Source: Flavobacteriales bacterium (GTDB taxonomy: Bacteria; Bacteroidota; Bacteroidia; Flavobacteriales; CAJXXR01). Taken from it: a stretch of DNA of 64,000 nucleotides. Made by a program: the position numbers and the translations under genes. The notes beneath the pieces are model-generated. The model worked only from the letters and a program-made list of their open reading frames with translations. It searched no databases and was not told the DNA's origin. The stretch lies in the NCBI GenBank assembly GCA_025210805.1, contig JAOAQX010000018.1, forward strand, positions 1 through 64,000, written 5' to 3'. Positions 1 to 64,000 of this stretch are shown one piece after another (positions within the stretch are counted from its first letter, which is position 1; each line of letters begins with the position of its first letter).

Positions 1-318
1 GAGAGAATCGGAAAAGAAATTGTATCACTTTTGTCAGTTCGAGTGAATTTTCTGTAGAGAAACGGAAGAAAATTTTTATCGAGAACCGAGTCTTGATTCT
101 CAGATTTTGTACTCGATACAATTTTTGATTCCATTGCATTTCATCAAAAACCACTCGAACTGACATACTCGATACAATTTTTATATCTCAATCAGTTCAG
201 CCTGTCCCGACCCATCGGGAAGTGATTTCTTTGGAGAGAATCGGAAAAGAAATTGTATCACTTTTGTCAGTTCGAGTGAATTTTCTGTAGAGAAACGGAA
301 GAAAATTTTATCGAGAAC
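1..318. repeat. Intergenic direct and inverted repeat block
   Basis: Two near-identical copies of an 85-86 bp unit lie at 1-86 and 234-318, differing by one T in a T-run. Between them, 152-165 (CACTCGAACTGACA) is the inverse of TGTCAGTTCGAGTG inside each unit, and CTCGATACAATTTTT occurs twice (near 112 and 167). The block is noncoding and looks like a REP-type hairpin element of the kind scattered between flavobacterial genes. It lies just downstream of the DUF2130 gene, so it may act in 3'-end formation; that role is inference. Confidence 0.8.
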
Positions 319-333
319 ATCATTTTCGAAAAA

Positions 334-1827
334 TTAATCTTCTAAATCCTTAAATTTCTGTTTCATTGTGGGATTATTATAAGTCAGTTTTTTTATAGTA
401 AGTCCTTGAGCCTTATCATTTGCTAAGCGGAGATTTCTATCTGAAGACAATAAAGCATCTTTGGTTTTTTGAAGGTGAGAAATTGTTTTATCTATTTCAG
501 AAATGGCTGTCGCAAATTTTCTTGTGGCTCTTTCATAGTTGGTAGAAAAACCTGTTTTAAAGGCTTCCATTTTTGCCTCAAAATTTGTAATATCTATATT
601 CTGATTTCTCATCATACTCAATTCCTGTTTGTAAGCCAACGCCTTCATTCCCGAATTTTTTAGCAGACTGATTATTTGGATAAAAAACTGAGGACGTATC
701 ACATACATTTTTTCATATTTATGAGAAACATCAACAATTCCTGTGTTGTAAAACTCATTTTCTGTTTCTAATAAAGAGACCAAAACGGCATATTCGCAAC
801 CTTTTGCTTTACGGTCTTTATCGAGTTTTGCAAAAAAGTCTTCGTTTTTCTTTTTGGTAGCAGTTTGGTCATTTTCGTTTTTCATCTCAAACATGATGGA
901 AACAATTTCATTTCCGTTCCCATCTTCTTCTCTGAAAATATAATCCCCTTTTGTACCTCCAGAAGCATCGTTATCTTTTTCGAAATAGGCATTTTGAAAA
1001 GCCGTAGATCGGAGTTTATTAAATGCTATTTCACAATGTTGTTCTAAGGTTTCCCCAAGCATTTTTGTAGAGAGCTTTTGTTTGAAATCCTGAAGACGCT
1101 CTATTTCATTTTCTCTTAATTTGATCACTTCATTTTTGGCGATCAATTCATTAGAATGTTGCTGTTTTAAGGCTTGTTCCAATAATTCTTTTTCAGCATC
1201 CTTATGTTTAAGCGCATTCTCTAGCTGATCTTTCTCCTTTTCTACTTGATTAACTGCCGTGGTAAGTTCCAATTTTTTTTGGGTCTCCGCTTGTTCCAAT
1301 GCCGATTCCAGTGCTTTTATCCTCAGTTCTTTCTCTGCTATTTTTTCTTTTTCAAGTGTAACAGCATTCGTAATTTCTAATTTTTTATAACTTTCAGCTT
1401 GGTCTAGCTTTGACTGTAAATCACGAATAAGGTGCTCTTTTTTAACAATTTTATCTTGCACTTCATTTACCACCTGAGATAACTCTAGCTTTTTCTGTGT
1501 TTCAGCCTGTTCCAGCTTAGATTCTAATGCGCTAATCAAGCTTTTTTTCTTAGAAACCTCATCCATCAACTGAGCTTTACTCTTGATTTTCAAGGCTTCT
1601 ATTTCTTGTTGTTTTATTGCCAATTCTTGTTGAAACTCCTGCTTTAGTTCCGATGTTTTTAATTGCAAAGCAGTTTCTTTATCCTTATTAGCAAGAGTCA
1701 ATTTCTCGGCTATTTCTTTTTCAAACTGCTCATCCCGAACTTGTTTAGTAATATCATGATAAAGAGATTCATCTACCTTAAAAACTTCTTGGCAATTTGG
1801 ACAAGTGATATTATTATTTTGAGACAT
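334..1827 (-). CDS. DUF2130 family protein (zinc-ribbon, coiled coil, nuclease-like core)
   Basis: A 497-residue protein. The N-terminus carries a single CPNC knuckle (residues 9-12), then about 200 residues of charged coiled coil built from near-repeats ([17 protein letters not shown] recurs three times). The C-terminal half matches the DUF2130 family: KGDYIF followed by IMFEMKNE gives a D...ExK arrangement like that of PD-(D/E)XK nucleases. Function in the family is not established; a DNA-processing role is inference from that fold. It is monocistronic, with the next upstream gene divergent, and I found no clear TAnnTTTG box in front of it. The ATG start is supported by the cysteine knuckle directly after it. 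Confidence 0.85.
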
Positions 1828-1956
1828 GGTGGTTTGTTTTATGTTCTAAACTATGAAAGTGTATTCATCTTCTAAATGATTTCAAAGTATAAAGATATTC
1901 GTTTTTGATGTATTACAAAGATATTTTATAGCAACGACATCTTGCGTCATAATACG

Positions 1957-1964
1957 TATTTTTG
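1957..1964 (+). promoter_or_regulatory. -7 box TATTTTTG for the small plus-strand gene
   Basis: This matches the Bacteroidota consensus TAnnTTTG and sits 9 nt before the ATG at 1974, which would give a nearly leaderless message. No -33 TTTG was found at the usual spacing, so this is a half-match. Confidence 0.35.
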
Positions 1965-1973
1965 TACTAAAAT

Positions 1974-2180
1974 ATGTATCCTTACCATAACCGAATTAAA
2001 CAAAGAATAAAAGCTGACGAACTAATTAAGTTTGAATACGTGGGTCAATACAAAAAAATTGCTCCTTGTTTGCTTCTTTACTTTAAAACAGAACCTTATA
2101 TCCGTCCAATAAGAGTACATCGGTTTGAAGAATATAAAAGTATTTTGGAGAATTGGCAAGGTGGTAATAAAGTAAATTAA
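1974..2180 (+). CDS. Small conserved-looking protein, 68 aa
   Basis: A compact reading frame of 68 residues with coding-like composition: a basic, tyrosine-rich N-terminus (YHNRIKQRIKADEL), a central hydrophobic strand around APCLLLYFKT, and a C-terminal helix with HRFEEYKSIL. I do not recognise a named family. It is the only plus-strand gene in the first 59 kb that I accept. The reasons are its composition, a -7 box just upstream and the lack of an opposing gene. It is followed 12 nt later by the 60-bp relic of the DUF3841 gene, so before the insertion of the 2.2-11.4 kb module it may have been the convergent neighbour of DUF3841 (inference). Confidence 0.6.
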   Translation: MYPYHNRIKQRIKADELIKFEYVGQYKKIAPCLLLYFKTEPYIRPIRVHRFEEYKSILENWQGGNKVN

Positions 2181-2192
2181 TTGGCTTCAGTA

Positions 2193-2252
2193 AAAATCAT
2201 CGCCCAACAAATTCTTTCACCTCCACAATTTCTGCTAAAGACAGGGACCAAA
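2193..2252 (-). repeat. 60-bp perfect duplicate of the DUF3841 gene 3' end
   Basis: Positions 2193-2252 are identical, base for base, to 11454-11513, which encode the last 18 residues and stop codon of the DUF3841 protein (ending EIVEVKEFVGR). The rest of the gene is absent here. The two copies are in direct orientation and bracket 9.2 kb. This fits either an att-like duplication at a gene 3' end or a relic of a second gene copy. Confidence 0.9.
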
Positions 2253-2275
2253 GAGTTCTAAGACATTCAGAAAAA

Positions 2276-2983
2276 TTATTCCATCTCATTTCCCTCAAAA
2301 AGGGAAGAAACAGCAGCTTGATATGGTTTTGAAACGGGAAGCTTTTGATTGTTTACAACAATTTCATTTCGATTTATCCGCTGTATTTCTTGGATATTTG
2401 CTATATATCTTAAGTGAGTTCTTATAAATTTATTAGGTGGTAAAATAGGTATAATTTCAGATATTTTTAGTCGAATCACAATCATCTTATCTTCTTTTAA
2501 AAGAATATTGAGATAATTTCCTTCACTCATAATATAAAGTATGTTCTCATAGTTAATTCTATAAGAATTTTTTCCTTCTTGGATAATTATAGTCTTCTCT
2601 TTCTTTAACTCAATACTCTTAGTTATTAAGTTATTAAGATTAAACAATAAGGCTTTGAAATTAAACGGTTTTGTTAAGAATATTTCAGGTTTTGTTTTAT
2701 AGACCCGAGATAATATTTGGGAGTCATCTTTACCCGTCAAAAAGACAATTTTAATTGCTAAACCTAGACTTCGAATTTTTTTTGCCAACCAAATTCCATT
2801 TCTACTTCCTTCCAGATCAATATCAAGAAGTACGATAGACGGAGATAAATTTTTACATTTTTCCCAAGCATCTTCAGCAGAACTACAGATCCCTAGAACA
2901 ATATAATTGTTATTTTCTAGGAATAACCTTATAGATAGAGCGATAAAGCTTTCATCTTCCACAATTAATATACTTTTCTCCAT
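2276..2983 (-). CDS. LytTR-family response regulator
   Basis: A 235-residue two-domain regulator. Residues 1-120 form a receiver domain with the acidic pocket at E9/D10/E11, phospho-acceptor D54 (VLLDIDLEGS), T83 and K105. Residues from about 130 to 235 are a LytTR DNA-binding domain (ILYIMSEGNYLNILL and FIRTHLRYIANIQEI are typical). It would bind promoters as a phosphorylated dimer. Its ATG overlaps the end of the histidine kinase gene by 19 nt, so the two are translationally coupled and form a cognate pair. Targets are unknown; the adjacent secreted-protein genes are reasonable candidates (inference). Confidence 0.93.
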   Translation of the reverse strand: MEKSILIVEDESFIALSIRLFLENNNYIVLGICSSAEDAWEKCKNLSPSIVLLDIDLEGSRNGIWLAKKIRSLGLAIKIVFLTGKDDSQILSRVYKTKPEIFLTKPFNFKALLFNLNNLITKSIELKKEKTIIIQEGKNSYRINYENILYIMSEGNYLNILLKEDKMIVIRLKISEIIPILPPNKFIRTHLRYIANIQEIQRINRNEIVVNNQKLPVSKPYQAAVSSLFEGNEME

Positions 2984-4926
2984 ATATTTAAGTTCTTTAG
3001 TTTGGCTTTAAGCCTAAAAGGTTCTTGTGCGATTGGTATAATTTCTCCTTCAAGTTCTTGAACGATCATCTTTATCAATGATTGACCAAAACTTTTTTCA
3101 ACGTGATTGACATTTTGAGAGGGTTTTCCACTATCGTAAAAATCAATTGTATAAATATCATCTATATCATGTTTTAACGAAAAGTTTAAAATCAGCTTCG
3201 TATTTTCTCCACTGTCAGCGTGTTTTAAAGAGTTACTAATGAGTTCGTTTATCAAAAGACCTAAATGAATAGCCTTTTGAGAGGAACAATATATCCCATC
3301 TATATCAAGCTGATAATCAAAATGAGCGGAATAAGATTTAGAAATAGTGGAAAACAATTGTTGTAAATAGTCCTTAATGTTTATCTCGTTAATTTGATTT
3401 GCTTTATATAGTTGTTCATGAACAATAGTTAGTGCTGATATTTTACTATTGAAGTTTTGGAAATCAAAATTTCCTTTATTTTTATAATAATCAATCTGCG
3501 CTATTGAGGTTACCATTTGTAAATTGTTCTTAACTCGGTGATATACCTCATTCATTAAAAACTTTGAATTCTCTAAAGCAATATTCAATGTTCTAGACTG
3601 TTTGATTAATTTTCTCTGAATCTTTTTTTGATTGATAATCATATAAACTAACCAGATAGAAACTAGAATAAGTATACCCGATAAGATATATAATCTCTTA
3701 TTAAGTCGTTGTTCATGATTTAAGGATTCCTCTTTTACTACTAATAATTGGGCGTTCCAAAATTTGTCTAAAAACAAGGCTTCTTTCTTTGCTTTCTTTT
3801 TATTTTGGTTGATTAATTTACGGACTTTATGGAGTTCCTTCTTATGGTATTGTGCCTTTTTGCTATTATTACTATTTATATATAATTGTTCTTTTACACT
3901 ATGGTAACGCAATTGTGATTTCACACTCAAAGGTCTAATACCCAGCAATGAATCCTTCTCCGCAGTAGTTAGCGCTGTTTTGGCAGCCTCATAATTTTCC
4001 ATACTTAAATATAGATAAGCAAGTTGAATATAGTTTTCAAATACTACGGCTCTATTAAACAGTTTAGCTACTTGTATTCTCTTTTTCGTAATTTCTATTA
4101 GTTTTTCAATTGATCTATCCTCCTTTATATCTTCCATATTCGACTCAATTACTAATTTGAAGTACGCAGAGTAGGCTAAATCAGCTTGAGCTGTATCTTT
4201 ATTTCCCCACAGTCTCCATGCGTTGTGAAATGCCTCATAAGCCTCATCTTTATGCCCTAAAGCTTTATAAGCTAAACCAATATTATTATGTAAAGACGCA
4301 ATTGCTTTTTGACCTTTTTTGATTTTTAGCTGCAGTTTAAAAAAATTCAATGCCAATTCATAATCTTGTAAATAGTAGAATAAATTCCCTAAGGACTCAT
4401 AGATATATTCATCTGATAATCCTCTATTTATTTCCTTGAGGTAATAGATAGTAGCAATTTTTATTTGATAAATATTGTTTTTCTTTGAGGTCAATAAATA
4501 ATTCTCTACTATTACATCTGCATGCTTACAGTCGTTTAATACATTGGGTTTATTAAAAATAATATCATGGAGATAATGATGTTTAATACTATCATTTTTT
4601 ATGATAAGCATTTTAGCAAGGTAAAGATGATCTTTTAAAATTTCATTTTTTTCTTTTCGTATTAGACGATCTATTTTCACAAGGTTTTGAGCAGTGTCAC
4701 CATATATATGCAAATTAGAAATTTGCTGAAACTGTTTTTCTATATTCCGATAATAATAACCATGCTTACACTTGTCTTGTCCAAAAGAAGAAAAAGAAAA
4801 AAGTAGATAGATTCCAAAATATATAAAGACTTTTGCATCTATTTTTTTAAACAAAAAACACTGACTCCTGTATAGTTTTCTGAAATATTTTAATTTAATA
4901 TGTACTTGTATCTTTTTCACAGTCAA
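2965..4926 (-). CDS. Membrane sensor histidine kinase, TPR sensor, HisKA_2 type
   Basis: A 653-residue kinase. A hydrophobic N-terminal segment (about 31-49, ending SFGQ) is probably a signal peptide or anchor. Residues 60-400 are a periplasmic TPR-like helical region (LASLHNNIGLAYKALG, EAYEAFHNA). A transmembrane helix lies at 412-431. The cytoplasmic part has the HisKA_2 phospho-acceptor motif NEVYHRVKNNLQ with H463 and an ATPase N box INELISNSLKHA (560-570). This TPR-TM-HisKA_2 layout with a LytTR partner is common in Flavobacteriia. It is co-transcribed with the downstream regulator from a well-formed promoter at 5014-5043. Confidence 0.92.
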   Translation of the reverse strand: MTVKKIQVHIKLKYFRKLYRSQCFLFKKIDAKVFIYFGIYLLFSFSSFGQDKCKHGYYYRNIEKQFQQISNLHIYGDTAQNLVKIDRLIRKEKNEILKDHLYLAKMLIIKNDSIKHHYLHDIIFNKPNVLNDCKHADVIVENYLLTSKKNNIYQIKIATIYYLKEINRGLSDEYIYESLGNLFYYLQDYELALNFFKLQLKIKKGQKAIASLHNNIGLAYKALGHKDEAYEAFHNAWRLWGNKDTAQADLAYSAYFKLVIESNMEDIKEDRSIEKLIEITKKRIQVAKLFNRAVVFENYIQLAYLYLSMENYEAAKTALTTAEKDSLLGIRPLSVKSQLRYHSVKEQLYINSNNSKKAQYHKKELHKVRKLINQNKKKAKKEALFLDKFWNAQLLVVKEESLNHEQRLNKRLYILSGILILVSIWLVYMIINQKKIQRKLIKQSRTLNIALENSKFLMNEVYHRVKNNLQMVTSIAQIDYYKNKGNFDFQNFNSKISALTIVHEQLYKANQINEINIKDYLQQLFSTISKSYSAHFDYQLDIDGIYCSSQKAIHLGLLINELISNSLKHADSGENTKLILNFSLKHDIDDIYTIDFYDSGKPSQNVNHVEKSFGQSLIKMIVQELEGEIIPIAQEPFRLKAKLKNLNIWRKVY

Positions 4927-5013
4927 TTTTAGCTCTTACGATTGTTTTTTTTTTAGTTTTTTTTTGATGCGTTTAACTTCACTAATCAATACCGAGTTAT
5001 TAAGCACTTTAAA

Positions 5014-5043
5014 CAAATATAACCTAATACACTTACTTTCAAA
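5014..5043 (-). promoter_or_regulatory. Promoter of the kinase/LytTR operon
   Basis: On the minus strand, TTTG (5043-5040), an 18-nt spacer and TATATTTG (5021-5014) match the Bacteroidota -33/-7 pattern TTTG-N18-20-TAnnTTTG. The predicted start of transcription near 5007 leaves an untranslated leader of about 80 nt before the kinase ATG. Confidence 0.6.
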
Positions 5044-5541
5044 ACAATAATCACAATAAAATAACAGCCATATTTTAATAAAACATACGTATTTTAACCG
5101 ATGATTTTATCAAGACCTGATCGATCGATGTTCATTAGCTTTAAATCCGAATAGGTAAAAAAAAATGTTTTCCCACCTACTTTAAGCTAAAAAAACACGT
5201 AATATGTTTATTGATTTTGTTTTAGATGTGTAATAGACGACCTTCTGTTAGAAACTCTTTTTTAAGATGGTAGTTGACCCATTCCCCATTTGTGCGTAAA
5301 TAAAGATATGGCTGAGGATATTATGGTAGATTTCATTGCGGTTTTCTTATTGGTGTGGTTTATACAAACATATATTCTTTTTATATAAGAGTAGAGTTTT
5401 GTTGCTTTTTTGTGAAGTATTTTAAGGTTTTTATTAAGTATTGATATTTTATATCATTCATTTTGTTATAAATATTATATTTCAGTAAAAGATAGTATTT
5501 CATATGAGTAAAAAACTCTCTTTAAGAGCAAAAGCTTTTAA

Positions 5542-5593
5542 ACTTCCCCTTCATAATTAAAAATGCTAATAAAACCACAAGTGAAGGGGAAGT
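5542..5593 (-). terminator. Inverted repeat downstream of the propeller-like protein gene
   Basis: Arms ACTTCCCCTTCA (5542-5553) and TGAAGGGGAAGT (5582-5593) are a perfect 12-bp inverted repeat with a 28-nt loop, about 50 nt past the stop at 5644. The G/C-rich arms stand out from the AT-rich surroundings. There is no clean T-run, so it may be a processing or protein-binding site instead of an intrinsic terminator. Confidence 0.4.
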
Positions 5594-5643
5594 AATACCA
5601 TTAATGGTGTTAATTTACCATGAAATATTATGCCGATTATTTC

Positions 5644-7299
5644 TTAGAATTGATGAACACCGCCAGATCTTTCATTAGAACTAGAAGCTGCGTTAAAATA
5701 ATAAGAAATATCCTGTATATCAGTTGTAAAAATATGACTGTTATTATGATCTATCCGAATTATTTCTCCAAAGTCATTATTTTTATTTTTATTAACTGCT
5801 TCTAGAGTTTTACTTAAGCTCCAAGTGGTATTAGTATTATCATAATCAAATTTGAGTATGGAACCACAGTTGTACAAACCACGATCATCGGGATCTTTAT
5901 GCCTTAATCCCACAAATAGAGTGCTTCCATCATTAGAAAGTGTAACATCTCTTCCAAAACGACTATCTTCTACAACCTCAGGAATGCTAAGATCGGTATA
6001 GATGTCTGATCTTATAATCGTTTGCTCTAAATCATAGCCAGTGGTGAGGTTACTAGCGTTTTCTCTGTAAATACTAACTCTACCTATATGCCCGGTACCA
6101 TAGTAGCCATCAAAGTCCACAAAACTAACAGCCAGAACGGAACCATCTCCACTGAAAGATACTGAGAAGGGGTCTGTACGCCATTGGAATTGATTTGGAG
6201 TTGAGATTCCATCATCTAGCGTAGCTTTATAATCCCAATTTCCTGTAGCGGTGTTTAATTCATAAATAGCTACTTTACCTAGTTTATTCTCAACAGGGCT
6301 AGCAGCTCCACCAACTCCTAATACGGCTAATTTGGTACCATCATTCGTAATTCCTATAGCGTATCCGAAAGTTCTATTGGATTCAATGATACCTGTAATA
6401 TTCTCATCATTCTGTATAGTAGTAAGATCCCAATTTATTCCATTACGATCGTAAATTAACACCTTATTTTCAGTAGAACTTTGAGATCCTACAAAAATTC
6501 TATTACCATCGTCAGAAATTCTAAGAGTTTTTTGACCGCCTCCAAAATTTTGAAAACTTATTATCAGGCTACTTTTATATTCCCAGAGGGTTCCTGTACG
6601 TTCAAAAATTTGAACGGCACTATAATTGGGGTTGGCTCCGGTTGCATCAACTCCAACACCTATTGCCAAAACATTTCCATTTTCTGAAATAGCTACTCCT
6701 TTTTCCATATAAACACTTTGCATATTACTGTAGGTTTCAGGATGAGTATTGATTAATGTATCTTCTACGAAATATCCGTTATTGTTGGTGTAAATATGTA
6801 CCCCTCCCCCATAATTTGTAGCAGCAAACTGAGTTCTCCCAGAAAGTACAGCTAATGTTGTTCCATCTCCAGAGTAATCTATCCCTCTTCCATATCTATT
6901 TGATGGATGAGAATTAGATCCTAAGTCATATAAAGGCTTGAGGATTGCTTTGGATAGGCTAATAGGCTCAGGTGAAAAAGAAACTCCTCCGCCTCCCGAG
7001 TTTCCGCCTCCTGAGTTTCCGCCTCCTGATCCTGTATTACACAAGTTTATCCAAGATGAGTTATTGTAAACATTGACACAATTATCAGATAAATCATAAA
7101 TAATCAACCCTTCAGCAGGACTAGATACATCGGTGTGTGAATTAATTCGTGGAATCAATACACCTTTATCAGTAGAGCTTATATCTAGAATAGATGAAGC
7201 ATGAGGTGTTATGGTTCCTATACCTATTTGTGAATAGGTTTCCTCATTTATCATTAGCATAAATAATAAACAAAATGTAATTTTTATGTTTGATTTCAT
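5644..7299 (-). CDS. Secreted surface protein with Bacteroidota GIGT head and beta-propeller-like repeats
   Basis: A 551-residue protein with a signal peptide (1-23, ending TYS) followed by a head module widespread in Bacteroidota exported proteins: QIGIGTITPHASSILDI, KGVLIPRI, SPAEGLIIYD and NNSSWINLC. A linker made of GGGNS/GGG repeats (about 92-105) leads into repeats of the type LSNDGSTLFVGL, ISDDGNRIFVGS and ISENGNVLAIGV, spaced about 50-60 residues apart, as in WD40-like or FG-GAP propellers. I see no type IX sorting domain. It lies 13 nt after the aryl-sulfotransferase-like gene and is probably co-transcribed. The exact role (adhesin or shell protein) is unknown. Confidence 0.75.
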   Translation of the reverse strand: MKSNIKITFCLLFMLMINEETYSQIGIGTITPHASSILDISSTDKGVLIPRINSHTDVSSPAEGLIIYDLSDNCVNVYNNSSWINLCNTGSGGGNSGGGNSGGGGVSFSPEPISLSKAILKPLYDLGSNSHPSNRYGRGIDYSGDGTTLAVLSGRTQFAATNYGGGVHIYTNNNGYFVEDTLINTHPETYSNMQSVYMEKGVAISENGNVLAIGVGVDATGANPNYSAVQIFERTGTLWEYKSSLIISFQNFGGGQKTLRISDDGNRIFVGSQSSTENKVLIYDRNGINWDLTTIQNDENITGIIESNRTFGYAIGITNDGTKLAVLGVGGAASPVENKLGKVAIYELNTATGNWDYKATLDDGISTPNQFQWRTDPFSVSFSGDGSVLAVSFVDFDGYYGTGHIGRVSIYRENASNLTTGYDLEQTIIRSDIYTDLSIPEVVEDSRFGRDVTLSNDGSTLFVGLRHKDPDDRGLYNCGSILKFDYDNTNTTWSLSKTLEAVNKNKNNDFGEIIRIDHNNSHIFTTDIQDISYYFNAASSSNERSGGVHQF

Positions 7300-7312
7300 A
7301 CGGATTGTTTTT

Positions 7313-8968
7313 TTAGTTCTTTACGTAAATTTTCTTGGTTAAAGAGTCGTTTATTTTTACAAAATATATACCTGCGTTAAACTCGGAGATATCAATTTTG
7401 ATGTGATTTCCTTGTAGTTGGTTTTCAATTAGCATTCTGCCTTGAGCGTCTATTATCCTTATCTGATACGTGTCATTTTGATCAAAATCCAAGGTTATGT
7501 TATTGGAGGTAGGGTTAGGATATAGAACAAAGTCTTTTGTGGATACTTCATCAACTGATATCGTTTCGCAAAAAGTTTCATTAGGTCCCAATTCTATATA
7601 CCCCTTTTTAGAAAGATCTTTTCCTACAAATGCTGAATAGGTAGTTGGGTATCTTTTAAGATTAAATATGTTAACTATGGTTCCAGGAATTGCCCCCTGG
7701 AAAGATGGAGTACCTTCATGAAATGGATTTATATATTCCCATACAATTTCTTCATTCGGAGTTATTTCAAATAAATAACCTTTAACTCCCACACAAATAA
7801 GTGTATTATTATTGGGTAGTTTCTGCACACTAGAGAGTCCAAAGCTTTTCATTTTAGCAGTATCTGGATGCACATAAGTCCATTCAAAATCATTGGGTGC
7901 AAAGGTGTTATTTAACTCATAAGATTGGGTGGAAGTATTAAAAACAGGATTGATTACATTTACAGAGGAGTACTGATAATTTACACGGTTGTTGTAAACC
8001 GAAATCATATTGAAATAATTATTGGTATCCGTTAAAAAGGATTTATTCCATTGTGCATCATGTTGGAAAAATAGTTTTTGATCTGTTGAGTCTCCGCGAT
8101 GATAGGCTGAAGGATTTCCCCAACGGTAGATTAAATCACCACCTTTTCCACTATTTCCACCAGAATGTGATGCAGCTTCAGCAGTTGTAGTACTGTGATC
8201 AATGATCCAAATCTCATTGAACGTTGGAACGCTAATCAGTATTTGATCAAGTTCCTCATTGTAATCTATAGAATTGCAGTGCATCCAGTCAGCTTTTTGG
8301 TTGTTGTTGTCATAATTGATATCGATCAATTCTGGGTGCTCAGAGACGATCCCATAATTCAGCTTTGTTGAATCCAGCTCTTGAACAAGGTGATCCCAGG
8401 CATGCCATTCCCATACAATATTTGCACTATCCAAACCTACGGGTTCTACTTCGATAAGATGATCTGGCCAAAGCTCATTTTCACTAAGCGTATTACTATC
8501 TCTTCCATGCGCTATACATTCTGAGAGATTCTTTTTCTCCCAAGCAAGAATTAGGATATTCCCATTAGGTAATATCTCAACATCATGATGCATCCTAACA
8601 TTAAAATTTTTATAAGTGTATCTCCAAAGGAGATCTCCATCCCAATTACGTCTCTCTACCATTTCTCCAGCACCACCAGCTGATATATTTGTTGCTGGTC
8701 CTAAATTTGCACTTCTTCCACATCTAATTAAATCTCCGTTCTCCAAGAGATATACAGAGTTTCCGGGCTTATAAATAAAGTCTTCCCACTTGTGAACAAC
8801 TTCTCCACAGTTGTTCAATAAAAAAACAGTCTGTTGATTATGTGGGAAAATCAAATTATAACCTTCAAAGGATAATTCTTTGTCATAACTTATTAGTCCA
8901 ATTGTGTTTTGGGCTAATAAATTGGTGGTTAGTAAACCGGTAATTATTACTGTGAGATATTTTAACAT
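7313..8968 (-). CDS. Secreted arylsulfotransferase-like protein with T9SS sorting domain
   Basis: Of the open frame reaching 9022, the start at 8968 is preferred because it begins a clean signal peptide (MLKYLTVIITGLLTTNLLAQ). The body resembles the bacterial arylsulfotransferase (ASST) propeller: FPHNQQTVFLLNNCGEVVHKW, then DGDLLWRYTYKN, MHHDVEILPNGNILILAWE and a second SVQKLPNNNTLICVG. The last 75 residues (LYPNPTSNNITLDF, DAQGRMLIE, GIYFVKIND, KKIYVKN) are a type A Por-secretion tail, so it should be exported by the type IX system to the cell surface. Catalysis is not certain, because many T9SS ASST-like proteins are uncharacterised. Confidence 0.82.
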   Translation of the reverse strand: MLKYLTVIITGLLTTNLLAQNTIGLISYDKELSFEGYNLIFPHNQQTVFLLNNCGEVVHKWEDFIYKPGNSVYLLENGDLIRCGRSANLGPATNISAGGAGEMVERRNWDGDLLWRYTYKNFNVRMHHDVEILPNGNILILAWEKKNLSECIAHGRDSNTLSENELWPDHLIEVEPVGLDSANIVWEWHAWDHLVQELDSTKLNYGIVSEHPELIDINYDNNNQKADWMHCNSIDYNEELDQILISVPTFNEIWIIDHSTTTAEAASHSGGNSGKGGDLIYRWGNPSAYHRGDSTDQKLFFQHDAQWNKSFLTDTNNYFNMISVYNNRVNYQYSSVNVINPVFNTSTQSYELNNTFAPNDFEWTYVHPDTAKMKSFGLSSVQKLPNNNTLICVGVKGYLFEITPNEEIVWEYINPFHEGTPSFQGAIPGTIVNIFNLKRYPTTYSAFVGKDLSKKGYIELGPNETFCETISVDEVSTKDFVLYPNPTSNNITLDFDQNDTYQIRIIDAQGRMLIENQLQGNHIKIDISEFNAGIYFVKINDSLTKKIYVKN

Positions 8969-9730
8969 TGTAGTTTTTTTTGCATAGCTCATACTCAATA
9001 AGATTCTAAATCTGGATCCCATAATAACTGCTGTTCGTTTGGTGCTGTTTACTTCCTGCTTTTAAATAAAAAGTTTAATAACATTTACTCGAAATGAGCT
9101 TTTCTCTCTCTGAGTCTTGGTTTATATATAGATCAAAAATAGTCGTATATTATCTCGAAACCGCACGTGCCATGCGGTTTGTTGAGGAGTCTTTACTTTT
9201 TGTGAAGTATTATTTATTCATTTTTTTTTTTGATAAAAACTTAATCAATAACAGCGTGTTTCTTGTTTTCAAAAAAGAAGAAAATCGCTAAAAACAATAG
9301 CGATCAAATAAATTCTTCGTTTCATTCGTAACACACAATCCTCCTTTCAAAATCATTTACAGAGAAAATAAAAAAACTAGAAGTGTGATGCTTTAGAATC
9401 GTATTTCTAAAAGGCATTTATATGTTTTCTATCTTCAAACAACACTTAAAGAAAATATTACTTCTGAAATTTTGAAATACAATTCAAGAGGGTTTAATGA
9501 CTAGTCAAATATTCATCCCCTTAGAAAGGGGACCTAGCATTATTTAAGAAGCTATGGAACGCTGAGATATTTTGTTTTATTAGCAAAAAATACCGTACAG
9601 CACTAAAGTTCAATTATGAACGCGTGAGTAAATGAACATATAGTAAGTACGGTATAAGTAAACATTTAATAGACTTCAGAAGAATGTACAAATCTATACT
9701 GATGATTCTTTTGAAATTAAATGCTATTAT
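8969..9730. other. About 760-bp gene-free interval
   Basis: It contains a hairpin with arms AAACCGCA/TGCGGTTT (9158-9180), a small CCCCTT/AAGGGG hairpin (9517-9531) and one copy of the dispersed repeat family (9589-9654). A 65-codon plus-strand frame at 9094-9291 was rejected as non-coding. No promoter for the gene at 8968 could be identified. Confidence 0.5.
9589..9654. repeat. Dispersed intergenic element, copy A
   Basis: Outer arms ATACCGTAC (9589-9597) and GTACGGTAT (9646-9654) are a perfect 9-bp inverted repeat, and inside them GTTCAATTATGAAC is a second palindrome. The core ACTAAAGTTCAATTATGAACG..TGAGTAAAT recurs in diverged form at 11145-11207 and 56930-56970. Confidence 0.65.
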
Positions 9731-10966
9731 TTAAGGGCAAACGACACCACTATTGTAAGCATTGGTGGTATCAATGAGTGAAATATTTACTGCAGATTGA
9801 AGATCGGAAGTTTCAATAGTATTAGAAAACCCATTACTTCCCACATCAGTATTTGAATAGTTAAAGTTTATTGTAGCATCTGTTGTAGATCCTGATTCTC
9901 GAGCATCTGAACATCCATCGTTATCGGAATCTAGATCAAAACGATTCGGTACGCCATCACCATCGGGGTCAAGATCTGTAAGAAGATCTCTAGAAACTGG
10001 GAAATTAATTACATCAATTTTATTATAACTAGTAAACTCCAATCTATATCGTGTAACAGATTCTCCAATGACGTCAATTCGAATATCTGGACCCGTATTT
10101 GGGTCTAAAGGATCTGGCATAGGTGTCATCACAATTTTAAATAAACCAGCTCCTGCATCTGTCACAGAAATACTTCCTAAATTATTCGTGATTGCTGCTT
10201 GAATTTTATTAATATCGGTTACTATTCCTTGTGATGTTTCTATATTTAAATCTGCCTCAAGATCTCCATCTACATCCAATAAAATTAACGGATTTGCTGA
10301 TACAGTTGATAAGTTATCAGAGCTTTCTCCTGGGCTAGGAATATTAATATCCACAACTCCATGTCCCGTTTGTGAGGTATTACTATTGGTTGCAGCACCA
10401 TAATTGAACATTTTTATTCGCGCTACATTTCCACTATTAGCTTCAAAACCTCTTACAAGCGAGTAACTGATACTCCCAGTAACCCCTGATGGTGTTGTGT
10501 TATAAGCTAAACCAGTTAAAACTCCTGAATCTGGGTTGTTATCATTCCATCCATCACTATAATCTCCATTTGGATTTATTAAATTCTCTTTTACCGCAGA
10601 AACTTCTAAGATATCTAATATTCCATCATTGTCATCATCAATATCTAGAGAATCAGGAATACCGTCATCATCAAAATCAGTATCTGAACATGAAGGTATA
10701 TTTGTCCATGAGTTGTTAGAATATATTGACATTGCACCATTCCCGCAAGAATTTACGGAATAAACCATTAATCCTTCGGCTGGGTTTTGAATATTATGTT
10801 TTTGTAATGTAGTCATCCTTGGAACCAAAAAGCCTTTCGTGGTACTTTTTAGTTCTAACTGTGCAGACTGATGCAAAATTGTTGTACCTATCCCCACTTG
10901 TGAATATGAGTACAAGCAATATAAGAGTGTAATTATTATGGATAATATTACTTTTTGAGACTTCAA
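9731..10966 (-). CDS. Secreted protein with GIGT head and thrombospondin type 3-like calcium repeats
   Basis: A 411-residue protein starting at a TTG (10966-10964). No in-frame ATG precedes it, and the signal peptide (ending LYSYS) and the -7 box 27 nt upstream support this start. The head (QVGIGTTILHQSAQLEL, KGFLVPRM, NPAEGLMVY) is homologous to that of the protein at 5644-7299. It is followed by aspartate-rich repeats (DTDFDDDGIPDSLDIDDDNDG; later DLDPDGDGVPNRFDLDSDNDG), which bind calcium in thrombospondin type 3 and adhesin proteins. The end GVVCP is abrupt, without a sorting domain, so the gene may be a shortened version of a longer adhesin. Confidence 0.75.
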   Translation of the reverse strand: MKSQKVILSIIITLLYCLYSYSQVGIGTTILHQSAQLELKSTTKGFLVPRMTTLQKHNIQNPAEGLMVYSVNSCGNGAMSIYSNNSWTNIPSCSDTDFDDDGIPDSLDIDDDNDGILDILEVSAVKENLINPNGDYSDGWNDNNPDSGVLTGLAYNTTPSGVTGSISYSLVRGFEANSGNVARIKMFNYGAATNSNTSQTGHGVVDINIPSPGESSDNLSTVSANPLILLDVDGDLEADLNIETSQGIVTDINKIQAAITNNLGSISVTDAGAGLFKIVMTPMPDPLDPNTGPDIRIDVIGESVTRYRLEFTSYNKIDVINFPVSRDLLTDLDPDGDGVPNRFDLDSDNDGCSDARESGSTTDATINFNYSNTDVGSNGFSNTIETSDLQSAVNISLIDTTNAYNSGVVCP

Positions 10967-10992
10967 GGCTACTATATTTCTGGTTGTTTCAC

Positions 10993-11000
10993 CAAATATA
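10993..11000 (-). promoter_or_regulatory. -7 box TATATTTG of the calcium-repeat protein gene
   Basis: TAnnTTTG on the minus strand, 27 nt before the TTG start codon at 10966, implying a leader of about 20 nt. No -33 TTTG is visible at the usual spacing. Confidence 0.5.
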
Positions 11001-11138
11001 GGTGCTAAGCGTATTTAGAATAGGTTTGTATTTTTTTTTTATGAAGTATTTGGATGTTTACGTGAAGTTTGAAACTAATTTAGCATTTTGAGAAAATACA
11101 TCACAAACAGTGTATTTATAGTGTAAAATTACTTATAG

Positions 11139-11207
11139 ACCTACTATACCGTTGCATACTAAAACTCAATAATGAATGATATCTATAAGTGAGTAAATTT
11201 CGTAGGT
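11139..11207. repeat. Dispersed intergenic element, copy B
   Basis: Contains ATACCGTTGCATACTAAAAC, TCAATAATGAATG and AAGTGAGTAAAT, in the same order as copy A at 9589-9654, with short outer arms ACCTAC (11139-11144) and GTAGGT (11202-11207). Confidence 0.55.
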
Positions 11208-11453
11208 AATCAGTCTTATTATCACTTGTCATACCAATATCTAGCAGTCGGTTAACTCTATAAAGACTATCACTCACCAACACTCATCTATCTCATTGAT
11301 AGCCACTTCAAGAATAATGTATATTCTTTTAACGAATAAACAAAAGCACCTCAGGAGCGGATATTCCACCTTGATCAACTGGTAGTCCTCCCCATATAAA
11401 ACAAGAAACTCTGTGGGAGATAAGTCGTCATTTCATCATTGAAAAGCAAACGT

Positions 11454-11513
11454 AAAATCATCGCCCAACAAATTCTTTCACCTCCACAATTTCTGCTAAA
11501 GACAGGGACCAAA
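11454..11513 (-). repeat. Parent copy of the 60-bp direct repeat
   Basis: Identical to 2193-2252 and in the same orientation. It spans the stop codon and last 18 codons of the DUF3841 gene plus 4 bp beyond the stop. Together the two copies delimit 2253-11453. Confidence 0.9.
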
Positions 11514-12078
11514 AAGTGGCTTGAATACTCTTTTTTTCAAAAGGTCTGGTGGCATATTCATTATCGAAATCCATATCGAATATTCTTTCCCATGTTTTTT
11601 CCACAGCTGTTTTCAGTTCTTTGGGGTAAGTCTTCATATCCCAGAGTACATACTCAAATTTTTTAGCAAACTCTTCAAAAGCATTATCCTCTTCTTCCGA
11701 TCCTGCAATATTTCCATTATTTAGTGGTATATGCCAAAGCTCAAAATCTGATAATAATACCTCTTCCCTATTTTTTAAGAAACCAACCCTAATCCCCTTT
11801 TTTCCTTTTTCAACAAGACCTGTATGACGAAGGTCTGGTTTGGTTTTCTTTGCATTGTCATAATGATACCATGCCCAAATAGGAACGGCTCCCTCCTTTT
11901 TGGGAGCCCCAACTCTTTGGACCATCTGATTTCGCATCCAAGTATAGGGTTCATCAAATTCAAACATATTATACCCTTCTGCTTGAGAATCCCCATAGAT
12001 TATTCCTTCTTTTAATAGCTTTTCATACCATTCTAAGGGTTGGATGGTGTACAATAATAATTTTTCGGGTATTTTCAT
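11458..12078 (-). CDS. DUF3841 family protein
   Basis: A 206-residue soluble protein matching the DUF3841 family: LLYTIQPLEWYEKLLKEG at the N-terminus, then YTWMRNQMVQRVG, PIWAWYHYD and KPDLRH, and EYVLWDMKTYPKEL. The molecular function is unknown; the shape of the N-terminal half (ligand-like WxW and H/R residues) resembles small-molecule-transfer folds only loosely. It is the last gene of the 15.8-11.4 kb defence-like cluster but separated from the PLD gene by 163 bp. The last 57 coding bases plus flank are duplicated exactly at 2193-2252. Confidence 0.8.
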   Translation of the reverse strand: MKIPEKLLLYTIQPLEWYEKLLKEGIIYGDSQAEGYNMFEFDEPYTWMRNQMVQRVGAPKKEGAVPIWAWYHYDNAKKTKPDLRHTGLVEKGKKGIRVGFLKNREEVLLSDFELWHIPLNNGNIAGSEEEDNAFEEFAKKFEYVLWDMKTYPKELKTAVEKTWERIFDMDFDNEYATRPFEKKSIQATFWSLSLAEIVEVKEFVGR

Positions 12079-12241
12079 TTTATAAGAAGTTCTAAATGGA
12101 TTGACTCAACCCAAAGAAAGAACTTTAATTCTAGCAAGTTGTTCTGTTATTTGAAAATTCCTTTAAATGAAACTGACTGTTCAATTGATGTAATGAATCA
12201 CAGCTATGATAAATGTCATTGTATCTCGTAAAAAAAAGAAC

Positions 12242-13117
12242 TCAAAAGCTATTTTTTAAAATGGGGTTTCTCATTGTTGTTTTTCCATAAGAAGGCTCAC
12301 CTGTTTCATGACAATAGCTTTCTGGATAATCATAATTCTCAAATTGATTCCAAATTTGCCACGCACCATAACTCATTGGATGATTAGGATTAAAATCAAT
12401 CTTCTCTCCTGTCCTTATACAATATCCTTTATGCTTTTTGATTTTCATCTTTTGATTCCTATTTTCCTTTCGATGAGGTTTATCAGTATATATTTCTTCA
12501 AATGATGATTCCTTATTTAAATCCAAAGCATTCAAATGAACCTTTTCATAACTATCAAAAAAACCAAAAAATAATTTGGAATTATCATAAACCACTTTTG
12601 AATCTTGGTATTCCTTTCTAAATCCAAGCATTTTCGAGGAATATATAGGAACCTTAACATACACTAATTCTGCTTTGTTATTTAAAATATCATTGGTGAA
12701 TACTTCATTATCGAAATACAATTTATTTGTTCCAATAATCGATTTCGAAAAATGAACACCATACTCTATATTGTTTATCATCGAATAATCATACAGGTTC
12801 AATGAAGTTATTATTCCTTCAGATTCATTGTAATAACACTTTGCATGTAGATCCTCATGATAAGCAATCACTACATTTTTAAATTCAGTAAAAAATTCAA
12901 AATCTTTGCGATGAAATGACCTTGACTTATTAGACGCATTTTTCCCAAATAGCAGTAGTATTCTTATATCATGTCTTGTCTTTATTTTTTCAAAAACTTC
13001 TTTTATATAATCATCCAATTTTATAAACGGTGAGACTATAACTATTTCCTTTTTTGCATTCCAAATAATATCTGTCAGCTTCTCTTCTAACGCCTTTCCT
13101 GATAAAAATTCACTCAT
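12242..13117 (-). CDS. Phospholipase D-like nuclease domain protein
   Basis: The start at 13117 (MSEFLSGKALEEKLTDIIWNA) is chosen over an upstream in-frame ATG at 13210 because residues before it are hydrophobic junk unlike the family. Residues 15-150 form one PLD-like domain: KEIVIVSPFIKLDDYI, then the HxK motif LHAKCYYN and the following SLNLYDYS. Only one HKD half is present, so it would act as a dimer. The C-terminus (GYCIRTGEKIDFNP, YCHETGEPS) is the treble-clef-like tail seen in related proteins, with several cysteines replaced. It follows the helicase gene and probably supplies a nuclease or nucleic-acid-binding activity to that system (inference). Confidence 0.78.
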   Translation of the reverse strand: MSEFLSGKALEEKLTDIIWNAKKEIVIVSPFIKLDDYIKEVFEKIKTRHDIRILLLFGKNASNKSRSFHRKDFEFFTEFKNVVIAYHEDLHAKCYYNESEGIITSLNLYDYSMINNIEYGVHFSKSIIGTNKLYFDNEVFTNDILNNKAELVYVKVPIYSSKMLGFRKEYQDSKVVYDNSKLFFGFFDSYEKVHLNALDLNKESSFEEIYTDKPHRKENRNQKMKIKKHKGYCIRTGEKIDFNPNHPMSYGAWQIWNQFENYDYPESYCHETGEPSYGKTTMRNPILKNSF

Positions 13118-13249
13118 CTTTTTTAGTTTTTTGACAGACAATACCGTCAAATATTTTTTATATAAATAATTCGTTTCAAAACAGAGATAAACACCCTTCT
13201 CTAAAGTCAAATATTTACCATCTTCGCTTTTACCTACTTTCAGTGCAAA

Positions 13250-15436
13250 CTATTCTACAACCCTCAAAAACTGTCCAATAACCTTTAAATTCATTAAGGC
13301 ATCTTCCTCTAAAACAATATCCTGGTAAGTCTCATCAAATGATCTTGGCTTTAACTTAATAGACTCATGCTTCCATCCATCTATACTAACTTCCTTTTTA
13401 CTATAGTACTCCTTGATGGTATAACAAGATCCAAAATCCTGATCATGCAGGTCTGTTTTTTCTACCAAAACAATTTGCCCATTTCTAGAACCACCAGAAT
13501 ATTTTTCGAAAATACAGTATGAGCCATTGGGGATAATTTTATTCATTGATTCACCGATCACCTGACATATAAACATATTTTCATTAATTCTGTTTTGAGG
13601 TTTAATTTTCATCCAAGAAATATCTCTTGGATCTTGAAAATACCCAAAATCACCCGCAGAAACTTTTAAATCAAAAACGGGTAGTGCATTCTCATACGGT
13701 ACTATTTCTTCGTAATTATCAAGTTTCAAGGGTTCTTTTTTGTTTTCATATTGATGGATGTATTTTGCGAAATACTCTCGGAGTTCGGGATTGCAGACAT
13801 ACACATAAGTACCCTGAATACCACGTAACATAATTGTTTTATAGATATTTAAAATATAAGACTTTAACTCTTCTGGGTTCTTAATTGTTTGCTTCCCATT
13901 TCTATCATGATATTGGGTTTCGTCTATCTTTATTTTCTGCTCTATAGGATCATAAATGATTTCATTACCAAAAATAATGGCGGCAAAATTCAAATCATAT
14001 CCTTGTGTAGTATGAATACATCCTACTTCATTGAAAGAATTGCTGGAATTGATCCAGTCATTTGCCACACTATTCCATTGGAAATTGGTATTTTCTATTT
14101 GAATATCAAATAAACTTTTATCTTTTTTTGAAATCCATTTCCAAGAATAACCTGCAATCATTCTTGATAAACCCTGTTCTTTTTCTCTTTCTTGTATTTG
14201 AAATCTAAAATCCTCAATGGAGTTAAAAAGTACCAAATCATATTTGTTTGAAGAATATTTCTCAGTATTTTCTCCTCTTTCATAAAGCAAATTGTCTAGA
14301 AACTGTACATAATCGTTTCCTCCTTTTGCTCTAAACTGAGATTTTAGTCTAAGTACTGAGGTGGTTTCTTGCTTTTTGATACGTTCAAAATGTGCTTGAG
14401 GTATATCCGATGGCTTTATAGACTGATCACTATCATAGAAAAAAATTGATTTTTCTGATTGCTTAAGTATCCAATCCAATTCATTATGCTTCATTTTATC
14501 AAATCCCAATGCAAGGCTTGCTTTATCAAATGAGCCATAATAGGCTCCCAAATTTACTCTTTGTCTAAGTCTGTGTGCCTCATCAACTAATAGAATATCG
14601 TATTTAGACTTACTGACCTCCGCAGGACCAATTACCATTTTTGTATTTAGTCCAGTGATATTTTTAAATACTTTTTTCAGGGTTTTTCTAAATGAAGCCA
14701 TTGGAACTACCAAAGCCATTTTTAGATTTGGATAGGTATTTTTGAGTTGCTTTACCAAACTAGAAATTTCAGGTTCGTGTTTCCCTAGTTCATCGTAATT
14801 AAAATCCTGAAGATCGTCGGAAAGAAGTTTGAATAAGAAAATTGCCAAAATAGTTTTTCCTGTTCCTGCTCCACCTTGTGCAATAATACTCCCACTGTCT
14901 TTATTTAAAAGGTTTTCTAAAATCCTTTTCAGTCCCTCATATTGCTCATTGCTCAGGGTTTTATAAGGAGAGTATTTAAACAAATCTGAGTTATCTAAAT
15001 GCTCTATTGAATGCTTTGTAATCCCCAGTCTTCTAAGCTGATCCCATACCTGTGTGAATATAACCCGATAAACCTCTTCTTTTTGGTAATAATTATGCCC
15101 CGATAATCCAATATTGCTATTTAGGAGCTTAAAAACCTTATCAGCAGACATATATTTTATCAAGCTAGATTCTATATCCAGCGTAGCTGATTTGTTAAAC
15201 CGATCGCAAGTGATCATTAAAACGGATGTCAGTCTACTTTTTTTATCATTTTTCAAATGAGCTTGCATCCGATTATAAGCATCGGCTGTTTCTCCAATAT
15301 AAGCAATATTTGTTCTTCCATCGCTAATAATATACACGAGTGGCCAAAAGTTGTTGATAAAAAAATTTGCTTCTAAGGATAGATCTAATTGTTCATTAAA
15401 ATCAAACTGATTTACCTGAATTGAATATTCTCCCAT
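13250..15436 (-). CDS. GIY-YIG / DUF2075 helicase / S24 peptidase-like fusion
   Basis: A 728-residue three-part protein. Residues 33-100 are a GIY-YIG-like nuclease domain (LVYIISDG, AYIGETADAYNRMQAH). Residues 160-590 are a DUF2075 (Schlafen group 3-type) superfamily 1 helicase with Walker A GGAGTGKT (188-195), Walker B LLVDEAHR (D285/E286) and RGIQGTYVYV near 550. The C-terminus resembles a LexA/UmuD S24 peptidase: VIGESMNKIIPNG with Ser630, and YTIKEY with Lys675, an intact-looking Ser-Lys pair. It abuts the MazG-like gene without a gap (TAG then ATG). DUF2075/GIY-YIG proteins are found in defence islands; the S24 fusion suggests damage-responsive autoproteolysis (inference). Confidence 0.85.
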   Translation of the reverse strand: MGEYSIQVNQFDFNEQLDLSLEANFFINNFWPLVYIISDGRTNIAYIGETADAYNRMQAHLKNDKKSRLTSVLMITCDRFNKSATLDIESSLIKYMSADKVFKLLNSNIGLSGHNYYQKEEVYRVIFTQVWDQLRRLGITKHSIEHLDNSDLFKYSPYKTLSNEQYEGLKRILENLLNKDSGSIIAQGGAGTGKTILAIFLFKLLSDDLQDFNYDELGKHEPEISSLVKQLKNTYPNLKMALVVPMASFRKTLKKVFKNITGLNTKMVIGPAEVSKSKYDILLVDEAHRLRQRVNLGAYYGSFDKASLALGFDKMKHNELDWILKQSEKSIFFYDSDQSIKPSDIPQAHFERIKKQETTSVLRLKSQFRAKGGNDYVQFLDNLLYERGENTEKYSSNKYDLVLFNSIEDFRFQIQEREKEQGLSRMIAGYSWKWISKKDKSLFDIQIENTNFQWNSVANDWINSSNSFNEVGCIHTTQGYDLNFAAIIFGNEIIYDPIEQKIKIDETQYHDRNGKQTIKNPEELKSYILNIYKTIMLRGIQGTYVYVCNPELREYFAKYIHQYENKKEPLKLDNYEEIVPYENALPVFDLKVSAGDFGYFQDPRDISWMKIKPQNRINENMFICQVIGESMNKIIPNGSYCIFEKYSGGSRNGQIVLVEKTDLHDQDFGSCYTIKEYYSKKEVSIDGWKHESIKLKPRSFDETYQDIVLEEDALMNLKVIGQFLRVVE

Positions 15437-15766
15437 CTACAGCTCATCATATTTTTTTGCATTCCCCTTTGACTTTTCAACAGGGTACTTTTGTGCGTTT
15501 TTTTCAATCTTTGAAAAAATAATTTCTTTCACATCTATCTGATATTTATCGGCAAGCAAAAATGCATAAGAAAAAACATCTGCTAATTCTTCCTCAACCT
15601 TTTCTCTTTGAACCTCATCATGAGATTTCCACAAAAATTCTTCTAGTAATTCACTGCTTTCTATATTCAAAGCAATTGCTAAGTCCTTTGGATTATGAAA
15701 CTGTTCCCAATCTCTTTCATCTCTAAATTCTTTTAAGACCTTTATTATTTGAGCGATATCGTTCAT
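15437..15766 (-). CDS. MazG-like nucleotide pyrophosphohydrolase
   Basis: A 109-residue all-alpha NTP-PPase of the short MazG/RS21-C6 type that hydrolyses (d)NTPs to monophosphates. The metal-binding signature is visible: ExxE at 36-39 (ESSE) and ExxD at 60-63 (ELAD), with the usual LKEFRDERDWEQFHNPKDLA start and KY(P/D) end. It is the first gene of an operon with the DUF2075 fusion, which starts immediately after its stop codon. Short MazG proteins paired with helicases may deplete or sanitise nucleotides during infection; that role here is inference. Confidence 0.88.
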   Translation of the reverse strand: MNDIAQIIKVLKEFRDERDWEQFHNPKDLAIALNIESSELLEEFLWKSHDEVQREKVEEELADVFSYAFLLADKYQIDVKEIIFSKIEKNAQKYPVEKSKGNAKKYDEL

Positions 15767-15801
15767 GTACTGCTTTATTTCAAGTAATTTTCATATTAAA
15801 C

Positions 15802-15809
15802 CAAATATA
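15802..15809 (-). promoter_or_regulatory. -7 box TATATTTG of the MazG/helicase operon
   Basis: TAnnTTTG on the minus strand 36 nt before the ATG at 15766, in the only gap upstream of the operon. The -33 region has no clear TTTG. Confidence 0.5.
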
Positions 15810-16266
15810 CCTCAATTCCTTTAATTGCTTTTGTTTTATTTCCAAAAAAAACACAATTATACCGCAATATCTGTGATCAATTTGTTGCTCATTACTGATG
15901 ATGAATAGATTTTCTATTTTCTGAAATTGTTGATTGCTATTAACCATTGTCCTGTCTGATGATTATCTTCCCAAAAAAAAACAAACCAGTCACTCTAAAA
16001 GATAAACACATGATTATCAATAGATACGATAAAATATTATATCGAATTCCTTAGCCTTACCAAAAAATGATTATACACCCAAATAAGGTGTGGTCTATTA
16101 AATGGGGAGTATTGAAATTCCAAATCAGATACATCATTCAAATCTTTATATCCGAACATAGAACACTACAACAATTCCAAATATTATCATTTCCCTATAC
16201 AGAAAATAAAGCAATTACATATGCAGCTTATTATCAGCAATTTAAATAAATGCACGAATACTCGAA

Positions 16267-16284
16267 GTACAAATACGGTACAAA
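16267..16284. other. Candidate attL of the 20.8-kb element
   Basis: GTACA, six bases (AATACG), then GTACAAA. The same pattern with a different six bases (GCAAAG) is found at 37048-37065, beside the integrase end. It lies 38 nt outside the last gene of the co-oriented block. Conserved arms around a variable 6-bp centre resemble the coupling sequences of CTnDOT- and Tn916-type tyrosine recombinases. The site is short, so chance cannot be excluded. Confidence 0.4.
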
Positions 16285-16322
16285 AATTAATAAAACAAAG
16301 GAATATGAAAGGAAAATTAACA

Positions 16323-17348
16323 TTAATTAGACTGTTTCAATAAATTTGGATTCCAATCAAAATTTGGTGATTTTTCAATTACAATTATAAAAGATTCAAA
16401 ACATTCCCCAAACCATTTTAAGATATCTTCTTCTTCGTTTTCTCCCTGAAAAGAAAGTACACTTTTAGAAAAAGCAAAACTAGTTCCTTTTTCATAATCT
16501 TGAGATTTAATTTTATCTTCAAAAGATCTCAAAATATGTGATTTTATTTTTACAAATTCTTTAACATTCTTATCTAAATAAATTTGACAAACAAATTCCG
16601 AATTACAGTGATTGATACCGAATAATAACTCAGACCAATGTGAATCATTTAAAATACTGCTTGAATATGCAACTTGTCTATTATTAAGATACAATTGATC
16701 CTTAATATCTTTTTCTGTCATCTTATCAAGATCAACATTCGGAAATATTTCTTTGAATTTTTCAACAATTAACTGAATATAGTATTCTTCAAATTTTAAT
16801 GTTCGTAATAAGTTTACTTGAGTGGTAGAAATATCTGTGAAAATAGATGAATCAAAAGTCATATTATGCTGTTCTAAAAAATTTATATAATCATTTACAA
16901 GTTCATATGATTGTCTAAATGGTATCAATACTTGAGCAAAATGAAACCATCTATATTGTCTAAAGTTATTCTCCTCAATAGATTTTGGGTCGTGTTTCTT
17001 TGTACAATAAATTAAATGTTTCTCAGAAAAAGGTTCCTTATTTAGTACTTGATTATAATTATCCAATTGTCCTTCTCCTTCGTTAGAGTGAATCTTTGAT
17101 TCAATAAAACAAATACATCTATTATTTTGTATCACAATATCTGGCTTACAAGCTGTATTTTCGTCTAATTTATACCATACTTGAGTTTCTACAGTGTAAT
17201 TTCCTCCACTTAAACCAATGTATTTTAAAAACTTATCGAATATATCAGGATGATATTTTAAAATAGCTACAAAAGCCTCGGTATTAAAATCTTCCAATGG
17301 TGTATTCTTGCTACTACTTTTGTAGAGGTTGTATAGTTTTTGAAACAT
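16323..17348 (-). CDS. PD-(D/E)XK nuclease superfamily protein
   Basis: A 341-residue protein. The nuclease core is in the first 120 residues: TACKPDIVIQNNRCICFIESKIHSNEGEGQLDNYNQVL gives D70, E83-x-K85 and the QxxxY motif (Q94/Y98) expected for PD-(D/E)XK enzymes of the PDDEXK_4 kind. The remaining 220 residues have no recognised domain and may bind the RT, its RNA or its cDNA. It is the last gene of the RT operon, 6 nt after the membrane protein gene. Its position suggests it is an effector or processing nuclease for the RT system (inference). Confidence 0.8.
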   Translation of the reverse strand: MFQKLYNLYKSSSKNTPLEDFNTEAFVAILKYHPDIFDKFLKYIGLSGGNYTVETQVWYKLDENTACKPDIVIQNNRCICFIESKIHSNEGEGQLDNYNQVLNKEPFSEKHLIYCTKKHDPKSIEENNFRQYRWFHFAQVLIPFRQSYELVNDYINFLEQHNMTFDSSIFTDISTTQVNLLRTLKFEEYYIQLIVEKFKEIFPNVDLDKMTEKDIKDQLYLNNRQVAYSSSILNDSHWSELLFGINHCNSEFVCQIYLDKNVKEFVKIKSHILRSFEDKIKSQDYEKGTSFAFSKSVLSFQGENEEEDILKWFGECFESFIIVIEKSPNFDWNPNLLKQSN

Positions 17349-17354
17349 AAATTA

Positions 17355-17960
17355 TTAACTCATTAAGTTATCATTATTATCCAGATTTGAATTAGTTTTC
17401 AACATCAGAGCATTTTCAGCTTTTGATATTTCATCATTAATAGCTAACATTTCATTTTCATGTTTCGTTATTTGCTGATTAATATCAACATATTTACTGA
17501 ATATCTTTAATTCTAACCAATATTTTATTTTTGAAATAAACTCTTTTACATTTGCTATTGTTCCAAAAATCATAAAAGAAACTAAAGATATTACTAATAA
17601 AGCAAGTTGATTCCAATTTAACAATTCACTAAGCTTTGTAATGTTGAATTCATAATATAAAATCACATTAAATCCTATATAAATAGCAGATAAAGAAAGC
17701 CTAACTCCGAAATATATAATGCTAAATATTCTTCGCAATTTTTTCCAAAGTCCTTCTTTTTTCTCTACTATCACTTTAAGTTTTTGATGCCTGTACTGTA
17801 AGTTTGAAACAGCATGTTTTCGCTTTAAATCTTCCTTATCTTCTAACTCACTATCTTTTGTTGTAAGATCAGCTTGCCCTAAAGTGAATATAAATAATAA
17901 AATAACCAATAATATTATTAACACCCCAATGATTATATTCTTCCAATCACTTCTCTTCAT
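17355..17960 (-). CDS. Small membrane protein in the RT operon, possibly SLATT-like
   Basis: A 201-residue protein with three hydrophobic segments (about 9-28, 81-104 and 117-138). The first may be a signal anchor, leaving a pair of helices preceded by a basic coiled-coil-like stretch (RHQKLKVIVEKKEGLWKKLRRIF) and followed by another helix and a Q/E/K-rich tail. A two-TM core between helices beside a reverse transcriptase recalls SLATT effectors, some of which are coupled to RT genes. I cannot confirm family membership by eye. It lies between the RT gene (24 nt gap) and the nuclease gene (6 nt gap). A membrane-disrupting effector role is inference. Confidence 0.6.
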   Translation of the reverse strand: MKRSDWKNIIIGVLIILLVILLFIFTLGQADLTTKDSELEDKEDLKRKHAVSNLQYRHQKLKVIVEKKEGLWKKLRRIFSIIYFGVRLSLSAIYIGFNVILYYEFNITKLSELLNWNQLALLVISLVSFMIFGTIANVKEFISKIKYWLELKIFSKYVDINQQITKHENEMLAINDEISKAENALMLKTNSNLDNNDNLMS

Positions 17961-17984
17961 ATAATATCTTTCTTATGATCTACT

Positions 17985-19556
17985 TTAATTTTCAGTACTA
18001 TTGTTTTGAGATTTCTTTATTATTAAACTTTTAGTTTTATGACACTTAAAAACCTCTTTCTCCCTCACCCTTAATTCATTATGATATTTATTCCAAAATT
18101 TTCGGCTTTGCCTTTTTATACTATCATTCATATTTAGAGACCTAAATTTTTTGTTAGATAAATAGACATAGCTTAAATAATTACCCCAATATGGTATATC
18201 AGTTTTAATATATTCTTTAGGATTATTAAATTTTGGTTTATATGTAAAACGTTTTCTTTTTGCCCCTTTATATGTAAACCTTTTATAAAGACTTGATTTA
18301 AATATATTTTTATCTCTATTATTACTAAATTTCGCATAAAAAGCTCTTCTTCTAATCGACCTTTTCATACTTCTATAATATTTAGCTATTCCAGATTCTT
18401 TAATTAATACTTTTTTACCATTGTATTTAAAACCTAAGTATTCCAAAGAATTTTTTACCGCTTTATTGTTTTTATCAACCAAAAAACAGTCGAAAGTACC
18501 ATTCACTCTTATGAATCGATATAATTTAGTTTTTTTCAAGTGAATTTCTAATTTCACTTCTTCTTTAATTAAATTAAGCATATATTCAAGTATTCTTTCT
18601 TCATGTTTTGAATCACAAATAAGAATAATATCATCACTATATCGTTGATAAAAGCCATTTAAATTATCAATGAATTTAGATAATTTATTATCAAAATCGA
18701 TCATATATATATTGGCAAGAGTAGCGCTAATTGGAGTTCCTTGTGGTATGCCCTTTACTTTTTTGTTTGTGACTATTAGTTGTTTAAACTTGTTATAAAA
18801 TTCTTCTTTGGTACAAAAAGCAACAACATCTTTTTCTTTAAAGTATTTAATATTGGATACTTTCTTTTTTAAATATATAGGATTTATTGGATTGAAAGGT
18901 TTATGAGGTCTTCCTCTTTTCACATAAACATTATTCCCAAGAGCCTCAAACAATTTTTTTTCATGTACGTATCTTAACTTAGTAAGAGACTTAAATATAT
19001 TATAGTGATCATTTGGTAAACTTCTTTCATCAATAATTTTACTCCAATTCTTTTTTAATATCTTATGATCTAGATTGTCAAAAAAACCTGTAATATCTGA
19101 AACTATTACGGATAGATTTTCAGCTGTGTTTTTATGAACAAATTCAAAAGCTTGTTTAGCAAAATCAATATTCGAACAATTAGGTTTTTTACCAACTTCA
19201 ATGGGTATCTTTCTATAAGCGACTACAGACCTATCAAATAATCTACCTTGAAGAAAATTCTCATATTTATCAATTAAGATTTGATTATAATAACTGTATA
19301 TATGGGCATCAATATGTGAGGCAAAATACAAATGCCTTATTTTCAATTTTTTCTTTTCCCTTTCCTTGGGGTTATTTTCTTTTTTCCGAAATTTCCTTTG
19401 TGATACTCTTCTATATAGTAATGGAGAAAAATTATGCTTCTCTATATTGTCTTTTTCATAGATATAATCAGATACCCTATTAAAATGTAGACCTGTTATT
19501 GGGAATCCAATGTGGGGATATCTTTTTATTTTAAACCATTCGGGAAAATCTTTCAT
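17985..19556 (-). CDS. Reverse transcriptase of the defence (UG/DRT-like) type
   Basis: A 523-residue RT. The catalytic core has D154 in SVIVSDITGFFDN, the PQGTPISATLANIYM motif at 271-285 and RYSDDIILIC with D308/D309, so the polymerase should be active. Upstream, RHLYFASHIDAHIYSYY and FDRSVVAYRKIP (74-117) are features of the unknown-group/Abi-related RTs used in phage defence. The retron VTG thumb motif and the maturase domain of group II introns are not seen. The C-terminus is strongly basic (KRKRFTYKPKF), suitable for RNA binding. The ATG lies 14 nt after an inverted-repeat-bounded ncRNA interval. I cannot assign a DRT subtype from sequence alone. Confidence 0.88.
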   Translation of the reverse strand: MKDFPEWFKIKRYPHIGFPITGLHFNRVSDYIYEKDNIEKHNFSPLLYRRVSQRKFRKKENNPKEREKKKLKIRHLYFASHIDAHIYSYYNQILIDKYENFLQGRLFDRSVVAYRKIPIEVGKKPNCSNIDFAKQAFEFVHKNTAENLSVIVSDITGFFDNLDHKILKKNWSKIIDERSLPNDHYNIFKSLTKLRYVHEKKLFEALGNNVYVKRGRPHKPFNPINPIYLKKKVSNIKYFKEKDVVAFCTKEEFYNKFKQLIVTNKKVKGIPQGTPISATLANIYMIDFDNKLSKFIDNLNGFYQRYSDDIILICDSKHEERILEYMLNLIKEEVKLEIHLKKTKLYRFIRVNGTFDCFLVDKNNKAVKNSLEYLGFKYNGKKVLIKESGIAKYYRSMKRSIRRRAFYAKFSNNRDKNIFKSSLYKRFTYKGAKRKRFTYKPKFNNPKEYIKTDIPYWGNYLSYVYLSNKKFRSLNMNDSIKRQSRKFWNKYHNELRVREKEVFKCHKTKSLIIKKSQNNSTEN

Positions 19557-19570
19557 AATTTAGAATATAA

Positions 19571-19996
19571 AAAGAGAGTAAATACATAATATCATAGCAA
19601 GTTCAGATACTACATGCTAATATTAAACAAGAAAAAAATTAACTTATTTAACTCGTAACTCGCAGGTTACACTACTTTCTTTCAGGTATAAATAGTATTA
19701 TATTTGTATTGACCAATTCAATTATTAAACTGATCTTAAAGAAACTCTCAATGATGAAAACTTCTAGCAATAAACACTCTTTAACGGAAACTATTACAGC
19801 AATGATCCTAAGTTGTTTCGCTCGGGTATCATTAATATGCTGCCACATAACATCAAATCTTTTGCACAAAGACTTTGATGGTTGTATTCCCTTCTTCGTA
19901 TAACTTATTTCTTATACTATATATATTTATTTTTATATCATGATATAAAAATAAATAATCTATAAACGTAGGTATCTAACAGTATTTACTCTCTTT
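19571..19996 (-). ncRNA. Candidate RT-associated ncRNA with terminal inverted repeats
   Basis: Perfect 15-bp arms: 19982-19996 (a1, minus-strand AAAGAGAGTAAATAC) and 19571-19585 (a2, its complement). They would pair the ends of a transcript of about 426 nt. A TAnnTTTG box at 20006-20013 predicts transcription starting at about 20000, right at a1, and the RT ATG comes 14 nt after a2. Internal structure includes a 34-bp perfect palindrome (19924-19957), a hairpin with CAGC/GCTG and AATGAT/ATCATT helices (19797-19842), and GTAAC/GTTAC and TAGCA/TGCTA hairpins nearer the 3' end. No convincing protein is encoded. The layout is that of retrons and of DRT loci whose RT copies an upstream RNA. Confidence 0.7.
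19924..19957. repeat. 34-bp perfect palindrome inside the ncRNA
   Basis: Two 17-bp arms meet without a spacer, centred between 19940 and 19941 (…ATATCA|TGATAT…). It is almost pure A/T. In RNA it would form one long hairpin about 45-75 nt from the predicted 5' end. Confidence 0.85.
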
Positions 19997-20005
19997 ATTT
20001 TTTTA

Positions 20006-20037
20006 CAAATTTAATTTTTTGAAATTATTTTTTGAAA
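20006..20037 (-). promoter_or_regulatory. Promoter of the ncRNA-RT operon
   Basis: On the minus strand TAAATTTG (20013-20006) fits TAnnTTTG, with TTTC (20037-20034) 20 nt upstream in place of the usual TTTG. The expected start point (about 20000) coincides with the first base of the a1 repeat, which is the main reason for trusting it. Confidence 0.55.
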
Positions 20038-20051
20038 TTATTTTTTGAAAT
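20013..20051. repeat. Three tandem 13-bp units in the RT promoter
   Basis: Units of TATTTTTTGAAAT (the first starts AA) occupy 20013-20025, 20026-20038 and 20039-20051, overlapping the -33 region. They may be operator half-sites or simply slippage-prone A/T repeats. Confidence 0.7.
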
Positions 20052-20092
20052 AAAACTAAATAAATCTATACTTTCTATTTTATCTGTAGAAA

Positions 20093-21529
20093 TTAAATCA
20101 ATTCAAACCATTCCTCTTCAGATTGATTGTTATATAATTTATCATAATATTTTGCATGATTATAAACATACCCTTCATACCCAATGCATTTCAAAATAAG
20201 TTTACTTATTAAAACAAACAAGCGTGCAGAAACATATCCCATGTAATCATTTATTCTGTCATCGGATATACTCTCACTATTCGTCATTAAAATATTCCCA
20301 TGAAATAAATCATTTCGATGCTCTATGACGTCTATATCCCTCAATGTTAGATTTATTCCTAATAACTCAAAGGGACGAGTTAATTTTTCATTATTAGTTA
20401 AACGCTGTCGGTTGATTGGTCTGTTTACTTCATTAAGTCTTCTTTTTAACTTTAATTTATATTCACTTGACAAATCTGCACAATTATCATCAATCACTTT
20501 ATGTAGTTCTTCTATCACTTTTTCTTTCAAATTACCGTCATTTATTGGATATTCAAGTCCACTTTCAGAGTTTAATAGATGTTTTGATAATAGTTCAATT
20601 ATTCCTGAAAAAGCACTAGGTATAATCAATAAAGACCTAATTGAAGTTGATTCTAATAATATTAGAATAGCAATTGAAAATTCAGGTTCATAATGTATTT
20701 TATGTACTAATTTAGATAAAGTACTTAAAGATATTCTTGTCAATAATGGATGAAATTGTTTAGCAATTTCCCTTTCAATATTAAGATTTGAATAAGGATT
20801 TGTAGTTATGGGGCTATACATTCCCTTTAATTCGGGTCTGATAAAATTCGTATAATACAAACATCCTTCTTCGTCAAAAATAAATTTCTCATTACCTACC
20901 ATTAATTTACTGATAAAACCTATAGCTTGTTGTATTGAAAAGCACAATTCATTAAATTCTTCGAAATCTTGATGATGAAAATTTTCGAATATAAAATACC
21001 CTTTATTCTTATGTTTATATTGTGTTACATCATAGATATTGCCATCAATTTTAATACGAATGCAATCATAAAAATATTCGGTTTCATCAGTTTGATAATG
21101 GACTGTTTCAAATTCTGTATGAAAACTCCTTATTTTAGATAATTCTACTTGAAAAAACATCTTATAAATACTTTTCATTTCGAAAGATTTAGAAAAAAAA
21201 GTATCTAATTCAATATTTGTTTCAAAAGAAGGAGCTTTTGAAACAGAAATACTATTTTTTCTATTAATGTTCCCAAACCTTTTTGACTCATACAAATTTC
21301 CAAAAAGTTCAAAATCAATATTAGATTCATTATCCTCTTGATTCCATATGTACGATTCAATTTTTAGATCAAATTTACCTTCTCCTCTTGACAAAAAGGC
21401 ATAAGAATCAGTTTTCCCAATCCCTTCAAGTATAATTTTCTGAGAATTTAAATTATTTAAATCTTCTATTGTTTTTAATTGATTTTTAAAACATTTATAA
21501 TTCTGTATCTTTTGAGTTGATTTTTTCAT
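20093..21529 (-). CDS. HEPN-domain (ApeA-like) protein
   Basis: A 478-residue protein. The C-terminal third is helical and contains VIEHRNDLFHGNIL, an RX4H motif (R405, H410) diagnostic of HEPN RNases. The N-terminal 250 residues are beta-rich, like the ApeA N-terminal region. HEPN proteins of this type act as infection-activated RNases in abortive defence. It begins 37 nt after the HNH gene, making it the last gene of a four-gene operon. Whether it is part of the ATPase/HNH system or an independent defence gene is open. Confidence 0.75.
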   Translation of the reverse strand: MKKSTQKIQNYKCFKNQLKTIEDLNNLNSQKIILEGIGKTDSYAFLSRGEGKFDLKIESYIWNQEDNESNIDFELFGNLYESKRFGNINRKNSISVSKAPSFETNIELDTFFSKSFEMKSIYKMFFQVELSKIRSFHTEFETVHYQTDETEYFYDCIRIKIDGNIYDVTQYKHKNKGYFIFENFHHQDFEEFNELCFSIQQAIGFISKLMVGNEKFIFDEEGCLYYTNFIRPELKGMYSPITTNPYSNLNIEREIAKQFHPLLTRISLSTLSKLVHKIHYEPEFSIAILILLESTSIRSLLIIPSAFSGIIELLSKHLLNSESGLEYPINDGNLKEKVIEELHKVIDDNCADLSSEYKLKLKRRLNEVNRPINRQRLTNNEKLTRPFELLGINLTLRDIDVIEHRNDLFHGNILMTNSESISDDRINDYMGYVSARLFVLISKLILKCIGYEGYVYNHAKYYDKLYNNQSEEEWFELI

Positions 21530-21566
21530 GGCTTCAAAGTTGAAATAATACTTTACTCATAAATAA

Positions 21567-22628
21567 TTAATCATAAGACTTATAGTCATCTTCTTTAATA
21601 ACTCCTAATTCTGTTAATATATCTTTCTTCATTTTACTTAATGGTCTTCTGTGAAAATCACCTTCTTCAGAATACACTCCAAAAGCCATTCTGTAAATCT
21701 CGTTTTTAGAGACATTACTTGAGTTTGTTAGAATACTTTGTAAATTATCTAAATATCGATCTGAATACTTATCTCTCAAAGCGACTAAATCATTTAACTC
21801 ATCTAAATGTGCTTCATAAACCTCTTTTAGCTTAAATGATTCAATAGTCTTAATGATTTTTTTATTTTCATTATCAAGTATATTTGGCTGTATTTCAAAT
21901 GTTCTTTCTCCGATGCTATTCTTATATACATAACTAAATTTGATTTTATCAAAACTTTCCTTATCCAAATAAGGATGAAGGTAATCATCTAGGCTCATAT
22001 CATCATCACCTTTTAAATTACTATTACAAATATGACAACTAGGTATCAGATTATAAAAAGACAGAGCTAATAATGGATATTTACTTTTCGGAAACCAATG
22101 GTCAAACTCTGGTCTAGTAATTTTGTTCTTCTTTTTTAATATGAAATCCTTAATAACAGTTTTAGTGTATAATCTATTACAGTAAACACAAGTCTGGACA
22201 CCTAAGTTTTTTGCCAATTGATAACCATCATAAGAATTTTGCCCCTTTTTCATCACAAATGAATTATAGTTAAAAACTTCATTCAAAATTTGATGAAGTT
22301 TTTTATAGGTTTCCCGATTACTTATTAATTCAGATGATAATTCATCGTTTTTTTTAATTTTTAAATTTTCTTTATATTGGTTATATCCGTTGATGTCGTA
22401 ACCTACAATATCCTCATAAAACTTTTCATTTTGAAGTAATAAATCATTTGGTTGACTGCTAATTAATAAGCTGATTCTATCTGGTGTTAATAATCTCTTT
22501 ACCTCATTCTTAATTTCACAATTTTCACCTAAATCTTTAACTTTATTTTTTACAAAATCTGAAAGATTATCCTTATGAATTTCAAAAGCAATTTTGTTAC
22601 ATCGATTTAATGGATTTATATAAATCAT
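21567..22628 (-). CDS. HNH endonuclease, PtuB-like
   Basis: A 353-residue protein with a zinc-supported HNH core: C147xxC150 (VYCNRLY), FDHWFPKS (D176/H177), N193 and C198xxC201 (SCHICNSNLKG). The N-terminal 120 residues are unassigned. Its ATG overlaps the stop of the ATPase gene by 4 nt (ATGA), as is usual for the ATPase/HNH pair of Septu (PtuA/PtuB) and of the related retron effectors. By analogy it would cut nucleic acid when released by the ATPase. Confidence 0.85.
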   Translation of the reverse strand: MIYINPLNRCNKIAFEIHKDNLSDFVKNKVKDLGENCEIKNEVKRLLTPDRISLLISSQPNDLLLQNEKFYEDIVGYDINGYNQYKENLKIKKNDELSSELISNRETYKKLHQILNEVFNYNSFVMKKGQNSYDGYQLAKNLGVQTCVYCNRLYTKTVIKDFILKKKNKITRPEFDHWFPKSKYPLLALSFYNLIPSCHICNSNLKGDDDMSLDDYLHPYLDKESFDKIKFSYVYKNSIGERTFEIQPNILDNENKKIIKTIESFKLKEVYEAHLDELNDLVALRDKYSDRYLDNLQSILTNSSNVSKNEIYRMAFGVYSEEGDFHRRPLSKMKKDILTELGVIKEDDYKSYD

Positions 22629-24415
22629 AGTTTATCTCTTTTTGCTATTAAATCATCAATTTGTTTTTGAAGAATATCTTTTTCAAAAGTATTATCGTTA
22701 CGCAATCGAGTTATCATTTCAGCAAGTTTATTACGAATAATAGGTTCGTCTATTATTTTTATTATGATTTGCTTTTCTTTTAATTCTTTATCAAAATCTA
22801 TACTTCTTTTAGAGACATCTTTATTATCATTTATCCATTTAATTACTTCATCAATCTTGGACTTTGCAAATTCCCCCATTAAACCATCGTCAATAAAAAA
22901 ACTGTCAGATAACAAATCATGAATATTTGCTCCGAATGATTTCATATAAGCTTTTTCTTCTTCGGAAAGTATTTTAGTTAAACCTATACTATAATCCTTT
23001 TCAAGATAAATTATATTTTGCTTTGGAATATCAGAAAGGGTCAGTGGGTCATGGGTTGTAAATATGATTTGTATTTTTTTACCACTAAATATTTTCGGAA
23101 AATACTTATTAATCAAATAAATAAATTTCTTTTTCCATTGAGGATGAAAACCTAAATCAGCCTCATCAAGAAGAATAACATAATTTTCAAAATTATCAGC
23201 TTCGATTCTTTTTTGTAAATTCAATAAACTAGCAAACATTTCAAACATTGACAACTCTCCAGTACTCAATTTTATAGGCGAATTAAATGTTAATAAAGGA
23301 GAACTATTATAAGTAAATATTCTACCAAAACTTTTTAAGAATTTATGGTATAATTGTATAAACTGATGTGTCTGAGAAAAAGAAATTTCGAACTGAGTTG
23401 TACTACTCTTTATTGATTCTAATTTTGCAATAATATCTATACCAAAATTCAATAAATTAAGAATCTCAAGTTTTGGTAAAATCAAATTATTACCATCATT
23501 AAAATTGGCTTTATTTATAAACTGTTTAAAATATTCAAGTAGATTAATTCCTCCTAAATTTTCCACTTCTTTGTATTTTCCTTCAAACAAATATTTATTC
23601 CCTGATCTTTCCATAATTTGATGAATCTTTTCAATGATTCCTATTATGAAATTTAATTTAAGCCTGTGTTTGTACTTCAATAATCTTAGATTAAAATCAT
23701 CATGATTTTCATAATCTCCTTCATAGTCTTCTGTCAAAAAAGGAAAGTGATTGTACTCTTTTGAATAAATATCATGTGAATTGGAAAAAAAGTCTCTAAA
23801 CTCGTAACTGGTGTTATGATTTGTTACACTATGACTTTCTATATCTATTAGTACCTTATCAAAAATAGGTAAATCAATATCTTCTAGAAAATTTAGCTCA
23901 ATAACATCTATAATTCTTTGAATATTAAAAGATTGATGCATTTCTATAGATTTAGAAAAATCTATACTATTAGTATCTTTTAAATCATCAATTATTTGAA
24001 AATATTTTGATATATAAAATCGATTCTTAAATTCAATACTTCCTCTTGGAACCGAAAAATGTGGTGTGTAAAAAATATAAACTCTTTTTCCTTCTGATAA
24101 ATCATTATTTAACGGATCAGGTTCTGACAAAAACTTACTTTTAAAAATACCCTCTAGAATTGTAGATTTTCCTACACCATTTTCACCAACTATTGCAGTT
24201 ACCGATTTTATATTCCTATTCCAAATATTATTATGTAAAGAAGCTTCTTTTTCATGAATATGATATTGGATGAAACTATTATTTTGGTTTGCAATTTGCT
24301 CATGACAAAAATTCATTTGCTCTTGAATACCAAGATCAATGTAGAATTCATTATGACCTTCTCCAAATAAATATTGATGACTGTTTTCTGGAATACTAAA
24401 TCCTTTTAATAACAT
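22625..24415 (-). CDS. ABC-type ATPase, PtuA-like
   Basis: A 596-residue ATPase of the OLD/RecF-like AAA_15 kind. Walker A is GENGVGKST (77-85), the ABC signature LSTGE is at 383-387, Walker B VILLDEAD ends with D417/E418, and the switch histidine is H455 (FTTHDP). A long insertion (about 95-370) separates the two nucleotide-binding halves. Coupled to the HNH gene by a 4-nt overlap, it fits the PtuA role of a nucleotide-gated sensor that restrains its nuclease. It starts 39 nt after the TPR/PIN gene. Confidence 0.85.
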   Translation of the reverse strand: MLLKGFSIPENSHQYLFGEGHNEFYIDLGIQEQMNFCHEQIANQNNSFIQYHIHEKEASLHNNIWNRNIKSVTAIVGENGVGKSTILEGIFKSKFLSEPDPLNNDLSEGKRVYIFYTPHFSVPRGSIEFKNRFYISKYFQIIDDLKDTNSIDFSKSIEMHQSFNIQRIIDVIELNFLEDIDLPIFDKVLIDIESHSVTNHNTSYEFRDFFSNSHDIYSKEYNHFPFLTEDYEGDYENHDDFNLRLLKYKHRLKLNFIIGIIEKIHQIMERSGNKYLFEGKYKEVENLGGINLLEYFKQFINKANFNDGNNLILPKLEILNLLNFGIDIIAKLESIKSSTTQFEISFSQTHQFIQLYHKFLKSFGRIFTYNSSPLLTFNSPIKLSTGELSMFEMFASLLNLQKRIEADNFENYVILLDEADLGFHPQWKKKFIYLINKYFPKIFSGKKIQIIFTTHDPLTLSDIPKQNIIYLEKDYSIGLTKILSEEEKAYMKSFGANIHDLLSDSFFIDDGLMGEFAKSKIDEVIKWINDNKDVSKRSIDFDKELKEKQIIIKIIDEPIIRNKLAEMITRLRNDNTFEKDILQKQIDDLIAKRDKL

Positions 24416-24454
24416 ATTTTTAAATTGATTAATTAGTAGAACATCCTATTATAC

Positions 24455-27400
24455 TTAATTAGCTTTCGCCAATTGTCTTTCAATTAAACCACATAGGTTT
24501 AATATTTCTTTATATTTAGATCCTAATAATTTGAATTTCATATCCAACTTTTTATACATATCTTTTCTATACTCTTTAGGTGCACCAATTAAAGCTTGTG
24601 ATAATATTTCAAATGAATAAATTGCTTGATTCTCCAATGAAATACCTTGCATTAAATAAATTTCCCTTATGACTTCTGAAATTAAAGTGTTTTTTTCAAG
24701 TCTATTATCTAATTTATAGGATAAATTTTCTAAGACTAAGGAATAATAATTACTATTTCCCAGTAGTTTATTTAAAAACTCATTTGTTAACACATCTTTT
24801 GATATTTTAATCCCCATGTAGTTTCTGTCCATTAAAAATTTATAAAAATCATTATCAATATATGAAGAATAGTATTTTTCAATAAAATGTTCCGAGTTTA
24901 AGATATAAGGACGAATATTCTTCATAAATCTATACATGAAAATATCATCAGTTATTAAAAAATGATTGTCTCTATTAGCAAGCATGACTGTTTCAATCAA
25001 ACATTGAAAATAATCATCATTTACATGATGATCATCAAATTTTAAAACTACATCTATTTTTTCCTCAACAACTACTTCTTCACAATTCTCATTAATCCAT
25101 TTTAAGATATTGGAATATACCTCAATTTTTTGCTCATTATAATTATCAGCATATCTAATTACATCAACTTCATCATTGGTTATAATAGTTGACAATTTAG
25201 GTTGGGTATTACTTTTAAGAGCAATTATTCTTGCCTGAATTCTCTTAGTAATCAATTTTGAAATATAGAATTTTTGAGAAAAACTAAAACTTGCCTCTTT
25301 AGTTAATTCAAAAAACAACATTAATGAAGATTTATCAAGTACAAATTTAGGATTGTCCGTATCAACTTTAGGTGAAATTAAGCAGGATGGTAGTATTGTA
25401 AACTTTTCTGAAGAGGTTAAAGAGTAATATGAATCGATAAAGTTTTCTTTGAAAATAGATCTTGTAATCTCTAAAAATCCTGTTTCAAAATTCAAGTATT
25501 CCCTTATTCTTTCTTCTGAAAATTCCTTTTGTTGAGTTCCAAGTTTTCCAAAGTTTTCAATCAGAAACTCATTCATTTTCTCAAGAGATTCTGTAGGGAA
25601 ATACATAGATATCAAACCTAATCCACTAGTTTGATCTTCGGATTCGTTTAATATCTCATAAAATAGATTTAGCTCTTCACCATACACCTCTAAAACCTTA
25701 ATAAACAATTCTTTTCCTAAAGAATTTTGTACTTTAAACTCGCTTCCTATTTCTTTACCTAATAAAGAATCATTACTACTAACTTTCCTTCTCGTTTGTT
25801 GACCATCTTGTTCAAAAAGAACATATTTATTTTCCTGAACTTCCGAATATCTTTGAAAAAATTCACCACTAAATAACATACTATTTGTAAAGTAAATAGT
25901 CCTTGAATCCTTATTGTTGTCTTTTTTAGATAGATTAAAAATTATCTTAAACGCTAGTGCTTTATAATCTGAATTATCTTTTAATATAGTGAAAATTTGA
26001 AGCCCAATTTTCTCGTTCTCATAATCTTCTTTGACCTCATGAATTAAATCAAAATCCTGTCCATATAATTGCTTAAGGGAATAAACATATATATAATGAC
26101 TCCATTCTATTTCAGGGAAATTTATAATTAGAGATTCACCTACTTCAAGCATAGAATCATCATTTATAATATTCAATAATTCGAACTCATAACATAATAG
26201 TTTATAATCCTTTGAACCTTGAAACAACCTCCACTTTTTCAATAAATCTAACAACTCATTATGTATATCGTTTTCATGAATATTTTTATCTCTAACAATT
26301 TCATTAAGTAATTCGATATAAAACCTAAGTAGTTGATTTTCTGTATTTATATTTATTTTATCCTTTAGAAAATTCCTAGCTTCAATTAATAACTCTAGAG
26401 CAATTAATGATTCGGCTATACAATATATTTGCCCCTCTTTTTCTGGCTGATAATGTATTAAAGTTAAAGCTTCTTTAATTAATTGTTCATTTTTCTCTTT
26501 TAATAAATGTGTTCGTATATAAACTTTAAGAATTCGTTTTATTGTTTCGTTTTCTGTTTTTTTATTCAATGTTAGCTGTAATAGACTTTCTTGATTATCT
26601 ATAAATTCATTCCCTACCAAACAATCCGCAAACATATTTATAACATTCATTAAATTGTTTTCATTTATTATTTCAATGATATCCAAATAATTTATATACA
26701 GATCTTTTAATTCTTTTTTTCTTTTTAGTTGATTTAAATTAATAGCCTTAATAATAAACCATTCTTTATAAATTATATTGTTAGTGTTATTCTTATAGTT
26801 ATCTAATAGTTCATTTGATTCTTCAATCTTATCTAAAGCTTGTAATGCCTGATAAAAAGTAAACGTTACTGTCCATGAATTATCTATTAAAGAAAATGAA
26901 TTTGAAAGATCAGAAAAATTTTGATCATTATTTATATATAGAAATTTTATAAAGTTGTAATAATACTTCTCCAAATTAATAGTTTCTTCAATTTCCGTTC
27001 CTTTTAACTTTTTTATGTAATATTCTAAGTTTTTAAAAAGAATATCAATTTCATTTTCAAAATTCTTAAGATATAATGCCCCTTTCAAATCTAACACCTT
27101 AAAACTCATTATAATATCAATCAATAGATGAATATTAATAAATAGTCTTGATTTATCTTTTAGTGTTAATTTTGCCTTTATCTCGAATTCATAGTTAACT
27201 TTAAATCCTTTTGATAGTAAGGCTCCATACAATATGTCGTTTTGGAGAATAATAGAGTTGAAAAACAATGAATTAATAAATAGCTCATCGCTTTTTAATA
27301 AAGTGGGTATACACTCGAATTCTTCAATAGAATTTGAAGCTACAAAAACTTTTATCAACCACGGAATGTGTTGATATTTATCTTTTTCAATTATTTGATT

Positions 27401-28210
27401 TGCCAAAAACAATGCTTCATCATTATCATTAACATTAAAAAATGATAGACAAGCATTAAGTTGTAAGGTAATGTCATCTTTATCAAGATTATAAGCTTTT
27501 ATTATTTTCAATGAATAATCTCGATTACTCTTCGATTGAAGCTCTCTCTCACAAATAGCTTCAAGAAATAAGAGCTTACTCTTAAAAAAAATATCTAGTA
27601 AAGATGCTCGTTCGATTCTCTGTCTTAATGTTTGAATGAGATTTAAAGCAGTTCGCATTTTATAATCATCAATACAACTTTGTATATCTTCAATACTACT
27701 TTTATATTCTGAGTGTAAAACTTTCCTAATTGATTCTGTTACACTTTTAAAATTATTTTCTTTTAACTCATCTATTGCATTACTAATTTTGAAAATTTCT
27801 TTTTTATAATTTTCATTGTAATACAGTTTTTTAAATTTTTCCGATGAATCTATTTTTTTTCTAAATCTTAATAAAAAGAATCCTATTTCCTTATTACTAG
27901 GAGAATAAACCATTGACTCACCATTGAAAGCTTCAACAATTTTCTCTTCTGAAAGGTCACCATTAATATGAAAGTTCAATAAAATTTTCAATATTTTTTG
28001 AGATTTCACAAAAGAAAACTTGCCATCAGGTTTATCCTCTGTATCAAACTCTTCTTTATGCTCATCAATTACACTTTGAATAATTGACGAAAGCTCTTTT
28101 TCATAATCACTTCTATTATCAGATGTTAGTTCTTTGATACCATATTTACCAGTATCATATATTAAATTAGTAATGATTCCTAAGGAAATCGATGCAATAA
28201 TACCCATCAT
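24455..28210 (-). CDS. Large TPR - GreAB-C-like - PIN protein
   Basis: The frame extends to 28246, but the double ATG at 28210/28207 is preferred because MMGIIASISLGIITNLIYD is a plausible N-terminus. Numbered from 28246 (1263 aa): a helical solenoid occupies about 150-790. A segment at 819-855 (SSNDSLLGKEIGSEFKV…GKELFIKVLEVY) resembles the C-terminal domain of GreA/GreB. A PIN-like nuclease follows, with D971 (VLDKSSL), E1085 (LIETVMLA) and D1100/D1101 (FLITDD). TPR-GreAB-C-PIN proteins have been described from comparative genomics as conflict-system components. It heads the operon with the ATPase, HNH and HEPN genes, so it may be an added sensor or effector of the Septu-like pair. Confidence 0.72.
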   Translation of the reverse strand: MMGIIASISLGIITNLIYDTGKYGIKELTSDNRSDYEKELSSIIQSVIDEHKEEFDTEDKPDGKFSFVKSQKILKILLNFHINGDLSEEKIVEAFNGESMVYSPSNKEIGFFLLRFRKKIDSSEKFKKLYYNENYKKEIFKISNAIDELKENNFKSVTESIRKVLHSEYKSSIEDIQSCIDDYKMRTALNLIQTLRQRIERASLLDIFFKSKLLFLEAICERELQSKSNRDYSLKIIKAYNLDKDDITLQLNACLSFFNVNDNDEALFLANQIIEKDKYQHIPWLIKVFVASNSIEEFECIPTLLKSDELFINSLFFNSIILQNDILYGALLSKGFKVNYEFEIKAKLTLKDKSRLFINIHLLIDIIMSFKVLDLKGALYLKNFENEIDILFKNLEYYIKKLKGTEIEETINLEKYYYNFIKFLYINNDQNFSDLSNSFSLIDNSWTVTFTFYQALQALDKIEESNELLDNYKNNTNNIIYKEWFIIKAINLNQLKRKKELKDLYINYLDIIEIINENNLMNVINMFADCLVGNEFIDNQESLLQLTLNKKTENETIKRILKVYIRTHLLKEKNEQLIKEALTLIHYQPEKEGQIYCIAESLIALELLIEARNFLKDKININTENQLLRFYIELLNEIVRDKNIHENDIHNELLDLLKKWRLFQGSKDYKLLCYEFELLNIINDDSMLEVGESLIINFPEIEWSHYIYVYSLKQLYGQDFDLIHEVKEDYENEKIGLQIFTILKDNSDYKALAFKIIFNLSKKDNNKDSRTIYFTNSMLFSGEFFQRYSEVQENKYVLFEQDGQQTRRKVSSNDSLLGKEIGSEFKVQNSLGKELFIKVLEVYGEELNLFYEILNESEDQTSGLGLISMYFPTESLEKMNEFLIENFGKLGTQQKEFSEERIREYLNFETGFLEITRSIFKENFIDSYYSLTSSEKFTILPSCLISPKVDTDNPKFVLDKSSLMLFFELTKEASFSFSQKFYISKLITKRIQARIIALKSNTQPKLSTIITNDEVDVIRYADNYNEQKIEVYSNILKWINENCEEVVVEEKIDVVLKFDDHHVNDDYFQCLIETVMLANRDNHFLITDDIFMYRFMKNIRPYILNSEHFIEKYYSSYIDNDFYKFLMDRNYMGIKISKDVLTNEFLNKLLGNSNYYSLVLENLSYKLDNRLEKNTLISEVIREIYLMQGISLENQAIYSFEILSQALIGAPKEYRKDMYKKLDMKFKLLGSKYKEILNLCGLIERQLAKAN

Positions 28211-28553
28211 TTTATATATTTCTTCTAAAGTATAAATATATAGCAAAGTTCTATTTAAAAGAGAGCTTTTGTTATAATATTTATTAAACTATTATAAAAT
28301 GAAAGGTACTACCACGATTTGTGTGGGTTTTAGTTATTGAGAATAGTAAGCCAGATTAATATTCCATATTGGATTATTAATAATATTGTCTGTGGTTACA
28401 TAACCTAAGGCTATTGTTTTGAAAAGTGTATTATGGTAATTAAACATTTTTACAAAAAGAACAACCCACACAGTTTAGAGTAGAACCAAATGAAAAAATA
28501 TTTGACCAAAACCTTTGGAATTAATAATTCCAAAGGTTTATTATATTAAAAAT
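28211..28553. other. 343-bp gene-free interval
   Basis: It contains the terminator of the upstream membrane-protein gene (28509-28539) and a long-range inverted repeat: TGTGTGGGTT (28320-28329) and AACCCACACA (28463-28472), 133 nt apart. I found no TAnnTTTG box for the TPR/PIN operon. Confidence 0.5.
28509..28539 (-). terminator. Intrinsic terminator after the membrane-protein gene
   Basis: Perfect 14-bp stem AAACCTTTGGAATT/AATTCCAAAGGTTT with a 3-nt loop, 15 nt past the stop codon at 28554. A short T-run follows about 10 nt later on the minus strand. Confidence 0.7.
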
Positions 28554-29492
28554 CTAATAACACCCAATATCACTCATCTTATTATTAAGGAAATCCATTA
28601 AATCAACCTCTTTAGATGCACTCATACTACTTTTATGTTTTCTTTTCCTCATATCGTCAGCTGTATTAAATTCTATTTGGAGTTTCTTACAGTTTTTATC
28701 TACAATGAATTTATAGATTCTCGTTTTAACCATTGGATCATATAAATTCCAAAAATCAGCATTTCCCATAACTTTATTCATCTGCTTTTTCTCTTCATAA
28801 GCCTTATCTTGTTGTTGCTTTTCAGCTAATCTAGCATCAACTATTTCAGTATTGATATAATCTCTTAAATCAGGTACATCATTCTTTGAATACCCCACAA
28901 AAGGTGTATCATCATATTTAATTGCTGATTTCATATTAAAAATATTCCCATTGCTGTCTACCTCAAAAACAACCTGATAATCTTTAATAAACCCATATTC
29001 TTTGTCTGGGTTTAAGTATTCTTTAGCTTTTTTAAAATCAATATCAGGTCTAAACATAAATCTTCTAAAGTCTTCACCTGCATCTTTTTGCTCATAAACT
29101 CTATTACTTTGTTCTGGATATTTTAATGAAGCGTTATAGGTTCCGAATAACTCACCCATCTCAACCAAATAAGCAATGTTTTTCATGTGAGCATCCTGAG
29201 GGTTATTTTTAATGTAATTGATTACAATAGGTTTTGGAGAAATTACAGATGGACTTTCTTCTTTTGAATCAGAAGACATAAACACAATAAACAATAGGAA
29301 ATATGAGGAATAACGAATCCACTTATTATTCCATTTAGAAAACATATCCTTTATAGAATTAGATATTGGGGGTAATATGATTAATCCTAATAGTCCAATT
29401 GCTAGAGCTGAAAGAACTCGTTCATTATTTACGTTTGCTAAAGCTCCGATAATTAATAATACACCTGCAAAATACTTTAATCCTTTTTTCAT
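28554..29492 (-). CDS. Membrane-anchored protein of unknown function
   Basis: A 312-residue protein with three N-terminal hydrophobic helices (about 7-22, 28-44 and 62-76), then a soluble, lysine-rich domain of 230 residues. No family is recognised. A short QQQDKAYEEKKQ helix near 225 and the motif MRKRKHKSSMSASKE near the end are notable only for charge. It is monocistronic, with its own terminator, between the structured interval at 29.6 kb and the defence operon. In a satellite-like element it could be a superinfection-exclusion protein, but nothing in the sequence shows that. Confidence 0.7.
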   Translation of the reverse strand: MKKGLKYFAGVLLIIGALANVNNERVLSALAIGLLGLIILPPISNSIKDMFSKWNNKWIRYSSYFLLFIVFMSSDSKEESPSVISPKPIVINYIKNNPQDAHMKNIAYLVEMGELFGTYNASLKYPEQSNRVYEQKDAGEDFRRFMFRPDIDFKKAKEYLNPDKEYGFIKDYQVVFEVDSNGNIFNMKSAIKYDDTPFVGYSKNDVPDLRDYINTEIVDARLAEKQQQDKAYEEKKQMNKVMGNADFWNLYDPMVKTRIYKFIVDKNCKKLQIEFNTADDMRKRKHKSSMSASKEVDLMDFLNNKMSDIGCY

Positions 29493-29580
29493 GTAACTGA
29501 ATTTACCTTTTGCTTTTCAGTCCCAACAAAGCGATTATTTAAATGATATGAAATAAAATAGCGTGGGTACTGTAGCCTAC

Positions 29581-29696
29581 TGTTTGAGAGGTATCGCCAA
29601 ACACCCACACCACAAATAAACTAAGCCCACGCCATAACGTGAGCGGTAGTCCATTTAATCTTGTGGTGTTTAAAATTTGGCGAATTTTCTCAAACA
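29581..29696. ncRNA. Long imperfect stem-loop in the intergenic region
   Basis: Three collinear complementary pairs nest in order: TGTTTGAGA/TCTCAAACA (29581-29589 with 29688-29696), CGCCAAA/TTTGGCG (29595-29601 with 29676-29682) and ACACCACAA/TTGTGGTGT (29607-29615 with 29661-29669), with a small CACG/CGTG hairpin in the loop (29629-29641). Upstream GCGTGGG (29561-29567) can alternatively pair with CCCACGC (29626-29632). It fills the gap between the serine recombinase and membrane-protein genes. It could be a small RNA, a replication origin, a packaging site or a resolution site. Confidence 0.5.
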
Positions 29697-29787
29697 AGAA
29701 TTAAATAGCTAACGCTATCTTATATTTTTACTATGTTTTTAGTTTTTCTCTTCCGTATATTTTTCGGTTTGTTGCAAATCTAATTAA

Positions 29788-30468
29788 TTAGACTTGATAT
29801 TCTAAATTTTGACTCTGATATCTGTCAAACAATCGCTTTACTGCCATTGATGTAAACTTATTACCTCTACTTGTCAAATAGCTATTATCATTTAATGTAT
29901 TAGCAATTGATTGATAAGACTTACCTTCTTTTTTAAGACTTGAAATAAGAATCGTAGCTCTTTTATTCGACTCATTATTTAATGCTCTTGTTTGACGTAC
30001 TTCAATACTTCTTTTACGAGATTTGTCTGTTAAGTTTTGAGGGCTTCCTAATTTCTTACCCTTTGCCTTAAGTTCCTGTAAAGCAACTTTTGTTCGCTTA
30101 GAAATCCTTTCACGTTCATCTTGAGCTAAAACAGCCATGATTCCAATGGTTACTTTTGAAGCATTGGGCATATCTACACAAACAAAATCTACCTGAGATT
30201 CTTTTAATGTGTATATAAAACTTACATTTCTTGACAATCTATCTAATTTGGCAATGAGTAAAGTCGCTTTACGTTCTTTACAATATTCTATTGCCTTTTT
30301 AAGTTGAGGTCTTTGGTTATTCTTACCACTTTCAATTTCTTCGAATTCGATAATCAATTCATCATCGGATTTTAGAAACTTTTGAACAGCCGTTTTTTGA
30401 GCTTTCAATCCTAAACCTGAATTTCCTTGTTTTTGGGTTGAAACCCTATAATATCCTACATATTTCAT
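29788..30468 (-). CDS. Serine recombinase (resolvase/invertase type)
   Basis: A 226-residue recombinase. The catalytic N-terminal domain begins VGYYRVSTQKQG with nucleophile S10 and contains the conserved AKLDRLSRN and the E-helix KVTIGIMAVLAQDERERISKRTKVAL. A short C-terminal helix-turn-helix region (KRATILISSLKKEGKSYQSIANTLND) is of resolvase size, not the large serine integrase type. It may resolve dimers or invert a segment of the element. It starts 41 nt after the large terminase gene. Confidence 0.9.
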   Translation of the reverse strand: MKYVGYYRVSTQKQGNSGLGLKAQKTAVQKFLKSDDELIIEFEEIESGKNNQRPQLKKAIEYCKERKATLLIAKLDRLSRNVSFIYTLKESQVDFVCVDMPNASKVTIGIMAVLAQDERERISKRTKVALQELKAKGKKLGSPQNLTDKSRKRSIEVRQTRALNNESNKRATILISSLKKEGKSYQSIANTLNDNSYLTSRGNKFTSMAVKRLFDRYQSQNLEYQV

Positions 30469-30509
30469 GTTGCATCATCTGTTAAACGTCGGTTTAATAA
30501 AAGATATGA

Positions 30510-31856
30510 CTACCATCCATTTATTTCTCGGATGTTTATACTTCCACTAATTGCTGGTAAATAACCTTCAGGTAAACCTGATCTTGTCTCTTTTACCCAA
30601 TTGGCATAAACAAGAGCATCTGCAATATCAGGACTTGATCCAAGCATTTTTCGGATAACATCCTTATTGGCAACTTTTACAGTTTTATCACCTGCTATTT
30701 CATAAGTGATTGAACCAAGCTCTAGTTTTAAAGTCTGATCTTGAATATTACCGATATTCCCTTCTTTCATATCTTGCCTTAATTGATAAAACATTTGAGA
30801 ACGAAGATTACTGGGTTGAAAGCTGTCTGGAAAATTAACTTCTTCTGGTTTTGCACCTCCAATCAGTTCTTTTACTCGATAACCTTTAGATGCTAATTCA
30901 TCAATTACACCTGCTCCAATACCAACACCATCAACACCGACATTTTCAGGATTTATACCATAGTAGCTCATTAATTCTATGGCTTTGGTGACAATTTCTG
31001 AAATTGAGGTTTTTTGATAGGTTTCTATCTTACGAACATCTCCATCAAAGATGACAACAAAGACAGTCCGATCATCACCGAAACGTGCAGGGTCAATTCC
31101 AATTGATCTGTAGTCGTTCTGACGTTTTTGAATCTGACAATTGGAAATGTATTCATTTGGAATAAGCTGATTAATAGAATCAATCATTGACCAATCTCCT
31201 TCCAAATACTTTTTTAGCATGATAGGATTATCCTTAAAAGCTTCTTCTAAGTTTTTATAGTAATCACTATCCTTACTGTAATTATCTGAGGTTAGAGATT
31301 GAATATAGACTTCATCTTCATTCGTAGATTGAATAAAGGTTGGAATCAACCAACAGTTCTCAGGGTTACTAGTTAATCTAATTTCGTATCTAGGCTTATT
31401 TCCATCTGGCAGAACCCAACGTAATCGAGTTTTTAGAATTTGATAAACTTCCTTACTGATTTCATTAGCTTCATCAATACCTGCCCATCCAATCTCTAAT
31501 CCTTTAATTTTATTCAATAACGGGTCTTTACTAATATTGGCTTCCATAAAGGTGAGAATAGAACCATTTACAAATGTAATGGTCAAAGAGCTTTGATTAT
31601 AGCTTTTAATAATCTCAGGAGGACAAATGGAAAAGAAGGTAACTAGAATCGTTCTTCTAGCTACCGATAATTCCTTTCTTAGTATTACTAACCTATTACC
31701 GTTAAACATCATAGCATTTTTGATGGCTTCAGCACACAGGAACCATGATTTACCTCCACCCATTGCACCTCCAAAGAGTAAATACTTAGCTCGGCAAGAA
31801 TGAGCACTAGCTTGTTTGGGTTTAGGTTGGTAGTAATTTGCAAAGTCTATTCTCAT
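30510..31856 (-). CDS. terL: Phage terminase large subunit
   Basis: A 448-residue packaging motor. The ATPase has Walker A GGAMGGGKS (29-37) and Walker B WAGIDEANE (D128/E129). The RNase H-like nuclease has D255 (IGIDPARFGDD), D309 (GVDGVGIGAGV) and D410/D413 (SSPDIADALVYA), so both activities look intact. Length is normal for the family. It overlaps the preceding small gene by 4 nt (ATGA). The absence of portal and capsid genes after it is unusual, since these normally follow terL directly. Confidence 0.92.
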   Translation of the reverse strand: MRIDFANYYQPKPKQASAHSCRAKYLLFGGAMGGGKSWFLCAEAIKNAMMFNGNRLVILRKELSVARRTILVTFFSICPPEIIKSYNQSSLTITFVNGSILTFMEANISKDPLLNKIKGLEIGWAGIDEANEISKEVYQILKTRLRWVLPDGNKPRYEIRLTSNPENCWLIPTFIQSTNEDEVYIQSLTSDNYSKDSDYYKNLEEAFKDNPIMLKKYLEGDWSMIDSINQLIPNEYISNCQIQKRQNDYRSIGIDPARFGDDRTVFVVIFDGDVRKIETYQKTSISEIVTKAIELMSYYGINPENVGVDGVGIGAGVIDELASKGYRVKELIGGAKPEEVNFPDSFQPSNLRSQMFYQLRQDMKEGNIGNIQDQTLKLELGSITYEIAGDKTVKVANKDVIRKMLGSSPDIADALVYANWVKETRSGLPEGYLPAISGSINIREINGW

Positions 31857-32215
31857 GAATTGAAATACTTAATTAACTGTTTAGGTTGTTTATATAATTC
31901 AATAAAGATTTTAACAAATAGGTACAAATAATAAACAGCCTCTTCACTTGATTCGTCATTAAGGTCATATGCCTCCACGTCAAAATATTTTAATATTCCA
32001 ATATCATGACTCCTTGTGAAAAATACGTACCTATTAGGATTCCATATCACTTTATATCTATCAGATATTCCTTGATATTTTGTATCAATACTAGACATCC
32101 TTTTAACAGTTTCAACTCTAACTCTCTCATAATTAAAACTGCAATCAATTAACTGCTCTAATGTTTCAATAGACAAACTAATTGATTTATAAATTTCTTG
32201 TTCTTCTTTTTTCAT
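31853..32215 (-). CDS. Unknown 120-aa protein between the terminase genes
   Basis: A soluble 120-residue protein with aromatic, lysine-rich composition and no recognised motif. It is translationally coupled to terL (ATGA overlap) and begins 10 nt after the small-subunit gene, so it is likely involved in packaging or its control. That is inferred from position alone. Confidence 0.6.
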   Translation of the reverse strand: MKKEEQEIYKSISLSIETLEQLIDCSFNYERVRVETVKRMSSIDTKYQGISDRYKVIWNPNRYVFFTRSHDIGILKYFDVEAYDLNDESSEEAVYYLYLFVKIFIELYKQPKQLIKYFNS

Positions 32216-32225
32216 ATTTACTTTT

Positions 32226-32594
32226 TTAATCAGGGATATTAGAGATAAACTCTATACTACCTGAATGTTCTACTTCTATCTTATTCAACCCTTGTAATTG
32301 AGATATTTCTTTATTTACAGACAGGGCTAATCTGTAATCCTTATCTTCCATTGCTTTAGAATACAAGAGTTCATATCTCTTTAAAGCTTTACCGTAATCA
32401 TATCGTACATTCTTTTTATTCTCATTGCTTATTAACTCTCTAGCTTTTGCAATGTATTTGTCCGTTTGCCTTTCTCCTATAGTCCATTTTATAGAACTAT
32501 ATTCTACAATATCTATTCTGCTTTTACCATCTATAAGTAATGAGGCAATTTCTGAAACCCTCAGATTTACTATAGCTTTTGTCGATTTACTCAT
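32226..32594 (-). CDS. terS: Probable terminase small subunit
   Basis: A 122-residue protein with an N-terminal helix-turn-helix-like segment (VSEIASLLIDGKSRIDIVEYSSIKW, then ERQTDKYIAKARELI), a central helical oligomerisation-type region (RLALSVNKEISQLQGLNK) and a beta-strand tail (IEVEHSGSIEFI). This pattern and its position just before terL are typical of DNA-recognising small terminase subunits. It would choose the DNA to be packaged. Confidence 0.72.
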   Translation of the reverse strand: MSKSTKAIVNLRVSEIASLLIDGKSRIDIVEYSSIKWTIGERQTDKYIAKARELISNENKKNVRYDYGKALKRYELLYSKAMEDKDYRLALSVNKEISQLQGLNKIEVEHSGSIEFISNIPD

Positions 32595-32669
32595 AACTTT
32601 TAGTATATAATTCTGTTTTTAATGGGGCAAGTACTTTTACTAATTCTATCTATGGTTAATTACATGGTG

Positions 32670-33599
32670 TTATAAATCTTCTTTAGTGAATTTTTTACCA
32701 CTTATATTAAAGGGTAAATTGTTCTCCTCATTTTTAAAAGATAGATCATTACATTTATCTTTAACAAGAGTAATTAAAGATGAATGTAGAACCGCGTTTC
32801 GACTTTCAACAATTCGCATATATTTTTGCTTTTGCTTAAAAAATGATTTTGGATTTAGCCCCGCCCAATAATTTGGATTCGAAACTTGACTTAGGAATAA
32901 CTCTTCATTTATTGTTTTTGCTTTAATTTTTTCATCAAAAACAATCATTCGTTCCATAACATTGACCAAATCAATTTTCATTTTGGTGATTACTAAATCT
33001 TCAGAATAAAGATCTTTAATTCGTAAATCCTTAGTCCCTATTTTTTGCATTTTAGAGACTTGGATTTCAAATCTTATTACATTTTCTTTTAAATTGTATT
33101 GTAATGTCTTTGAATACAACTTAATTCTATATTGACTAAAAACGCACTCAAGTCCGATACATTGAGTAGTATTGCTCCTTAATGGTTGAAATGGTCTACC
33201 CTTATAGCTAATGAAAATTTTACGAAGATTATCTAAGTTCGGATTAAAAGGTACAGTCATATTGACTCCATACTCTATAAAATGAATGGTTGAATTTTCG
33301 ATATCTAAACCAAATTCTTTTTCAAAACCCTGAACAGCAGTTTTGAAATCATAAATTGAGAAATCTTTCCAATTCTCACCATTCTGTAAATACTTATGAA
33401 AAGTTCCTTTTGTATAAAATGTTAGTGGATGTATATCAATTTTGAAACTCTTATAATCTTTGTGCATTTTATAAGGGTAATCAATAATTTCTCCAGTATA
33501 AGTTTTAATTGAACTTCTATAATTTAAAGCATGATTATTAATTAGAAAATCAGCTTTACCTTCAGTTCTAAATTTTATAAAATCTATCATTTGCATCAA
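32670..33599 (-). CDS. Replication-initiator-like protein
   Basis: A 309-residue protein resembling the Rep proteins (filamentous-phage gpII/plasmid type) found on Bacteroidota mobile elements: DFSIYDFKTAVQGFEKEFG, STIHFIEYGVNM, IKLYSKTLQYNLKENVIRFEIQVSKMQ and DLRIKDLYSEDLV. I do not see a clear HUH motif or the catalytic tyrosine context, so nicking activity is uncertain. Several possible starts exist (33599, 33596, 33590), and the frame overlaps the preceding small ORF by 32 nt. Confidence 0.55.
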   Translation of the reverse strand: MMQMIDFIKFRTEGKADFLINNHALNYRSSIKTYTGEIIDYPYKMHKDYKSFKIDIHPLTFYTKGTFHKYLQNGENWKDFSIYDFKTAVQGFEKEFGLDIENSTIHFIEYGVNMTVPFNPNLDNLRKIFISYKGRPFQPLRSNTTQCIGLECVFSQYRIKLYSKTLQYNLKENVIRFEIQVSKMQKIGTKDLRIKDLYSEDLVITKMKIDLVNVMERMIVFDEKIKAKTINEELFLSQVSNPNYWAGLNPKSFFKQKQKYMRIVESRNAVLHSSLITLVKDKCNDLSFKNEENNLPFNISGKKFTKEDL

Positions 33600-33822
33600 T
33601 TATATAATTATTCAATGACAGATTTGAAATCTGAGGGTATTTCTTTAAGCCCAAAGATTGACACCACCAAACACAATATATTTTTAAAATTTTCACTCTA
33701 AAAAACAGCGAACCTAAATTATAAGTTAAACTATAATTCATTTCTGAAATCACTTGAGAAATAACTCCTATAATCTGATCATTTATTAGAATTATTTCAA
33801 CCTTGTTTTTCTGAATTATCAT
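33568..33822 (-). CDS. Small hypothetical protein, 84 aa
   Basis: An 84-residue frame that starts 12 nt after the HTH gene and overlaps the Rep-like gene by 32 nt. The first half (KVEIILINDQIIGVISQVISEMNYSL) has coding-like alternating hydrophobic character, while the second half is less convincing. No family is recognised. It is accepted because it fills an otherwise empty gap in a tightly packed operon. Confidence 0.4.
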   Translation of the reverse strand: MIIQKNKVEIILINDQIIGVISQVISEMNYSLTYNLGSLFFRVKILKIYCVWWCQSLGLKKYPQISNLSLNNYIIDANDRFYKI

Positions 33823-33834
33823 AATTTCAAGGAT

Positions 33835-34170
33835 TTAATTATCTCTCAAATAATTTTCCACTTGTTTATCCAAATCAGAGTTGGACATTTTACGCCCCTC
33901 CTTTAGATACTCTATAAGTTCAGCTTTAGAAAAGTAGAGGCTTTTACCCCTTTTCATTACAGGTAGTTCACCTCTACTCACCTTACTATAAATAGTCGGT
34001 ACTTTAAGATTAAGAAACTTTGCCGTTTCTTTAATTGTCAGAAATAGTTCAGGCTCTGGAATATTATTTTGCCCCTCAATTTCAACTAAAAGACGTTTAA
34101 TTTCAAAAACCTCTTTCATTAATATTGCCACTGCTTTTGGCAACTTATCGAATGATAAATCTTCTGTCAT
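33835..34170 (-). CDS. Excisionase-like helix-turn-helix protein
   Basis: A 111-residue protein with an HTH_17 (MerR/excisionase) domain at about 43-90: LTIKETAKFLNLKVPTIYSKVSRGELPVMKRGKSLYFSKAELIEYLKEG. The N-terminal 40 residues are a helical extension common in Bacteroidota element proteins. It is likely a directionality factor for the nearby integrase or a regulator of the replication genes. Confidence 0.85.
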   Translation of the reverse strand: MTEDLSFDKLPKAVAILMKEVFEIKRLLVEIEGQNNIPEPELFLTIKETAKFLNLKVPTIYSKVSRGELPVMKRGKSLYFSKAELIEYLKEGRKMSNSDLDKQVENYLRDN

Positions 34171-34263
34171 ATTTTCAGTATTTTATTTGTAATACTTTGC
34201 GAAATACTGAAAATAGAATACGGATAATTTACGGTTAAAATCCGTATTTACGGATATCGTTAT

Positions 34264-35217
34264 TTAATAATCAATATGCATTAATTTCTTTACCTCATCA
34301 TCATTTCTTACTGCCATAAAGTTTTTTTCTTTGTCTTCAGAATAAGGAGCAAAGGTTTTTTTATAAAATTCAAAAAGAGAATTAGGATATGTTCTGTTAT
34401 TATGGAGTACCTTAAACAAATATCTAAATGCTAATTGAACATAAGTTTTGTTTGTATTTACAACTTTTATAGGCTCTGTAATCTTTGGGACAATACAATC
34501 ATTCTCATAATAGCTAATTGTCCAATTAATCAATTTCTCGAAATCATTATCATTCAATATTTGTTTGTGTTTTCGAGGACATTTCATGTTAAAGAATCCA
34601 AAATGCTTTTGTATTTTCAAAGAAAGCTCACCTTCATTTTGTTCCTTTATTATTTTGTTATCATCATGTGATTTTAATTTACTTTTTAATAAATTCTTTA
34701 CTTCATAAAATGAATCCATACAGAAAGGGGAGATCTTATTTAGCATTTCATGAAATTCTATAATTTCAACTGGATCATCCATGACTCTTACTACTTTAAA
34801 AGGGATTTTCCATTTTTTAAAATTGTAATATTCTATCAATTGAGGTTTTACTATTTCTTTGAATTCTATTTCTTCAAAAACCTCCATTTCTTTTAAAGCA
34901 ATGTTAACTTTTGATGTTTCGAAATTATTTGTTTTATTTTCTATATAGTTTATAATATCAATAAGTGCATAATCAACACATCTTTCTATCTCAATTTTAT
35001 TAACTACATCTATTAGATCTTTAAGTCCATCACGGAATTCTTTATCACTAAATAATTCACTATTTTTGAATAAAAATATACTTCCTTGTAAAGTGTTATA
35101 TTTATTATTAGTCCCCATTTCTCTGAATTTTAATTCAAATAATGCAAAGTAATTATAACCACTAATGTTTTTTATATATTCATCAAAAGATAAATCATCT
35201 ATTTTACTCATCTTCAA
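34264..35217 (-). CDS. Hypothetical protein following the integrase
   Basis: A 317-residue soluble protein whose start overlaps the integrase 3' end by 14 nt. The C-terminal stretch (KTYVQLAFRYLFKVLHNNRTYPNSLFEFYKKTFAPYSED) resembles the tail of uncharacterised proteins commonly found behind tyrosine recombinases in Bacteroidota islands. No catalytic motif is visible. The function may relate to integration or excision (inference from position). Confidence 0.65.
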   Translation of the reverse strand: MKMSKIDDLSFDEYIKNISGYNYFALFELKFREMGTNNKYNTLQGSIFLFKNSELFSDKEFRDGLKDLIDVVNKIEIERCVDYALIDIINYIENKTNNFETSKVNIALKEMEVFEEIEFKEIVKPQLIEYYNFKKWKIPFKVVRVMDDPVEIIEFHEMLNKISPFCMDSFYEVKNLLKSKLKSHDDNKIIKEQNEGELSLKIQKHFGFFNMKCPRKHKQILNDNDFEKLINWTISYYENDCIVPKITEPIKVVNTNKTYVQLAFRYLFKVLHNNRTYPNSLFEFYKKTFAPYSEDKEKNFMAVRNDDEVKKLMHIDY

Positions 35218-36352
35218 AATTTAATTTAATTCTATCTACAGTTTGTTTTTTTAAGGAATCAACCACTTTTGCGTAAATCTGTGTTGTCTTTACATTCTTA
35301 TGTCCTAACATTTTAGATACAGTATATAAATCAGTTCCAGATTCCAATAGCAAAGTAGCATATGTGTGCCTAAAATTATGAAAAGATATTTTCTTTCTAA
35401 TCCCTGCATCAATTACCCATTGTTTTAAATGCTTATTATTGTATGCAGAATATTTGATTTCTTCAAATACATTCATACTTCCATCTAAACGATCTCCTAG
35501 TAGTTCATAGGCTTGTTCTGATATAGGGTGAAATTCATTTTCTTTTGTTTTCTTTTGAGTAAAAACAATTTTATATTCACTATTTTCAACTCTTACTTCA
35601 GACCATTTTAACTTGTTAATATCTGAAAATCTTAACCCTGTTAGGGCAGAAAACAAAGCCATTTTTTTTATAACTTCATTTTTACATGGTGTCTTTACTA
35701 GCCTGTTTAATTCTTCAATTGAAAGATACTCTCTAATACTTTCCTCTTCTTTTATAGGTGCAATTTGGGAATTTAGATCAGTCGCTAAATAATCATCCTT
35801 ATATGCTTGTTTTAAACATGCTTTCACCTTTTTAAAGTAAGATGATGCAGTATTTTTTGACAGTTTTTTCCCTATAACATTACGACTGTCACAACTCAAC
35901 AAGTATTGTTTGAAATTTTCAAAGAAACTTATAGATAATTGATTAAATAGTATTTCACCATTTGTAAAATCATTTAAATATTTATAAGAAGCATACCAAC
36001 TATCTCTTGTTTTTCCTTCACGACTTTCTACCATCTTATAGAAGTATTCCAAAAAATTCGTTTTACCTAATTCATTCTTCTTTAACAACCCCTTCTCATA
36101 TTCAGTATATATTTCAGGTTTATTTAATTCGTTTTCCCTTTTCTGACGAATTCCTTCTGCGATATATAACATTTCAGATTTATGCTTCTTATCTTTTCTA
36201 TTTTTAGGTTTTTCCAAAACATACATTCTCAAGAATTCTCTTCTTGTTTTCTTATTGGTTTTTGGATTGAAAATAGCAGGGTAGAAATCTAGATAAAGAC
36301 TTAAACGACCGTCTTTTATTGGCTTTAATCTTAAAGTAACTTTTATAGCCAT
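35204..36352 (-). CDS. int: Tyrosine recombinase/integrase
   Basis: A 382-residue integrase of the Bacteroidota SAM-like type: an arm-binding N-terminus (MAIKVTLRLKPIKDGRLSLYLDF), a SAM-like core-binding domain (about 95-195) and a catalytic domain with R241 (LTGLRFSDI), H325xxR328 (FHNFRHTYA), H351 (LGHKN) and nucleophile Y360 (TQIYAKV). All catalytic residues are present. As the second gene from the right end, it is presumed to recombine the GTACA-N6-GTACAAA sites. Confidence 0.93.
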   Translation of the reverse strand: MAIKVTLRLKPIKDGRLSLYLDFYPAIFNPKTNKKTRREFLRMYVLEKPKNRKDKKHKSEMLYIAEGIRQKRENELNKPEIYTEYEKGLLKKNELGKTNFLEYFYKMVESREGKTRDSWYASYKYLNDFTNGEILFNQLSISFFENFKQYLLSCDSRNVIGKKLSKNTASSYFKKVKACLKQAYKDDYLATDLNSQIAPIKEEESIREYLSIEELNRLVKTPCKNEVIKKMALFSALTGLRFSDINKLKWSEVRVENSEYKIVFTQKKTKENEFHPISEQAYELLGDRLDGSMNVFEEIKYSAYNNKHLKQWVIDAGIRKKISFHNFRHTYATLLLESGTDLYTVSKMLGHKNVKTTQIYAKVVDSLKKQTVDRIKLNFEDE

Positions 36353-36369
36353 GATAATAGTAAAATTAG

Positions 36370-36930
36370 TTAAACATTAAAAATTCGCTCAATATCCTGA
36401 ATAGAATAATAAGTAACACCATCTTGTTTTATTCTTTTTATTCCATGTTTACTTACATAATTATAAATAGTATTTCTCGAAACATTAAACTTATTAATAA
36501 TTTGTTCCATTATATAACAGTCATCTATAGTTAGTTCCTTTACAGGTATGGTAGTTTTTTTCTCAAATAAAATTTCAATATCTGATCGTTTAATTCGTGT
36601 TAATCTTTTACTCAGATTATATGAGTTAATACTTTTCTCTTTTATCATTCTGTATACTGTCATTTTTGAACAATTCAATAAATGTGCAACTTCATTAACC
36701 GTTAGAAATTCTTTACCCTTAATTAAAGCCATAGATAAAGCATTAACTTTCGGTTTTATTTGCTGATTTACTTCACCTTCTACCTCCTTCTTTACTTCTA
36801 ATCTTTTTCTAATCTTATAATGTTTAGAGTTACACTTATGAGAACAATATTTTGTAGTTCTTTTTTGAGCTTCAAACATATTCCCACATTGCAAACAAGG
36901 TTTTAGAATCGTAAAAGTTGATTTTGTCAT
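36370..36930 (-). CDS. Zinc-finger plus double helix-turn-helix protein
   Basis: A 186-residue DNA-binding protein. Residues 13-40 hold a treble-clef-like zinc site (CLQCGNMFEAQKRTTKYCSHKC, C13/C16/C31/C35 approximately). Two HTH_17 domains follow: LTVNEVAHLLNCSKMTVYRMIKE (about 77-120) and IINKFNVSRNTIYNYVSKHG (about 147-186). Such paired excisionase folds regulate integration modules. It is the first gene of the integrase operon, 18 nt before int, and its promoter box overlaps the candidate attR. Confidence 0.82.
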   Translation of the reverse strand: MTKSTFTILKPCLQCGNMFEAQKRTTKYCSHKCNSKHYKIRKRLEVKKEVEGEVNQQIKPKVNALSMALIKGKEFLTVNEVAHLLNCSKMTVYRMIKEKSINSYNLSKRLTRIKRSDIEILFEKKTTIPVKELTIDDCYIMEQIINKFNVSRNTIYNYVSKHGIKRIKQDGVTYYSIQDIERIFNV

Positions 36931-37047
36931 TTATACCATTTTTAAGTAACGATTAAAATAATTAGAATATAATAAGGTTTATTAAGTAACTTTATTTCTC
37001 CCTATATCCAATTATTTTCCAATTTTTGTATCGCAAAAACACAAAAG

Positions 37048-37065
37048 GTACAGCAAAGGTACAAA
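37048..37065. other. Candidate attR overlapping a promoter
   Basis: GTACA, GCAAAG, GTACAAA: the right-hand partner of 16267-16284. The minus-strand -7 box TACCTTTG (37061-37054) spans the variable six bases. With the attL centre the same place would read TACCGTAT, which lacks the TTTG, so the promoter would depend on which centre is present. Confidence 0.4.
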
Positions 37066-37120
37066 TTAGAGACAAATAAAACATATATAATCACAAAACA
37101 ATCATATATAACAAAATTAA

Positions 37121-37154
37121 AAAACCCAGATAAACAATAGTTTATATGGGTTTT
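37121..37154 (-). terminator. Intrinsic terminator of mnmE
   Basis: Stem AAAACCCA-G-ATAAAC / GTTTAT-A-TGGGTTTT with a 4-nt loop and one mismatch, followed by a T-run on the minus strand. It lies 33 nt past the mnmE stop and separates mnmE from the mobile element. Confidence 0.8.
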
Positions 37155-37186
37155 ATTCTATTTTGATAATCCTTTATTTTACATGG

Positions 37187-38578
37187 TTACTTCCCTATAC
37201 AAAAACTACTAAAAATCTTCCCTAGGATATCTTCATCCACGTCTATATTTCCTGTGATGGTTCCTAGGTAGTGGAGCGATTGACGGATGTCCATCGCAAG
37301 GAGGTCGCCTGGAATTTGGAGTTGGAGTCCTTCTTGGGTTTTTCTGATAAAATCTAAGGCTTGGGTGAGTGCCTCGTAGTGTCGGCTATTGGTAACTATG
37401 GTATCGTTGTTGGTTAGAGCACCTTTTTCTACTAAGGAAATAAGTAGGTGGGTGAGTTTTTCTACGCCTTGTTTTTGTTTGGCAGAGAGGGCAATAAAAT
37501 GAGATAAATTTTGGAGTTCTGTAGGAATTTCCTTTTCTAGGGCATCCACTTTATTGAGAATAGGAATCAGAAGTTTATCGGGGTATTTTTTGGCTATTTT
37601 TTGGATTTCTTCCAAGTATTCACTTTGTTTATTATGAAGCCTTTGAGCATCCATCATATACAAAACCACTCGGGAAGAAGCGATTTTCTCATAAGTCTTT
37701 TGGATTCCGATAGACTCAATGGTATCAGCTGTTTTTCGAATTCCAGCGGTGTCTATAAATCGGTAACAAATTCCATCGAGTACCAATTCGTCTTCAATAG
37801 TATCTCGGGTAGTTCCCTCTATGTCAGATACTATAGCGCGTTCTTCATTGAGCAAAGCGTTGAGTAAGGTAGATTTCCCCACATTGGGCTCTCCTACTAT
37901 TGCTACGGGGATTCCTTCTTTGATCACATTTCCTAAGGAGAAAGAATCAGAGAGGTATTTTAAGGCCTTTTCAAGTTTATGGAGTAATTCGTGAAGCTCC
38001 GATCGATCGGCAAATTCTACGTCTTCTTCAGAGAAATCGAGTTCTAACTCAATCATGGCGGCAAAGTGAATCAGTTGCTCTCTAAGATCCTGTAGATCAT
38101 TGGAAAAACCTCCACGCATTTGTTGCATGGCATTTTGGTGAGAAGCATCGGAGTTTGCGGCTATCAAATCGGCTACGGCTTCGGCTTGGGCAAGATCCAT
38201 TTTTCCATTGAGGTAGGCTCGCATGGTAAATTCTCCTGCAGTTGCCATTCTTGCTCCTTTTTTGATGAGTAGTTGAAGGACTTGTTGCTGTATAAAGACG
38301 GAACCATGACAGGAAATTTCAACCACATTTTCACCCGTGTAGGAATGCGGATTTTTAAAAACAGAAAACAAAGCTCGATCCAATATTCTTTCTCCATCCA
38401 CCACATCTCCAAGGCTGATGGTGTGGCTATTCTTTTCTACCAAGGCTTTTTCATTTACTGCCGACTTAAAAACGCTATTGGCAATATGAATGGCGTTTTC
38501 TCCTGATAAACGAATCACGGCTATGGCTCCTGCTCCATTTGCCGTAGCTAATGCCACAATGGTATCTTGAATGTTCAC
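37187..38578 (-). CDS. mnmE: tRNA modification GTPase MnmE
   Basis: A 463-residue enzyme of normal length that, with MnmG, makes the 5-carboxymethylaminomethyl modification at U34 of tRNAs. It has the tetrahydrofolate-binding N-terminal domain (AVIRLSGENA, CHGSVFIQQQVL), the G domain with GEPNVGKST, DIEGTTRDT and DTAG, and the invariant C-terminal FCIGK with C460. A conserved housekeeping gene, it marks the chromosomal side of the element's right end. Confidence 0.97.
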   Translation of the reverse strand: MNIQDTIVALATANGAGAIAVIRLSGENAIHIANSVFKSAVNEKALVEKNSHTISLGDVVDGERILDRALFSVFKNPHSYTGENVVEISCHGSVFIQQQVLQLLIKKGARMATAGEFTMRAYLNGKMDLAQAEAVADLIAANSDASHQNAMQQMRGGFSNDLQDLREQLIHFAAMIELELDFSEEDVEFADRSELHELLHKLEKALKYLSDSFSLGNVIKEGIPVAIVGEPNVGKSTLLNALLNEERAIVSDIEGTTRDTIEDELVLDGICYRFIDTAGIRKTADTIESIGIQKTYEKIASSRVVLYMMDAQRLHNKQSEYLEEIQKIAKKYPDKLLIPILNKVDALEKEIPTELQNLSHFIALSAKQKQGVEKLTHLLISLVEKGALTNNDTIVTNSRHYEALTQALDFIRKTQEGLQLQIPGDLLAMDIRQSLHYLGTITGNIDVDEDILGKIFSSFCIGK

Positions 38579-38596
38579 TTTGCTACAATTTTTTCA

Positions 38597-38604
38597 CAAA
38601 AGTA
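38597..38604 (-). promoter_or_regulatory. -7 box TACTTTTG of mnmE
   Basis: TAnnTTTG on the minus strand, 18 nt before the ATG at 38578, implying a very short leader. No clear -33 element. Confidence 0.5.
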
Positions 38605-38801
38605 CTCAATTCATAGACTTCTTGCTGTAAATTCACATTACTGCCTATCAAAACATGTCTATCGACAAAACAAGGCTCAGGTTTGTTTTTTTTGAGGGTT
38701 AGTGGTAATTCCTAATAGAGTGCAATTATATACGGTTTCTCATATATAGTTATTCTCCAAGTAAAATTTACATTTAAAGTACTTTTGTATTTGTTCTTTG
38801 T

Positions 38802-39581
38802 TCATTCATAGTGTTTTTTAATTTCTGTCAATATATTAAAGACCACTGTATCATTCTTTTCCTCTGCTCTTCTTTTCCAAAAAGTAATTGTCCAGTAATC
38901 ACTATGACTATAATCTATTTCTGCTTTAGCATAGATTTCTTTAAAATAGGATTCTTTATCTTCCTGTTGTTCAATATCATTGAATGAATTTAAAAGATCC
39001 GTAACAATTTTATTAAAAACTTTATCATAAATACTTTTAGGTATTCTGTTATAAAAATAACTTTTATAGGTATTAAATTCTTCCTCCAATTTTTGTGGAT
39101 TTCGGTATCTATTCAAAAAATGACGAACTACCTTAGCATCAAATGATGCATTATATTCAAATAAATCCCTTGGAAACCAATAACCAACTGAAAAGTCATT
39201 ATAATATATTGAATAACCTATTATTGATTCGATAAAATCAACTTTTCCTTTATAATCAATTAGCAGATCTACAATATAATCCATACAATCGCTAGGTAAA
39301 TTGACATCTTCAATATGATCCTTCAAACAGGTATTTACCCTATAATAATCTACAATATTTAAATCTAAATATTCATAATGAGATTGACTACGGCTTAACT
39401 CTCGGATTGATTCTATTCTTTTTTCCAATCGTGATATTTTGTTGGCTCTTTTTAAATTATTATTTATTTTTTTATCTAACTGTACACTAAGGGTATTTGA
39501 TAATTTTGTATAATAGGATGCAATATTCAAAATTATAAGCCCTAACACTGCAATAATAAGTGTCGTTTTTTTCATAATCAA
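38802..39581 (-). CDS. Candidate immunity protein, paralogue 2
   Basis: A 259-residue protein with one N-terminal hydrophobic helix (about 5-24), then a helical, acidic/aromatic domain. Its C-terminus (SDYWTITFWKRRAEEKNDTVVFNILTEIKKHYE) aligns with that of the next gene upstream, showing tandem duplication and divergence. Start and stop overlap by 4 nt with that paralogue. Position at the end of a T6SS effector array, behind a decayed lysozyme domain, suggests membrane-anchored immunity to a peptidoglycan-attacking toxin. This is inference. Confidence 0.65.
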   Translation of the reverse strand: MIMKKTTLIIAVLGLIILNIASYYTKLSNTLSVQLDKKINNNLKRANKISRLEKRIESIRELSRSQSHYEYLDLNIVDYYRVNTCLKDHIEDVNLPSDCMDYIVDLLIDYKGKVDFIESIIGYSIYYNDFSVGYWFPRDLFEYNASFDAKVVRHFLNRYRNPQKLEEEFNTYKSYFYNRIPKSIYDKVFNKIVTDLLNSFNDIEQQEDKESYFKEIYAKAEIDYSHSDYWTITFWKRRAEEKNDTVVFNILTEIKKHYE

Positions 39582-40588
39582 TCGTTATAATGTTTTTGTA
39601 TTTCTTTGAGAATTTTATAAACTGCTTGGTCATTTTTTTCAGTAAAACGTCTATCCCAAAAACCAAACCCCCAATAACTATCAAAGGAGTCCACAAATTC
39701 ATAGGTTGGGTAGCTAAGAAACACAATATTGTTATAGGTATGCTGAGAGCCAACTGAATCAATATAAATATTGTGTGCTTGGTAAAATTCTCTATAATTG
39801 GGTTCTTGTATAATTCTATCATAGATAACAATAAGGTCATCGATCATTTTGGCAACCAAATTGTATTTTGATTTTGAAACAACTGCATAAATATACCCTC
39901 TATTTGTTTCCCACAATTCTGTAATAGAACTAGCAGACCTATCAAAATTTCTAATCTTTCTTTGAATATATTTTATTTTACTTTTATATTCATAATCTTC
40001 AAGATTATGAAATACGATATCATTTTGACTTACAAATGCATTTTTTGAATCATCTGAACTAGGTACAATTGTGATAGGAAAATAGGAATTACTCCGTTCC
40101 AAATAATATGGATTATTACCTGTATAAATTGAATTAACAATAGAATCAACTTCTTTCCAGTATTCTAAACTATACTCTTTATTCTCAAATTTCAAAATAT
40201 CATTTTCTAAAAAACTTTCTTCAAAAGAAAAATCTTCTGGATCAAAACTAAGAGCAGACTCCTCAATGAAAGCACTATAGCCAATTAAGTTCTTTTTTGC
40301 CCTGAAAAGTTCTTCAATGATATCGAATTCTGATTCTGTAAACTTGCATTTTTTAGGTATATTTTCTGTACTCCTCTCACGATCAACCCTATCTACAAGA
40401 TCTACGTAACTGAAGTATTTAGAACCTAAAAACGCCAATGCGATTGTGAGCCAAATCACAGAAGTTAGCAACATCTGCAATGCTATAAATTGATACTCTG
40501 AACTTTTCCTCTTACGATAGAGCAAAAATAAAATTATCGTCATACACAAAACACTGAATACCACTAATATTTGTTTTTCAAAAGTCAT
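39578..40588 (-). CDS. Candidate immunity protein, paralogue 1
   Basis: A 336-residue protein with two N-terminal transmembrane helices (about 5-23 and 33-55) and a large C-terminal domain ending SYWGFGFWDRRFTEKNDQAVYKILKEIQKHYND, homologous to the downstream gene. No named family is recognised. It overlaps the upstream lipoprotein gene by 11 nt, so it belongs to one operon with the effector genes. Confidence 0.65.
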   Translation of the reverse strand: MTFEKQILVVFSVLCMTIILFLLYRKRKSSEYQFIALQMLLTSVIWLTIALAFLGSKYFSYVDLVDRVDRERSTENIPKKCKFTESEFDIIEELFRAKKNLIGYSAFIEESALSFDPEDFSFEESFLENDILKFENKEYSLEYWKEVDSIVNSIYTGNNPYYLERSNSYFPITIVPSSDDSKNAFVSQNDIVFHNLEDYEYKSKIKYIQRKIRNFDRSASSITELWETNRGYIYAVVSKSKYNLVAKMIDDLIVIYDRIIQEPNYREFYQAHNIYIDSVGSQHTYNNIVFLSYPTYEFVDSFDSYWGFGFWDRRFTEKNDQAVYKILKEIQKHYND

Positions 40589-41519
40589 TGTCTAATTTTT
40601 TAAATTTACCTTCATTCATTACTTTGTATCTAACTTTCTCTATTAGATTTCTATTTTTTAAACTTTTTTCTTTTTTAATAGTAAGTTGATAATCTTTATT
40701 TATCGAAAAGCTTGTTAATAATACTCCGAAATCATCTTCCTGTTCAGTTTCCTCAAAGTACATAATTCTCATATAATCTAACATCTGCATTTGATTATTG
40801 AAAATAGCTAAACAATATTGTTCATCTCCTCTTGGATGATGCCCTCTAATCAAAATAGGGTTCAAATCATAAATCATAGGAAGTTTTAAAAGGCTAAGGT
40901 TTTCCATATCAATTTCGGAAAAAACACCTTTAATTGGCGTAAAAGTTAATGATTTGGATTTGTCATAATCTATTGGCAAAATGTAGGTTTCTAGGTTTTC
41001 TATCTCCACTTTAACGTCTTTGGTCTTTTGGGTTAAAGGTTTTGTTTTTTCAAAGACATGATAATAAACTCCATACTCTCTAATCAAAAATTTATCTCCA
41101 AAATCAAAAAGCTTATTCATTGGTGGATCACAATCTAATTTATAAAGCCCTTTAAATTTTTTTTCATCCAGATTAAGTGTATCCTTTAAAAACATTTTTA
41201 TTCTTTTCCTGTCATCATCACCCCCATTTATATTAAAATCTAAGCTTTCTTTTATCAAATCCCCATTTACCAAACATGCAGGAGTAATGGTATCACCTAT
41301 TGCATAAAAAATACTGTCATTCCTCAGGACAATATATTGATCTTTGTAATCAAAAAGAGTTTCTATTTCATTTTTGGGATCTAATACAAATTGCCTGGAC
41401 TTCGTAAAATACCAAACTCCTTCTTTTTTGTCTTGCCCATTTCCATTACATGAAATAAACAATTGGATAAATAAGTAAATAAATACGCTACTTTTAGTGT
41501 GTTGAATCATAGTTCCCAT
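40578..41519 (-). CDS. Lipoprotein, candidate immunity protein
   Basis: A 313-residue protein with a lipoprotein signal peptide (SVFIYLFIQLFISC, lipobox cysteine about residue 24). The rest is beta-rich and unassigned. It overlaps the end of the broken GH24 lysozyme frame by 26 nt, the usual place of an immunity gene relative to its toxin. As a periplasm-facing lipoprotein it could neutralise a lysozyme there. Starts at 41519 or 41510 are both possible. Confidence 0.62.
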   Translation of the reverse strand: MGTMIQHTKSSVFIYLFIQLFISCNGNGQDKKEGVWYFTKSRQFVLDPKNEIETLFDYKDQYIVLRNDSIFYAIGDTITPACLVNGDLIKESLDFNINGGDDDRKRIKMFLKDTLNLDEKKFKGLYKLDCDPPMNKLFDFGDKFLIREYGVYYHVFEKTKPLTQKTKDVKVEIENLETYILPIDYDKSKSLTFTPIKGVFSEIDMENLSLLKLPMIYDLNPILIRGHHPRGDEQYCLAIFNNQMQMLDYMRIMYFEETEQEDDFGVLLTSFSINKDYQLTIKKEKSLKNRNLIEKVRYKVMNEGKFKKLDNDF

Positions 41520-42021
41520 TAATAAACATTTGATAATTTTGTTCTCTTCTTATTTTATTTTCAATATCTAAAAACTCTTTAGCAGCATCTTCATATTTTT
41601 CATCAATTAAATTCTTATACAACTTAGGAGCCTTTTCGTTTTTTAAGAAGTATGCCCCACAATTAAATAATAAATCTACTAATGCATCAAACTCTTTTTG
41701 ATAAAGATTAACCGTTACATCTCTTTGTACAGATTTTTCATATTTTTCTAAATTCTTTTTGAACAATACTGTCGCCTTTTCTTCAGTAATTCCATTTTTA
41801 AATTCATCAGGAATGGTAATATTATCTTTACTATTTCGTGCAATTAAATATCCATATCCAATTGTTGCATAACCTTTTGAATCATCATAAATATAAGGTT
41901 CAAATTTTTCCCATTCTTTTATGAATTCAATTAATTTGTCACAAGCCTTTAGGGTTTTTGGGTCTACTCGTTCTTCTTGTCCCTCCTGGTTTACTGTAGC
42001 TGTTTGACTTGCAGTATTACC
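41494..42021 (-). pseudogene. Orphan GH24 lysozyme toxin domain, 5' end lost
   Basis: An open minus-strand frame without any ATG, directly preceded by an in-frame TGA (42022-42024). It encodes about 175 residues: a GQEERVDPKTL linker, then a T4-lysozyme-like domain with the catalytic-region motifs IKEWEKFEPYIYDDSKGYA and TIGYGYLI, and further on FDALVDLLFNCGAYFL and RREQNYQMFINGNYDS. All core elements of a GH24 muramidase are present, but no start or delivery domain is. It is best read as the C-terminal toxin of a T6SS effector displaced by the intact effector upstream. Confidence 0.75.
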
Positions 42022-42152
42022 TCACATGTACTAGAAAAACCTTCTGTTTAGCAAGATTAACGATTGTAGTGGGTATTAATTCTGAATTGTTTTTTACAAA
42101 AAATTCTTTTGTTAGAAATTCTTGTGAAAATTCTCTAACATCTATATGTACC

Positions 42153-42218
42153 CAATTTCTGACCAACCAAATTACGGGTATTTATTTTAAAGTTAATGGT
42201 ATCAGCGTATTTTACAAT
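42153..42218 (-). pseudogene. Relic of an effector Ig-like repeat
   Basis: 66 bp that match 44779-44844, inside the large intact effector gene, at 62 positions. On the minus strand it encodes the same KINTRNLVGQ segment. Reading on toward the lysozyme frame needs at least two frameshifts, one of them just before 42021. It links the orphan lysozyme domain to a lost DUF4280-type effector. Confidence 0.8.
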
Positions 42219-42311
42219 CCTCTTCATCGTAATGTATTGATTTTAACCACTGATAAATAATCTCTCACACTCTTTATTTCAGCTTTTAAACATTTCTTTT
42301 ATAGAATTGAC

Positions 42312-43184
42312 CTATTGCTTTTTTAATATTAAAGAAGGTTTTCTAATAATGCCTCCTTTCTCTAGATTTAATATCTCTCCCTGTAGATAAATGTTTTGAT
42401 TATCGGTTACAACAATTTCGTATTCCCTAAACGACTTATCACTTTGCAATTCAGAATCATAAAATATGGTCTCTACATGGATTTTTAATACTTTATCTTC
42501 TGAACGTATCAAACTACCTCTAATGATTATCTCGTTCGGATATGAAACATTTTTAGCGTCTATTGTTTTTGAAAGATAAACAACACTGTCTGGTTCAACG
42601 ATATTTAACTTTACCTGTTCCTTGACCATAATATCAACTTCGCCTTGATTTCGAAGATTCTGAGTCCATGTTGTCACATTAATACCTTCATAAATTCCAG
42701 TAACATTTTCTAATGTTTCACAATGTACCTTACTATTGCACGCAAGACACGGTGGATCTGGCAGCCTATAATAGTTCAAACTATCTATTTGATATTTACT
42801 ATAATATTTTGTATCTTCTGTAATGCTCACTCCATCTTCTAGATATTCCCAATAAGTTATTCCTAGATTTTCGTCTTTCCACGTTACTTTATAAACATAG
42901 TCAATGTTCCCGTAAGAATTCGGCTCAAAACTCAATGAATATTCATTATTGACTAAGCTTACATTTTTTATTTTTTCATATTCATCCGACATTCTAAAGA
43001 AACGTAAGGAATCATTAAAAAACTTGAATGTATACATAATATCTTGCTCATCACATAATCTATAAAATTTCCCATCTTCCTCTAAAATCTGTACCCAAGT
43101 AGTTTTTTGTAATTTATCTGGAATTTCACTTTGTGAATCACAACCAACCAATATATATATAAAAATAAATAAATAATTCTTCAT
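42312..43184 (-). CDS. Lipoprotein, candidate immunity to the muramidase/peptidase effector
   Basis: A 290-residue lipoprotein (MKNYLFIFIYILVGC, cysteine 15). The mature part is beta-strand rich, with a CLAC pair near the middle. It begins one base after the stop of the large T6SS effector, the classic immunity-gene position, and would be held in the periplasm where both enzymatic domains of the effector act. No known immunity family is recognised. Confidence 0.65.
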   Translation of the reverse strand: MKNYLFIFIYILVGCDSQSEIPDKLQKTTWVQILEEDGKFYRLCDEQDIMYTFKFFNDSLRFFRMSDEYEKIKNVSLVNNEYSLSFEPNSYGNIDYVYKVTWKDENLGITYWEYLEDGVSITEDTKYYSKYQIDSLNYYRLPDPPCLACNSKVHCETLENVTGIYEGINVTTWTQNLRNQGEVDIMVKEQVKLNIVEPDSVVYLSKTIDAKNVSYPNEIIIRGSLIRSEDKVLKIHVETIFYDSELQSDKSFREYEIVVTDNQNIYLQGEILNLEKGGIIRKPSLILKKQ

Positions 43185-43185
43185 C

Positions 43186-46100
43186 TTACTTGTTTTTTCT
43201 CACCTGAGATACTGTATATGTTTTGTTTGGACTATATATAGGCGAACCAATTAAAGTCCCATTATCTTTTAACCTAAGTCTGTTTTCATTACTAGTACCT
43301 TTATTAATCCATTGTGTCCCTACTTCATAGAATGTATAATAAACATTTCCATTTTCACAACCTCTGCCAATAATGACAACAAAGTGATCAGTAGTTTTTT
43401 CATTTCTAGCTAACCCTAATGTGTGATCAACTCCAACCAAAACAGGATTCCCTTTTTCTAATTGGGTGTCAAGATATAATAATCCTGCCTGACTATCTTT
43501 AACCTTCAACAGTCCTCCGATTTCTTGGACCATTTGAATCGCTCCTGATTTCCAGCCTGAGCCAGAGGGAAGACCATAGTTTAATAAGATTTTCACACAT
43601 GCATGCCAACATTTATTTGGTTGTTGTGTTATCCACTTGGTGCTATCTCCCAAATCTATATGTTTTTTATTGCATGATTTACACACTTCTCCATTAGTAC
43701 CAGATTTTGTCTTACATTTACAGGGAACCATAAATTTCTTTAGAAACCCCTCTTCTAAATGTAAATTACTAGTGCCTTGTAATTCTTGGTTATAAAACTC
43801 TTCGAAATGTTCTAGTACAACTTTCATAGGTGTGGCTGGTTGAGGTTTACCTTTAAATTTATACCGACTTGAGTCTCCTTTTTCTGGTAAACTAGCCCAA
43901 ATTCTACTTCCACATTGCCGAGTGCCTTTTTCTATTTCGCCTTTTATTATGTAGTTTAAGAAAAGTTGGCATCCTGGATGATGCTTCATTAGTAATACAC
44001 ATATCATATCTTGTGAAGCAGGACTATAATCTTTGATTCCATATTTTTTTAGTAAATCTTTAGATTTCTTATAAACTCCAGTTTTTCTCTTCCTTTTTAC
44101 TTCAAAACCACTAAATTCCCACCAAGTGTATCTCATAACTTGATAAGCTCCTGCTGCCGAAGAACCACTATATACTTTTTCTGGATGTTTACTTAAATCG
44201 GCTATTTTATTCCCTCCAAAAGCTGTAGTATAACCTATTTGAGGATCTTTAGTAACATAAATAATTTTTTTTGTTTTTTTATCGATGGTAGGTTTCAGCT
44301 CTCCTGTACCTTCGCCAATTCTCAGCATCCGCATATACGCTCTTAAACGAGCCTCACATTTACAGACCTTATTTTCCCTCATCATCATCTCCATCTCCTC
44401 ACCCAAAACAACGGCATTATCATATTCCGCTTCTCCACTGCGTATATCATCTTTGGCTATTTTTAGCATTAAAGCTCGGATTCGTTTACTGTTCTTCTTA
44501 TTCTCTTCTTCGGTCTTGTTTGGGTTTGCAATATAGTAGGCTCTGGGAAATTCTTCGCCACTATTTTTTTCTTTTAAATAGTAATAACATGGTCGTCTGG
44601 ATAGAATTTTGTGCTGATCTTCCCAGTTCTTTGGGATGGTGAAGCTTGTTTCACCATTGCCTTCTTTGTCTATCTCAATGGTTAGACTTGCATTCATGTT
44701 TTTATCATCTAAAGTATCATAAAAACTGTACTCATCTGTATGATTATCTTCTTTTATGTCTTTCCATATCTCAAACTCCAATTTCTGACCAACCAAGTTA
44801 CGGGTATTTATTTTAAAGCTAACGGTATCACCGTATTTTACAATTCCGAGGTGAGGTTCACCAGTGTTTTCGTAGATTTTCAGGCTCGTAATTTGCTCTC
44901 TGGCATCCACAAACAGATATCGGACTTTTTTCTCATCGGGTACGAGAAGGTATTGATTGCCCGCTCTTTCTTCTTTTTGAGTTCCCAGTACAGGATAATC
45001 CAATTTTTCTATGGTGAAAAAGAATTCGTATTGGAAATATTCCATAATTCCTGCTTTCTTGTCATTAGGAATGGTAAATGCTTGGTTCACCACACCATTT
45101 ATTTCCTTAATTTCTATTTCTGTTCCTGCATTCTCTATATAACTGTGTTTTCCTCTTTGGGCTTCCCAGACTTTCAACTGAAATTTCTCACCCTGCAAAC
45201 CATGGGTTTCCAGATGGATATACACTTGGTGTCCATAACCACTTTTACTAATGGCATTTCCGTTTTTATCTGCCCAGTAGGCTTTTGTAATCTTGGGATA
45301 GATGGCTTTTATTAGTTTGGAAGTTGGTTTTTTAGCCCCTTGAGGTTTTTCTACAAATGCTTCAAAATACCATTCCGACTCTTTGTCTATAATCTGACAA
45401 ATACTCGCACCATTCCCTATAATATGTTCTTTGTTCATCGTTTCGTCAGATTGATAGGAAGTCCATTTTACTTCTGCTTGCTCTTCTGCTGTAGCAGGAT
45501 TCATCACAAAAGAGGATACTTCAAGGCTTACCTCATGGCGGTCGCTTTGTTTTTCTCCGTTTTGATAAACACTCACCACATTTTTATTGGTTTTTATGGC
45601 AGTCACATAGTTATTCCCGATAACTAAGGTTTTATCATGGGTTTTTACTTTCCCATAAAGGGCAAATATTTTAAGCCACTCTGTTTGACTCCCTTTCCTT
45701 GGGGCAATTTCTATAGCCGCTTCTGTATTAGATCTTTTAAAAGATACTTTTTTGCCTTTTGTATCTCTCACTTCCCAATAAATATCTTTGGGTTTTATTC
45801 CTCCTCGGTTTTTAAAAGCAAACTCCGCCACTATTTTTGCCGTTTCATTCTGCCGAACCCGTACTCGCTCATCTTTTCCTACATATATTTTCAATTCTTT
45901 TTTGAGCCTTTGCCCGTCTATTCTTACAAATTTTATGACACCGCCTTTCCCTGCTTGTCTATTAAATTGTTTCTCTTTTGTAAATGCTTCTACAACGTAC
46001 AAACCCTGTGTGCGGTAAGGGAATTTAAATAGTTCCCCTTTATCAACAAAAGTATCTACTTCTCGGTAATGCTTGTTTTCTTTCATATACACCACCCAAT

Positions 46101-46797
46101 TCAGTCCAGATTTTTCTTTTTCCGTAGGAATCTTTTTCTCAAAGTAAGCCTTAAACTCTATGGTTTTACGCTCATTCATATAGGTGTATGTCTTCTTTTT
46201 GGGTCTTTGTGTATCTGTTGTTTTTATTGCCGAAACTTTTATGCTAGCAAGATCTTTTTGAGAAAAAGTACCTGCAGCTAATTTGCTTTGTTCCTCTTCA
46301 GAAAGAAAATTATCTGTAAGCATGGCTGCAATTTCAGGAGGAGTTGCTGCTACTTCTGCAGGCGTTATCGTTTGGGTTTGTCCATGAGTTTCAAAACTTA
46401 TTTTCCCTCCAAAACTACAAACTCCCTCACTTTCTTTTATAAGTGCTGTAGCTCCATTGTCTAGTTTTATGGCTTCATAGCTTTTTTTCCATTCCACAAT
46501 ATTGGGCGTACAAACTTTAAAAATACCGAAACCCATAGGTTGGTTTTTACAATCGCTAAAAGTGGCGATTTTTTTCGCAAAGGGAACGGCTAAATCTAGT
46601 GTTGTTCCCACTTTTTTCTCCTTCCCTTCTTTATCATTCAGGAAAACTGTCTCTTGAGACATCACCTCAAATTCTGCCAATGTTTTGGGAACTTTTGCAC
46701 TATTGCATTTACACATAGCTCCCTGACATACAGGATAAATACCTACTTTATTTGGTTTACCCGATTTTTTCACTTTTTCTGTTTCATTATTGTTCAT
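43186..46797 (-). CDS. T6SS effector: DUF4280 - Ig-like repeats - muramidase - cysteine peptidase
   Basis: A 1203-residue multidomain effector. Residues 18-140 are a DUF4280 PAAR-like tip (VCQGAMCKC, GFGIFKVCTP, GVCSFGGKISF). About 200-780 are several Ig-like beta modules. Residues 824-1005 are a phage endolysin-like muramidase with E829 in RIGEGTGE, then YTTAFGG and SSAAGAYQVMRYTWW. The C-terminus (about 1045-1203) is a papain/C39-like peptidase with C1063 (NKCWHACVKIL) and H1138 (TDHFVVIIG). Loading on VgrG via DUF4280 and attack on peptidoglycan glycan and peptide bonds is the inferred action. It overlaps the preceding gene by 11 nt. Confidence 0.83.
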   Translation of the reverse strand: MNNNETEKVKKSGKPNKVGIYPVCQGAMCKCNSAKVPKTLAEFEVMSQETVFLNDKEGKEKKVGTTLDLAVPFAKKIATFSDCKNQPMGFGIFKVCTPNIVEWKKSYEAIKLDNGATALIKESEGVCSFGGKISFETHGQTQTITPAEVAATPPEIAAMLTDNFLSEEEQSKLAAGTFSQKDLASIKVSAIKTTDTQRPKKKTYTYMNERKTIEFKAYFEKKIPTEKEKSGLNWVVYMKENKHYREVDTFVDKGELFKFPYRTQGLYVVEAFTKEKQFNRQAGKGGVIKFVRIDGQRLKKELKIYVGKDERVRVRQNETAKIVAEFAFKNRGGIKPKDIYWEVRDTKGKKVSFKRSNTEAAIEIAPRKGSQTEWLKIFALYGKVKTHDKTLVIGNNYVTAIKTNKNVVSVYQNGEKQSDRHEVSLEVSSFVMNPATAEEQAEVKWTSYQSDETMNKEHIIGNGASICQIIDKESEWYFEAFVEKPQGAKKPTSKLIKAIYPKITKAYWADKNGNAISKSGYGHQVYIHLETHGLQGEKFQLKVWEAQRGKHSYIENAGTEIEIKEINGVVNQAFTIPNDKKAGIMEYFQYEFFFTIEKLDYPVLGTQKEERAGNQYLLVPDEKKVRYLFVDAREQITSLKIYENTGEPHLGIVKYGDTVSFKINTRNLVGQKLEFEIWKDIKEDNHTDEYSFYDTLDDKNMNASLTIEIDKEGNGETSFTIPKNWEDQHKILSRRPCYYYLKEKNSGEEFPRAYYIANPNKTEEENKKNSKRIRALMLKIAKDDIRSGEAEYDNAVVLGEEMEMMMRENKVCKCEARLRAYMRMLRIGEGTGELKPTIDKKTKKIIYVTKDPQIGYTTAFGGNKIADLSKHPEKVYSGSSAAGAYQVMRYTWWEFSGFEVKRKRKTGVYKKSKDLLKKYGIKDYSPASQDMICVLLMKHHPGCQLFLNYIIKGEIEKGTRQCGSRIWASLPEKGDSSRYKFKGKPQPATPMKVVLEHFEEFYNQELQGTSNLHLEEGFLKKFMVPCKCKTKSGTNGEVCKSCNKKHIDLGDSTKWITQQPNKCWHACVKILLNYGLPSGSGWKSGAIQMVQEIGGLLKVKDSQAGLLYLDTQLEKGNPVLVGVDHTLGLARNEKTTDHFVVIIGRGCENGNVYYTFYEVGTQWINKGTSNENRLRLKDNGTLIGSPIYSPNKTYTVSQVRKNK

Positions 46798-47635
46798 CTT
46801 CTATTATTTTTAAGGTTAATTCTACTTCTTTTTGATAATCTCCTATATTTATCTCATGCTTTACAATGCTTTCAAGTATCCATATTTTTTGATAATCCAA
46901 AAGCGTATCTTCTGTAAGTTTTATGGATAAATCTTCACAATTATCCATCTGCAATTGCTCCTTACAATACTTCTGAAGCAAAGAATCATCCACCTTATCT
47001 TTCGCCAGTTCTGCTTGAGTTGTTAAATGAAGCTGTTGGTTCTTGAGTCCTAATTCTTGCCAACCTTGAAAAGGTAAGTCCAAACCACCTAAAATCCCTT
47101 TTGCGATAAATCTCTCTCGTCTTTGCCCATAGTAGATGAGGTAATCATTTAAAAATGAATGATAAAAAGTTTGAAGAACCCAATTCTTATTTAAACGCTC
47201 CACAATTTTTTTTCTATTTGAATAGGTTCTCTCAAAAGTTTCTACTATTTGATCCACAGACACTCCAACAAACTCTTGGCGAATCAAAAACTTTTGATAT
47301 TCCCATTTTGCATAGAGTTCTTGAAATTCATAAATATCTTTTATATTTCCACCTTCTCTACATTTAAACTCTATAGAATTCAAGGTTTTTTGAGCATGGA
47401 GATAAATTTCAGGCACTTTTTCCATTATTGGATTTCCATCCACCAAAAAGTTTCTTTTCTTAAAACTAATAAAGTGATCACTGAATCGAAAATCTAGTTC
47501 ATACTCCAAGGTAGAAGAGGAAACCTCTCCTTCTTTCCGCACTCTCGTTTGGTGTTTTACTTGATAACGTTCATTCCCATTTTTGGGTCTTTTTTTGGGT
47601 GGATTTGATAATATATAGGGTTCTTGTCTTTTCAT
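46787..47635 (-). CDS. Unknown T6SS-locus protein, 282 aa
   Basis: A soluble, charged 282-residue protein, mostly helical, without recognised motifs. It is coupled to both neighbours by 4- and 11-nt overlaps and lies immediately before the DUF4280 effector. That is where adaptor or chaperone proteins for effector loading are often encoded; this assignment rests on position only. Confidence 0.6.
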   Translation of the reverse strand: MKRQEPYILSNPPKKRPKNGNERYQVKHQTRVRKEGEVSSSTLEYELDFRFSDHFISFKKRNFLVDGNPIMEKVPEIYLHAQKTLNSIEFKCREGGNIKDIYEFQELYAKWEYQKFLIRQEFVGVSVDQIVETFERTYSNRKKIVERLNKNWVLQTFYHSFLNDYLIYYGQRRERFIAKGILGGLDLPFQGWQELGLKNQQLHLTTQAELAKDKVDDSLLQKYCKEQLQMDNCEDLSIKLTEDTLLDYQKIWILESIVKHEINIGDYQKEVELTLKIIEDEQ

Positions 47636-48057
47636 AAGGTGTAGGGATTAAAGTGTTTTATTTTGTCACCCATCATCAATTTTTCGAAATAGAAATTGCC
47701 AATCATAAAAATGGCTAAACAAATTGTTATAGGGAAAAGCGATAAATAAAAAACTTCGCTGAATTCCTCATAAAATAAATATGTTGTCCAGCAGGACACT
47801 CGGTCATGAAAGGATAAATAATTACTTAAAAGCCAAAAACCAACTAATAAAAGTGAATTCTTAAATACTAAATATTTTTTAGAAAACCTTTTTATCAAAA
47901 AGGTAAGAATAAGCATCAAAAAAAGCACGGGCAAAAGTGGTAGCCAGATATTGTCTTCAATTGGATCTGAACAGGATTTACCCCTAGGCAAAAACCAAAA
48001 ATATTGAAGGGTTGTTGTAAGCACAACCAACAGATATGTTTTATATTTTTTTTTCAT
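47632..48057 (-). CDS. Small four-helix membrane protein
   Basis: A 141-residue integral membrane protein with hydrophobic segments at about 7-24, 39-58, 66-82 and 100-122. No family is recognised. It is placed between the lipase effector's downstream gene and the adaptor-like gene, so it could be an immunity protein against the membrane-acting lipase. It is coupled to the next gene by an ATGA overlap. Confidence 0.6.
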   Translation of the reverse strand: MKKKYKTYLLVVLTTTLQYFWFLPRGKSCSDPIEDNIWLPLLPVLFLMLILTFLIKRFSKKYLVFKNSLLLVGFWLLSNYLSFHDRVSCWTTYLFYEEFSEVFYLSLFPITICLAIFMIGNFYFEKLMMGDKIKHFNPYTL

Positions 48058-48092
48058 TTATTAAAAAAATGAAATCAGATTATCAAGAAATT

Positions 48093-48548
48093 TCATTCCA
48101 CAATTTCTATAACGTTATTTGGCAAATATAAATCTGACTCTATGGATGCTCCCTCTGTTAGATAGAAGTCTTTCCTATTCCTTTTGCTGGTGTATCCATA
48201 ATAGTCCGATATAAGAAAACCTTCTTTAAAAACTTTTAAAGACAAATAGGCACTTCGTTTTATTTTTATTGAATAATAACCTTCATTATTCGTTTTCAGC
48301 ATCAATGTATCATGAGCTATATAGGTAGAATAATCGGTATAGTCTTCTCTATTTGCTCTATACGCACTATTAAAAACCACAACTTTAGCCTGCCCCACAG
48401 GGGTTTTACCTTGAGCTTTATAAACATATCCCTCTACCAATACGTCCGTTATATCTGGATCATAAAGGCGTAGTAGGCTTGGAATCGAAAAAACTAACAA
48501 AATCAGTCCCAATGTAATAACTAGCAAAATAATTAGTATTTTTTTCAT
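48093..48548 (-). CDS. Membrane-anchored carboxypeptidase-regulatory-like protein
   Basis: The start at 48548 is preferred over an upstream ATG at 48584, because it begins a clean anchor (MKKILIILLVITLGLILLVF) and lies 4 nt after the lipase stop. The periplasmic part is a single beta-sandwich of the CarboxypepD_reg type (VLVEGYVYKAQGKTPVGQAKVVVF, LKTNNEGYYSIKI). Immediately behind a lipase effector it is a good immunity candidate, though the fold is also common in cell-envelope proteins. Confidence 0.68.
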   Translation of the reverse strand: MKKILIILLVITLGLILLVFSIPSLLRLYDPDITDVLVEGYVYKAQGKTPVGQAKVVVFNSAYRANREDYTDYSTYIAHDTLMLKTNNEGYYSIKIKRSAYLSLKVFKEGFLISDYYGYTSKRNRKDFYLTEGASIESDLYLPNNVIEIVE

Positions 48549-48552
48549 AGTG

Positions 48553-49716
48553 TCATGGGCATATATAAGTTTCAATCCTTTCATTTATCCTACGCTGAAT
48601 ATTATCTTTTCCTAAATTCTGAATCTCTCCATGTGACATTTTTTCAGCAGTTAGTCTGATATTATGTACTTTCGCCTTTCCTTCGGTAGAATGAGGAAAA
48701 CCTCTTGACCCCATAGAGTTTGAAGAACCATCACTCGAACTATTTTCACTTGTATTCGGGTTGTCACTATCGGAAGATTTTGATCGGGAAAAACCACCAG
48801 AAGCAGCTGTTTGATAAAAATTGTATGCTAATTTCACATTATCAGATATGGATGTATCAACGGTCAGTCCTCTTCCAAGTCCATCAGAGCTGTCAACTAT
48901 TATAAGTAAATCCACAGGAATATCACCGATTGACTCAGCTAAATTAACAGCATTATCACCACCATAACTATAGCCATATATTATAATCTTATCTCCTTCA
49001 TTATAGTTTTCAAAAATGAAATCTTTCCCTGTTTTCACCCCGAAGTACTGAACCGCTGCAGGAGCTATTAACACACTCCTTAAGTTCATACCCTTATTCT
49101 TTATGAACTCTACTGTCCTTTCGTAAGCTGGACCAGTGTAACCAGAACTTTCAATAGAAGTATCTGTCTTAGTTTCACCATCTCCCATAGGCCCTCCATG
49201 ATAGAACACTACTAATACCTTATTTGTAATCAAACACTCCACACTAGCTTTTTTACCAGGATTTTGCAAATAAGCATAAACACGTAAGCTCTTATTGTCC
49301 CAAAGGGATTCTGGAATTTCGATTTTTTTGACTACCGAATTCCCAATAATTCTTCCTGGTTTTTTAAACTCTTGAATCTCTCCATTGTCTATTTGGTATG
49401 CCCATTTTACATTTTTGAGTTCATGACCGCCTGCTTTGGGTTTTCGAGAAAATTGGGTTGCTTTAAATGTATAGGTTTTCCCTATTTGAACGCCTTGATC
49501 TTTCTCACAATCCGAGCAGATAACTTTGGTGACCAACAGATTTTTTGTTTGCTGTGGCTTTGGAGCAATATAACTGCCGTACACCAATTCTTTTTGAGTT
49601 GCGTATTTGATTTTTTTGGTCGCATTAAGTAGTAAATCACCATTTTGGGCACTCATGGTAATCTTTTCCGCAGTTTTGGTGATCACCTTTCCTGTTTTTA
49701 GAATATTTCCTGCCAT
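48553..49716 (-). CDS. T6SS lipase-like effector (GxSxG serine hydrolase)
   Basis: A 387-residue protein. The first 50 residues (MAGNILKTGKVITKTAEKITMSAQNGDLLLNA) resemble the beta-helical tip sequences found at VgrG C-termini. An Ig-like section follows, then an alpha/beta hydrolase from about 165: GYSYGG with S250, D275 (LIIVDSSDG) and H362 (EKMSHGEI) form a catalytic triad. A serine/asparagine-rich insert (311-337) lies before the histidine. It starts one base after the vgrG stop, so it is likely carried by this VgrG and acts on target membranes or lipids. Confidence 0.77.
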   Translation of the reverse strand: MAGNILKTGKVITKTAEKITMSAQNGDLLLNATKKIKYATQKELVYGSYIAPKPQQTKNLLVTKVICSDCEKDQGVQIGKTYTFKATQFSRKPKAGGHELKNVKWAYQIDNGEIQEFKKPGRIIGNSVVKKIEIPESLWDNKSLRVYAYLQNPGKKASVECLITNKVLVVFYHGGPMGDGETKTDTSIESSGYTGPAYERTVEFIKNKGMNLRSVLIAPAAVQYFGVKTGKDFIFENYNEGDKIIIYGYSYGGDNAVNLAESIGDIPVDLLIIVDSSDGLGRGLTVDTSISDNVKLAYNFYQTAASGGFSRSKSSDSDNPNTSENSSSDGSSNSMGSRGFPHSTEGKAKVHNIRLTAEKMSHGEIQNLGKDNIQRRINERIETYICP

Positions 49717-49717
49717 T

Positions 49718-51532
49718 TTAAAATAAGTTTACTCGGTCTCCCGAATTATTTTTCACCTGACCTGAACTATTGAGCTCAATATCTTCCTTAAAAGCATTTT
49801 TCGAGATTTTCTCAGCCTGTTCGTTGAGATTCATTGCCAGAGACTCAAAGTTCTCACTGGCTTGTTCGGTAATATTTTTGGCAAGTATATTCATATCTTC
49901 CCCAGAAGAAATGGTACTATCTTTTCCTGCACCTATCGTGAGGTCGTCTCCAGAGTTTATTCCCATATTTTCCCCAGCACTTATGGTTAGATTTTCATGA
50001 GCACTAATGTCAATATTTTTTGAACTAATACTAATATGCTCGGGTGCAGAAATTCTAATACTCGAGTTTGCAGTATCGATAAAAATGCTGTTATTGTTTT
50101 TATCTTTAATGATAATTGATTCAGATTTTTGGCTGTCGTTAAATTCTATCGTGTGCCCAGAACGTGTTTTAATACTTTTTAGCGCATTGGTTTCTCCTCC
50201 TCCAGTGGCATTGATTCCATTAAAAACACTTCCCATCACAAAAGGTCTGTTGGGATCGTTATAACGAAAACCTACCATTACTTGATCACCTTTTTCAGGA
50301 ATAAAAACAAAACCTCTGTTGGTTTTTACCAAATCACTATTTCCACCATCGGGAGTGAGTACACTAATCCAGTCCGTCTGGCTATGCGGGTCTTGCCAAG
50401 GGAATTTCACTTGAACTCTTCCTTTTCCGTACGGATCTTCATTGGAGAAAACGGTTGCCATTTGGGTTTGTGCCATCGGTCTTTCTGTTTCAGGAATCGG
50501 AGGTGTCTGTACACCAGAAGGAATGGCTTTAAAATGACAAGAGTAGTTACTCAAACTGTCATCTTCGTGTACGGCTTCGATAATGATAAATTCACCATAT
50601 TGATTAATTTTCTCCTCTCCGTTCTCAATTTTTCCTGCAGAAAGTTTGATAATCGCACCAGGCTTTAACCCTCTAGTTGCTGTACTTCCATTTATGACAT
50701 GATAATCAGCAATCACTGCATTTTGATTATTTTTTAAAGCATCATCAAATTCACCTTTGTTTCTAATGCGGGTATCTGAATAGCTTTTTGGAGATAAAGA
50801 ATATATTTCTTTACTAGTTTTGAAGGCATGCATTCCCAATTCGCTTAAACCATTGGGACGATTTTTTGATTTTTCTATATAAAACTCATTTTTATTCTTC
50901 TGAAAACTGATCAACTCTTGTGCAAAAGGATGTACTTTCATTTCTATTTGCAAATTCAGAACTTCCTTATTATACTCCAGTTCTATTGGTTCTGGTCTGG
51001 ACTTTGGATAACCAAAATGTAAAAGAATTCCATCATTATAAAACCATTCTCTAAGATCTATGGCTTGTCTTTTCAGGAATTCAAAATATGATTCTCTGTA
51101 CTGGCATAGATAAGGTAGTAAATCAGATCTTCTTGGATTCACACTGATATCCACCTGATTTTGTTTGGCTATTTCTTCTACAATTTTCTTAATTGATTTT
51201 TCGTTCCATGACTGAAGATGCTTACCAGACTCCATTCTGATAGATTTTGAATATCCTTGAAGCACAAGCATACCATTAAAACCATCGTTTTGGTCTAATC
51301 TTATTTTAGTAATTATTCCCACAAATTCATTTTTCTGAAAATTTATAACCAGTGTTTTCCCTAACCAATCTCTCGATTTTTCAATCGTATATTCTCCTGA
51401 TTTTTCTATTGAGTCTAAGTCAAGAGAAAGTTCAAATTCATGATGATCATAAATGGGCTGTTTCAGTTTCAGATTATTAAAGGTTTTTAAGCGAATTCCT
51501 TCAATACTTATTTCGGTATGTTGATTTTTCAT
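49718..51532 (-). CDS. vgrG: T6SS spike protein VgrG (TssI)
   Basis: A 604-residue spike. It has a gp27-like N-terminal domain (YDHHEFELSLDLD, YRESYFEFLKRQAIDLREW), the OB-fold/gp5 region (EDPYGKGRVQVKFPWQDPHSQTDWISVLTP, GDQVMVGFRYNDPNRPFVMGSVF) and a repetitive C-terminal beta-helix (ISAPEHISISSKNIDISAHENLTISAGENMGINSG). It is of the Bacteroidetes T6SSiii type. Its gene is followed by effector genes without a gap. The sheath, baseplate and membrane-complex genes are not in this window. Confidence 0.92.
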   Translation of the reverse strand: MKNQHTEISIEGIRLKTFNNLKLKQPIYDHHEFELSLDLDSIEKSGEYTIEKSRDWLGKTLVINFQKNEFVGIITKIRLDQNDGFNGMLVLQGYSKSIRMESGKHLQSWNEKSIKKIVEEIAKQNQVDISVNPRRSDLLPYLCQYRESYFEFLKRQAIDLREWFYNDGILLHFGYPKSRPEPIELEYNKEVLNLQIEMKVHPFAQELISFQKNKNEFYIEKSKNRPNGLSELGMHAFKTSKEIYSLSPKSYSDTRIRNKGEFDDALKNNQNAVIADYHVINGSTATRGLKPGAIIKLSAGKIENGEEKINQYGEFIIIEAVHEDDSLSNYSCHFKAIPSGVQTPPIPETERPMAQTQMATVFSNEDPYGKGRVQVKFPWQDPHSQTDWISVLTPDGGNSDLVKTNRGFVFIPEKGDQVMVGFRYNDPNRPFVMGSVFNGINATGGGETNALKSIKTRSGHTIEFNDSQKSESIIIKDKNNNSIFIDTANSSIRISAPEHISISSKNIDISAHENLTISAGENMGINSGDDLTIGAGKDSTISSGEDMNILAKNITEQASENFESLAMNLNEQAEKISKNAFKEDIELNSSGQVKNNSGDRVNLF

Positions 51533-52010
51533 AATATTAATTTTTAATCTCTTCTTTTGAGTTTTCGGCGTGAAAGAATCATTAGAATATTTCCTATAAT
51601 ACCATTTATGGTGTTAATTTACATAACGGTATAATGCCGATACATTGATGAATTTTTCTTTAAAGCAATGAAGCAAGAGCGTATTCTACAAGTAATCGAA
51701 AAAAAATACGGGCGAAACTTTTTGAGTTTGCCCGTATAAAAAATTCATTGGTAATCTGTGTTTTGTGAATGCAATAGATCCTATTTAAGATTATTTTTTT
51801 AATCTCTCCCACAGGGAATTTCACACAACAATTCAAAAAAAATAATAACATTTTCTTGTTTACAAACAAGAACTTATACCATTTATGGTATCACGACCAT
51901 TTGGCATTAAACATGAAAAAATAGGATTTTTGAAAACATAAAACAACAGAATGCCTTTAATTAAATCTATCTACACTGACGTAAAAAGTGTTGATTTTGG
52001 ATTTAAAGTT
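51533..52010. other. 478-bp interval between hcp and vgrG
   Basis: It holds a strong terminator (51706-51737) and two copies of the ATACCAT/ATGGT dispersed element (51599-51622 and 51876-51891). A 69-codon minus-strand frame at 51660-51869 runs through the terminator and is not called. Confidence 0.6.
51706..51737 (-). terminator. Terminator between hcp and vgrG
   Basis: Stem ATACGGGC…GCCCGTAT extended by AAACT/AGTTT with one bulged base, loop TTTTG-like, then seven T on the minus strand. It lies 270 nt past the hcp stop and would separate hcp from the vgrG-effector operon. Confidence 0.8.
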
Positions 52011-52409
52011 TTAGGCTTTTGGCCATCGGTTATCAATAGCTGCATTACCAATAGTGATTTCTTCAGCTGACACTGTGAAGCGAATCTTCATTGGAACATC
52101 TCCATTTACATCCAAAACTTCTTTATAATATACTAAGTACGCATTTTTGAATTCAACTTCCTTCATTTTAGCGTCTTCCTCTGTCTTTTTGTAAACAATT
52201 TTACCTTCAACAGATTTAAATTGTGAATTCAACATCGATTCGATTACTGATGAATCCTCTGTAGATTCTACTTCAATCGTAACTCTACCTCCATAAACAT
52301 TAGATGCAGGTTTTCCTTTTTTATCTGTATCTCTACTGAATGCATACTCAGAATACAATACATCAAACTCTTTTCCGCCTAGTTCTAGGCTTGCTCTAAA
52401 TGATCCCAT
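52011..52409 (-). CDS. hcp: T6SS tube protein Hcp (TssD), Bacteroidetes type
   Basis: The start at 52409 (MGSFRASLELGGKEFDVLYSEYAF) is used; an in-frame ATG at 52436 would add nine residues unlike the family. The 132-residue protein matches the Bacteroidetes TssD: GKPASNVYGGRVTIEVEST, FKNAYLVYYKEVLDVNGDVPMKIRFTVSAEEI, and the usual WP near the C-terminus. It polymerises into the T6SS inner tube. Confidence 0.93.
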   Translation of the reverse strand: MGSFRASLELGGKEFDVLYSEYAFSRDTDKKGKPASNVYGGRVTIEVESTEDSSVIESMLNSQFKSVEGKIVYKKTEEDAKMKEVEFKNAYLVYYKEVLDVNGDVPMKIRFTVSAEEITIGNAAIDNRWPKA

Positions 52410-52996
52410 TTTTAATAATTTTTTAGGGTGAAACAATTAATTATTCTATTGTTTTTTCTCGACTAGTATTATTGAAAAACAATATTTGAATACGAACATT
52501 AGTTTCAAAAGGAAGGAATTCTCAGATTATTATATTAAAAGTCTTTTTTCAAATTGAATAAAAACATAACAATCATTGAAAGAGAATGAAACAACCCTAA
52601 TCGCTAATTTTCTATTCGAATTTAACAAGCCTTTCTGAATTATCCAAATACTTCTGTATTAAACATTTACACTTTGTTACAAAAACAACTGTTCGTTTTT
52701 TATTTATTATACTCGATTTTCTTTTAATCTCAATACTTCAAATACAGGTTACTATCATAGTGAAATTTTATTGGTTATTTTCAATAAAAAACACCTAGCA
52801 AACTATACAAAATCAGTTTTTTACGTAATTACATATTTAAATAACTCAAAATTAAGTTTAAAAAAATCAAGCTAAAAACCACAAAATACACCCCTGAAAA
52901 ATGTCTAGAATTAAGCTGTTTAATACCTGCTAGATGTATATAAACCTATTGTCAGTAGAACCATAAATGTTTTGATCTTTCATCTCTCAACTCACT
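52410..52996. other. 587-bp gene-free interval upstream of hcp
   Basis: Very AT-rich. It should contain the hcp promoter, but I found no TAnnTTTG box at a suitable distance. No hairpin or reading frame stood out. Confidence 0.5.
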
Positions 52997-55900
52997 CTAA
53001 TTCACCACCATCAACTGGGTCGTTTTGGAAAAAACACCAGGCTTTGTAAGACGAAGAAGGTACATTCCTGAAGGGATAAGACCTTGTAAATCTACCTGAT
53101 TTTGTCCTTTATGTAATTTTTTGGTTGCCATGAGCTTTCCTTGAGTGTTATACACATTCATTACTATGAGGTCATCTGGTGAATGGATACTAAAGTTTCC
53201 TCTACTTGGATTGGGTGATACACTAAAATCGAACTCGTTTACCACTTGTTTTGGATTCTCGGGAATACTTAAGTTATAGGTTGGGTTAAGATATAGAGAA
53301 TGCCTATTTCCAAACTGGTAAGTATTATAAATATGCTGATTGTGGGCATAAACGTCGAGGTCTCCATCTCCTTCAAAGTCATATACTCTTAGTTTTTGTA
53401 ATTGTGTTGTTGCTTTGTTGGTAACCAATTTCCCTAAGGTGAAATTTTCGAATCCATCATTGTAATACCACGCAATAACGGAGTCCTTTTTAGTCAACAA
53501 ATCCACTTTACCATCTTGGTTATGATCCATAATTATCTGAGGACTCTCGATTCCTTGGTTATATATTTGATAGCTAAAATTTAGATTCCCTGTATTCTTG
53601 AGCCAACCATTTTTTAGAAAAATATCCTCAGAACCATCTTGATTGATATCTGCTACCTGGATAAAATCGTACTTTACGGTATCTAACGTTGAATGATAAG
53701 ATAACTGCCCCGTTCCATCATTTTCTAACAGAAGAAGAAATCGTGAATGCCAACTAAAAGGAGAAGGCAGGGTTTTATCTCTATAATATCCTATGACATC
53801 ATCATCTCCATCATTGTCAAAATCCGTTTTTTTAATAGGCAGCCCAATATATTGAGCTGAAAGACTTTGATCAAAGGTCAATAAATCTTGTTGAGGACCA
53901 ATAGTGGTTTGATTAATTCTTGGAGCCCATTTCATGCCATTTTGGTAAACCAAATCAAAATCACCGTCATTATCAATATCTTCTAAATAGGAAGGTCCAA
54001 AATTAGGTGCAAATATTGGTGAAGCAGGAACGAAGTCATAACTAGTATCATTATTATTTCTCATCATATATGTACCAAAAACAATATCCTTATCACCATC
54101 AAAATCACCATCAAAATTCCCTAAAACAGAAACAGCTCCTCTTTCTCCAGAGACTCCAGAGCCTCCTAAACCTCCAAGCCCATTATCTTCTAGCTTACAA
54201 CCTCCATTAGAATCTAAGCTCAAAACAAAGCTCTTATTGGCAAAAATAATGGAACTTGAAATAGATGAGATTAACTGATTGTTTTCCATAGGTTCACAAT
54301 AGCCAATTGGATCAACAGCTGATAAGGCTTCTTTATGAAAAGTAACCGAATCGGGATTACCATTGTTTAGTAGTTGGATAATTCGATTATAGGCAATGGT
54401 TCCCTGACCATTATTTATGTTATAAATAATGTCATCTAATCCATCCTGATTTTGATCAACAATACTGGCAGAACCAATAAATGTTGCATAATATGTACGT
54501 GAAAACCAACTATGAAGTGTTTTTTTTGTGTAGTTCAGGTTTGAATCAGAAATATATGCATAAAGAAAAGACTTCGTATTATTATTCCGACTTTTGGTAT
54601 ATACGATAAAATCCAATATGCTATCTTGGTTAAGATAACCATAATCATAGGAAGCCCATAATGGAGAATATGCATCTCCGAAGTCGTCCATAAGGTGGTA
54701 CTGGCGAGATATTCCATAAGCGTTCTTAATATTGATTTTCAGGCTAATTTTCCTTAAATTATAATAACTTCTAGGTGAAAAAACAATTTCATCAAGGATG
54801 CCATCACTATTGATATCTACATATTTGTTTGGATAGGTATTCCAAGACATCTCCATTTGATAATTAGATAATTGTCTGCCACAGCTATGAAAAATAACTC
54901 CATAATGACGACTAAGAGCGATATCTTCTACTCCATCGTTGTTGATATCTTTTGTCTTGATAAACTCAATAGGAACAGGGCAACGCTCTTCCATTTTTTT
55001 ATAATACCCTGGGCTGGTTTGCTCTAGTATATATAAAATATTAGAGTCGAGGCCAGAAGTTGTCAATATATCCAAGTCTCCATCATTATCAAAATCATAG
55101 GAAAGGTGAAGTTGTGGATGAGGAACAAATGTACCCAAAACAACTTCCTCATATTGATCTTCTTCCAAAGGAGGGAGGATAAAGTCTAAGGTATATTCTA
55201 CTATGCTATCGCAATCATAGGCAGTTGTATAAGTTATCGTAAATGTTGTATCTTGATAATAGGTTGTACCATTGAGATAGTATTGACAAAGCGCTGTTTC
55301 TATATATTGTGAGGTTTGAGAAGGTTGAGGAACCTTTTTCAGAGTGAGTGTAACAATGGAGTCACAGCCATATTGGTTGCTAAAAGTATGCTGATAAACA
55401 CCTGTATCCATCAAAACTTGATTACCAAAGGTAAAAGTATTCCCTTCGCATATCGTTTTGGCTTCATTCCAATATATTGGGTTTCTAAAAGTAATATTCA
55501 CATTGTCAACCGAATCAATAGCAATAGTATCTAGATATTGATAAGAAGAATAAATTGTATCATTGGGGGATAAAACAAAAAATGAGTCACAGACATTGAT
55601 GGTTATGTGATTGAAATTTATATTCGATGTATTTCTATGCCAAATAGATTTTCCAGGAAAGTAAGATGCTGGTTTGTTTTGAATACTTACTAAATCCATC
55701 TGTCCATCTTGGTCAATATCTCGCTTGTACATATTTTGCATAAGTGCATTGGTTTGTAAGAATTGAGTTTGACTCGCTGGGGTTAGATTCGCATTATTGG
55801 TTATTTCATAAAATTCATAATTGAATGCTCCTTTGCATATTTGAAGCTCTGGTGTATTGTCAAAATCAATATCTACAAAGTGAATCTGAATAATCCCATT

Positions 55901-56770
55901 AGACCAATAGTTGACATTAGCTATACTGTAAATAGAAATAGGTGGTGCAAAAGCCGTATCTCCTAGATTGGTTACACATTTAACATTCATATTTGTACTA
56001 TAAAAAAGATCCAAATCTCCATCTGCATCAAAATCGTATTGATGCATTAATGCGTTGAAATGCATAGAGCTTTGGCCGTCAATATCTATAAAAGTAAGGT
56101 CGGGTCTGGAATAAAATTGCCCGTTTCCGTCATTGAGCAATACCATATTCCTAGTCTGGTAGTAAACATTATTATAACTAGCCTTAAAAGCTATATCTAA
56201 ATAACCATCTCCATTTACGTCCAGTACCGTTGGATGGTGATTCTGTGCAAGATTTGAATAGTATGGGATGATAACAACGGAAGTATCAAAAGTCCAATTT
56301 CCTTGATTGAGTTGATACACCCAATTTTGTCCAAGATGCATGAGTTTATCAAGCTTTCCATCATTGTTTAGATCATATAAAGAAGAAGATTGGTTCGCTA
56401 TACCTAGGTTAAGAATGTTCGTTGTATCAAAATTTCCATTTCCAAGATTGGGTAGAGCATATAGGCTATCTAATGTTGAAAATAGTAAATCTTTTTTTCC
56501 ATCGTTGTTAATATCTTCGAGGGGTTTGTTGATTGGGAAGGACAAATAGGTCCGACTATAAATGATATTTTCGTTTGAAAAATCAAAAGCTTGCTCATAC
56601 CATTTAATTTTATTGATTGTCCAAACCAAATAATCTTCATCGCCATCTTGATCAATGTCCGTAAATTCATGATGTAAAAAACCTCCGTTGGATGGGGAAG
56701 AGATATTATAAAATTGTTGAGCAAAGGTTTGATATCCAAAAAGAAAAAATAAAACAATAGCTAATCTCAT
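52997..56770 (-). CDS. Giant secreted FG-GAP/VCBS repeat protein with T9SS sorting domain
   Basis: A 1257-residue surface protein: signal peptide (1-17, ending TFAQ), then many FG-GAP/VCBS-type calcium-binding repeats (DIDQDGDEDYLVW, DINNDGKKDLLF, DVNGDGYLDIAF, DFDADGDLDLFY, DIDNDGDFDLVYQNG) arranged as two or more beta-propellers. A cysteine-containing middle section (NITINVCDSFFVLSPNDTIY, CEGNTFTFGNQVLMDTGVY) is typical of Bacteroidota adhesins. The last 80 residues (FSVSPNPSRGNFSIHSP, MNVYNTQGKLMATKKL, GMYLLRLTKPG) are a type A T9SS tail. It is monocistronic with its own -7 box. Confidence 0.9.
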   Translation of the reverse strand: MRLAIVLFFLFGYQTFAQQFYNISSPSNGGFLHHEFTDIDQDGDEDYLVWTINKIKWYEQAFDFSNENIIYSRTYLSFPINKPLEDINNDGKKDLLFSTLDSLYALPNLGNGNFDTTNILNLGIANQSSSLYDLNNDGKLDKLMHLGQNWVYQLNQGNWTFDTSVVIIPYYSNLAQNHHPTVLDVNGDGYLDIAFKASYNNVYYQTRNMVLLNDGNGQFYSRPDLTFIDIDGQSSMHFNALMHQYDFDADGDLDLFYSTNMNVKCVTNLGDTAFAPPISIYSIANVNYWSNGIIQIHFVDIDFDNTPELQICKGAFNYEFYEITNNANLTPASQTQFLQTNALMQNMYKRDIDQDGQMDLVSIQNKPASYFPGKSIWHRNTSNINFNHITINVCDSFFVLSPNDTIYSSYQYLDTIAIDSVDNVNITFRNPIYWNEAKTICEGNTFTFGNQVLMDTGVYQHTFSNQYGCDSIVTLTLKKVPQPSQTSQYIETALCQYYLNGTTYYQDTTFTITYTTAYDCDSIVEYTLDFILPPLEEDQYEEVVLGTFVPHPQLHLSYDFDNDGDLDILTTSGLDSNILYILEQTSPGYYKKMEERCPVPIEFIKTKDINNDGVEDIALSRHYGVIFHSCGRQLSNYQMEMSWNTYPNKYVDINSDGILDEIVFSPRSYYNLRKISLKINIKNAYGISRQYHLMDDFGDAYSPLWASYDYGYLNQDSILDFIVYTKSRNNNTKSFLYAYISDSNLNYTKKTLHSWFSRTYYATFIGSASIVDQNQDGLDDIIYNINNGQGTIAYNRIIQLLNNGNPDSVTFHKEALSAVDPIGYCEPMENNQLISSISSSIIFANKSFVLSLDSNGGCKLEDNGLGGLGGSGVSGERGAVSVLGNFDGDFDGDKDIVFGTYMMRNNNDTSYDFVPASPIFAPNFGPSYLEDIDNDGDFDLVYQNGMKWAPRINQTTIGPQQDLLTFDQSLSAQYIGLPIKKTDFDNDGDDDVIGYYRDKTLPSPFSWHSRFLLLLENDGTGQLSYHSTLDTVKYDFIQVADINQDGSEDIFLKNGWLKNTGNLNFSYQIYNQGIESPQIIMDHNQDGKVDLLTKKDSVIAWYYNDGFENFTLGKLVTNKATTQLQKLRVYDFEGDGDLDVYAHNQHIYNTYQFGNRHSLYLNPTYNLSIPENPKQVVNEFDFSVSPNPSRGNFSIHSPDDLIVMNVYNTQGKLMATKKLHKGQNQVDLQGLIPSGMYLLRLTKPGVFSKTTQLMVVN

Positions 56771-56799
56771 AATTATAGGAAATTTAATAGGTCATTTCC

Positions 56800-56807
56800 C
56801 AAAAGTA
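56800..56807 (-). promoter_or_regulatory. -7 box TACTTTTG of the FG-GAP protein gene
   Basis: TAnnTTTG on the minus strand, 29 nt before the ATG at 56770. No -33 TTTG is evident. Confidence 0.5.
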
Positions 56808-56929
56808 ATAATAAAATCATTTATCGCCTTAATATTCAGATGATTTACATAACTCTAGCGTTCATTGGTCTATTTAGAAAGACATTCCACTATTTCTCAT
56901 AAGAAATTACCGACAAAATCTTGTTAAAA

Positions 56930-56970
56930 TCAATTACGAACGTTGAGAAGTTATACCATTTATGGTGTTA
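56930..56970. repeat. Dispersed intergenic element, composite copy
   Basis: Contains TCAATTACGAACGTTGAG (compare 9589-9654) followed by ATACCATTTATGGTGTTA (56953-56970; compare 5595-5618, 51599-51622, 51876-51891). It joins the two sequence blocks seen separately elsewhere, in the 285-bp gap between the FG-GAP gene and RNase G. Confidence 0.6.
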
Positions 56971-57010
56971 GACTTTTCTAGTTGACTAAAGCAAATAAAC
57001 GCCAAAACAA

Positions 57011-57042
57011 AAAACCCATTGAAAGTTCATTCAATGGGTTTT
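57011..57042 (-). terminator. Intrinsic terminator of RNase G gene
   Basis: Perfect 13-bp stem AAAACCCATTGAA/TTCAATGGGTTTT with a 6-nt loop, 14 nt past the stop. T-runs flank it on both strands, so it may also stop convergent reads. Confidence 0.85.
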
Positions 57043-57055
57043 GGTTAAAAATTTT

Positions 57056-58615
57056 CTAAATATCAATTACATTCTCGTCATTATCAAGAAAAGTAAATTG
57101 AGTAAGATGGAAAGCTGAGTTTGCTCTTATTGCAAATTTTTTCTTGTATTTCCACATAAGTTTCCATTTTATTGAGAATAACCCACCTTTTGTAAGATGA
57201 GAATAAATAAATGGATGCACTAATAGGGTTACACCTTTTTTATCTTGCTTTTTGAGTATTTGCTCTATTTTTTCAACAATTTCGTCTTCAAATAGAACAC
57301 TTGCTTCAACTTTTCCACTGCCTTTACAGGTAGGACACTGTTCTTGAGTAGTAATTTCTACTTCTGGTCTTACCCTTTGCCTTGTAATTTCTACAAGTCC
57401 AAATCGACTCGGTGGCAATATTTTATGTTTCGCTCTGTCCTGCTTCATAAATTGCTTGAGTCCTTCAAAGAGTTTAGATCGGTTTTCCTTCGTATTCATA
57501 TCGATAAAATCGACTACGATTATTCCTCCCATATCTCTAAGACGGAGTTGTCTTGCAATTTCCTCAGCAGCTAATAAATTTACACTTAAGGCATTTTCTT
57601 CTTGCGAAGAGCCTTTTTCGGCTCGATTTCCACTATTTACGTCTATCACATGCATGGCTTCAGTATGGTCGATAATCAGGTAAGCACCTTTTCTCATGGA
57701 TACTGAGCGTCCGAATGCGGACTTAATTTGTCTTTCGATTCCGAATTTTTCGAATATCCCAGCAGGATGATCGTCAGCAAGTTGAATAATATTCTCCTTA
57801 CTTGGGTCTATTTTAAGTAGATAATCTTTGATCTCTTTGTGGAGTTCTTGAGAGTCCACGTAGATATTATCAAAAGAATCATTCATGATATCTCTTAAAA
57901 GAGCGGATGTTCTGCTCATTTCTCCCAAAACTTTGAAAGGGGCTTTCGATACTTTGACTTGTTTGAAAAAAGTTTGCCATTTGTCAACTAGTTCAGAAAG
58001 ATCTGCATCCAAATCTGCAACTTTTTTACCTTCAGCTACTGTTCTAATGATAATTCCAAATCCTTTTGGTTTTATACTCAGTAGTAATCTTTTTAGCCTT
58101 TTTCTCTCTTCTCTATCTCGAATTCTTTGTGAAATAGAAATTTTATCAGAAAAAGGAAGGAGGACGATATATCTTCCAGCAATTGAAATTTCGGTAGAAA
58201 TACGAGGACCTTTTGTAGAAATAGGTTCTTTGGTAACCTGTACGGCAATGGTTTGCCCAGATTCCAGAACATCTCCTATTTGTCCATTTTTGTCAATTTC
58301 GTCTTGTGTATCGAATCCAGAAAGCATCCATCGAGATTGTTTTCCAGCCATGCTTCTCTTTACAAATTTGTTTAGAGATTTTACTTGTGGTCCTAGATCA
58401 TGATAATGCAAAAAAGCATCTTTTTCATATCCTACATCCACAAATGCTGCATTTAGAGCTGGCATGATTCTTTTTACTCTACCGAGATAAATATCTCCTA
58501 CAGTAAAATTGTTCTCACCAGGGGTTTCCTTGTGTAATTCAATTAGTCTTCTATTATGTAAAAGAGCGATGTCTAATTCTTGTGGAGTCGATTTGATAAC
58601 TAATTCGTTATTCAT
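57056..58615 (-). CDS. rng: Ribonuclease G/E family endoribonuclease
   Basis: A 519-residue RNase of normal Bacteroidota length, involved in rRNA and mRNA processing. An S1-like RNA-binding domain lies at about 38-130 (GDIYLGRVKRIMPALNAAFVDVGYEKDAFLH). The catalytic DNase I-like domain has VIDVNSGNRAEKGSSQEE and GGIIVVDFIDM, whose aspartates bind magnesium. The zinc-link CPTCKGSGK lies near 432. The long C-terminal scaffold of enterobacterial RNase E is absent, as expected for RNase G. Confidence 0.95.
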   Translation of the reverse strand: MNNELVIKSTPQELDIALLHNRRLIELHKETPGENNFTVGDIYLGRVKRIMPALNAAFVDVGYEKDAFLHYHDLGPQVKSLNKFVKRSMAGKQSRWMLSGFDTQDEIDKNGQIGDVLESGQTIAVQVTKEPISTKGPRISTEISIAGRYIVLLPFSDKISISQRIRDREERKRLKRLLLSIKPKGFGIIIRTVAEGKKVADLDADLSELVDKWQTFFKQVKVSKAPFKVLGEMSRTSALLRDIMNDSFDNIYVDSQELHKEIKDYLLKIDPSKENIIQLADDHPAGIFEKFGIERQIKSAFGRSVSMRKGAYLIIDHTEAMHVIDVNSGNRAEKGSSQEENALSVNLLAAEEIARQLRLRDMGGIIVVDFIDMNTKENRSKLFEGLKQFMKQDRAKHKILPPSRFGLVEITRQRVRPEVEITTQEQCPTCKGSGKVEASVLFEDEIVEKIEQILKKQDKKGVTLLVHPFIYSHLTKGGLFSIKWKLMWKYKKKFAIRANSAFHLTQFTFLDNDENVIDI

Positions 58616-58649
58616 TCCACAATTTTTTAGGTTACTTTATCAAAAAGAC

Positions 58650-58677
58650 AAGCAGATACAATCATTTGTATCTGCTT
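58650..58677 (-). terminator. Hairpin between the COX24-like gene and rng
   Basis: Perfect 12-bp stem AAGCAGATACAA/TTGTATCTGCTT with loop TCAT, 20 nt past the stop of the 30-codon gene, followed on the minus strand by a short T-run. Likely a terminator, or an attenuator before rng. Confidence 0.65.
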
Positions 58678-58697
58678 ATCTGTCTTATCTACAAGAA

Positions 58698-58790
58698 TTA
58701 TTTCTTCTTCTTGTGTCTATTTTTTCTAAGTCTTTTCTTACGCTTGTGCGTTGCCATCTTATGTCTTTTACGTTTCTTTCCGCTTGGCAT
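58698..58790 (-). CDS. 30-residue basic protein, AURKAIP1/COX24-like (ribosome-associated)
   Basis: A complete tiny gene of 31 codons including stop: ATG at 58790, TAA at 58698. The product starts MPSGKKRKRHKMATHKRKKR and is more than half lysine/arginine/histidine. It matches the short proteins conserved upstream of rng/HU in Flavobacteria and annotated as AURKAIP1/COX24-domain proteins, related to a mitochondrial small-subunit ribosomal protein. It has its own hairpin terminator. The ribosomal role is by family analogy. Confidence 0.82.
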   Translation of the reverse strand: MPSGKKRKRHKMATHKRKKRLRKNRHKKKK

Positions 58791-58906
58791 AGTTCGGTTT
58801 TTAATGTGTTATACTTCAATATCTTTAAAAAATCCTTTTTTCATAGGTAATTGCAAACATCGTAAATAATGAGCAATTACGCAAGGAAAAAGGAAAAAAA
58901 TCCTAA

Positions 58907-59197
58907 CTACTCAGCAAGAACTTTAGTTTTTACTCCCTCTACAAAAACTTTTGCAGGCTTAAATGCTGGTACATTATGTGCTGGAATAATGATAGTTGTG
59001 TTCTTAGAAATGTTTCTTCCAGTTTTTTGAGCTCTTTTCTTAATGATAAAAGATCCGAATCCTCTCAAGTAAACGTTTTCACCATCTTCCAAAGAATGCT
59101 TTACTTCTTTCATGAAAGATTCAATAGTCAATTGAACGTCAGTTTTGTCCAATCCTGTTTTCTCAACAATGCTCGTAACGATGTCAGCTTTTGTCAT
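58907..59197 (-). CDS. hup: HU family DNA-binding protein
   Basis: A 96-residue nucleoid protein of standard length. It has the HU dimerisation helices (MTKADIVTSIVEKTGLDK, VQLTIESFMKEV), the GENVYLRGFGSFIIKKRAQKTGRNI signature and the PAHNVPAFKPAK arm end. It bends DNA non-specifically. It is located between the COX24-like gene and mutY, a usual flavobacterial order. Confidence 0.96.
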   Translation of the reverse strand: MTKADIVTSIVEKTGLDKTDVQLTIESFMKEVKHSLEDGENVYLRGFGSFIIKKRAQKTGRNISKNTTIIIPAHNVPAFKPAKVFVEGVKTKVLAE

Positions 59198-59242
59198 GAT
59201 TTATTTTTTAGTTAATAAGTTTGTTTTTAACATTTTGGGATG

Positions 59243-59250
59243 CAAATATA
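59243..59250 (-). promoter_or_regulatory. -7 box TATATTTG of the HU gene
   Basis: TAnnTTTG on the minus strand, 46 nt upstream of the HU ATG, in the HU-mutY divergent gap. This implies a leader of about 40 nt. Confidence 0.5.
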
Positions 59251-59332
59251 CACTTTATACTATATTAACATATCCTTATTATACTTTTTTTTAGTTTCTT
59301 TGGTGAAATCTTGGTTTTTCATCTATTATTTC

Positions 59333-60325
59333 ATGCAAAAAAAACTAATTAATTGGTTCATTATCAACAAAAGAGACCTACCTTGGAGAAATTCTAATGA
59401 TCCCTATAAAATTTGGCTTTCAGAGGTTATTTTTCAGCAAACTAGGATAGAGCAAGGTCTTTCTTACTATCAAAAATTCATTTCTGATTACCCAAAGGTA
59501 GAATTATTAGCGAATGCTTCTCAAGAAGAGGTCTATAAAAACTGGCAAGGCCTGGGCTATTATTCTAGAGCTAATAATCTACATAAAACAGCTAAAATTA
59601 TTACAGAAAAATATGGTGGAAAATTCCCGAAAGATTCTAAAGAAATAAACGCTCTACCGGGTATTGGAGAATATACTACCGCTGCCATCTCGAGCTTTGC
59701 TTTTCAAAACCCCCTTCCTCTGGTAGATGGTAATGTTTTTAGACTTTATAGCAGAGTTTTCAAAGAAAAAACCCCCATTAATTCTACTGATGGAAAGAAA
59801 ATATTCAAAAAAATTGCACTTAAACTGATTACTGAATTATCTAGTAAAGAAGCTTGTGTTTATAATGAAGCCATTATGGAATTTGGTGCATTGGTTTGTA
59901 GTCCAAAACCGAAATGTTCGCTCTGCCCTATTCAGTCTCATTGTCTTTCATTTGCAGATCATTCCCAAAAAGATTTCCCTGTAAAAATCAAAAAGAAAAA
60001 AAGTACAACTAGGACTATGTCTTATGTTGTTGTGTATAACGAAAGGGGTTTTTGGGTAAAAAAGAGAGCGGAGAAAGATATTTGGCAACATCTATATGAT
60101 TTCCCTAGCCAAAATGACCTCAAGAAGGAAGATGTATCAAAAATTGAGTTTTCAAAAATAATTAAACATAAACTCACTCATAGAAACTTGGAAATTTCTA
60201 TGAGTAAGCTATTTTTAAGTATCGACACTCTAAAGGGCTTTGAGTTTATTCCTTGGTCACAGAAAGATGAATTTGCCTATCCACAACCGCTCAAATTATT
60301 TTTAGACAGTTTCTTTAGTTTTTAG
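59333..60325 (+). CDS. mutY: A/G-specific adenine glycosylase MutY
   Basis: The ATG at 59333 (MQKKLINWFIINKRDLPWR) is chosen; the frame opens earlier at 59240 but the first 31 residues are unlike the family. It removes adenine opposite 8-oxoguanine. The helix-hairpin-helix is LPGIGEYTTAAI, the catalytic aspartate lies in PLVDGNVFRLYSR, and the [4Fe-4S] site is CSPKPKCSLCPIQSHC. The first cysteine spacing is Cx5C instead of the usual Cx6C. The C-terminal NUDIX-like domain (about 235-330, MSYVVVYNERGFWVKKRAEKD) recognises 8-oxoG. Its end overlaps the convergent barrel gene by 4 nt. Confidence 0.94.
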   Translation: MQKKLINWFIINKRDLPWRNSNDPYKIWLSEVIFQQTRIEQGLSYYQKFISDYPKVELLANASQEEVYKNWQGLGYYSRANNLHKTAKIITEKYGGKFPKDSKEINALPGIGEYTTAAISSFAFQNPLPLVDGNVFRLYSRVFKEKTPINSTDGKKIFKKIALKLITELSSKEACVYNEAIMEFGALVCSPKPKCSLCPIQSHCLSFADHSQKDFPVKIKKKKSTTRTMSYVVVYNERGFWVKKRAEKDIWQHLYDFPSQNDLKKEDVSKIEFSKIIKHKLTHRNLEISMSKLFLSIDTLKGFEFIPWSQKDEFAYPQPLKLFLDSFFSF

Positions 60326-62787
60326 AAAAAGTAACGAACTCCTAATTCTATCGTTCTTGGGGTTTGAATTTCTAAAGCTGCTCTAGAATTGTTATCATAA
60401 CCTCCGTAAATATAAGACTCTGTAAAAGGACGGAAAGTATATTCGGTAATTTCTAGTCCAAGGTCAAAAATATTGTAAGCCGTAAGTGTTAACTGAAAAG
60501 GGTGTCCGGCGAGTTTGAATCCATAATTCAGTCTTCCGTCTATAGAATAATATGCGTCTTCTCTTTTATCCATGGCATTGGCAAATGGGGTATCTCCAGG
60601 ATGCCCTTCGTTGTGGATAATAAACTCAGATCCGCCTGTATTGGTTCCTTCTTGTGTAAGAAAAGTACTGAAACTTTCTCCATCTTTATATTTTATGGTG
60701 AATCCCCATTTAAAATTTTCATTAACTTTTTTCATAAAATTATACCGTACAATAATTGAACGGTCTGCATGAGTTCTTCCAAAAGATTCTATAAGGTTAT
60801 TTGGGTTTGCTGTTGTTTGACTTATTATACCTGTACTATTTGCAAACACCCCATTTCCTTGAGCTCCCACTCCCATGGCAAGGTAAGTAGAAAGAGAAAT
60901 TGACATTAATATTTTCGAATTTTCGAAAGTATATTTTGCATTTGCACCTGCATAAAAAGGTTGGTTAAAAATCCATCCTTTAGCTCCAAATCTTTCGTGA
61001 AGGGAGTTTTTGTTTTCCGCCACACGATATTTCGGATTTTTTGTTAAATGAAAGATTCCTTCTTCATCAATATGTCCAAAATCTGTCGGTTTTCCATCAT
61101 ATTCTACACGCCAAGTCCTACGGAAAGACCTTAACTGCGGTAGAAAACTAAAAGTGTGTTTCCTTCCCAAGTTATTTGTGTGATGAACAAAAGGAATTTC
61201 TAAATTCCAAACACGTGTCATTGCTAAACTGTTATCATGACTTATTTTTCGGGTATTGTCATACACGCCTCCAAGCTCTGAAGCATCTACATTTAAATCG
61301 GCATTTAGATCTAACCAATATCTGAAATCTCCTGAAAGAAACTTAGATTCTAGCGTTTGAATCTGGTAGAAATTATAGCCCATTGATTCTTTTCCGAATC
61401 GAATTCCCAATTTTGATGTTTTTGAAATATTATAAGCAAAATCTACTTTAAAATCCATGCTCAAATCATGAAGAAACACAGAAGGACTAATTAGAGAGGA
61501 TTGATGAGCTCCGACCCTTGCATCTAGTTGCCATTTAGCTTTTTTCCAAACTTTTTGTAAATTTATTTTATTGGAAGGCATAAATGCTATAAAAGCTTCA
61601 GATTTTGGACGGTAACGATAATAACTCTTTATACTCCCCACAGAATCTTTTACAAATAAATTCCACTGTGCATTTTGAAGATGAGGATTAAAGCCTACAA
61701 AGTTTTCTTGAAAATCCCAATTAATTTTGAAATTACCGTCGTAGTTTTTATGTCCTTTGGTTATGAGTTGAAAATCATGATAATCGGCATTAGGATGATA
61801 AGGCTCAAAGCTTTCCCCATCTAGATCTATTAAATTCCTCTTAATGACCTTTTTATTCATTTCATTTCTTCTAAAGCTGTAATTAAAACCTAGAGTAAAC
61901 TCCTTTAAATCTGACTTATAAGATCCAAAAATAGAATTAGATAAAACAAATTCCTTCCCTGTTTCATTTTCACTATAATTATATTCTGCAAAAAGCTTAT
62001 CTCTGCTTTTTGTTGAGGAAATCCAATAGATTTTATCAAGCCAAGAAAGTTCTGGAGTTTTAAAGTCCATTTGAGTAAATAAGGTTCCAAAGTTTTCAGA
62101 AAAATTACCCGCCAAACCGTGATTATTAAAATGAGTATGATTTCTTTTTCCCTTATCGGCAGAAATAATTAAACGCCCTACCCTATTACTATCTTCAAAA
62201 TTTTTGATAAAATAAAGAGAATTCAGCAGAGGCATTTCTCTGCGATAATCAAAAGGTTTTATTTGTCTATCCTGTGCCGATGAATGCCCGATAACAGAAT
62301 TAACAAAAGTATTTGCACCAGGAAAACGACCGCCCAAACCACCCGTAGTGGTTTTTAATGAAATAAAATCCTCCTTAATCTCATAATCTTTAAAGCTCGT
62401 TTCGAAACTTTGATCATCCATCCACATAGATTTTGCAAAAAGCTTTGGTTTATGCAAAATACTACCCGTTCTTACATTAGAATTTATAGGAAAACCATTA
62501 ATTGAATACTTATTCCAAAGAAAAGAACCTCCCCAAAGAGAATTTACGTATTCATCGGGGGTATTGTAATTCCCTCCTGCTTCTAACTGAGTATGAATAT
62601 TGTCTCCTAACACTTCCCAATATTCTTCGGGATTGTGCATCAGCTGGAATTTTTGAGCAATATCTTTATGAAATCCTTCGAAATCTTTTGTAAGCTTATT
62701 TTCCAAAGTGGAATCTGCTACTTGAGCTACTAAAGCTTGATTTATAAGAAAACTTAAAACAACCAAAGAGGTTTTGAATAAATTCAT
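60322..62787 (-). CDS. TonB-dependent-receptor-like outer-membrane barrel
   Basis: An 821-residue outer-membrane protein with a signal peptide (1-21, ending ALVAQ). It lacks the CarboxypepD_reg head of most Bacteroidota receptors and begins almost directly with a plug-like region (INGFPINSNVRTGSIL, LKTTTGGLGGRFPGANTF). The rest is alternating strand-rich barrel ending in LGVRYFF with a C-terminal phenylalanine, the BAM signal. A segment near 780 (LTLTAYNIFDLG) is typical of the last barrel strands. The substrate is unknown, with no SusD partner beside it. Confidence 0.83.
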   Translation of the reverse strand: MNLFKTSLVVLSFLINQALVAQVADSTLENKLTKDFEGFHKDIAQKFQLMHNPEEYWEVLGDNIHTQLEAGGNYNTPDEYVNSLWGGSFLWNKYSINGFPINSNVRTGSILHKPKLFAKSMWMDDQSFETSFKDYEIKEDFISLKTTTGGLGGRFPGANTFVNSVIGHSSAQDRQIKPFDYRREMPLLNSLYFIKNFEDSNRVGRLIISADKGKRNHTHFNNHGLAGNFSENFGTLFTQMDFKTPELSWLDKIYWISSTKSRDKLFAEYNYSENETGKEFVLSNSIFGSYKSDLKEFTLGFNYSFRRNEMNKKVIKRNLIDLDGESFEPYHPNADYHDFQLITKGHKNYDGNFKINWDFQENFVGFNPHLQNAQWNLFVKDSVGSIKSYYRYRPKSEAFIAFMPSNKINLQKVWKKAKWQLDARVGAHQSSLISPSVFLHDLSMDFKVDFAYNISKTSKLGIRFGKESMGYNFYQIQTLESKFLSGDFRYWLDLNADLNVDASELGGVYDNTRKISHDNSLAMTRVWNLEIPFVHHTNNLGRKHTFSFLPQLRSFRRTWRVEYDGKPTDFGHIDEEGIFHLTKNPKYRVAENKNSLHERFGAKGWIFNQPFYAGANAKYTFENSKILMSISLSTYLAMGVGAQGNGVFANSTGIISQTTANPNNLIESFGRTHADRSIIVRYNFMKKVNENFKWGFTIKYKDGESFSTFLTQEGTNTGGSEFIIHNEGHPGDTPFANAMDKREDAYYSIDGRLNYGFKLAGHPFQLTLTAYNIFDLGLEITEYTFRPFTESYIYGGYDNNSRAALEIQTPRTIELGVRYFF

Positions 62788-62893
62788 CGAAAATTTTTTA
62801 AATTTTGGCTAAAATTAGAAAAATATTCATTAAAGTTTGCATTTTATAAAAATAAAAAGCATATTGCTTAACAAAACGATTTTAAACACAGAT

Positions 62894-63268
62894 ATGATTA
62901 AATACACAATTGAATATCCTATGCGATCTTCAGTAAAGATACTCTATAATGCAGTTGCTACACCTAGTGGTCTTTCTGAATGGTTTGCAGAAAATGTAAG
63001 ATTAAATAATAAAAATTATGTTTTCACTTGGGAAGGATATGATGAAGAAGCTTCAATAGTTTCTAAAAAAGCAAACTCACACATTAAGTTTTCTTGGATT
63101 GATGAGGAAGATAAACCTTATTTTGAATTCAAAATTCAAGTGGATGACATTACAAACGATGTTTCTTTGATCGTTACAGATTATGCAGAAGATGAAGAAG
63201 ATAAATCTGACGCAACAAGACTGTGGGACAAACAAATACAAAAATTAAAATCTTCTATTGGTTCATAA
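62894..63268 (+). CDS. START-like domain protein
   Basis: The ATG at 62894 (MIKYTIEYPMRSSVKILYNAV) is preferred; an upstream ATG at 62837 adds 19 residues that do not fit the fold. The 124-residue protein matches the START-like/AHSA1 family of Flavobacteria: TPSGLSEWFAENV, FTWEGYDEEA and the C-terminal helix RLWDKQIQKLKSSIG. The family has a hydrophobic ligand cavity and its role here is unknown. It precedes the lptF/G-like gene in the same direction. Confidence 0.85.
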   Translation: MIKYTIEYPMRSSVKILYNAVATPSGLSEWFAENVRLNNKNYVFTWEGYDEEASIVSKKANSHIKFSWIDEEDKPYFEFKIQVDDITNDVSLIVTDYAEDEEDKSDATRLWDKQIQKLKSSIGS

Positions 63269-63280
63269 AGCATTTTTAAC

Positions 63281-63311
63281 TTTACAAAAACCAATCTTGG
63301 GATTATCTTTG
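63281..63311 (+). promoter_or_regulatory. Promoter of the LptF/LptG-family gene
   Basis: TTTA (63281-63284), 19 nt, then TATCTTTG (63304-63311) fit the Bacteroidota -33/-7 arrangement with one mismatch in the -33. It predicts transcription from about 63318 and supports the TTG start at 63331. Confidence 0.6.
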
Positions 63312-63330
63312 TAGCAAAGATGAAACACCT

Positions 63331-64000
63331 TTGAAAAAGATTGACAAGCTCATATTAAAGGCCTATTTAGGGCCTTTTCTTGCAACATTAGGTATATTAC
63401 AATTCATTTTCGTTCTTCAACACCTGTGGAAATATCTAGATGATATTGTGGGTAAAGGAATTGAGTTTTGGGTTATCCTAAAGATGCTCTATTACACTTT
63501 TTTTGTAAGTGTTCCACTTGCATTACCCCTTACGGTGATTCTTGCTTCTATTATGTCTATTGGAAATATTAGTGAGCATAATGAACTTACCGCATTAAAA
63601 TCTTCAGGGGTTTCTTTTCTAAGAGTTCTAAAACCTTTGTGGATTACCTCTATGGTAATGATGCTCGTAACTTTTGTTTTTTCAAACAATGTCTTGCCTT
63701 GGGCTTTACTCAAGCAAAAAACCATCATGCGAGATATCCGAAAAAAGAAATTTGCACTCTATATTCAAGAAGGGGTTTTCTATACCGATATCAAAAATCA
63801 TAGTATCAGAATAGGTAAAAAGCATAAAAACGAAAAAGATATTGAGGATATTATTATCTATAAAAGAAGTCTTAATGGAAGTACCAATGTTACTAGAGCA
63901 AAAACAGGGACTTTAAGTTTTACAGATAATGGACAATTCCTAATAATCGACCTTTTTGATGGTAATAATTACGATGAACAATTTAAACATCGACAAAGTA
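63331..64000 (+). CDS. LptF/LptG family permease, 5' part
   Basis: The frame starts at TTG 63331 (no in-frame ATG nearby; an ATG at 63320 is in another frame and stops at once) and runs off the window after 223 codons. It begins KKIDKLILKAYLGPFLATL with the first membrane helix ILQFIFVLQHLW, then SVPLALPLTVILASIMSIGNISEHNELTALKSSGVSFLRVLKPL, the conserved LptF/G coupling region. A third helix follows, then a periplasmic beta domain (FALYIQEGVFYTDIKNHSIRIG). It is an ABC permease subunit moving lipopolysaccharide to the outer membrane. Confidence 0.9.
   Translation, partial: MKKIDKLILKAYLGPFLATLGILQFIFVLQHLWKYLDDIVGKGIEFWVILKMLYYTFFVSVPLALPLTVILASIMSIGNISEHNELTALKSSGVSFLRVLKPLWITSMVMMLVTFVFSNNVLPWALLKQKTIMRDIRKKKFALYIQEGVFYTDIKNHSIRIGKKHKNEKDIEDIIIYKRSLNGSTNVTRAKTGTLSFTDNGQFLIIDLFDGNNYDEQFKHRQS

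What the first reader, a model, noticed from the sequence alone, without database searches (positions are those of the whole stretch)
19554..20037. Retron-like ncRNA layout in front of a non-retron defence reverse transcriptase
Seen: a perfect 15-bp inverted repeat (19982-19996 and 19571-19585) encloses about 396 noncoding nt. A TAAATTTG box ends 10 nt upstream of the first arm, so transcription should begin at that arm. The RT ATG follows the second arm by 14 nt. Known: retrons use a1/a2 repeats around msr-msd, and DRT2/DRT9-type systems copy an upstream ncRNA. Inference: this RT, which lacks the retron VTG motif, uses the enclosed RNA as template or primer, making a possibly undescribed class. 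The enclosed RNA is longer than usual retron ncRNAs.
Basis: partly seen in the sequence, partly recalled or inferred. Interest (0 to 1): 0.9.

Follow-up and report, generated by a model that had tools for sequence, protein, structure and literature searches.

The report
Divergent Bacteroidota DRT2 hidden-gene RNA
The structured RNA in front of this reverse transcriptase looks like the template of a DRT2-type anti-phage system: copied round and round into DNA it would create a hidden, endless gene whose promoter exists only where two copies meet, and that promoter is written in the Bacteroidota dialect.

Summary
The RT is a divergent DRT2: PADLOC Drt2 443 bits, best solved structure the DRT2 RT 9c0i, nested in a Bacteroidota clade below NCBIfam's Drt2 cut-off. 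Homologous loci carry the terminal inverted repeat with compensatory changes. I located what published work called hard to annotate in divergent DRT2 clades: a predicted template (19690-19887, 198 nt) bounded by a 4-nt jump motif (AUAC). Its concatemer is stop-free on the antisense strand (66-codon Neo repeat), and its junction alone creates TTTG-N19-TATATTTG, a Bacteroidota -33/-7 promoter. Across 46 relatives, 43 template lengths divide by three and all 43 are stop-free antisense (2.2 expected); 22 of 25 in the window's clade have the junction promoter (0.13 expected). Jump motifs change in concert at both ends. Two Psychrobacter loci nested in this clade form TTGACA/T-N17-TATAAT instead, so promoter type follows the host. 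The same procedure recovers the published ACA/TTGACA/TATAAT anatomy in proteobacterial Drt2 loci. Best explanation: rolling-circle reverse transcription making a toxic Neo gene, in a Bacteroidota DRT2 variant with its own jump motif, promoter and closing helix. Nothing was tested experimentally. Novelty: new variant of a known kind.

The parts
17985..19556 (-). DRT2-type reverse transcriptase, 523 aa, YSDD active site
   Evidence: PADLOC Drt2 PDLC03757 442.8 bits; NCBIfam Drt2 348.6 bits against a cut-off of 390; PDB 9c0i E 6e-59 by sequence and E 1.2e-36, TMt 0.86 by fold; tree
20006..20013 (-). TAAATTTG, putative Bacteroidota -7 box for the ncRNA-RT transcript
   Evidence: sequence; consensus TAnnTTTG
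19571..20001 (-). predicted ncRNA, about 431 nt; ends inferred from the -7 box and the closing helix
   Evidence: fold z = -5.31; conserved layout upstream of homologs
19982..19996 (-). 5' arm of closing helix P1
   Evidence: covariation in relatives
19571..19585 (-). 3' arm of closing helix P1
   Evidence: covariation in relatives
19966..19976 (-). 5' arm of inner long-range helix P2, GAUACCUACGU
   Evidence: folds, relatives
19606..19615 (-). 3' arm of helix P2, AUGUAGUAUC
   Evidence: folds, relatives
19690..19887 (-). predicted reverse-transcription template, 198 nt = 66 codons; its concatemer is stop-free on the + strand
19884..19887 (-). jump motif 1 (AUAC), 5' end of the template, counterpart of ACA-1
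19686..19689 (-). jump motif 2 (AUAC of AUACCUGAAA), just 3' of the template, counterpart of ACA-2
19874..19877 (+). TTTG: -33 half of the split neo promoter, supplied by the end of one repeat
19699..19706 (+). TATATTTG: -7 half of the split neo promoter, supplied by the start of the next repeat; 19-nt spacer only across the junction
19751..19756 (+). ATGATG, candidate neo start codons in the stop-free frame, about 40 nt after the predicted neo transcription start
   Evidence: in-frame Met in many relatives' Neo repeats
19671..19675 (-). GUAGU, 5' half of a tentative pseudoknot crossing P2
   Evidence: matched G..G[C/U] / GC..C pairs in 23 of 25 relatives; 19 of 21 distinct against a permuted maximum of 17; the window pairs only through G-U ends; motif chosen after inspection
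19594..19598 (-). GCUAU, 3' half of the tentative pseudoknot
19924..19957 (-). perfect 17-nt palindromic AT hairpin within about 30 nt that the closest relatives lack

Best explanation
This is a two-part DRT2-type abortive-infection system of a divergent Bacteroidota subclade: RT plus upstream ncRNA. Shown by comparison: the RT's kinship to DRT2; the closing helix; the template boundaries as a co-varying microhomology; template length divisible by three and stop-free on the antisense strand; and promoter halves that come together only across the repeat junction. Inferred from KpnDRT2: the RT copies 19887-19690, the cDNA 3' end (ending in GTAT) lets go of jump motif 1 and re-anneals to jump motif 2, and repeated rounds yield tandem 198-nt repeats. 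After second-strand synthesis, triggered by phage infection, host RNA polymerase transcribes from TTTG-N19-TATATTTG, and translation from the in-frame ATG gives an endless, hydrophobic 66-aa-repeat Neo protein that arrests the cell. The closing helix most likely holds the 5' and 3' ends together and delimits the ncRNA; that role is inferred.
For: RT. Closing and inner helices conserved with compensatory changes. Template: best-microhomology boundary pairs give 10/10 (g1), 8/9 (g2), 6/6 (g3) and 19/21 (g4) sequences divisible by three and antisense-endless; overall 43/46 divisible by three while the template-to-RT distance is spread over residues 18/16/12, and 43/43 endless against 2.2 expected. 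Jump motif switches at both ends together: AUACC in g1, UUUC in L104, AUUC in L037, AUAC in L031, UAUUU in g3. Junction promoter TTG-N19-21-TAnnTTT[GA]: 8/10, 8/9, 6/6 against 0.06, 0.05, 0.02 expected; absent in linear order near the window locus. Blind detector: 32 of 94 loci against 0.75 expected, one 198-nt solution for the window, and loci not used for setting boundaries found (L112, L105). Positive control: seven proteobacterial Drt2 loci yield ACA boundaries in most, 111-120-nt units and TTGACA/TATAAT-type junctions, the published anatomy. Natural experiment: Psychrobacter L030/L045 form TTGACA/T-N17-TATAAT with the -10 across the junction.
Against: No transcript, cDNA or defence data. 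Substitutions by neo codon position are only mildly biased (61/75/87), so amino-acid-level selection on Neo is not shown. The sense strand is also endless in 13 of 43 units, the window among them. In the sister clade g4 the junction promoter is found in only 5 of 21 and boundaries are less certain. Three templates are not divisible by three (L038, L060, L074). Boundaries were first chosen per group by maximising these same features, so the pooled counts are partly circular; the held-out loci, the blind detector and the proteobacterial control lessen this. The open-frame conservation test alone cannot tell neo from an ordinary coding stretch (control region).
Confidence: 0.88

Rival explanations
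1. A retron-like element: the a1/a2 helix encloses msr-msd, and the RT makes branched msDNA.
For: Layout with terminal inverted repeats around about 400 nt next to an RT.
Against: No VTG string in the RT; retron RTs align weakly in one core stretch and rank far below DRT2 by fold; the conserved antisense frame and junction promoter have no role in retrons.
Confidence: 0.03
2. A DRT2 relative that uses the ncRNA as template but makes a different product (for example non-coding repetitive DNA as effector, as in DRT9 or DRT10); the antisense frame is incidental.
For: Weak codon-position bias; the authors of the DRT2 work left room for other mechanisms in divergent clades.
Against: Length divisible by three in 43/46, 43/43 endless, host-type promoter across the junction in 22/25, promoter switched to sigma-70 type in Psychrobacter.
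Confidence: 0.07
3. The inverted repeat is a terminator, attenuator or mobile-element end unrelated to the RT.
For: AT-rich region; a perfect AT hairpin lies inside.
Against: The same closing helix with different sequences stands at the same place before RT homologs whose neighbouring genes differ.
Confidence: 0.02

Closest known systems
Klebsiella pneumoniae DRT2 (KpnDRT2), PMC11100668 and PMC12039810; PDB 9c0i
   Same: Homologous RT; upstream ncRNA; template bounded by a short direct repeat; length divisible by three; endless antisense frame; promoter reconstituted across the repeat junction
   Different: Jump motif AUAC/AUACC rather than ACA; template 198 rather than 120 nt; promoter TTTG-N19-TATATTTG rather than TTGACA-N17-TATAAT; long-range closing helix P1; RT 523 rather than 425 aa; below the NCBIfam Drt2 cut-off
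DRT9
   Same: Defence RT with adjacent ncRNA
   Different: PADLOC Drt9 51.5 bits against 442.8 for Drt2; fold E 7.6e-12 against 1.2e-36
Retrons
   Same: Terminal inverted repeat enclosing the RNA beside an RT
   Different: No VTG string; distant RT; no evidence of msr/msd; DRT2 anatomy instead

Membership tests
DRT2, broad sense (PADLOC Drt2 / UG2) | Full-length RT homology to Drt2 | tested here: met
   PDLC03757 E 4.6e-133, residues 6-510; 9c0i best fold match
DRT2, broad sense (PADLOC Drt2 / UG2) | Structured ncRNA directly upstream of the RT | tested here: met
DRT2, broad sense (PADLOC Drt2 / UG2) | Template flanked by direct microhomology allowing template jumping | tested here: met
   AUAC at both ends, co-varying in relatives
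DRT2, broad sense (PADLOC Drt2 / UG2) | Repeat unit divisible by three and stop-free antisense | tested here: met
   198 nt, one stop-free frame
DRT2, broad sense (PADLOC Drt2 / UG2) | Promoter formed only across the repeat junction | tested here: met
   TTTG-N19-TATATTTG; none in linear order at 19500-20100
DRT2, broad sense (PADLOC Drt2 / UG2) | Concatemeric cDNA, Neo synthesis and phage defence | not testable with these tools
   needs wet-lab data
DRT2, strict Klebsiella type (NCBIfam NF041746) | Score at or above the curated cut-off of 390 bits | tested here: not met
   348.6 bits; other Bacteroidota 347-379, proteobacterial loci 558-577
DRT2, strict Klebsiella type (NCBIfam NF041746) | ACA-1/ACA-2 jump motifs | tested here: not met
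   boundary motif is AUAC
Retron | RT VTG motif | tested here: not met
   string absent
Retron | a1/a2-like repeat around the ncRNA | tested here: met
   resemblance of layout only
Retron | msr/msd with branching guanosine and msDNA | not tested
   needs msDNA sequencing
DRT9 | RT best matches Drt9 | tested here: not met
   51.5 against 442.8 bits for Drt2

The most novel reading that the evidence does not exclude
Bacteroidota carry an unrecognised DRT2 subtype with its own ncRNA architecture (long-range closing helix, interchangeable jump motifs, templates of about 111-198 nt). Its hidden neo gene is driven by a split promoter matched to the host's primary sigma factor, and that promoter was rewritten from Bacteroidota to sigma-70 grammar when the system moved into Psychrobacter.
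Probability: 0.72. Interest if true: 0.68.

Novelty: new variant of a known kind. Interest (0 to 1): 0.62.

Why it matters
The DRT2 discovery preprint reports that Neo was hard to annotate in divergent clades and suggests other mechanisms there; the companion paper predicts that other DRT2 systems may rebuild phage-specific promoters. Here the same neo logic is found in a divergent clade with a different jump motif and a host-type promoter, which argues that the mechanism is older and broader than the Klebsiella group and that the promoter follows the host. It gives exact, falsifiable junction sequences and an annotation rule for loci that current models miss.

Tried and rejected
AATACAA direct repeat (19888/19710): 178 nt, not divisible by three, not endless; rejected. 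ACA-only boundaries: one 69-nt solution only. Rfam: no match in the window. Conserved partner gene: neighbours of the window RT (17355-17960, 16323-17348, 20093-21529) are absent next to homologs. Codon-position test: weak. A free search for the pseudoknot was hardly above controls; only the specific G..GC/GC..C pattern was, so it stays tentative. A closing helix in proteobacterial loci: not above chance in five of seven, 8 bp in two, so its absence there is not firmly shown. Control region -950..-500 was partly protein-coding and did not discriminate. A g4-specific promoter was not worked out. Genome searches centred on Psychrobacter were not possible. Literature searches for Neo in Bacteroidota found nothing, but the library is partial.

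Full report
Observation. The strand folds far better than shuffles (z -4.96 and -5.31).

What the RT is. PADLOC's Drt2 profile matches residues 6-510 with 442.8 bits, against 51.5 for Drt9 and 88 for the next UG family. NCBIfam's Drt2 model gives 348.6 bits, below its cut-off of 390; other Bacteroidota members score 347-379 and proteobacterial ones 558-577. By sequence the best solved structures are the DRT2 RTs (9c0i, E 6e-59). An AlphaFold2 model from 23 homologs (pLDDT 88.9) matches 9c0i at E 1.2e-36, TM 0.86 on the target, with DRT9 next at 7.6e-12. In a tree of 91 RTs the window sits in an 11-row Bacteroidota group (support 99) within a 31-row clade (97) separate from the proteobacterial group. 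So it is a divergent DRT2, not a new RT class.

The upstream RNA is conserved. Of about 100 homologous loci, those of Bacteroidota mostly have a terminal stem of 8-15 bp that begins roughly 300-440 nt upstream of the RT and ends within about 25 nt of it, with different sequences in different loci. In the closest group the arms GGGCCAGA, GGGGACAG, GGGTCAGA, GGGGCAGA and GGGTCGAG each meet their own complement, with changes at five of eight pairs; RNAalifold finds the same closing helix P1 and the inner helix P2 independently. In the sister clade the outer pairs exceed nearly all permutations of the arms (3 of 2000 reach the observed value). P2 (variable stem ending in ACGU/AUGU) is fully paired in the ten distinct arm pairs that could be aligned; these were selected as good pairings, so this is descriptive.

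The template and the hidden gene. In KpnDRT2 the RT copies a central template, jumps between two ACA motifs and makes concatemers whose antisense strand is an endless frame, with a promoter formed at the junction (PMC11100668, PMC12039810). I searched group alignments for pairs of positions for which the intervening unit is divisible by three and endless antisense, and ranked them by shared sequence at the two ends. In the window's group the top pair is endless in 10 of 10 and has a mean microhomology of 4.7 nt, against 3.1 for the next distinct pair. In the window this is 19887-19690: 198 nt, AUAC at both ends. Over 46 loci, 43 lengths divide by three although 18 different lengths occur, while the distance from template to RT does not favour any residue; all 43 are endless antisense (2.2 expected from dinucleotide shuffles). 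The end motif changes at both ends together (AUACC, UUUC, AUUC, AUUU, UAUUU), as expected if the cDNA end must re-anneal.

The promoter. Bacteroidota use TTTG/TAnnTTTG (-33/-7) instead of TTGACA/TATAAT (PMC6847099, PMC9723704). On the + strand the window's unit begins AAATAGTATTATATTTG and ends CTTTGATGGTTGTAT; only head-to-tail joining gives TTTG-N19-TATATTTG, and no such promoter exists in linear order at 19500-20100. The same split promoter, spacer 19-21, is present in 8/10, 8/9 and 6/6 members of the three groups of the clade, with 0.06, 0.05 and 0.02 expected. Two in-frame ATGs follow about 40 nt after the predicted start, and many relatives have an in-frame Met there. The sister clade shows the promoter in 5 of 21 only; its boundaries are less certain.

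Controls. The same procedure on seven proteobacterial Drt2 loci returned ACA boundaries in most, units of 111-120 nt and TTGACA/TATAAT-type junctions, as published. A blind detector run on 94 distinct upstream regions found the Bacteroidota signature in 32 (0.75 expected), gave the window one solution, and found loci not used for setting boundaries (L112, L105); L106 was hit at an atypical position. The sigma-70 version of the detector is less specific (30 found, 4.4 expected).

A natural experiment. Two Psychrobacter loci (L030, L045; RTs 57% identical) nest inside the Bacteroidota clade. Their predicted junctions make TTGACA-N17-TATAAT and TTGACT-N17-TATAAT, with the -10 hexamer spanning the junction, and no TAnnTTTR box. 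Within the 31-row clade the promoter type follows the host (25 of 29 Bacteroidota with the Bacteroidota type, counting L106; 2 of 2 Psychrobacter with sigma-70; Fisher p 0.008 ignoring relatedness). One Flavobacteriaceae metagenome bin, L028, scores as sigma-70.

Weak points. Codon-position bias is slight (61/75/87), in line with the published remark that most Neo conservation is at the nucleotide level. The sense strand is open in 13 of 43 units. Boundary selection and some tests share the same criteria. A pseudoknot crossing P2 is plausible but was defined after inspection. The function of P1 is inferred. No expression data exist.

Context. The neighbours of the window RT are not conserved beside homologs, so RT plus ncRNA is the unit. 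The locus lies in a run of defence-like genes: a Septu-like ATPase/HNH pair (PDC-M62), a schlafen-type helicase with GIY-YIG and S24 domains, and a PLD-like protein. A tyrosine integrase, a terminase and a resolvase lie between it and mnmE, consistent with an integrated element.

Noticed in passing
L030 and L045 (Psychrobacter), upstream of the RT: Horizontally placed DRT2 loci inside a Bacteroidota clade whose predicted repeat junction forms a consensus or near-consensus sigma-70 promoter with the -10 hexamer itself spanning the junction.
   Followed up: yes
window 19924-19957: Perfect 17-nt AT palindrome within about 30 nt of the 5' domain of the ncRNA that its closest relatives lack.
   Followed up: partly
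window 20014-20050: Three near-perfect copies of a 13-nt unit (TTTCAAAAAATAA) directly upstream of the ncRNA -7 box.
   Followed up: no
window 17355-17960: 201-aa predicted membrane protein 24 nt downstream of the RT; no defence or family match and not found next to homologous RTs.
   Followed up: partly
window 21567-24415: ATPase/HNH gene pair matching PADLOC candidate system PDC-M62A/B, Septu-like.
   Followed up: partly
window 13250-15436: 728-aa protein joining GIY-YIG, a schlafen group 3 helicase and an S24 peptidase-like domain: an unusual fusion in a defence neighbourhood.
   Followed up: partly
window 29788-38578: Resolvase, terminase large subunit and tyrosine integrase next to mnmE: the defence genes probably lie in an integrated element.
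   Followed up: partly
clade g4 (L047-L074, L003), upstream of the RT: Sister Bacteroidota DRT2 clade has conserved antisense frames (183-192 nt) but the junction promoter in only 5 of 21; it may use another promoter or other boundaries.
   Followed up: partly
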